Source: a virus
Reading direction: 5' to 3' (one strand)
IMG/VR virus record: IMGVR_UViG_3300032323_001229
Span: 1 to 28,399 of that record
DNA: 28,399 nucleotides
Shown here: positions 1 to 28,399 of the stretch, piece after piece
Layout: each line of letters opens with the position of its first letter
How positions within the stretch are numbered: position 1 is the stretch's first letter
Translations under genes and position numbers: made by a program
The notes under the pieces: generated by a model
Database searches by the model: none
Told to the model about the DNA's origin: nothing
What the model saw: only the letters and a program-made list of their open reading frames with translations

Positions 1-2
1 GA

Positions 3-305
3 CACAAGGAATTAGAAAAACAAATTCCACCCGAAGATGATAATTATCCACCAACACCTAAAAAAGAAAAAGTTGTTGAAGATGTTATAGATGTTTTGAA
101 ACCACACGAAGAAATGAAATCAAAGGTAGAAACACAAATAACAGATGCTGTTACCGTAACTAAAAAACAAAAAAAGAAAAAAGAAAAAAAACCTTTGGAA
201 GTTTCCGAAGAAAATGTTATATTAGAACAAGATAAAATTGAAAAGACATTCTATGAAGAACAACCTAGACCTGATTTAGGATATAGGAGAGGAATATCTT
301 TGTAG
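3..305 (+). CDS. 3' end of a charged, low-complexity protein (5'-truncated)
   Basis: The reading frame is open from the first bases of the window to a TAG stop, so this is the C-terminal part (about 100 residues) of a gene that starts upstream. A TTG at position 96 is in frame, but it has no Shine-Dalgarno sequence and the frame is open on both sides of it, so I do not take it as the start. The visible part is rich in Lys, Glu and Pro and contains a run of lysines (KKQKKKKEKK), then an acidic stretch, and ends in DLGYRRGISL. It looks like a disordered tail. I do not recognise the family. It precedes the ClpP-like protease by 36 bases and probably belongs to the same transcript. Confidence 0.6.
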   Translation, partial: HKELEKQIPPEDDNYPPTPKKEKVVEDVIDVLKPHEEMKSKVETQITDAVTVTKKQKKKKEKKPLEVSEENVILEQDKIEKTFYEEQPRPDLGYRRGISL

Positions 306-329
306 TAATGTCATTGTTGTATTTTAACC

Positions 330-334
330 AGGAG
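330..334 (+). promoter_or_regulatory. Ribosome binding site of the ClpP-like protease gene
   Basis: AGGAG lies 7 bases before the ATG at 342 and fixes that start. Confidence 0.75.
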
Positions 335-341
335 TTCTGTT

Positions 342-1001
342 ATGAACGATTTTTATGATGGTGAAGAAGTTGTTGAAGAAAATCAAGTAAACAATAAATC
401 AAAAGAAAAAGAAAATGATATTCCAGTTCGTTGGAAGGAAGCAACAACTCAAATGGATTATGGAATTGATGTAGATGCATCAACCGTTTTGTTATTCGGT
501 GAAATCATGGATGGATCTTTGTATGATATTATCACTCGTATTCGTGCGATACTACACATGAGAACGGAAGAACATAAAAATGATCCAATCAATCTAATTA
601 TAAATTCCGATGGTGGTTCTGTATATGAGGCATTGGGTATTATTGATTATATGCAAAGTCTTGATGTAAAGGTAAATACAATTTGTAGAGGTAGGGCAAT
701 GTCTGCCGCTGCTCTCATTCTTTGTGCTGGAACAGGTACTCGTTTGGCTTCCCAATACTCCACTATTATGTTTCACGAAATTAGTTCTGATATTTACGGA
801 AAATCTTCTGATATGAAAGCAAATGTTCAACATATGGAAAAGTTAGAAGAAATACTTTTAGAAATCTTAAAATCAAATTCAAACAAAGATATAGAATTTT
901 GGAAAAATGTTACAATAAAAGATTATTATATTACACCATCTGATGCATTGAATCTTGGTGTTATAGATGTAATAATTCCACCAAAACATAAGAGAGGTTG
1001 A
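342..1001 (+). CDS. ClpP-like serine protease (candidate prohead/virion maturation protease)
   Basis: A 219-residue protein of the ClpP/crotonase fold. A charged N-terminal extension (about residues 1-30) precedes the core. The core shows the glycine-rich NSDGGSVYEALGIIDYM segment (88-104). The nucleophile Ser121 sits in GRAMSAAALIL, His145 in TIMFHEI, and Asp194 in IKDYYITPSDALNLGVID, which aligns with the ERDRFLSAPEA region of E. coli ClpP. The full triad is therefore present and the enzyme is probably active. The length is close to bacterial ClpP (about 200 residues). Phages of several kinds use ClpP-family enzymes as head maturation proteases, and that is the leading role here. No capsid or scaffold gene is visible in the window to confirm it. 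A role beside a host Clp ATPase is an alternative. AGGAG precedes the ATG. Confidence 0.88.
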   Translation: MNDFYDGEEVVEENQVNNKSKEKENDIPVRWKEATTQMDYGIDVDASTVLLFGEIMDGSLYDIITRIRAILHMRTEEHKNDPINLIINSDGGSVYEALGIIDYMQSLDVKVNTICRGRAMSAAALILCAGTGTRLASQYSTIMFHEISSDIYGKSSDMKANVQHMEKLEEILLEILKSNSNKDIEFWKNVTIKDYYITPSDALNLGVIDVIIPPKHKRG

Positions 1002-1002
1002 T

Positions 1003-1374
1003 ATGATGCTAACAATAATTGTATTAACAATATGTTTGGGAATATCTATTTTTGTTAATGTTAATCTGACAAAAAAATTTGAACAGTTAGATGAAATGGC
1101 ACAAGATAGTGTTGATACTCTATTAGAAAATGAAAAGTTTTTAACAGAGTTAAGAAATAGAATACGGTCACAACAATCCTATTTAAGACAATTAGATAGG
1201 ATTGGTTCGTTTGAGGCCGATGATGAGACTGGATATTTCTTCAAAGAAATGAAAGATATTGTAAATGATATTTCTGTTTACTTTGGTGAAGAACCATTGG
1301 ATGACGAAAAGAAAAGTATACTTCAAAATCAGAAACCACCGGATGTTTCATTTCAGAAGGACTATTATTTATGA
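1003..1374 (+). CDS. Small membrane-anchored protein between protease and sigma factor
   Basis: A 123-residue protein. Residues 2-21 (LTIIVLTICLGISIFVNVNL) form one hydrophobic helix followed by Lys-Lys-Lys-Phe, which reads as an N-terminal membrane anchor or uncleaved signal anchor. The remainder is charged and mostly helical, with the motif IGSFEADDETGYFFKEMKDI in its second half. I recall similar SFEADDE-type motifs in small uncharacterised proteins of other T4-like marine phages, but I cannot check this here. Two adjacent ATG codons (1003 and 1006) are possible starts; AGAGAGG at 989-995 serves either. The gene follows the protease by one base and overlaps the sigma factor gene by 4 bases (ATGA). 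Function unknown. A spanin-like or Rz-like role cannot be supported because no partner gene is seen. Confidence 0.75.
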   Translation: MMLTIIVLTICLGISIFVNVNLTKKFEQLDEMAQDSVDTLLENEKFLTELRNRIRSQQSYLRQLDRIGSFEADDETGYFFKEMKDIVNDISVYFGEEPLDDEKKSILQNQKPPDVSFQKDYYL

Positions 1375-2105
1375 AACAAAAACGAAGTCCAAAAAAACCA
1401 AATGTTTATTTTACACAACAAACGGAAGATGCAATAGTATTGTATAATACATTAGAAGATGAATTTCAAAGAAATTTAATATACACACAAAAAATTCATC
1501 CTGCATTTTACAAACTTGCTGAAATTATGATACATAGATTTAAGTTTTACAATTTTGATGTATCACATGAGGATGTTAAACATGAAGTAATTTCTTTTCT
1601 ACATGAAAAGATTACAAAATATAAGGCAGAAAATGGTAAAGCGTTTTCGTATTTTTCTATTGTTGCTAAAAACTATCTTATTGCAGAAAACAATAAGAAT
1701 TATTATCATTTCAAACGAAGCCAAGATATTCAAGCAATAGATTTGGAGAGAAATGTTGTTAATGAAAAAATAAGATATGACATGATAGAAGAAAAGAGGG
1801 ATTTTATAGATTTATTCGTTCAAGTGGTAGAACAAAATCTGTCTTTATTCTTCCCAAAAAATAGAGACATACAAGTTGCAGATGCTATATTATATCTTTT
1901 TAAGAGTAGAGAGAACATAGAAAATTATAATAAAAAGGCGATATACATATTAGTAAGAGAAAGAACCGGTGTTAGTTCTCATTACATTACAAGTGTAATA
2001 TCCAGAATAAAGGCAATATATTCTAAACTGTATCTAAAATATCTTGATGGTGTTAATATAACAAAACTATCTTGGTATGATTTGAATGACATTATTGGTA
2101 AGTAA
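1371..2105 (+). CDS. gp55-like late-transcription sigma factor
   Basis: A 244-residue protein resembling the T4 gp55 family, a highly diverged sigma factor that directs host RNA polymerase to late promoters. The recognisable part runs from about residue 20 to 105. It contains IHPAFYKLAEIMIHRFKFYN, then DVKHEVISFLHEKITKY and GKAFSYFSIVAKNYLI, which match the conserved sigma region 2-like block I know from gp55 of T4-like marine phages. The C-terminal half is helical, basic and less conserved. It is longer than T4 gp55 (185 residues). The start overlaps the stop of the preceding gene (ATGA at 1371-1374), which suggests translational coupling. The identification is by remembered family motifs, so moderate to high confidence. 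An exact TATAAATA late box was not found on the + strand of this window. Confidence 0.8.
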   Translation: MKQKRSPKKPNVYFTQQTEDAIVLYNTLEDEFQRNLIYTQKIHPAFYKLAEIMIHRFKFYNFDVSHEDVKHEVISFLHEKITKYKAENGKAFSYFSIVAKNYLIAENNKNYYHFKRSQDIQAIDLERNVVNEKIRYDMIEEKRDFIDLFVQVVEQNLSLFFPKNRDIQVADAILYLFKSRENIENYNKKAIYILVRERTGVSSHYITSVISRIKAIYSKLYLKYLDGVNITKLSWYDLNDIIGK

Positions 2106-2118
2106 CATATTTATAGAT

Positions 2119-2493
2119 ATGAATTTTAACGAAGAAATATTTGGTAACAAGAAATTTTCGGATTTACTAAAAGACATCTACGATAACCAAAAGAAAAAGG
2201 ATCGTCAGATAAATCTTTTAATTGCAGATTTAAAACCAATGTTGAATAACATTAGTGATGCTGCAATATTGGTTCCTGCAATAAAAGATTTCATTGAAGT
2301 ATCTGTGAAGAATGATGAACATTTAGTAAAATTGGCCGCTGTTATACAGAGATCTTTGAGTAATTCTTCTGATGAATCATCGTCATTTTTAACGGATGAA
2401 GAAAAAGAAGCTTTATTAAAAAGTATAGAAGAAATTAAAGAAGAAGAAGAGGATAATAAAATTGGGTCTGAATTACCAAAAAATAGTTCTTAG
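2119..2493 (+). CDS. Small acidic helical protein, conserved-type phage hypothetical
   Basis: About 124 residues if started at the ATG at 2119 (MNFNEEIFGNKKFSDLLKDI). An in-frame ATG at 2086 would overlap the sigma gene by 20 bases and add a hydrophobic MTLLVSNIFID leader. Neither start has a strong SD, and I prefer 2119 because it lies just after the sigma gene stop. The protein is predicted to be almost wholly helical, with a basic DNQKKKDRQINLLIADLKP segment near the N terminus and a strongly acidic tail (EEIKEEEEDN). No enzyme motif is visible. It lies between the late sigma factor and the spike gene and overlaps the latter by 32 bases. I do not know its function. Candidate roles are a chaperone or small baseplate component. 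Confidence 0.7.
   Translation: MNFNEEIFGNKKFSDLLKDIYDNQKKKDRQINLLIADLKPMLNNISDAAILVPAIKDFIEVSVKNDEHLVKLAAVIQRSLSNSSDESSSFLTDEEKEALLKSIEEIKEEEEDNKIGSELPKNSS
2448..2453 (+). promoter_or_regulatory. Ribosome binding site deciding the TTG start of the spike gene
   Basis: AGAGGA lies inside the preceding gene, 8 bases before a TTG codon at 2462. No ATG in this frame lies near the beginning of the conserved region, so this site supports TTG initiation. Confidence 0.6.
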
Positions 2494-3880
2494 CGGTTAT
2501 GAATATGAATTTGTTCCGGCAGAAGTAGTTTATATTGATTTAACTGATAACGATAAAAAAAGACTCTATAAAATTCGATGTAGAATTTTAGGAGGATTTG
2601 GATCTATTGCTGCAAGTTCACAGTTAGATGCGTTACCGCTACATTCAAACATATTACATTTGCCTATTAAAGGTGAAATTGTAATGATAACAAAAGCCCC
2701 AACTGCATCTGCAAATGCAGTTGCAACATCACAAGAGTATTACTATACGAGTCCAGTTGGATTACAAAGTTCCGTGCATCATAATGCAGTTCCCGGTATT
2801 ACTAAATTCTCTTCAAACAAATCATCCAGTAATCAAAAGACACTCGAAACTGTAAGACTTGGTGTAAACACAATAGTTTCAGAAAGAGTAACGCTTGGAG
2901 AAAAGATAGATACTCTTTTTCCAGAAAGAATAGATGTTTACCCAATCCAACCATATTCAGGAGACATAATTCTTCAAGGTAGATGGGGACAATCTATAAG
3001 AATGGGTTCAACTGTTAGAGAAAATACAAGATATAGTAGTTTACCAACATGGAAAGCTGGATTTGGAACAACAGGAAATCCAATAACAATAATATCTAAC
3101 GGTATGAATCCTAAATTACAAAGATATAATAAATTTGTAGTTGAAAATCCCGATAAAGATGATTCATCAATATGGCTAACATCAGGACAAAGTGTAAGAT
3201 TTACCGCAGGTTCAAAATACTCACCATCAACTCGATCTAATAAAATAGACCTATACAGACAAAATGGATTCGGTGGTAATCAAATTCTTCTTGCTTCTGA
3301 TAGAGTTTTATTAAATTCAAGAAAACAAGAAACTATGATAATGAGTAAAAGTGGAATTGGTTTATCCACAGAAGGTCCAATTTCAATAGATGGTAAAAAA
3401 ATAATAGAATTGGAATCCAGTAATAAAATAAATTTGGGCATAAATGCAGCATCTCCTGCGGTTTTAGGTGATAAGGCTGAACTTTGGATTTCCGATATGT
3501 GTGATATAATAACATCATTCATGGATGCCGTTATAAATGCTCAATATCCAACTTCATTTGGTCCAACTGGTCCCGCATTGAATGTATCACAGATGGCTGC
3601 TAGTAAAAGCCAGTTAAAACAACTGAAAGAAAAGATAAAAGATATGTTAAGTAAATTTGTGTTTTTGAATGCAAATTCTGGTGGTCCAGATGATGAAGCT
3701 GTTGCAAGTGGTGTTCAAAGAGAAACAAGTGATGGATCTGGAGTAACCGAACCCGCACCGAATGATTCATCAGTAGGCGGTCCTACACAAAACGAATGGG
3801 GTTACGATACTTCTAAAGATCCAGAAGAAGAAAATACCGATGATGATAATGCATTTCAAGCGTTTGAAGGATATGAATAA
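2462..3880 (+). CDS. Baseplate hub/spike protein, gp5-like without lysozyme domain
   Basis: A 472-residue protein. Residues 1-80 look like an OB-fold (YKIRCRILGGFGSI, then LPIKGEIVMITKAP), as at the N terminus of T4 gp5 and other spike proteins. A Ser/Asn-rich insert follows. At about 165-200 comes GDIILQGRWGQSIRMGSTVR, a motif I associate with hub/spike proteins of T4-like marine phages. From about 230 to 335 there are short beta-type repeats (SIWLTSGQSVRF, QILLASDRVLLNS, KKIIELESSNKINLG) that could form a trimeric needle. The acidic C-terminal tail (about 410-472) is probably disordered. No glycoside-hydrolase region is present between these parts, unlike T4 gp5; wall-degrading domains lie in the next gene instead. 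Translation starts at TTG, overlapping the preceding gene by 32 bases. Confidence 0.75.
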   Translation: MGLNYQKIVLSGYEYEFVPAEVVYIDLTDNDKKRLYKIRCRILGGFGSIAASSQLDALPLHSNILHLPIKGEIVMITKAPTASANAVATSQEYYYTSPVGLQSSVHHNAVPGITKFSSNKSSSNQKTLETVRLGVNTIVSERVTLGEKIDTLFPERIDVYPIQPYSGDIILQGRWGQSIRMGSTVRENTRYSSLPTWKAGFGTTGNPITIISNGMNPKLQRYNKFVVENPDKDDSSIWLTSGQSVRFTAGSKYSPSTRSNKIDLYRQNGFGGNQILLASDRVLLNSRKQETMIMSKSGIGLSTEGPISIDGKKIIELESSNKINLGINAASPAVLGDKAELWISDMCDIITSFMDAVINAQYPTSFGPTGPALNVSQMAASKSQLKQLKEKIKDMLSKFVFLNANSGGPDDEAVASGVQRETSDGSGVTEPAPNDSSVGGPTQNEWGYDTSKDPEEENTDDDNAFQAFEGYE

Positions 3881-3893
3881 TAATTTTGTTAAT

Positions 3894-3897
3894 GGAG
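3894..3897 (+). promoter_or_regulatory. Ribosome binding site choosing ATG 3905 over TTG 3902
   Basis: GGAG lies 7 bases before the ATG at 3905. The in-frame TTG at 3902 would have only a 4-base spacing, so the ATG is the better start. Confidence 0.6.
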
Positions 3898-3904
3898 TAA
3901 TTTG

Positions 3905-6900
3905 ATGGCAGGTGCAGGATCATATACAGTAACTAGAAATGATTTTACATTTCCCCAATGTATTAAAAATATAGAGGCAAGTGGTTTTACATTACCATCA
4001 ACATTTAATTTTTCAGAATGTCCTAATGATAAAAATACTACCGAAGAAGCTGCTAGATATAGAAAACTTGCAAGAGTAAATGAACTTGCAAGTCAATATT
4101 GTTCTGCATTTACGTGGAATGCTTCACCACAGACATTAAAATATTTAGTTAGTGGTAAATACATTGGAGACAATAATTGTCCTCCACCTGATACATCAAC
4201 AAAAGGTTTGGAAGATGTTGAAAAAGAAAATGTAACTCCTCCGGTAAAAAAACGTAGGCTTGCTCCAAACTGGGAGGATGATAAAACATCTAGATCTCTT
4301 AATGAAACTCGTCCTGATTTAGTAAATGTATTTACAACACCGGCACCTAGTCCTAGTCCAACACCGGCACCTAGTCCTAGTCCAACACCGGCACCTAGTC
4401 CTAGTCCAACACCGGCACCTAGTCCTAGTCCAACACCTGCACCTTTACCAGAACCAGAAGGTGAAATAGAAAGACTTGTATTTGAGAATGTTGAGATTGC
4501 ACCTTTTAAGTTGGAAGACTTAAAATCAGAGGAAAATAATATAAAATTAAAATCTGTTCAATACCCAAAAGTTATTATAGAATATCTTGACATACAAGGT
4601 CCTCTGGATCCAAATACTATGATAGAGGGTATAACAATAAATGATGCCCCATTTACTATTGAATCGAAAAATGTTGCAGGACCTGGAAAACCAGATGTTA
4701 TAAATGATGTTGTTTTTCCGCCACAAAAAATTTATGGTCCAGAAATACAATTAAAAAAAGAAGATGGTGGTACTATACCTATAAAATTGGAGTATTTGGA
4801 ATATCCATCGATAGTAATAGACACAGTAAATATTCCAGATCCACCTCCTGCTGATATATTTTTGGAACCAATAGTAATAACAGAAGAAAAAAAAGTTTCT
4901 GGTATTGTTTTAGATACACCAATAACTGAATCTGCTGAAGAAAGAGATGCAAAAAGTGCTTACGTAGTTCCAAAAATAGAAATAAAGGACTTAAATATTC
5001 CGCCTGAAATTACTTTTTATCCTTGGGATGCTGGAGTTGAAGCTCAACCAGAAATTACAATACAACTAAAAGATGCACCCTTTACCTTAGAAATTCCATC
5101 AATAGTAGTAAATCAAAATCCTCAATCCGAAGTTGTAATAGAAAATATAAACACTACACCTTTGGTTATAGAAAGTGTTAAAACTCAAATTCCATCTGGA
5201 TCAATAGAAAGGGTTTTGATTCCTGAAAGAACTATGGAAATAAATGTTCCTGTTAATAAAGATCTTGGCAAAAATATTCAAGAACTTTTAAAAAACAAAA
5301 ATAGAAAAGTTCCGAAAATTGATGTTAAAAATGTTACAATTCCAGTTGTGGTTAAAAAAGTTATTGTTCCACAAGAAAACTTAAACACTATAAATGAACA
5401 AAAACAGAAAAAGGAAGAAGAACAATCTACTAAAAAGAAAAATAATGAAGTTAAGGGAGATACATCTGAACCAACTGCAGAACAAAAAAGAAAAGTTGAT
5501 GAAAAAAAAGGATCGGTAACAGATGAACAAAAAAAAGTTATTGCAAAATCATTAGGATTCAGAGAATCTGGAAATAATTACAAAGCTGTGAACCAATACG
5601 GTTTTGTTGGAAAGTACCAATGGGGTGCTCCTTCATTAAACGACTTGGGTATGGTTAAATCTAATGTTAGAAAAAATTCACAATTAAAGGATCCAAATAG
5701 TTGGAGTGGAAAGTATGGGATAACATCATTAGAACAATTTATGAATAGTCCAGACGTTCAAGAAAAGGTGATGAAAGATTGGATCAATTTATTGGAAAAA
5801 AGATTGAGGGCTCAAAAAATTATAGATGATACCACATCTTCATCTGATATTGCGGGGTATATTGCAACATCACATTTGTTGGGAACCGGTGGTGCTAAAA
5901 AATTAAAACAAGGAATTGTTGGTAAAGATGCAAATGGAACCAGTGCTGTTGAATATTTTAATATTGGAAAAAAATCTGGTTATAATCAACAACTTGTTGG
6001 AAAAAATAGATTTGTTAATTTAAACAAAGATGCGGATTCACCATCAAAAGAACAGCCAGAAGAAAAAAAAGAAACACAACAATCTACAAGTACAACAACA
6101 ACACCGGCTGAAACAAAGAGAGCGGTTGCTAAAGTAAATAAGCCAGTTGTTGTAAGGAGTACAACTCCAATTACAGTAAACTCAAAACCCCCAAGTGACA
6201 ATGAAAAGATAAAATTACAAAATGAGGTTACTAGACAAAAACAACAACAAAAAAATGCTGAAAAGGCGCAAGGTAAAGCCAAAAAGAAAGGTGAACCTGA
6301 TATGGATATTCCTGTAAACAAAAAAGTTCAGGTAACAAACAAATCTTGGGAAAAACCGTCTGCAGTTAGTGTTTCAAAAAATAGAACAGTTCCTGTTTTT
6401 AAGTTTGGAGAAAAAAGACCAAATAAAATGCAGGGATCTAATCATCCAGGATATATCAGTCATGGTAAATTGAAAGATAGTGCAACAAAATCATTTCATT
6501 ATTGGATAAATAAATTCGTATATGATGTTAAATGGAATGGAAGTTCATTTAATATGGAGAATGCAGATAGACCTGCAAGAATTGAAAGTAAAACATCATG
6601 GTATCCTTGGGCAACGGACGCAACTTTTTTAAAACCAACATATTCGCGTCCATCTGAAGAAAATTATTTAAAAATGATGTATGACAAACAGTTCAATAGA
6701 TGGCAAGATTGGAAAAAATTATACAATAAGCCACAACCTGCAATATGGGATTCTGGAAATGGATTTCAAGTTGGTGTTTTGCCGTATGCATTTAATGCTA
6801 ATTGGGATAATCTTGTTAGCAAATTTAGAATAAATGCTTTTGGTCTTCAAAATTTTCCACTTTCTGATGAAATAAAATCTAAATTATCGATGATGGATGT

Positions 6901-7996
6901 TGGTATTATTTTAAATTTTCAACAATCTGGCATAGTAAACCGATACACAGTTGGTGATAAACAGAAAACACCACCACCAGCTGCTTCTGGAACAGAACAA
7001 CATTTAATGATGGTTACTGAATTAACCGGTAATTGGGTATTGGGGAAAAAAGGTGTTGATCCAATGATAGGTTTCTTTTTACCATCAAGTGCAGCTCCAA
7101 ATCTTAATTGGGCACACGAACCTCATTGGTGTGGTATATTTAGTAATTATGTTTCTAGAAAATCTGGCCACTCTTTTAGATCTCCGATTGAAGTTAGAGG
7201 ATATGAGAGGGATACATTAACAGCTGGATTGCCACTAAACAGACCAAGATTGGAAGAAGATGTAAACGAAGAATGGGACGAGGATTTGTGGATTCAAACG
7301 GTTTATGCAGTTAGAGGTGGTAATTTAAGTAAATACGCAACACATACTCCTTGGCTCATAGGTATGTCAAAACATCCTGATAATCCGGAACACCCATGGG
7401 ACTCTGATTATATCGCAAGATATAAAAATCAAATAAATCAAATTTGGTTTGTTGAAAATATACATTATGTAAAAAACGGAAAGAAAGGTGGTTCATTAAC
7501 GGAATGGGGTAAAAAACTTATATTGGGTGCAATAGATCAAAATATAATAGATTGGCCTGCTGCTTTTGCAACAACATATGGTCATGTTGAAGTGTGTGTT
7601 GGGTTGGATTTAGATGGAACTTTATATTTATTTGGAGGAAATAGTGGAGGTGAAGGATCTGACGATGTTATGGGTAATAAAATGGGATTCTGGGATAAAC
7701 ATATATGTTCATATGCTCCTGGAATAAAGGCAAAAAATCCATGGACTGGAGAAGGTTATGACAGTGGAGGGCATTTGTGTTTATCAAAAATGCAAGGTGG
7801 TCATGGTAAAAGACAGCATCCTGGAATAAGTGCACCTTGGGTAAATACCCCAATAATAGAAACATATAAAAACTATTTGGTAAATAATCCTGATCCAAAA
7901 TTTCCAGTTTACAAAACATATTTAGATAGACTTCTTGCAATAAACACAATAGATATGGGTTTAGGTTTAGAAGTATCAACCGATTTACTTTATTAA
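3905..7996 (+). CDS. Giant tail-associated protein with two peptidoglycan-hydrolase-like domains
   Basis: A 1363-residue multidomain protein. Residues 1-140 are an unrecognised N-terminal domain. Residues 145-182 are four perfect TPAPSPSP repeats plus a partial one. Residues 190-500 hold degenerate beta-type repeats rich in Ile, Val and Pro (INDAPFTIES, LKDAPFTLEIP). A Lys/Glu linker follows. At about 543-690 is a lytic-transglycosylase-like domain: candidate catalytic Glu554 in FRESGNNYKAVNQYGFVG, followed by KYQWG. A second charged linker ends near 810. The C-terminal part holds an NlpC/P60-CHAP-type cysteine hydrolase (about 1070-1260) with Cys1076 in HEPHWCGIFSNYV, His1227 in YGHVEVCVGL and Asn1246 in YLFGGNSGG. 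That GHV...GGN pattern resembles TIGR02594-type proteins. It directly follows the spike gene, so it probably digests the cell wall during DNA injection. No signal peptide is visible, which argues against a secreted endolysin. The region at 811-1060 is unassigned. Confidence 0.75.
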   Translation: MAGAGSYTVTRNDFTFPQCIKNIEASGFTLPSTFNFSECPNDKNTTEEAARYRKLARVNELASQYCSAFTWNASPQTLKYLVSGKYIGDNNCPPPDTSTKGLEDVEKENVTPPVKKRRLAPNWEDDKTSRSLNETRPDLVNVFTTPAPSPSPTPAPSPSPTPAPSPSPTPAPSPSPTPAPLPEPEGEIERLVFENVEIAPFKLEDLKSEENNIKLKSVQYPKVIIEYLDIQGPLDPNTMIEGITINDAPFTIESKNVAGPGKPDVINDVVFPPQKIYGPEIQLKKEDGGTIPIKLEYLEYPSIVIDTVNIPDPPPADIFLEPIVITEEKKVSGIVLDTPITESAEERDAKSAYVVPKIEIKDLNIPPEITFYPWDAGVEAQPEITIQLKDAPFTLEIPSIVVNQNPQSEVVIENINTTPLVIESVKTQIPSGSIERVLIPERTMEINVPVNKDLGKNIQELLKNKNRKVPKIDVKNVTIPVVVKKVIVPQENLNTINEQKQKKEEEQSTKKKNNEVKGDTSEPTAEQKRKVDEKKGSVTDEQKKVIAKSLGFRESGNNYKAVNQYGFVGKYQWGAPSLNDLGMVKSNVRKNSQLKDPNSWSGKYGITSLEQFMNSPDVQEKVMKDWINLLEKRLRAQKIIDDTTSSSDIAGYIATSHLLGTGGAKKLKQGIVGKDANGTSAVEYFNIGKKSGYNQQLVGKNRFVNLNKDADSPSKEQPEEKKETQQSTSTTTTPAETKRAVAKVNKPVVVRSTTPITVNSKPPSDNEKIKLQNEVTRQKQQQKNAEKAQGKAKKKGEPDMDIPVNKKVQVTNKSWEKPSAVSVSKNRTVPVFKFGEKRPNKMQGSNHPGYISHGKLKDSATKSFHYWINKFVYDVKWNGSSFNMENADRPARIESKTSWYPWATDATFLKPTYSRPSEENYLKMMYDKQFNRWQDWKKLYNKPQPAIWDSGNGFQVGVLPYAFNANWDNLVSKFRINAFGLQNFPLSDEIKSKLSMMDVGIILNFQQSGIVNRYTVGDKQKTPPPAASGTEQHLMMVTELTGNWVLGKKGVDPMIGFFLPSSAAPNLNWAHEPHWCGIFSNYVSRKSGHSFRSPIEVRGYERDTLTAGLPLNRPRLEEDVNEEWDEDLWIQTVYAVRGGNLSKYATHTPWLIGMSKHPDNPEHPWDSDYIARYKNQINQIWFVENIHYVKNGKKGGSLTEWGKKLILGAIDQNIIDWPAAFATTYGHVEVCVGLDLDGTLYLFGGNSGGEGSDDVMGNKMGFWDKHICSYAPGIKAKNPWTGEGYDSGGHLCLSKMQGGHGKRQHPGISAPWVNTPIIETYKNYLVNNPDPKFPVYKTYLDRLLAINTIDMGLGLEVSTDLLY
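4337..4447 (+). repeat. Four perfect 24-bp tandem repeats plus partial copy (TPAPSPSP linker)
   Basis: The unit starting ACACCGGCACCTAGTC is repeated at 4337, 4361, 4385 and 4409 without a single difference. A diverged partial copy (ACACCTGCACCTTTACC) follows at 4433. It is in frame and encodes TPAPSPSP four times, a proline-rich extended spacer. The stretch is visibly richer in G and C than its surroundings. Exact identity of the copies suggests recent expansion by slippage or unequal recombination. Confidence 0.95.
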
Positions 7997-8006
7997 GAGG
8001 TGTTGT

Positions 8007-8429
8007 ATGGACAGTAAAAAGTTTTTTATGAAAATTAGAGAAATAATAAGAGAAGAAATTCAGTATGCATTAGAATCCAAAAGTAAAAATGAAACTAAAA
8101 TTTCTCAAAAAAACGCTATTGATCACGGAATTAAATTGGTTAATAAAGTTAATGAACATTCAAAAACAAAAGAAAAATCAAAGTCACAAAATTTTTCAAG
8201 TATAAACGATTTGTTAGAAGAAACAAGAAGAAGTTTACAAGAAAGTTATGATATGGAAGATGAATATAGATTTGATTCTGGAATGGCAGAAAATTTTGGT
8301 TCAACAAGAACAGGAAATGCTATACCACAAGGTTATTCACAATCAGAAATACCAACAGAAGTAATGAGTGCATTAACAAGAGATTATTCTGCACTAATGA
8401 AAAAAATTGAAGAAAAGAAAGGAGGTTGA
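8007..8429 (+). CDS. Small helical protein next to gp25, function unknown
   Basis: A 140-residue, highly charged protein. The N-terminal helix (KKFFMKIREIIREEIQYALE) is amphipathic. The middle is Lys/Ser-rich and likely disordered. The C-terminal third contains the segment DSGMAENFGSTRTGNAIPQG and ends in a helix (SALTRDYSALMKKIEEKKGG). AGAGGTG sits just before the ATG, and the gene lies 10 bases after the two-domain hydrolase and 4 bases before the gp25-like gene. I do not recognise the family. The position inside the baseplate gene block suggests a small tail or baseplate accessory protein. gp53 was considered but no supporting motif is visible. Confidence 0.7.
   Translation: MDSKKFFMKIREIIREEIQYALESKSKNETKISQKNAIDHGIKLVNKVNEHSKTKEKSKSQNFSSINDLLEETRRSLQESYDMEDEYRFDSGMAENFGSTRTGNAIPQGYSQSEIPTEVMSALTRDYSALMKKIEEKKGG
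8418..8425 (+). promoter_or_regulatory. Strong ribosome binding site deciding the TTG start of the gp25-like gene
   Basis: AAAGGAGG lies at the end of the preceding coding region, 8 bases before TTG at 8434. A near-perfect SD at this spacing supports initiation at TTG. Confidence 0.75.
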
Positions 8430-8433
8430 GTAA

Positions 8434-8934
8434 TTGGCAAGATTTCAAAATAGAATTAGGTATGAACTAAACCAATTACCATCGGAACCAACACAAGTTT
8501 TACCGATTGGTGTTAGTATGCCGTTTAATAATCCTAACGGTGTATTTTATCAAACATATACAAATTTGGATCAAGTTAGAACAAATTTAAAAAATCTTTT
8601 ACTTACTGCTACTGGTGAAAGATATATGTTGCCTCAATTTGGAACGAACCTTAGGTGGTTGTTATTTGAAAATATAAGTGATGAATCAGAATTTAGACAA
8701 TCATTGGTCGGAACCATCACCGAGGCAGTTTCAACATGGATGCCATATTTAGGTTTATCTGATATGAATGTAAAATTTAATTTAACCGATGATGGTAGAG
8801 TAGTTGATCCAAATAATGCAGTTTCAATTTCATTTATAGCTAGTATAATAGGATCACCATCATATTTTCCTATTCAAATATTTATATCAGAGGAAGGTAA
8901 TTTACAAGTAATAGAGGCAATATACAATGAGTGA
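8434..8934 (+). CDS. 25: gp25-like baseplate wedge protein
   Basis: A 166-residue protein of the GPW/gp25 family, conserved in phage tails, type VI secretion and related contractile injection systems. It joins the wedge core that connects baseplate to sheath. The family motif is clear: Gly61-Glu62-Arg63 followed by Pro67-x-Phe69-Gly70 (GERYMLPQFGTNLRWLLFE), with an upstream helix TNLDQVRTNLKNLLLTATG and a C-terminal beta region ending in NLQVIEAIYNE. It is somewhat longer than T4 gp25 (132 residues) because of an N-terminal extension. TTG is the start. The end overlaps the gp6-like gene by 8 bases, as expected for subunits that assemble together. Confidence 0.9.
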   Translation: MARFQNRIRYELNQLPSEPTQVLPIGVSMPFNNPNGVFYQTYTNLDQVRTNLKNLLLTATGERYMLPQFGTNLRWLLFENISDESEFRQSLVGTITEAVSTWMPYLGLSDMNVKFNLTDDGRVVDPNNAVSISFIASIIGSPSYFPIQIFISEEGNLQVIEAIYNE

Positions 8935-10819
8935 TTTGGTTAAAAAAGACATAAGATATTTGGCAAGAGATTTTGCATCTATAAAGTCAAATTTAGTAGA
9001 TTTTGCGAGAAATTATTTTCCAAATACATATCAAGATTTTAACGAATCATCTCCTGGAATGATGTTTATGGAAATGGCTGCATATGTTGGTGATGTGCTT
9101 TCATTCTATACTGATGTTAATTTACAAGAATCAATGATACTCCATGCAAGTGAAAAGTCAAACATTATGAATATTGCACATTCACTCGGATATAAACCAA
9201 AGTTAAAATCAGCCGCAACAGTTGAGTGTGATGTTTTTCAACTTATTCCATCAAAAACTGTTGATGGTGAACTTGTTCCTGATTTTAATTATGCCTTTGC
9301 TATAGAACCTGGAATGATATTGGCATCAGACGAACCAAATGTAAATAATAGATTTAGAACTACTGAATACATTGATTTTAGATTTAGTAGTAGTTTCAAT
9401 CCAACAGAAGTTACTCCATTTGAAATAGATGATATTACCGGCGAAATAACATTTTGGCTTTTAAAAAAATCTGTTCCGGCCATATCTGGAGAAATTTTAT
9501 CAACGTCTTTTAATTTTGGATCACCAAAAAAATATGATGTTGTCCAATTTACAGAACCAAACCTAATTGAAGTTTTATATGGTGAAGATACAGAAGGAAA
9601 TCGTTGGTATCATGTTCCATATCTTGCACAAGATACTATATTTGATCCAGTTCCAAATATTCCAAGAAATGAAAAACATTTAAGTATTTACAGAAATGAA
9701 ACACCGTATTTGTTAAAATTGAGAAGAATATCAAGACGTTTTACGATGAATACAGATGGAAATGGGAATCATGAAATTGTATTTGGTGGAGGAATGACCA
9801 ATTTAGACGATGAAATTTTAATACCAAATCCAGATTTAATAGGAAATTCTTTAACAGGAGTAGAAACTTCTGTATCAGTAGACATTGATCCTTCAAATTT
9901 TTTGAATACAAAAACATATGGTCTTGCTCCATCCAATACAACTATAACAATGTATTATACTGTTGGTAATGGAGTAAAAGACAATATTGGATCCGAAGTA
10001 ATAAATAGGGTAATGTCCAGAACGATTCTTATAGATGAAACTGGTTTAGATTCCGTATTGTATAGCCAATGTGTTTCTAGTTTAGCAGTATCAAACCCTA
10101 TTCCTGCAGTTGGCGGTAAAGATGGTGAAGATGTAAATGAAATTAGACAAAACGCTTTGTCATATTTTGCAACACAAAACAGAGCCGTTACAAAAGAAGA
10201 TTACATAATTCGTGCTTATAGTTTGCCATCAAAATATGGTGCAATAGCCAAGGCATATGTAACAAGAGATACTCAATTAACATATGATGATATATTCAAT
10301 AGTGAAAGGCGTCAAAATGGATTGGCACTTGGATTTTATGTATTAGGATATGATGGAAATGATAAACTTGTTTCTGTAAACAATGCAACAAAAGAAAATT
10401 TAAAGACATACATGAATTATCATCGTATATTAACAGATGCTATTGAAATAAAAGATGCATTCGTTATAAACATTGGGATTGAATTTGATATAATAACGCT
10501 TCCCGACCAAAATGGTAATCAAGTTATATTAAGATGTATTGATAGACTAAAAAAATATTTTAATGTAAAAAATTGGCAGATAAATCAACCAATAGTTATT
10601 AGTAACATTTATACGGAACTTGATAGAGTGGAAGGTGTTCAAACTGTAACAAATGTTAAGATAGTAAACTTACATGATCAAACAATGGGTTATTCACGTC
10701 ATGTCTATAATATAGATAAGGCAACCAAAAATGGAATAATATTCCCATCACTTGATCCATCTATTTTTGAAATAAAGTATCCAGATACCGATATTATTGG
10801 TAGAGTGAGGGCATTTTAA
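8927..10819 (+). CDS. 6: gp6-like (baseplate J) baseplate wedge protein
   Basis: A 630-residue protein, close to the 660 residues of T4 gp6. The N-terminal block has DFNESSPGMMFMEMAAYVGD, then LSFYTDVNLQESMILHA and NIMNIAHSLGYKPK (about residues 39-92), characteristic of gp6/gpJ-type wedge proteins. A central beta domain follows. The C-terminal core contains GKDGEDVNEIRQNALSYF and QNRAVTKEDYIIRAYSLPSK (about 400-440), which is the Baseplate_J-type region. In contractile tails this protein forms the wedge ring that holds the baseplate together and opens on contraction. Its start overlaps the gp25-like gene by 8 bases and its stop overlaps the next start by one base (TAATG). Confidence 0.9.
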   Translation: MSDLVKKDIRYLARDFASIKSNLVDFARNYFPNTYQDFNESSPGMMFMEMAAYVGDVLSFYTDVNLQESMILHASEKSNIMNIAHSLGYKPKLKSAATVECDVFQLIPSKTVDGELVPDFNYAFAIEPGMILASDEPNVNNRFRTTEYIDFRFSSSFNPTEVTPFEIDDITGEITFWLLKKSVPAISGEILSTSFNFGSPKKYDVVQFTEPNLIEVLYGEDTEGNRWYHVPYLAQDTIFDPVPNIPRNEKHLSIYRNETPYLLKLRRISRRFTMNTDGNGNHEIVFGGGMTNLDDEILIPNPDLIGNSLTGVETSVSVDIDPSNFLNTKTYGLAPSNTTITMYYTVGNGVKDNIGSEVINRVMSRTILIDETGLDSVLYSQCVSSLAVSNPIPAVGGKDGEDVNEIRQNALSYFATQNRAVTKEDYIIRAYSLPSKYGAIAKAYVTRDTQLTYDDIFNSERRQNGLALGFYVLGYDGNDKLVSVNNATKENLKTYMNYHRILTDAIEIKDAFVINIGIEFDIITLPDQNGNQVILRCIDRLKKYFNVKNWQINQPIVISNIYTELDRVEGVQTVTNVKIVNLHDQTMGYSRHVYNIDKATKNGIIFPSLDPSIFEIKYPDTDIIGRVRAF

Positions 10820-11991
10820 TGATATATTCAATATACCCTGATAAAGATTCAACGATATATGAAAGATATGATGAAATAAACACAGGTACAGATTCTATAC
10901 TAGAATTAAGACATGATTTACAAGGTTCATCTAACTATTATAATAGCAGATTTTTGGTTAAATTTGATGTGTCTGGAATAGAAAATGATGTGAATTTGGG
11001 AAAAATATCAAATAATGCCAAATATTATCTTTCTTTGAAAATAGTTGAACCCTTTGAAATACCAATAGAATATAGTATCTATGCACACCCTTTAAGTGCT
11101 TCTTGGGCAAATGGAACTGGAAAATTTTCACATCAACCAAGCACAACCGATGGTGTATCTTGGAGATATAGGACATCAAAAACAGTTGGAGTTGAATGGG
11201 ATATTCCACCTGGCGTTTCATCATTTGAATGGGATAATTTATCACAAACATGGGTTCAAAACAATAATACATGGGCTGGATCAAATATAATAGCTGATGT
11301 TACATCGTCTTATTTCACAAATGAGGGTGGAGGAACTTGGTGGAGCGCTGATAATTTAGAATGTTTTCAACAATTTTCTTATGAAGCCGGTGATTTATTT
11401 ATGGATGTTTCACCGATAGTAAAAAAATGGATAACTGGATCTGGTAAATTACAGAATGATGGAATGATACTAAAATTTAGTGATGAAATTGAAAAACTGA
11501 ATCAACAATTTTCAGCAATAAAATTTTTTAGTACAGATAGTAATACAGTATATGTTCCTAGATTGTATGTTGTTTGGGATGATTCTCAATTTGTAACTGG
11601 AAGTTTAACATCTGTTTCAGTAGAAAACTTAAACATAAATGTTAAACTAAAAAAAGAGTATTCCCAAAATGAAAAGGCAAAAATTAAAATATATGCAAAT
11701 GATAGATACCCACAAAAAACATATACAACGGAATCTTATTATACAAAGAACTATTACTTACCATCTTCATCATATTATGAAGTTAGAGATGCACATACTG
11801 ATGATGTGATAATACCATTTGACTATACAGGTTCAAAGATAAGTTGTGATTCCCAAGGAAATTATTTTAATTTGTGGATGAACTCATTTCAACCAGAAAG
11901 ATTTTATAGAATTACAATAAAAGTTGAAACTGATAATGGAAGAAATGTTCAGATATTTGATAATAATTACTATTTCAAGGTTGTGCGATGA
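10819..11991 (+). CDS. DNRLRE-like structural protein of the baseplate block
   Basis: A 390-residue protein. It opens with YSIYPDKDSTIYERYDEINT, then SILELRHD and SRFLVKFDVSG. Further on come LSASWANGTGKF (about residue 93) and DVSPIVKKWITGSGKLQNDG (about 195-215). This order of elements is typical of DNRLRE-type beta-sandwich domains, carbohydrate-binding-like modules found on surface proteins. The C-terminal part (about 260-390) is another beta-rich domain. Genes like this follow gp6 in T4-like marine phages as I remember them. It is presumably a virion protein on the baseplate or a fibre-attachment protein. It is coupled on both sides: TAATG with the gp6-like gene and ATGA with the next. 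Confidence 0.7.
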   Translation: MIYSIYPDKDSTIYERYDEINTGTDSILELRHDLQGSSNYYNSRFLVKFDVSGIENDVNLGKISNNAKYYLSLKIVEPFEIPIEYSIYAHPLSASWANGTGKFSHQPSTTDGVSWRYRTSKTVGVEWDIPPGVSSFEWDNLSQTWVQNNNTWAGSNIIADVTSSYFTNEGGGTWWSADNLECFQQFSYEAGDLFMDVSPIVKKWITGSGKLQNDGMILKFSDEIEKLNQQFSAIKFFSTDSNTVYVPRLYVVWDDSQFVTGSLTSVSVENLNINVKLKKEYSQNEKAKIKIYANDRYPQKTYTTESYYTKNYYLPSSSYYEVRDAHTDDVIIPFDYTGSKISCDSQGNYFNLWMNSFQPERFYRITIKVETDNGRNVQIFDNNYYFKVVR

Positions 11992-12557
11992 ATGAAGAAG
12001 ACGTTATAAGAAATAAAGTAGGTGCAATTCGTCATATAAAATTAGAAGAAAACACTGGAAAATTAAGAGTGGATATTGTTGATGATAGATTTTTATTGTC
12101 CAGTTTTAGGTACATAATAGACTCTACATTTAATGATTTAGAGGATGCAGTGGAAGCAAACGAAAACATTAAAAATAAACTTGCAAGTGAATATGCATTT
12201 GGTGGTGGTTCATCGGATAGATATTTCAGAGAATTGAATGATATTATAAATCCAGACGCAGAAACACCAGATTCTATGCAGGTTAAAATTGCTTCTCTTG
12301 AAAGTAGAATTAAACAATTACAATCACTTCTAAAAACATCAGCTGAATATCAGGCAGTTCAGGCGGATGAATTGGAATCTATTAGAACTGATTTGTTTAG
12401 AAAAATTGCACAGTTAAGTAAATTGGGGCAACTTGGAGGTGCTGAATCTACCGATGCTGTTGCAGATTCAACGGTTACTGATGAAACTATAACACAAACA
12501 ACCGGTTCAGGAGAATCAGATTTGCCAAGTAATCCGAATAATAGACAATTTTCATAA
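11988..12557 (+). CDS. Coiled-coil baseplate-block protein
   Basis: A 189-residue protein. The N-terminal part (about 1-60) is a small alpha/beta segment including AIRHIKLEENTGKLRVDIVD. It is followed by helices with a probable coiled coil at about 95-150, containing KIASLESRIKQLQSLLKTSA and ELESIRTDLFRKIAQLSKLG. The C-terminal 35 residues are Thr/Ser/Asp-rich and look disordered. There is no catalytic motif. It overlaps the preceding gene by 4 bases (ATGA) and lies 14 bases before the large gpI/gp7-like gene. An oligomeric connector between wedge proteins is a reasonable guess, but the family is not recognised. Confidence 0.7.
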   Translation: MNEEDVIRNKVGAIRHIKLEENTGKLRVDIVDDRFLLSSFRYIIDSTFNDLEDAVEANENIKNKLASEYAFGGGSSDRYFRELNDIINPDAETPDSMQVKIASLESRIKQLQSLLKTSAEYQAVQADELESIRTDLFRKIAQLSKLGQLGGAESTDAVADSTVTDETITQTTGSGESDLPSNPNNRQFS

Positions 12558-12571
12558 TAAGATAAAATAAT

Positions 12572-15500
12572 ATGTCACGATTTAGTTATAAAAATATAAA
12601 TGATATTCTATCTGCATCGGAACCAATACGTGGTTATAGGAAAGATACAACACCAGAAACAAAATGGATTGTTCCTAGATTTGAAACATTAGATTCAGAT
12701 ACATTTGGATCAAATGAATCAATACAAAGTGTTGAATTACACATATTTCATCCAACTACTGGATACTTAAACAGTATCTATGATATACAAACTTGGAAAA
12801 TAGAGAATACAGTAGAAGGACCATTTGGCGAACTTGTTTTAGATATTCATAAGGATATTGAAAACCTAAACCTACCCTCATCAAATTATAGGTTTGTTTA
12901 TAACTTTTTTAGAAATTTTATAGGCGGTGCATATGAACAAAAAATGTTTATATCTCAAATATCTGCCGATAGAACCGAATTAAAAATTTCATTATCTGAT
13001 CCAGAAGATCCTATTTCATTAGAACAATTAAGATTTTTTGTATTAGATTATTTGAAGCCAAAAAAATACTTAACACCTGTTGTTTTGAATTTTGGTGAAA
13101 ATAGAATTGTAGACGTTATAAACATAACAAGTGACGGTAGTAAAACAAGTTTTTTTGTTAAACTATATGAACCTTTAACCGATGAAATAGACATATATTA
13201 TGAATGTTGGGTTGGAACAGAAATATTAAAACCATACATTGACATTCTATCGGTAGAATTAAAGGAAATCCCACAAGACACACTAGAAATTTCAGGACCA
13301 AATTTTGAAGCATGGCAAGATTATTGGATTTCAAGTGAAACAGATTACAAATCTTGGAATGACTTATTATCAACAAATGTTCAAACCTCACAAGAGATAT
13401 TAAATAGGTATATTTTTGATAGCGGATCATCTGTAAAGTTGAATATAGATTTTAGGGATTTTAAGAATTTTATTTTCTATTCATCTGCTGAAGATAGAGT
13501 TGAAAATTTTGTTTATAAAATGAATATGATTCATGGATATAATATACAGTTAGAATCATTAAATTCATTCACCGGATCATTCACCGGATCTCTAAAAGAT
13601 GGTGTTTGGTCAGAAACTGAAACATCAAAAACTGGTTCATATTCAGGATCATTTTTAACAAACAAAATCAATATTCAAAAATTACGTGACAAACTAATCG
13701 CAGGTTTTGATGAATTTGAAAAATGGATGTATTATGAAACTACTGCAAGTAATTACTATACTTACCAAGAAGATTCACCACTAACACCCTATCCAAAATA
13801 TTCGGTAACAGGCAGCGATTACATCATAGCAACAAAAGAAGGTAAATATAAATTTTACACTCCAGAAACAAATGAAGTAATTACTTGGTATGAGGATATA
13901 CTTGATAAGGCAACGGATTATGATTTAAAAAATTATAATGGTTTACATAAGGCCATTCCAGTTTATATTTATGAGGATCCTGAAAACGAGGCATTTGTTA
14001 CTTTTGTAAACATGATTGGCCAACATTTTGATATAATGTATTGGTATACTGATCACATTACAAAGAAAAATAAAAGAGTTGAAAACCCAAAAGATGGGTT
14101 ATCACAAGATTTGGTTTATAATGTTACAAAAAATTTAGGATGGACATTATCACACGGAACTCAAGCAAAAGATTTATGGGAATATGCACTTGGTATAGGA
14201 GATAGTACTGATCCAATATGGACGGGAAAAACCACAACAAATAAATACAATGCAAGAACCGAAGAAGAAAGAACAAAAGAAGTTTGGAGAAGGATATTAA
14301 ACACATTACCATATATCTACAAAACAAAGGGAACTGCTAGGGGTATAAAGGCATTGTTGGCTGCATATGGTATACCCCAAACTATATTATCTATAAGAGA
14401 ATATGGTGGACCAGATAATGCAGATTTTGGAATGATACCAAAGGCAGATTGGGAAAAACATACATACTACATGAATTTTAGAGGTAGCTACCCATTACCA
14501 ACAAAACAACAATATGTAAGAGTGCCTTGGGAAAGAGTTAATAATGATGAAAATACATGGACTTATCCAGATACCGTCACATTAAGATGGAGAATGGAAC
14601 CTGATAAAAAATATCATTACACAAATGATTCCAGACAAACACTACTACAAAAAACATCAGGTAGTAATTTGGCGTGGTATGTAACTGTTGAAAAAGATGG
14701 AACTGATATTGAGAAGGGTAGTTTGAATTTTTATCTAAAAGATAATAATTCTTCTGTATATTTGAGTGCATCTATTGAAGATGAATACCTATATGATGAT
14801 GTTCCGTTAAATCTGATGTTAAGAAGAAGTTATAGAGATGATGCAGAAACTGCATACCAAACATATGACTTAATATTAAAGACGGGAAAATATGGAAAGA
14901 TAGTGGTTGAACGTTCTGCTAGTATAATTGTTAGTGGAACAATAGATGGTAATTTCAATAAATCATGGTCTTCCGATGGTAATTTATTTATAGGTTCTGG
15001 ATCAAATCCTTTTACAGATAAAATTCTTACTGGATCAATTTATGAATTGAGATATTGGTCAAGACCTTTAAGTACATCTTCATTTGATAACCATACTCTT
15101 GCACCAAGGTCTTATAATGGAAATACATCAACATCTTCATATTATGATTTACAAGGACAATGGAAATTTTGGCAAAGATTTGATGCATTTGCAACACAAA
15201 GTTTGTTAAGTAGTCATCCAAATCAAAAACAACAAACTTTTTATAGTTCTTCAAAAAATGCAACATTAGTTGGTTTTGATTCTTCATCTTTTGAATCATT
15301 GGTTGAAACATATACAATGCAAGTTCCATCTGTTGCTGGTGATACACCATATGCGGAAAAAACAAGAATTGATTCTGGTTCATTAAATGGAGAACTTGAT
15401 GTAGATGAATCATATGAAGTTTCAATGTTTGATAAGTTTTCTGTTGATTCAAATAAATTGATGATAGCATTTTCACCACAACACGTTATAAACGAAGACA

Positions 15501-16591
15501 TATACGAATCAATCGGTCATGTTCAAATAGATGATTTCTTCGGTGAATATGGTAATATGTATGCAGAAGAATATCCACGATTAAAATGGTTTGCCAGAGA
15601 GTATTGGAAAAAATATCCAAACAAAAATGATTTTACTGCTTACATAAATTTAATATCCATATTTGATTTTAGTGTATTTGAACAAATTAGACAAACATTA
15701 CCTGCAAGGGTAAATCCTATTCTGGGTTTAGTTATTGAACCAAATATACTTGAAAGATCTAAAGTTGTTGGTTTGAAGTCTTTTAGTGCAAGTGATGATA
15801 TGGTAAGAGAAACGAATGATATTCGTAAATTACCAGAACCACACATGAACATCACTTCAAATAAAACTACAATAATGATTGGGTTTGACGAAGAACCTAT
15901 TGAAATTGAAAATCTTATGATTACAAAAGATGTTGATTTTTCATTTACATTAGAAGGTGATCACACAGAAGTTGATGATGATATTGATGTAAAAGTAAAT
16001 ACAATCATGGTTGATAGTCAAAAGATTGCACATTTGGTGATTGAAAAACCAAGACCAATGGCAGAGTATAAACATTATGATATTAGTTTTTCCGGATTAA
16101 ACGGAACAATGACGGTATTTACAAATTACTTAAATACCAATATAACAGTATTCAAAACGAAACTTTTTGGATCGATAGATACTGTTTATGACGGTCAATT
16201 AACAATGCCATTTGGTTCTGTTTACAACAGACTAAATGTTCAAAAACAAAAAGAATTAAATGAAGATGTTGGATATGGATATGGTTGGTATGGTTTTGCT
16301 AATGAAGAAACAAAAACTATTGCTTATGTTACACCAATAGAAACACATAGAACTCACGGATTTTACAAAAAATTCAATTTCTACTATCAAACTGTTGATG
16401 AACTTATTGATCAAGAATATACTAGTTATAAATTGACAGATGCTGAATATATGAATCCACATGATTTGCCAACTTCTATTAGAAACAGAAAATTTGACGG
16501 ATGTAAAATATCTTCACCTGAAATAAATGAGGTGAATTATAGTGCAAATTCTGGACCATGGCAACCAGTGGTTGAAGTTAATAGAATATGA
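12572..16591 (+). CDS. Very large gpI/gp7-like baseplate wedge protein with an embedded LamG-like domain
   Basis: A 1339-residue protein. Residues 571-612 contain VWRRILNTLPYIYKTKGTAR followed by GIKALLAAYGIP. This resembles the P2 tail protein I signature (a helix, then a KGT-type turn, then a second helix ending in Gly), which in T4 corresponds to gp7. Its place after gp25 and gp6 fits the conserved gp25-gp6-gp7 wedge core. Immediately after it, at about 638-850, comes a concanavalin/LamG-like beta-sandwich (VTLRWRMEPD, LNLMLRRSYRD, ILTGSIYELRYWSRPLS). The region near 970-1080 includes FFGEYGNMYAEEYPRLKWF and PARVNPILGLVIEPNILERS. The rest is unassigned. Only two cysteines are present. There is no good SD before the ATG. 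The gpI assignment rests on a short motif plus context. Confidence 0.65.
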   Translation: MSRFSYKNINDILSASEPIRGYRKDTTPETKWIVPRFETLDSDTFGSNESIQSVELHIFHPTTGYLNSIYDIQTWKIENTVEGPFGELVLDIHKDIENLNLPSSNYRFVYNFFRNFIGGAYEQKMFISQISADRTELKISLSDPEDPISLEQLRFFVLDYLKPKKYLTPVVLNFGENRIVDVINITSDGSKTSFFVKLYEPLTDEIDIYYECWVGTEILKPYIDILSVELKEIPQDTLEISGPNFEAWQDYWISSETDYKSWNDLLSTNVQTSQEILNRYIFDSGSSVKLNIDFRDFKNFIFYSSAEDRVENFVYKMNMIHGYNIQLESLNSFTGSFTGSLKDGVWSETETSKTGSYSGSFLTNKINIQKLRDKLIAGFDEFEKWMYYETTASNYYTYQEDSPLTPYPKYSVTGSDYIIATKEGKYKFYTPETNEVITWYEDILDKATDYDLKNYNGLHKAIPVYIYEDPENEAFVTFVNMIGQHFDIMYWYTDHITKKNKRVENPKDGLSQDLVYNVTKNLGWTLSHGTQAKDLWEYALGIGDSTDPIWTGKTTTNKYNARTEEERTKEVWRRILNTLPYIYKTKGTARGIKALLAAYGIPQTILSIREYGGPDNADFGMIPKADWEKHTYYMNFRGSYPLPTKQQYVRVPWERVNNDENTWTYPDTVTLRWRMEPDKKYHYTNDSRQTLLQKTSGSNLAWYVTVEKDGTDIEKGSLNFYLKDNNSSVYLSASIEDEYLYDDVPLNLMLRRSYRDDAETAYQTYDLILKTGKYGKIVVERSASIIVSGTIDGNFNKSWSSDGNLFIGSGSNPFTDKILTGSIYELRYWSRPLSTSSFDNHTLAPRSYNGNTSTSSYYDLQGQWKFWQRFDAFATQSLLSSHPNQKQQTFYSSSKNATLVGFDSSSFESLVETYTMQVPSVAGDTPYAEKTRIDSGSLNGELDVDESYEVSMFDKFSVDSNKLMIAFSPQHVINEDIYESIGHVQIDDFFGEYGNMYAEEYPRLKWFAREYWKKYPNKNDFTAYINLISIFDFSVFEQIRQTLPARVNPILGLVIEPNILERSKVVGLKSFSASDDMVRETNDIRKLPEPHMNITSNKTTIMIGFDEEPIEIENLMITKDVDFSFTLEGDHTEVDDDIDVKVNTIMVDSQKIAHLVIEKPRPMAEYKHYDISFSGLNGTMTVFTNYLNTNITVFKTKLFGSIDTVYDGQLTMPFGSVYNRLNVQKQKELNEDVGYGYGWYGFANEETKTIAYVTPIETHRTHGFYKKFNFYYQTVDELIDQEYTSYKLTDAEYMNPHDLPTSIRNRKFDGCKISSPEINEVNYSANSGPWQPVVEVNRI
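13567..13590 (+). repeat. 12-bp perfect tandem duplication
   Basis: ATTCACCGGATC occurs twice in direct succession, in frame. It encodes the repeated SFTG in SFTGSFTGS, a short flexible spot in the large wedge protein. Confidence 0.85.
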
Positions 16592-16683
16592 CGAATAAAA
16601 TAATGTTGGCATAACGTATTGTTTTTGTTCAAATGGTTATATTTATTGTAGTAAATAATTTAGTTTTATAAAAGGAGTATAGT
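16592..16683 (+). promoter_or_regulatory. Longest internal gap in the structural block: AT-rich leader with small hairpin and strong SD
   Basis: This 92-base gap is large for this region. It holds an AT-rich 6-bp inverted repeat (TATTTA at 16640-16645 and TAAATA at 16652-16657, loop TTGTAG). The run GTAAATAATTTAG at 16651-16663 shares the TAAATA core of T4-type late promoters but not the full TATAAATA. AAAGGAG at 16671-16677 is a strong SD, 6 bases before the ATG at 16684. A promoter or processing site is plausible given the strong SD and the gap, but no consensus promoter or terminator can be demonstrated. Confidence 0.3.
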
Positions 16684-17334
16684 ATGGGTTATTTAGATAA
16701 TACAACGATCACTATTGATGCAATTCTTACCAAAAAAGGTCGTGAGTTACTTGCAAGGGGTCGTAGTGCTTTCCAAATTACACAATTTGCTTTGGCTGAC
16801 GATGAAGTAGATTATGATTTATGGAATCCATCGCATCCAGAAGGCGATAAATTTTTCGGAACAGTAATTGAAAATATGCCTATAACAGAGGCAATACCAG
16901 ATGAAACACAGGCGTTAAAGTATAAGTTGATTACAATGGATAGGGGACAGACATCAATACCTTACATTAAAATAGCAAATAATGTAGTTGGAACAAATGG
17001 TGATGTAAAAATAACAAATCTTCAAGGTGAATCTCTTATAATAGAACCTAAAACATACCAAGTTGGAAAAAATGGTCCAATTGAAGTTACCTATAATCCA
17101 AGTTATACTTTTACATTATTGGATAACTCTTATGTTCGTTTTGATCCTATTGCAATCGGAGATGAAATGCTCGGTAGGTCAGTAACAACAGAAGGTCTTC
17201 GTGTAGTTTTAAGACCACAAGTTAGATCAATATCATCAGACAAAACAACAAAACTTATAGTTACAGGCACAGGTACAGGTGCAAGATTGGTAATTCCCAT
17301 AACAATCACTTATGTTCCGCCGGTTACTACGTAA
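16684..17334 (+). CDS. Conserved T4-like marine phage structural protein
   Basis: A 216-residue protein beginning MGYLDNTTITIDAILTKKGR, followed by ELLARG, FQITQFALADDEVDYDLWNP and FFGTVIENMPITEAIPDETQ. I recognise this N-terminal block from structural proteins of T4-like marine phages, where it is usually annotated only as a virion protein. The C-terminal half is beta-rich with Gly/Thr stretches (IVTGTGTGARLVIPITITYV) and resembles an immunoglobulin-like or beta-sandwich domain. The gene stands somewhat apart: 92 bases upstream and 49 bases downstream are non-coding, and it has a near-ideal SD. This suggests a strongly translated and possibly abundant product. Its exact place in the virion is unknown. 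Confidence 0.75.
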   Translation: MGYLDNTTITIDAILTKKGRELLARGRSAFQITQFALADDEVDYDLWNPSHPEGDKFFGTVIENMPITEAIPDETQALKYKLITMDRGQTSIPYIKIANNVVGTNGDVKITNLQGESLIIEPKTYQVGKNGPIEVTYNPSYTFTLLDNSYVRFDPIAIGDEMLGRSVTTEGLRVVLRPQVRSISSDKTTKLIVTGTGTGARLVIPITITYVPPVTT

Positions 17335-17383
17335 TTTAATTTAGGTTTTTATAAAGTTATTATTTAATAAATGGAATTAGTAT

Positions 17384-18514
17384 ATGTACCCGATTAAACC
17401 GTATATGTTAAAACCCACACAGACAAGTAATTTATCAGGAGTTCAAGATTCTCAAATTCAAAAACTTGTTCATACTAGAGGATTGTGGGGAAATAGTGTT
17501 GCTAAACTGCTAACATTTTACACAAGTTCAGCACAAAATACAGACTCAAAAGAATATTATTATGAAGTGTGGTCTTCTTCTTCGCTTGATTGTGAAGATG
17601 CAAGAATGTTTTCAGTTGCATACGGTCATGTAAGTGGTTCAGGATCACTAAACGATGGAGGTCAAGTTTCAGATACACCAACAAGAGCTGTTTATTCTCA
17701 ATATAAATTGTCTTGTCTTGATGGCGATGAAACCGGATTTATATTACAAGGAGAGACATCACCTATTTCTCACTTTTATGCTATAAACATAAACAGAGAT
17801 AAATTTGGTGATAAATTGGATCCGGGTAATTTCCAATTAAGTTTGAGTGAATTGAACGGTAAATCATATGCTAATAATGTTTATACTGGAAGTAATGTTC
17901 AAGTTTCTTCTTCAAAGAATATAATTTCGTTAATAGATGATTCAAAAGACGAAAAAAATAATTACGAATATACTGGCAGACCATCACTTCCACGAAATTT
18001 AGTAAGTGGAACTCTTGCTGGTGGAATTTATAATCCATCTGCTCCTCATTATTACGGTCTCGTTTATCCAGATAGAGGTGTTATATTGATTGATGCCGAT
18101 AAACTCAATTCAAAAATTTCATTCAATACTGTATCTGGAAGTAACTTGAATGGTGATAATGCATATAAATTATTTACATCAATAAGTGGTGCGGCTGCCG
18201 TTACAAAGGCAACTACGAATGAAGGATTTACCGCTCGTGCAGTTGAAGTAAAAAATCAACATTATGTTTTTGTTAGAATAAACAATGATGAATTTAATTA
18301 TTCTAACAATCCAACATACGTTACTTCATCTACAAATCCATACGACCAAGGTTCTATAACAGAACAATCATTTATAGAATATCCATATTCTTATATTACT
18401 ACGATTGGACTTTATAATAACGATGAAGAATTAGTCGCGGTTGGTAAATTAAGTAAACCAGTATTAAAATCATTTACATCGGAATTGTCAATCACAGTAA
18501 AATTAGAGTATTAA
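17384..18514 (+). CDS. Paralogous appendage protein 1 (shared C-terminal module)
   Basis: A 376-residue protein that is almost entirely the shared region. Landmarks in order: EYYYEVWSSSS, FSVAYGHVSGSGS, HFYAININRDKFGDKLDPGN, IISLIDDSKD, YYGLVYPDRGVILIDADKLN, SFNTVSGSNLNGDNAYKLFT, then SISGAAA, NNDEFNYSNNPTYV, ITTIGLYNNDEELVAVGKLS and a final beta strand ELSITVKLEY. Each landmark has a counterpart in the following three genes, and the last two also occur in the fifth. No catalytic residues are apparent, and the composition (Ser, Asn, Tyr, Gly) suits a beta-rich virion surface protein. The SD is weak (GGA, 8 bases before the ATG). It is probably a baseplate- or fibre-associated appendage component, inferred from position and composition. 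Confidence 0.7.
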   Translation: MYPIKPYMLKPTQTSNLSGVQDSQIQKLVHTRGLWGNSVAKLLTFYTSSAQNTDSKEYYYEVWSSSSLDCEDARMFSVAYGHVSGSGSLNDGGQVSDTPTRAVYSQYKLSCLDGDETGFILQGETSPISHFYAININRDKFGDKLDPGNFQLSLSELNGKSYANNVYTGSNVQVSSSKNIISLIDDSKDEKNNYEYTGRPSLPRNLVSGTLAGGIYNPSAPHYYGLVYPDRGVILIDADKLNSKISFNTVSGSNLNGDNAYKLFTSISGAAAVTKATTNEGFTARAVEVKNQHYVFVRINNDEFNYSNNPTYVTSSTNPYDQGSITEQSFIEYPYSYITTIGLYNNDEELVAVGKLSKPVLKSFTSELSITVKLEY

Positions 18515-18518
18515 GGTT

Positions 18519-19625
18519 ATGGAAAATTTTTCTACATACAAAAAATTTGACGATACAACAGATGTTATTTATGACCAAAGGGAGTTAATTACAGCTCCCT
18601 TATGGTCAAATTCACAGGCATCGTTAAGTTCAATCTATACAAGTTCTTTTCAAAATAATGTTCAAAAAGAATATTATTATGAAGTTTACAATAGTCAATC
18701 AAATGCATATGGAGCACAACCACAATTTTCAGTAGCATATGCTGATTTATTTGGAAGTGGTTCTGGAACTGGTTCACTTGAAGTTGATTTGTTGATAAGA
18801 CCAACAAAAACAAATTATTTACAATATAGACAATTACTTTTGCCAATAGGAATATCCACATTTACTTTTATGGATGGTATGTCTACTGAACAAACATCTG
18901 ATTACGTTTATATTATAAATGTAAACAGATCTAGATTCAAAGATAGAATGGACACAGGAAATTGGCAACTTTCACTTGCATCGATTGATCACACTGGTGG
19001 CGTAAACCCAACTGCAAGTATAATAACTTTAATAGATGATTCTGGTGGTGCAACTTCTGAATTAACTGCCCAAGGTGGTAGAGTTTTACAAATACGAAGT
19101 GGTAGTATAACAAATGGTGTGAAAACAGATGATACAACGCCATATGGTTTATTTTATCCAGATAATGGAATACTTGTTCTAAACGGTATCGCTTTAGATG
19201 CATCTGCTTCATTCAGAACTCTTAGAAATCCGGCTACTGCTAGTATCACTGGATCAACAGGAGTTATAGGTGCAGATAACGCTTATCGTTTGTTCACATC
19301 AATAAGTGGTGCTATGTCAAGAAACAAAACACTGTATTCATTTGAAGGTAGAACTAGCGAAGTAATATCATCTACATATTATTTTTCTAGATTGAGATGG
19401 AATGAATTTAATTGGACAAATAATCCAAGTTTCTTCAATCAAAGTTCTTCAAACTATGGTTATTTGAAACATAAGAGAATGGAAGTAGAGGGGCCACAAG
19501 TATACCCAACAACTGTTGGTTTATACGATAATAATGAAAATTTATTGGCAGTTGCAAAATTGAGTAAGGCCATTAAGAAAACGTTTGACCATGAAATGAT
19601 AGTTAAAATTAAATTAGATTACTAA
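18519..19625 (+). CDS. Paralogous appendage protein 2
   Basis: A 368-residue protein of the same architecture as its upstream neighbour: KEYYYEVYNSQS, FSVAYADLFGSGSG, VYIINVNRSRFKDRMDTGNW, IITLIDDSGG, YGLFYPDNGILVLNGIAL, GADNAYRLFTSISGA, RWNEFNWTNNPSFF, PTTVGLYDNNENLLAVAKLS and MIVKIKLDY. It starts 4 bases after the preceding gene. A 17-base DNA identity (ACATCAATAAGTGGTGC at 18176-18192 and 19296-19312) remains between the two genes at the SISGA motif, although most of the DNA has diverged. This points to duplication followed by long divergence. The role is presumably structural. Function is unknown beyond that. Confidence 0.7.
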   Translation: MENFSTYKKFDDTTDVIYDQRELITAPLWSNSQASLSSIYTSSFQNNVQKEYYYEVYNSQSNAYGAQPQFSVAYADLFGSGSGTGSLEVDLLIRPTKTNYLQYRQLLLPIGISTFTFMDGMSTEQTSDYVYIINVNRSRFKDRMDTGNWQLSLASIDHTGGVNPTASIITLIDDSGGATSELTAQGGRVLQIRSGSITNGVKTDDTTPYGLFYPDNGILVLNGIALDASASFRTLRNPATASITGSTGVIGADNAYRLFTSISGAMSRNKTLYSFEGRTSEVISSTYYFSRLRWNEFNWTNNPSFFNQSSSNYGYLKHKRMEVEGPQVYPTTVGLYDNNENLLAVAKLSKAIKKTFDHEMIVKIKLDY

Positions 19626-19639
19626 TACGAGTTTTATAG

Positions 19640-22582
19640 ATGAGCATTTTAGTTCCAGTTACAGAAGAAGATTACGGAAACGTAACGACCAGAACCGTTA
19701 GCGAAATATTGGGTGCAGTTACAACTGCACAATTACAAAATGATGTAATTACCGCCGATGTTTATTCTACGGTTGTAAAAAATATAGTAGATAATATTTC
19801 TATGATACCAAACGGCGATATGGTATTATCTACTATTCAGAATTGGAACCAGTCCAACTCATTCCAAAATAACATAATTTCTTCAGCATTAGGACAATCC
19901 GTTACTGCAACGGTTTCAAATACATCGGTGATGACATTTAACCCTGCACCAACTGCCGTTGCTGGAATAGGTCCTGGTGTTGGATCTGCTAGAAGTTTTG
20001 GGTTTGATAATACGGATGTTTCACTTGGTGTTGGATCTGCTAGAAGTTTTGGGTTTGGAACTGGATCTAATTTAGATTTAACTAATAGAAATAACCGTAT
20101 TGGTATAGTTGATGATTTTGATGATCCAATTGCATTTACAACTTTATTGAATTGTTTGAATGATCCAACAAAAAAACCAATAATTCAGATAAAAATAAAA
20201 CAAGAATTATATCAAACATCAGTTGGTTCTAGTAATCCAGATTTTCAATTTTTAGATGATCAATTTAGATGTAGACTTGTTGCTGATATATGGCATTGTT
20301 GTCCTGGTGAAGAAACAACTACTACTGTACAAAGATCAACAATAACACAAAAAAATGAAATCAAAAAATTAAAATCTAGAGTTATTCTTGCCGAAGCAAA
20401 AGTTTCATATTGGTATGAAGAATGTGGTGCAGATGGAAAAGGTAGAAGACCTGTTTATCAATGGTATTTTGATCAAAATGACGTAATAGATCCTACTTCT
20501 TGGATGCAATATGATTCCAATGAAAATATGATTCCATTGGATCCAAGTATTGTTGATTTATTGATAGACGGTAAGGCACAGTCATTAGGTCGAGGTAAAT
20601 ATCATTTAGGCGATGCATCTTCATGTACATTTTCACATGATCCAACATTTCAATGGATAGAATACCTTGATCATGAAATGGGTAAATATGGATTTAGACC
20701 AGCAGATGAGGCAGAAATATTCAATGGAAGTAATGAAAATGTTCAAAGATTAGGTTTTACAGATAATCCAGATAGAGTAAAGACTGTTCCAGGATCCGTT
20801 GGTGGTAATTTTGTAAATAAAATTGCATATGCTTATCGTGCAACTTGTGCTGGAAAGGGTGATTGTATAGGTGAAGTAAAAACGGAAGATTGTAATACAG
20901 TTGAAAGTGCATCACCAACCGTAACAAGAAATCAAAAAGATGTCTATGGTAATGATTTACCATTGCAAGAAAGAATACTCAATACCGAATTTGGTGTTAG
21001 AGTTGAAGGACATCCTTGTTACGAGGCAACAAGAATGACATATGGTAGATTCCAACCAATAGAAAGACAATGGACAATATCAACAATTTGTCCAGGAAAA
21101 CCAGATGTTGTTCAAACAGAATGGAGAGTGGATAATTCATCTAATTTACAACCCGTTGATACTGTAATAAGATATACTGATGTAAAATTTGCATTTACCG
21201 ATGATGGAAATTTAAAATATCCAAATGAATGTATCGGTAGAGAAGTTGCACGTGATGAAGAACCTTTTATAGATAAAAACGATCCGTGTGGTTGTTATGA
21301 AATATTGGCATCAAGAATAAGTGTTCAATATCCTGATTATCTAACTGCTGGGAGTCCTGGATATGTAAAGGGTCCAGAAATTGCATCTAGAATAGATTAT
21401 AGTGGATTGGGACCTGGATTAAAATTAAACAGAAAAATTAGATCTGCAGAATGTATTGATGAACCAATACGAGTATATCATGCATTATTCAATGGTAAGG
21501 ATATTTTATCAGGAAAAGAATCAATCAGAACTCGTGGTTTGTTCAATGGTTCACAATCACTCGATTGTATTTTTACTGCTTCAATGACAAATACATCTTC
21601 GTATGATTATTATTATGAAATAACCGATTGTGAAGACTGTGATAGAACGCCGTATTTTGGAATTTCATATGGACATAGAGGTGGTTCTGGATCATTTTAT
21701 AGTGGATATGAAGTGATGGATTCTCCAACAAAGGCAATCTACACTCAAACAAGATTGTTAGGTCTTGAAATGCCTGAAAAATATTTCAAATTTTATGAAA
21801 ATAATATTTTAACCGAAGCTGAAGACATATATGTAATAAATTTCAATCGTGACGCTTTTGGAACAAAAATTGATCCAGGTAATTTTGAAATAAATCTTGC
21901 ACAATTAACTGGTAATGCTTACTCAAATAGTTCATATACTGGAAGTAATGTTGCTGTTAGTTCATCAGGAAAGGTAATATCTCTGATAGATACATCAGGT
22001 GACTACGCTCAAGAGTTGTATTGTCAAAATTCTGTTTATACTTCATATTATCTTATTAGTGGAAGTTTGTTAAACGGTGCTTATGACCAATTAGACACAA
22101 CATTAAGTTCAGTAGACGGATCTGTGATGAATGCATATGGTATAGTATTTCCAAATATAGGCATCATAGTTTTAAATGCATCAAAATTAAACTCTGAACT
22201 TTCATTTAATAGTGTTACTGGAAGTAACATTCGTGGTGACAATGCTTATAAACTATACACATCAATATCCGGTGCCGCTGCATTAGGACATCCTATGAAG
22301 GCTAGAAGTGTTGATCAAAAAACAACAAATCATTATTTCATACGAGTTGGTGCGGCAACATCAAATTGGAGTAATAACCCAACATATGTCATAGATGATC
22401 CAACTGATTCAACAATAGGTACAATCAAACATAACTGTTTTACAGATGAACCGGTAACATACATAACAACTATTGGTTTGTATAATAATGCTTTGGATTT
22501 ACTTGCAGTTGCTAAGTTGAGTAAACCTATTCAAAAAACAGAGAATACAGATGTTCTATTGAAAATACGTTTAAATTGGTAA
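19640..22582 (+). CDS. Paralogous appendage protein 3 with a large cysteine-rich N-terminal region
   Basis: A 980-residue protein. Residues 1-110 are a Thr/Ser/Val-rich region, followed by a duplicated GVGSARSFGF segment. Residues from about 170 to 665 contain most of the roughly 20 cysteines of the protein (for example WHCCPGEE, EECGADGKG, CAGKGDC, KNDPCGCYE and ITDCEDCDRTP). A neighbouring 1339-residue protein has only two. The last 340 residues are the shared module: YDYYYEITDC, FGISYGHRGGSGS, IYVINFNRDAFGTKIDPGNF, VISLIDTSGD, YGIVFPNIGIIVLNASKLN, GDNAYKLYTSISGAA, WSNNPTYV, ITTIGLYNNALDLLAVAKLS. The cysteine-rich part could bind metal or be disulphide-linked in the virion. It is not recognised as a known domain. 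The SD is weak. Confidence 0.7.
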   Translation: MSILVPVTEEDYGNVTTRTVSEILGAVTTAQLQNDVITADVYSTVVKNIVDNISMIPNGDMVLSTIQNWNQSNSFQNNIISSALGQSVTATVSNTSVMTFNPAPTAVAGIGPGVGSARSFGFDNTDVSLGVGSARSFGFGTGSNLDLTNRNNRIGIVDDFDDPIAFTTLLNCLNDPTKKPIIQIKIKQELYQTSVGSSNPDFQFLDDQFRCRLVADIWHCCPGEETTTTVQRSTITQKNEIKKLKSRVILAEAKVSYWYEECGADGKGRRPVYQWYFDQNDVIDPTSWMQYDSNENMIPLDPSIVDLLIDGKAQSLGRGKYHLGDASSCTFSHDPTFQWIEYLDHEMGKYGFRPADEAEIFNGSNENVQRLGFTDNPDRVKTVPGSVGGNFVNKIAYAYRATCAGKGDCIGEVKTEDCNTVESASPTVTRNQKDVYGNDLPLQERILNTEFGVRVEGHPCYEATRMTYGRFQPIERQWTISTICPGKPDVVQTEWRVDNSSNLQPVDTVIRYTDVKFAFTDDGNLKYPNECIGREVARDEEPFIDKNDPCGCYEILASRISVQYPDYLTAGSPGYVKGPEIASRIDYSGLGPGLKLNRKIRSAECIDEPIRVYHALFNGKDILSGKESIRTRGLFNGSQSLDCIFTASMTNTSSYDYYYEITDCEDCDRTPYFGISYGHRGGSGSFYSGYEVMDSPTKAIYTQTRLLGLEMPEKYFKFYENNILTEAEDIYVINFNRDAFGTKIDPGNFEINLAQLTGNAYSNSSYTGSNVAVSSSGKVISLIDTSGDYAQELYCQNSVYTSYYLISGSLLNGAYDQLDTTLSSVDGSVMNAYGIVFPNIGIIVLNASKLNSELSFNSVTGSNIRGDNAYKLYTSISGAAALGHPMKARSVDQKTTNHYFIRVGAATSNWSNNPTYVIDDPTDSTIGTIKHNCFTDEPVTYITTIGLYNNALDLLAVAKLSKPIQKTENTDVLLKIRLNW
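19975..20057 (+). repeat. 32-bp exact direct repeat, 51-bp period, in frame
   Basis: The sequence beginning TGGTGTTGGATCTGCTAGAA is identical at 19975-20006 and 20026-20057. It encodes GVGSARSFGF twice in the N-terminal part of the cysteine-rich appendage protein. The exact identity implies a recent duplication. Confidence 0.95.
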
Positions 22583-22598
22583 CATGGTTTAATATATT

Positions 22599-25500
22599 AT
22601 GGCACTAAATGCAAAAGAACAAATATTGGTTGATGCTTATAAATCTGCACTACAATCAACAAATACCGAAACTATAAAAAGTGCTGCGGAACCAATACTG
22701 ACGTTGATTACGAAGCCGGATGGGCAAAATGAATTAGATAAAATTGGAAAGGTAATTCGTTTAGTAAATGATTACATAGATAATTTTTTAGTAAAATTTA
22801 GTCCAAAACCAACTGTACTAATATCATTTGATTCTTGGTTAAAAACGAATAAACAATCGGACATTGCTTCTATAATAGAAGTATTGACAAAAAATCCATT
22901 ATTCATTGAGTTCAAATCTGTTCTTCAAATTGTTTCTCCTATTACATTTAATTTGGGAACAACGGATTGGATTGCTTACTTTTTTGATCCTGTTTCTATA
23001 ACAACAGAATATAGCGTTAGTGAAGTCGGTTGTATTGGTGCAATATCTGGCAGTGATGGAATGGTTATACCGATAGGTAGAACAATTAGGGTATTAAATC
23101 TGCCAATAACTGCAGAAATTAAAAAACAAGAACAATTTAAAAATAGAATAAATAGAATGACCGTCACACGAGTTGATGGCAAACGTGAAATAATAAAAGA
23201 TAGACAACCACCAAAAATGGAAGTTTATTTTGCAACAAATGATAGAATTAGATTCGGTGCCGATGTTGAAACACAGAAGGTTTTATCAAAGTTATCATAT
23301 CAATATAACAAAGGATTATACGAATCCAACACAACAAATTTCGTTAATCCGGTTCAATTCCACGATGGAAATGAATATTCATCTCCTCCATTTGCTCCAA
23401 GATTAAAAACTGAAAACACTGGTGATTCAGTATATGATTCATTGATTGCAAGTAGATCAGGTAAACCATTATACCAATTATACAATTATAAAATTGGTAG
23501 ATTGTCAAATGAAATGCTACAACAAATAGAAGAAGATACTAATATATCCGCAGCATTTTTATCATCGTTAGACGTTATTTGGTTGGAACAAGAAAATTAT
23601 CCTAATCAACCCGGATTGAGTTATGTTCCATTGTTTCCAACTTGGCCTAAAAATCTAAATGGACAACATATAAACAATATGGATCAGTCGTATAAGGATT
23701 CTTGGAATACATCAAAAGTAACTATGTACCCAAAATTCATATTTTTGGTAGAAGAAGATGTATTAAATTCTTTGGTTGAATTTTTTCAAAAAGTAAAAAC
23801 CAAACCAATAGATTTTGCACCAACTCAATATACTGATGTAGTTCCAAAAATAGTATCGAGAAACGAAGTAATCACACCATTAAATGTTAAAGGTGATAAA
23901 ACTGTAAATCCACTTGAATTTTTAACAAATCGTGGATTGATAATAAGATATGGACAACAATATCTATTAAATTATCAAGAAGATTTACAAGTTGAAAATG
24001 GAAAGTTAATGGTATGGTTCAGAGACGTTGTTTTGCCAAAACTGGGAACAACAGAAATATATCGAATGAATAATCTTATTACTGACATAAATTTTGCTAC
24101 AGATATAGTTGCATCTCAATTATTTTTTCAGTTATATTCTAATTGGACAAATATAAATGGAAACATGGTTGTTGATGAAGTGACATTTTTTGAAACATAT
24201 CCTGTATTAAACAATCAAATAGATTTAATACAAAAGTCACTTACAGAATCTTGGAGAGAAACAAATTCTACTGGAAATTCTGTTATATGGAAAACTATAA
24301 ACTTAAAGTTATTAGTTTTATTAAAAGACTATTTGGAGTTTGTTAGATCAAGAGAATATCCAACTGTTTCTGAAATAAGTGTAGTAAAATCGCAATTTGG
24401 CATAATAGATGATTTTAGATATAGACGAGATTTTGAAGGTGGTCCTGTTGATGAATTGGGATTTCTGATTGATGATGGTGTTACTGAAAGTGGAATTGAA
24501 AGTGAATGGATTCCTACTGCAAACTATTCATACAAGGGAATATCGAAAGGATTTGATTACATTTCAAATGAAGTTGAATACAAGTCAAGTGGATTGTTTA
24601 AATGTATCGGTGAAAGGATGAACACATTTTTCACTGGATCAGCACCACCAAGTCATTCAAAATACTATATCCCAATTTATAACAATATAGTTGGTGGTGA
24701 AGATTCATACCACCAATTTGATATATCATTTGCACATAAAGCTGGTTCTGGTTCATCATTCTTTTTTGACGATGCAGAATACTATCCGTCAAAAACAATG
24801 TATAAAAAATATTTGTTAGAATGTTTGGGTAGAAGCACTGGTGAATTTACATTTAAGAATAATAAAACATCTGATTATTTTTACATAATACAATTTGATC
24901 AAGACTCATTTAAGGATAGAATAGATCCAGGAAATATACAAATAACACTTGCTCCAATTTCATCAAGTCAAAATCAGTTGATAAATACTGGAAGTAATTT
25001 TTCAATGGCAACTTCGTCAGGAACTATATTCACTTTAATAGATGATTCATCAGATGAAAGAGAGGAAATTACAGTTCAGGCGGATTACATACAAGATTAC
25101 TATTATTTAGTTTCTGGTTCAATTCAACAAGGAACACACGATGATTCAAGTGCAAATGCATGGGGTGTAATATTCCCAAGAACAGGACTAATAATTTTGG
25201 ATGGAACTGTATTGGATCAATCGTGTTCTTTCAATACAGTAACGGCATCAATGGATGGTGACAATATAAGAAAACTATTTGTATCTATAAGTGGATCATG
25301 TACATCAACTACTGTAAGAACTGTATCTGGATCTTGGTATGCTCGTTCACATGAAAAATATGTAAGAGAATCTTATATTTGTAGAGTTCATGCAAACGAA
25401 TTTAATTATTCAAATAATTATACATATAGTATTCCAAGTGATTTGAATGTTTTACCAGAAAAGTTTAAGTTTGATTCTATTACATACATAACAAGTATTG

Positions 25501-25610
25501 GCCTTTACAATTCAAATAGAGACTTGGTTGCTGTTGGTAAACTAAAAAGACCTTTATACAAAGATAGTACAACCGAATATGTTTTTCAAGTAAGAGTGAG
25601 AAATAACTAA
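22599..25610 (+). CDS. Paralogous appendage protein 4 with a unique 660-residue N-terminal region
   Basis: A 1003-residue protein. The first part (about 1-110) is helical (KEQILVDAYKSALQSTNTET, IGKVIRLVNDYIDNFLVKF). A long mixed region to about 660 has no motif I recognise. The last 340 residues carry a diverged copy of the shared region: FDISFAHKAGSGS, FYIIQFDQDSFKDRIDPGNI, IFTLIDDSSDE, WGVIFPRTGLIILDGTVLD, SFNTVTASMDGDNIRKLFV then SISGS, HANEFNYSNNYTYS, ITSIGLYNSNRDLVAVGKLK. The gene lies 16 bases after its paralogue and one base before the next gene. No clear SD precedes the ATG. A structural fibre or baseplate-rim role is inferred from context only. Confidence 0.7.
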   Translation: MALNAKEQILVDAYKSALQSTNTETIKSAAEPILTLITKPDGQNELDKIGKVIRLVNDYIDNFLVKFSPKPTVLISFDSWLKTNKQSDIASIIEVLTKNPLFIEFKSVLQIVSPITFNLGTTDWIAYFFDPVSITTEYSVSEVGCIGAISGSDGMVIPIGRTIRVLNLPITAEIKKQEQFKNRINRMTVTRVDGKREIIKDRQPPKMEVYFATNDRIRFGADVETQKVLSKLSYQYNKGLYESNTTNFVNPVQFHDGNEYSSPPFAPRLKTENTGDSVYDSLIASRSGKPLYQLYNYKIGRLSNEMLQQIEEDTNISAAFLSSLDVIWLEQENYPNQPGLSYVPLFPTWPKNLNGQHINNMDQSYKDSWNTSKVTMYPKFIFLVEEDVLNSLVEFFQKVKTKPIDFAPTQYTDVVPKIVSRNEVITPLNVKGDKTVNPLEFLTNRGLIIRYGQQYLLNYQEDLQVENGKLMVWFRDVVLPKLGTTEIYRMNNLITDINFATDIVASQLFFQLYSNWTNINGNMVVDEVTFFETYPVLNNQIDLIQKSLTESWRETNSTGNSVIWKTINLKLLVLLKDYLEFVRSREYPTVSEISVVKSQFGIIDDFRYRRDFEGGPVDELGFLIDDGVTESGIESEWIPTANYSYKGISKGFDYISNEVEYKSSGLFKCIGERMNTFFTGSAPPSHSKYYIPIYNNIVGGEDSYHQFDISFAHKAGSGSSFFFDDAEYYPSKTMYKKYLLECLGRSTGEFTFKNNKTSDYFYIIQFDQDSFKDRIDPGNIQITLAPISSSQNQLINTGSNFSMATSSGTIFTLIDDSSDEREEITVQADYIQDYYYLVSGSIQQGTHDDSSANAWGVIFPRTGLIILDGTVLDQSCSFNTVTASMDGDNIRKLFVSISGSCTSTTVRTVSGSWYARSHEKYVRESYICRVHANEFNYSNNYTYSIPSDLNVLPEKFKFDSITYITSIGLYNSNRDLVAVGKLKRPLYKDSTTEYVFQVRVRNN

Positions 25611-25611
25611 T

Positions 25612-27363
25612 ATGGGATTCATGGTAGATGGAGATGGTGTATACTATGTAATGAAACGTCTACGAAAAGGCGATTACACAGTAAGACCAATTACGGTTAA
25701 AAAGTTATGGGAGTTTTCAACAAATACTGCCAGTATAAACTATTACCCAAATTTTAATATCCAACCATTTAGAAATTTATATCCTGAAAATCATAAATAC
25801 TTTGGTAATGTTGCAAATGTATCATCTTCTTTGTATGAAAGAGTTTTTCAATCTCAAAGTTTGGATCCAAAATTATTGTGGTACTATTTGGATCACAATT
25901 ATTATGCTGATCATAAAACAGAAAAGATGCCATCAAACGTAACAGGTACAGATTTTAGTTCCTACTTGGCAGAATCAGGATCCATGTTATTGATACCTAG
26001 ATCAACTGTTGGTGAGGGTATTTTAGAAAAATCATTAGAAATAACAAATTATAATTACTACACAGAATCACTTCAATATATTATGGTTGATGATGGTAAT
26101 GGTAATGTAATAGATACAACATTTGATACTTCAAAATTTATTACAAATGATAGTCTTTTGTTGTATGTTGGATTCAACGAAAAATATAGAGAATACGAAT
26201 TTGTTAAGAAAAAGTTGCCATATATTTTAGACTATGCAACTGAAACATCAAATGTTTCTGTAAGTAATGTTAGAAAAATAAAATATGAACCAGGTATACC
26301 AACAACCGATACATCACAATCATCGGGAACTTGTGCATCGTTAAATGGATCATATCTACAAGTAAATGAATCAAATAAATTTAATTTTTTAGTAAGAGAA
26401 GACTTCTCTTTCAGTTTTTGGATAAACACCCCACCATCACAATCTAGTGAAGTTTTGCCATATAATTACTTATTCAATAAGAATACAAAACGATTGGTGG
26501 ATATACAAACTACTGATAAAATAAATGGAATGTCCAAAGTTACCACTAATGAAGAAGTCAGACCAACACAACAATATCCGTTTGATATTTCTATAACAAA
26601 TTCAACATCCGATAAAAGTAATGTTATAAAATTTTCTCATTCGTCTAACTTACAATTTTCAGAAGCAACATCAAGTCAATTATCTTCTGGAAAATGGCAT
26701 CATGTTGTGTGTCAAAAAAGTTCAAGTTATTTACAAATATGGATTGATGGTGTTTTAAATTCAAATGTAAGTTCTTCAATTTCTTTTCCGGTAACAAATA
26801 GACATAATTTTTATGTTGCAGGAAATGGAACTGATGAATCATATTTTTCTGGATCATTAGACGAAATACGAATTTATAAAAAAGGACTATCTTCTTCGGA
26901 AATATCCAATCTATATGATAATAGTTTAAGAACAGGATATGCATATCAGACCGCTAGAATTGGTAATATTTTTTACAAACAAGGAATAATATCTATAACC
27001 GATCCAAGACCAAAATATGCAAATGCATTTTTAGGAAAAAATGGAAACTTTGACTATGAAGTTACAAAACATGGATTTGATGGTAGATTTAGATCACAAA
27101 CAACTTTTTACGAACATGAAATTATTTGTAAAATAAAAAAGAATGAGTTTAATTTTACTCAAAATCCTTCGATAAAAAAAGATAGAGATTCTGATGTTTC
27201 TCGTGTTGATGATTATGTAACAAGTTCATTTTTTAATCCATATGTAACTACTATTGGTTTATACAACGACCACCAAGAATTGATTGCTGTTGCCAAAATG
27301 GCAAATGCCGTTCCTAAAAAAGATGATATAGATGTTAATTTTATAATAAGATTTGATGTTTAA
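25612..27363 (+). CDS. LamG-domain appendage protein ending in the shared C-terminal motif
   Basis: A 583-residue protein. The N-terminal region (1-235) includes LWEFSTNTASINYYPNFNIQ and LLWYYLDHNYYADHK and is not recognised. Residues about 238-440 form a LamG/concanavalin-type domain: LNGSYLQVNESNKFNF, DFSFSFWIN, GKWHHVVCQKSSSYLQIWID then GVLNSN, and FSGSLDEIRIYKKGLSSSEI. LamG-type domains bind glycans or other surface ligands. The last 80 residues contain KKNEFNFTQNPSI and VTTIGLYNDHQELIAVAKMA, the end of the module shared with the four preceding proteins. The rest of the 330-residue region is absent. It may be a host-surface-binding appendage. The next gene starts on its stop codon (TAATG). 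An in-frame ATG at 25621 is an alternative start. Confidence 0.75.
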   Translation: MGFMVDGDGVYYVMKRLRKGDYTVRPITVKKLWEFSTNTASINYYPNFNIQPFRNLYPENHKYFGNVANVSSSLYERVFQSQSLDPKLLWYYLDHNYYADHKTEKMPSNVTGTDFSSYLAESGSMLLIPRSTVGEGILEKSLEITNYNYYTESLQYIMVDDGNGNVIDTTFDTSKFITNDSLLLYVGFNEKYREYEFVKKKLPYILDYATETSNVSVSNVRKIKYEPGIPTTDTSQSSGTCASLNGSYLQVNESNKFNFLVREDFSFSFWINTPPSQSSEVLPYNYLFNKNTKRLVDIQTTDKINGMSKVTTNEEVRPTQQYPFDISITNSTSDKSNVIKFSHSSNLQFSEATSSQLSSGKWHHVVCQKSSSYLQIWIDGVLNSNVSSSISFPVTNRHNFYVAGNGTDESYFSGSLDEIRIYKKGLSSSEISNLYDNSLRTGYAYQTARIGNIFYKQGIISITDPRPKYANAFLGKNGNFDYEVTKHGFDGRFRSQTTFYEHEIICKIKKNEFNFTQNPSIKKDRDSDVSRVDDYVTSSFFNPYVTTIGLYNDHQELIAVAKMANAVPKKDDIDVNFIIRFDV

Positions 27364-27770
27364 TGCGTAGAAATCAAGTTGCAATAAAACATGGGTTTCG
27401 TAGTGGGTTAGAAGATACTGTAAATGATTTATTAAAAGAAAGTAAAAAATCATTTAGTTATGAAACTGAAAAAATATCCTACATACAACCAGAGACTAAA
27501 CACAATTATACACCAGATTTTGTTCTAACCAAAATATCTGGTCAAAAAATGTATGTTGAAACAAAGGGTAGATGGGTAAAGACAGACCGATTGAAATTTG
27601 ACCTTATATTTGAACAATATCCTGAAATAGACATTCGTTTCGTATTCCAAAATCCTAATGCAAAGTTATACAAAGGAAGTAAAACAACTTATGCCCAATA
27701 CTGTGATAAGAAGGGTTGGCTATGGGCAAAAAAAGAAATACCGGAAGATTGGTTGAAAGATTGCTTGTAA
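27363..27770 (+). CDS. T7 endonuclease I-like Holliday-junction resolvase
   Basis: A 135-residue protein matching the phage T7 endonuclease I (gp3) family in length (T7: 149) and active-site layout. Glu17 lies in FRSGLEDTVNDLL, Asp52 in YTPDFVL, and Glu66 and Lys68 in YVETKGRW, corresponding to E20, D55, E65 and K67 of T7. The DRLKFDLIFEQYPEIDIRFV helix-strand segment follows, and the C terminus has YAQYCDKKGWLWAKKEIPED. The enzyme cuts four-way and branched DNA, a task needed before packaging that phage T4 gives to the unrelated gp49. The ATG overlaps the stop of the LamG appendage gene by one base, so it would be made together with the late structural proteins. The gene is followed immediately by a hairpin. 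Confidence 0.9.
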   Translation: MRRNQVAIKHGFRSGLEDTVNDLLKESKKSFSYETEKISYIQPETKHNYTPDFVLTKISGQKMYVETKGRWVKTDRLKFDLIFEQYPEIDIRFVFQNPNAKLYKGSKTTYAQYCDKKGWLWAKKEIPEDWLKDCL

Positions 27771-27801
27771 TTGTCACAAATTTTTACTATATTTGTGACA
27801 A
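27771..27801 (+). terminator. Perfect 11-bp inverted repeat between resolvase and primase genes
   Basis: TTGTCACAAAT at 27771-27781 is the exact reverse complement of ATTTGTGACAA at 27791-27801, with a 9-base loop (TTTTACTAT). It starts on the base after the resolvase stop codon. The stem is AT-rich and what follows (GTATTATTTTA) is only a weak T-rich tract, so a rho-independent terminator is possible but not ideal. A palindromic protein-binding site ahead of the primase gene is the main alternative. The structure is seen directly; its function is inferred. Confidence 0.5.
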
Positions 27802-27826
27802 GTATTATTTTACATAAAGTGTGTTT

Positions 27827-28399
27827 ATGATTAACTACGATTTGTTATCACTTGTAGAAAAAGTTCTCGGTAAAGGTAGAAGAACATCTGGCAACAATTA
27901 TTCGTTCTTTTCACCATTCATCAGTCATTACAAACCAAAACTTGAAATAGATTTATCAATAAACAACAATTCAGAAAACCCATGGCATTGTTGGGTTAGT
28001 AATGCTAAAGGTAGAAGTATAGTTTCTCTTTTCAAGAAATTGAAAGTTGGTAGACAATATCAAGAAGACCTTAATAAAATCCTCAAAACAAAAAATCTAT
28101 ACATTCAGAATAACAAAGAAACAAAAGAAGAATTAGTTTTACCAAAAGAATTTATCAGTCTTTATCAGTTTCCAAAGATAAAAGATATTCAGATAAAGAT
28201 GCAAATGAAACAGGCATTGAATTATTTGAAATCAAGAGGAATTGGTAGAACAGATATTTTGAGATATGGCATTGGTTATTGTCCGAGTGGAAACTATTCT
28301 GGCAGAATTATAGTTCCATCCTACGATGACAATTTCAATCTAAACTTTATTGTTTCTCGTTCTATCTTTGAAGAAGATATATTAAAATATAAAAATCCA
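27827..28399 (+). CDS. DnaG/gp61-like primase, 3'-truncated by the window end, zinc finger altered
   Basis: An open frame of 191 codons from ATG 27827 to the last base. The N terminus has the layout of the primase zinc-binding domain: NNYSFFSPFISHYKPKLEID, then NPWHCWVSNAKGRSIVSLFK. At the ligand positions of the usual CPxC/H...CxxC pattern there are Ser29 and Ile32 (His34 nearby) and Cys55 and Ser58, so at most one or two ligands remain. After a linker, MKQALNYLKSRGIGRTDILR, YGIGYCPSG and GRIIVPSYDD correspond to the entry of the primase catalytic core. The TOPRIM residues would lie beyond the window. The enzyme would make RNA primers for the phage replisome. A gap of 56 bases with the hairpin separates it from the resolvase gene, and no strong SD is visible. 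ATC, CTC and TTC codons seem commoner than in the genes upstream. Confidence 0.75.
   Translation, partial: MINYDLLSLVEKVLGKGRRTSGNNYSFFSPFISHYKPKLEIDLSINNNSENPWHCWVSNAKGRSIVSLFKKLKVGRQYQEDLNKILKTKNLYIQNNKETKEELVLPKEFISLYQFPKIKDIQIKMQMKQALNYLKSRGIGRTDILRYGIGYCPSGNYSGRIIVPSYDDNFNLNFIVSRSIFEEDILKYKNP

Follow-up and report, generated by a model that had tools for sequence, protein, structure and literature searches.

An open reading frame in the window (the whole 28,399-nucleotide stretch analysed here, a 28.4 kb virus contig from an uncultivated, T4-like phage) encodes a protein, termed P0001, that is probably a virion-associated baseplate lysin with a glycosidase module and a peptidase or amidase module, carried in a slot where such modules are swapped. 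Its conserved N-terminal domain probably docks the protein to the tail tip, and the protein would be held outward by its proline-rich spacer and extended stalk. A lytic-transglycosylase-like (SLT) domain would cut the glycan strands, with Glu554 acting as the catalytic acid, and a divergent papain-like domain (P1C) with a Cys-His-Asn triad would cut peptide or amide bonds. Together the two domains would open the murein so that the tail tube can pass during infection. The features on which this proposal is built are listed in Table 1.

Table 1. Features of the P0001 gene and its neighbours, in window coordinates
Feature	Position	Strand	Remarks
Putative central spike, 472 aa	2462..3880	+	weak DUF2345 match; without lysozyme domain; borders the slot upstream and is conserved in relatives
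ORF, putative virion-associated lysin, 1363 aa	3905..7996	+	P0001; ATG start; GGAG upstream
N-terminal domain P1N, aa 5-99	3917..4201	+	probable docking module; iterative HMM search
24-bp tandem repeat, 4.6 copies (proline-rich spacer PAPSPSPT, aa 144-180)	4335..4444	+	
Beta-strand-like stalk, aa 178-470	4436..5314	+	
Lytic-transglycosylase-like domain, aa 534-702	5504..6010	+	putative catalytic Glu554 at 5564-5566
P1C family domain, aa 873-1363 (core 983-1341)	6521..7993	+	papain-like by motif
P1C triad codons	Cys1076 7130-7132; His1227 7583-7585; Asn1246 7640-7642	+	
Small conserved protein	8007..8429	+	downstream border of the slot
gp25-like baseplate wedge protein	8434..8934	+	PF04965, E=4e-8
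gp6-like baseplate wedge protein	8927..10819	+	query for fetching 80 syntenic loci

Only 24 bp separate the end of the putative spike gene from the start of the P0001 gene, which therefore lies directly behind the spike, as a preliminary description of this DNA had reported. A wall-lytic type of domain is thus found within a cluster of baseplate and tail genes, the setting that characterizes virion-associated lysins. Fibres with common C-terminal domains are encoded farther downstream. The spike of phage T4, gp5, has the same presumed task and genome neighbourhood as P0001 and unites an OB fold, a lysozyme and a beta-helix in one chain. In contrast, spike and enzyme are separate ORFs in the window, and the enzyme belongs to another glycosidase family. 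Neither the putative spike nor any of 13 homologues matches a lysozyme model, and the spike profile shows no significant similarity to the profile of Rhizobium phage hubs. These observations, together with SLT homologues that reside inside Rhizobium hubs and a T4-type GH24 lysozyme domain in the corresponding gene position of some relatives, support that part of the earlier proposal which assigns wall cutting to a separate protein behind a lysozyme-less spike.

Close copies of P0001 are present on separate contigs. One of these (L005) keeps the fusion of the two enzyme-like domains and two others (L006 and L009) carry parts of both, and an assembly chimera was therefore rejected. Among the close copies purifying selection is strong, with dN/dS values of 0.07 in the SLT domain and 0.04-0.18 in the C-terminal domain. 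The retention of the fusion by near-identical homologues, these dN/dS values of 0.04-0.18 and the match to a tail-lysozyme family described below indicate that the fusion is more than a chance arrangement.

The assignment of residues 534-702 as a lytic-transglycosylase-like domain is well supported by sequence comparison and structure prediction. Translation places the motif RESGNNY at residue 553 (making its glutamate Glu554) and GKYQWG at residue 569, and confirms Cys1076, His1227 and Asn1246, all at the positions first described. The PHROG family phrog_27932, annotated as 'baseplate hub subunit and tail lysozyme', matches the domain with E=5e-38. This match extends from position 333 to 490 of the 855-position profile and covers only the enzyme part of the Rhizobium-phage hub proteins. 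Identity to the SLT-like domain inside hub proteins of Rhizobium and Agrobacterium phages is 37-46% over roughly 130-160 aa. When viral contigs were scanned with the domain, 102 loci were recovered, of which 80 were kept, and the ORFs that host it are of many sizes. The motif's Glu, Ser, Gly and Gln show little or no variation among 41 aligned homologues (alignment A4).

The predicted structure of this domain (pLDDT 87, pTM 0.81) has the lysozyme-like fold that was anticipated around Glu554, although as a distant match. Its best PDB matches by Foldseek are the lytic transglycosylases MltE, Cj0843, Slt and MltD, with probabilities up to 0.99, E values of 0.02-0.5 and TM-scores near 0.4-0.5; MltE is matched with a probability of 0.97 and E=0.02. 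Because E values in this structure search are 0.02 or worse, the relation to lytic transglycosylases must be distant. A weak alignment with E. coli Slt70 (E=0.05-0.14) sets RESGNNYKAVNQYGFVGKYQ of the window against RQESAWNPKVKSPVGASGLMQ of Slt70. In this alignment the pattern E-S-...-G-x-x-G-x-x-Q spans 19 residues in both proteins, and Glu554 falls on the catalytic Glu of Slt70. No Pfam family matches the domain at E<=1, and the A4 profile retrieved nothing from PDB sequences.

The C-terminal domain is more divergent, and the papain-like reading of it is moderately supported by motif and model. Its original limits of residues 1060-1265 proved too narrow, the real extent being about 870-1363. 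Profile searches, which had been proposed as a check on both domains, gave a weak match to TIGR02594 (E=8e-5 and 22.9 bits, far under the cut-off of 70.55) and, for the whole of P0001, no Pfam family at E<=1. Sequence searches of the PDB with P0001, A2 and A4 likewise gave nothing, or low-complexity and chance matches only. The TIGR02594 model weakly matches nine of 27 P1C family members. In the window two collinear stretches align, positions 35-56 with residues 1069-1090 (containing the Cys) and 90-115 with residues 1225-1249 (containing the His and Asn), and P1C has about 100 more residues than TIGR02594 between these parts. In the P1C model (DSSP; model position equals residue number minus 872), Cys1076 (position 204) lies at the beginning of helix 203-214, His1227 (position 355) begins strand 355-362 and Asn1246 (position 374) comes just past strand 367-372. 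This order of Cys, His and a polar residue, with Cys opening a helix and His opening a strand, is that of papain-like hydrolases. The model itself is moderate (pLDDT 67) and finds no structure match at E<=0.001, with CHAP proteins frequent among its best non-significant viral matches. We therefore call P1C papain-like by motif only, and not a proven CHAP domain, as the motif order fits but the structure searches are not significant. Accordingly, of the two wall-hydrolase domains originally claimed, the transglycosylase-like one stands on firm ground (phrog_27932, the model and the Slt70 alignment) and the second stands in this more guarded form.

P1C defines a large, divergent family that is absent from named phages and apparently restricted to phages. 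A search with the C-terminal 563 aa of P0001 against 50,697 phage records was empty at E<=10, as was one against plasmids at E<=1, and P1C was not confirmed in any of 84,980 prokaryote genomes by a scan that requires exact conserved peptides. Viral contig scans for P1C used narrower alignments; the alignment of the whole domain is short of conserved stretches.

Between the N-terminus and the enzyme-like domains lie segments that the preliminary description outlined in part. It left out the N-terminal domain P1N. The proline-rich spacer it recognized corresponds to the 24-bp tandem repeat. The 'beta-repeat' stalk is strand-like and conserved in sister loci, and its residues 178-422 align at about 25% identity with proteins of the sister loci L028 and L167. 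Internal repetition did not hold up: 43 of 500 shuffled sequences reach the self-alignment of the stalk. A charged linker (residues 703-870) joins the SLT-like and P1C domains. The sister group (L028, L167 and L172) lacks the SLT domain and has a second P1N-like stretch in the corresponding part; the two-enzyme form is thus specific to the subclade of the window and to some relatives with a different domain order.

Comparison of relatives reveals that the gene for P0001 occupies an exchange slot, which was not visible in the first reading and changes the meaning of the two-domain finding. The gp6 homologues encoded in the window and in Microcystis phage Mel-JY01 served to fetch 80 loci, and we used the 43 syntenic loci with both borders, which represent 21 distinct intact slots. 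Flanks are conserved in these 43 loci, and the interval between them is hypervariable, ranging from 58 bp to 7.2 kb with zero to three large genes. A recognized domain of wall-hydrolase type is present in 19 of the 21 distinct slots, the kinds being GH19, GH24 with VanY, M15-like, CHAP, NAGPA, and SLT and P1C in either order. A C39-like domain is found in the slot of one locus (L081), and two others (L078 and L079) have an empty slot and an SLT-type ORF upstream. In the distant Flavobacterium phage immuto, a 371-aa protein with no recognized enzyme stands in this place. This changing assortment of wall-cutting enzymes at the same gene position suggests that the phage group swaps its wall-cutting tools at one fixed spot.

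The slot proteins also share N-terminal modules. P1N begins the first slot protein of five other loci (L039, L044, L045, L048 and L064, by iterative HMM search). In three-gene slots P1N begins the first protein and P1C lies in the last, whereas P0001 unites the two in a single chain. Furthermore, a tag of 45-60 aa is common to GH19 slot proteins (Mel-JY01, L010 and L013) and P1C slot proteins (L012, L027 and L033), and therefore sits on unrelated enzymes. We infer that both P1N and this tag serve as docking modules.

Not every P1C domain retains its putative catalytic Cys. Of 31 non-redundant rows, 14 have Cys at this position, 11 Ser, five Asp and one Ala, such that the Cys is replaced in 17. 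For every P1C with Ser or Asp an extra peptidase (M15, VanY or CHAP) was detected in the slot; no additional peptidase was found beside Cys-type P1C, where some contigs are truncated. The P1C tree contains two changes, with two independent contrasts, with Cys loss and gain of a replacement peptidase amounting to about one evolutionary event. The correlation fits the function proposed for P0001, but with only two independent contrasts it is suggestive and lacks statistical support.

This pattern bears on an alternative that we consider unlikely, namely that catalysis is confined to the SLT-like domain, while P1C, descended from a papain-like fold, has a structural or wall-binding role and is kept for that reason even without its Cys. 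The retention of P1C in nearly all large slots despite the frequent loss of Cys would be explained in this way, as would the invariant Trp and Gly residues outside the triad and the absence of a significant structure match. In contrast, the complete Cys-His-Asn triad is preserved in the clade of the window and in ten other loci, the TIGR02594 stretches cover exactly the triad residues, and some slot proteins of 476 aa consist of hardly more than the tag and an intact P1C. A broader reading, for and against which we see the balance as even, is that a widespread, mostly uncultivated T4-like group has a fixed exchange slot beside the spike, in which N-terminal docking modules are combined with interchangeable GH19, GH24, SLT, M15, VanY, CHAP or NAGPA domains, and in which P1C would be an active peptidase or, beside another peptidase, a pseudoenzyme scaffold.

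Evidence for a role of P0001 as a virion lysin rather than an endolysin comes from Mel-JY01, which has homologues of nearly all window genes from 342 to 27363 in the same order (identity mostly 40-70%, a few lower or partial). P0001 has no homologue there, and no SLT or P1C was found in that phage. At the same gene position between conserved neighbours, its place is taken by a 343-aa GH19-like protein (WWT39505.1) with a linker and an unrelated N-terminal tag. A second, compact GH19 of 200 aa is encoded outside the structural block (record positions 93920-94522) and is 33% identical to the slot GH19. The compact enzyme is likely the endolysin of Mel-JY01, and the tagged slot enzyme fits a virion-bound copy. 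That the P0001 gene is instead a lysis gene, placed in the baseplate cluster by happenstance, is improbable. Its kinds of domains do occur in endolysins and GH19 slot proteins match endolysin PHROGs, but the 1363-aa length, N-terminal module, spacer and stalk are unlike an endolysin, and the location, between the spike and the gp25 neighbour, does not change across 43 loci. Most improbable is digestion of an outer polymer (capsule, slime or a chitin-like polysaccharide) in place of murein; the NAGPA and GH19 domains added in the slot of some relatives and the downstream fibres would suit it, but murein is the substrate of the proteins whose folds best match the SLT domain, and also of the GH24 lysozyme and VanY-type peptidase families that are slot alternatives.

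Tail lysins with dual activity are already known. Phage phi29 gp13, which also has a lysozyme domain, resembles our model of P0001 in that one tail-tip protein cuts both glycan and peptide. This phage differs in being short-tailed with a Gram-positive host, and its protein in having an M23 metallopeptidase and no stalk. Gp13 is a tail-knob lysin whose M23 domain is a D,D-endopeptidase (PDB 3CSQ; PMC9662197). The hub protein gp15 of Anabaena myophage A-1(L), a contractile-tail baseplate protein, has endoglucanase and peptidase activities in vitro (PMC10966104); it can be likened to P0001 by description, but is the hub itself and its enzymes are of other described kinds. The T4-like phages of Rhizobium and Agrobacterium (phrog_27932; for example Rhizobium phage IG49) have the homologous SLT-like domain, also in a baseplate protein. 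There it is embedded in a hub/spike chain with a DUF2345-like C-terminus, whereas the protein in the window that contains it is separate, has a stalk and carries another enzyme-like domain as well. Novel features, as far as the literature searched shows, are the stalk-bearing separate protein, the P1C family and the exchange slot.

With its conserved flanks the slot presents a set of naturally interchangeable tail lysins, and it can therefore be asked directly what combination of enzymes a given host wall demands of a contractile tail. P1C adds a divergent domain family with active-looking and catalytically degenerate branches. A 2017 review placed virion lysins with two lytic domains with phages of Gram-positive bacteria (PMC5380687); in contrast, P0001 is an example of a probable two-enzyme tail lysin from a group whose named relatives have hosts of Gram-negative type (Flavobacterium and Microcystis). 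Relatives of the gp6 protein in metagenome-assembled genomes mostly carry Flavobacteria labels, at an identity of just 41-45%.

In relatives of the window phage, the spike and the first protein of the slot, the hypervariable interval downstream of the spike gene, have in common a C-terminal domain whose sequence reads like leucine-rich repeats. The pairing is present in L020 and also in L048, L064, L045 and L054 (all relatives' loci). The presence of the same domain in both proteins suggests that modules are exchanged between spike and slot as well.

Slot proteins of relatives also carry other domains. NAGPA (phosphodiester glycosidase) domains occur within the slot, and three loci (L053, L056 and L075) encode NAGPA twice, once at the end of a large protein and once as a separate 214-aa ORF. 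A domain labelled 'ABH', judged by eye to be possibly alpha/beta-hydrolase-like, accompanies P1C, a C-terminal domain family that is papain-like by motif, in many large slot proteins.

Features of the window and of related loci
Feature	Locus	Position	Basis or remark
Spike and first slot protein with common C-terminal domain	L020	1125-3389 and 3408-5228	
NAGPA domains within slot	L039; L053	5223-9026; 1430-6305	
'ABH' domain	L048	5440-8958	N-terminal 215 aa
gp25-like wedge protein	L002 (Mel-JY01)	15566-16069	annotated 'tail lysozyme'
ClpP-like serine protease	window	342-1001	PF00574, E=7e-32
123-aa protein, hydrophobic N-terminal segment	window	1003-1374	weak phrog_89 match
Successive tail-fibre-like proteins	window	17384-27363	
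135-aa protein, T7 endonuclease I-type resolvase-like	window	27363-27770	by eye only

The annotation of the gp25-like protein in Microcystis phage Mel-JY01 is probably a legacy name; the candidate for the actual lysin of this phage is encoded two places upstream of the gp25-like gene.

The host recorded for the closest named relative of the window phage is Microcystis, whereas the gp6 relatives L182-L188 (41-45% identity) lie on contigs binned mostly with Flavobacteria.

Several successive tail-fibre-like proteins of the window share, in whole or in part, a C-terminal region of about 350 aa that their Mel-JY01 counterparts also have. We read this region as a putative duplicated common anchor or trimerisation domain. 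At the position matching the resolvase-like gene, Mel-JY01 has a gene with a different annotation.

The ClpP-like gene adjoins the baseplate block on its upstream side and is kept in Mel-JY01 (52% identity). The match of the 123-aa protein to phrog_89 (Rz-like spanin) is weak (E=0.009).
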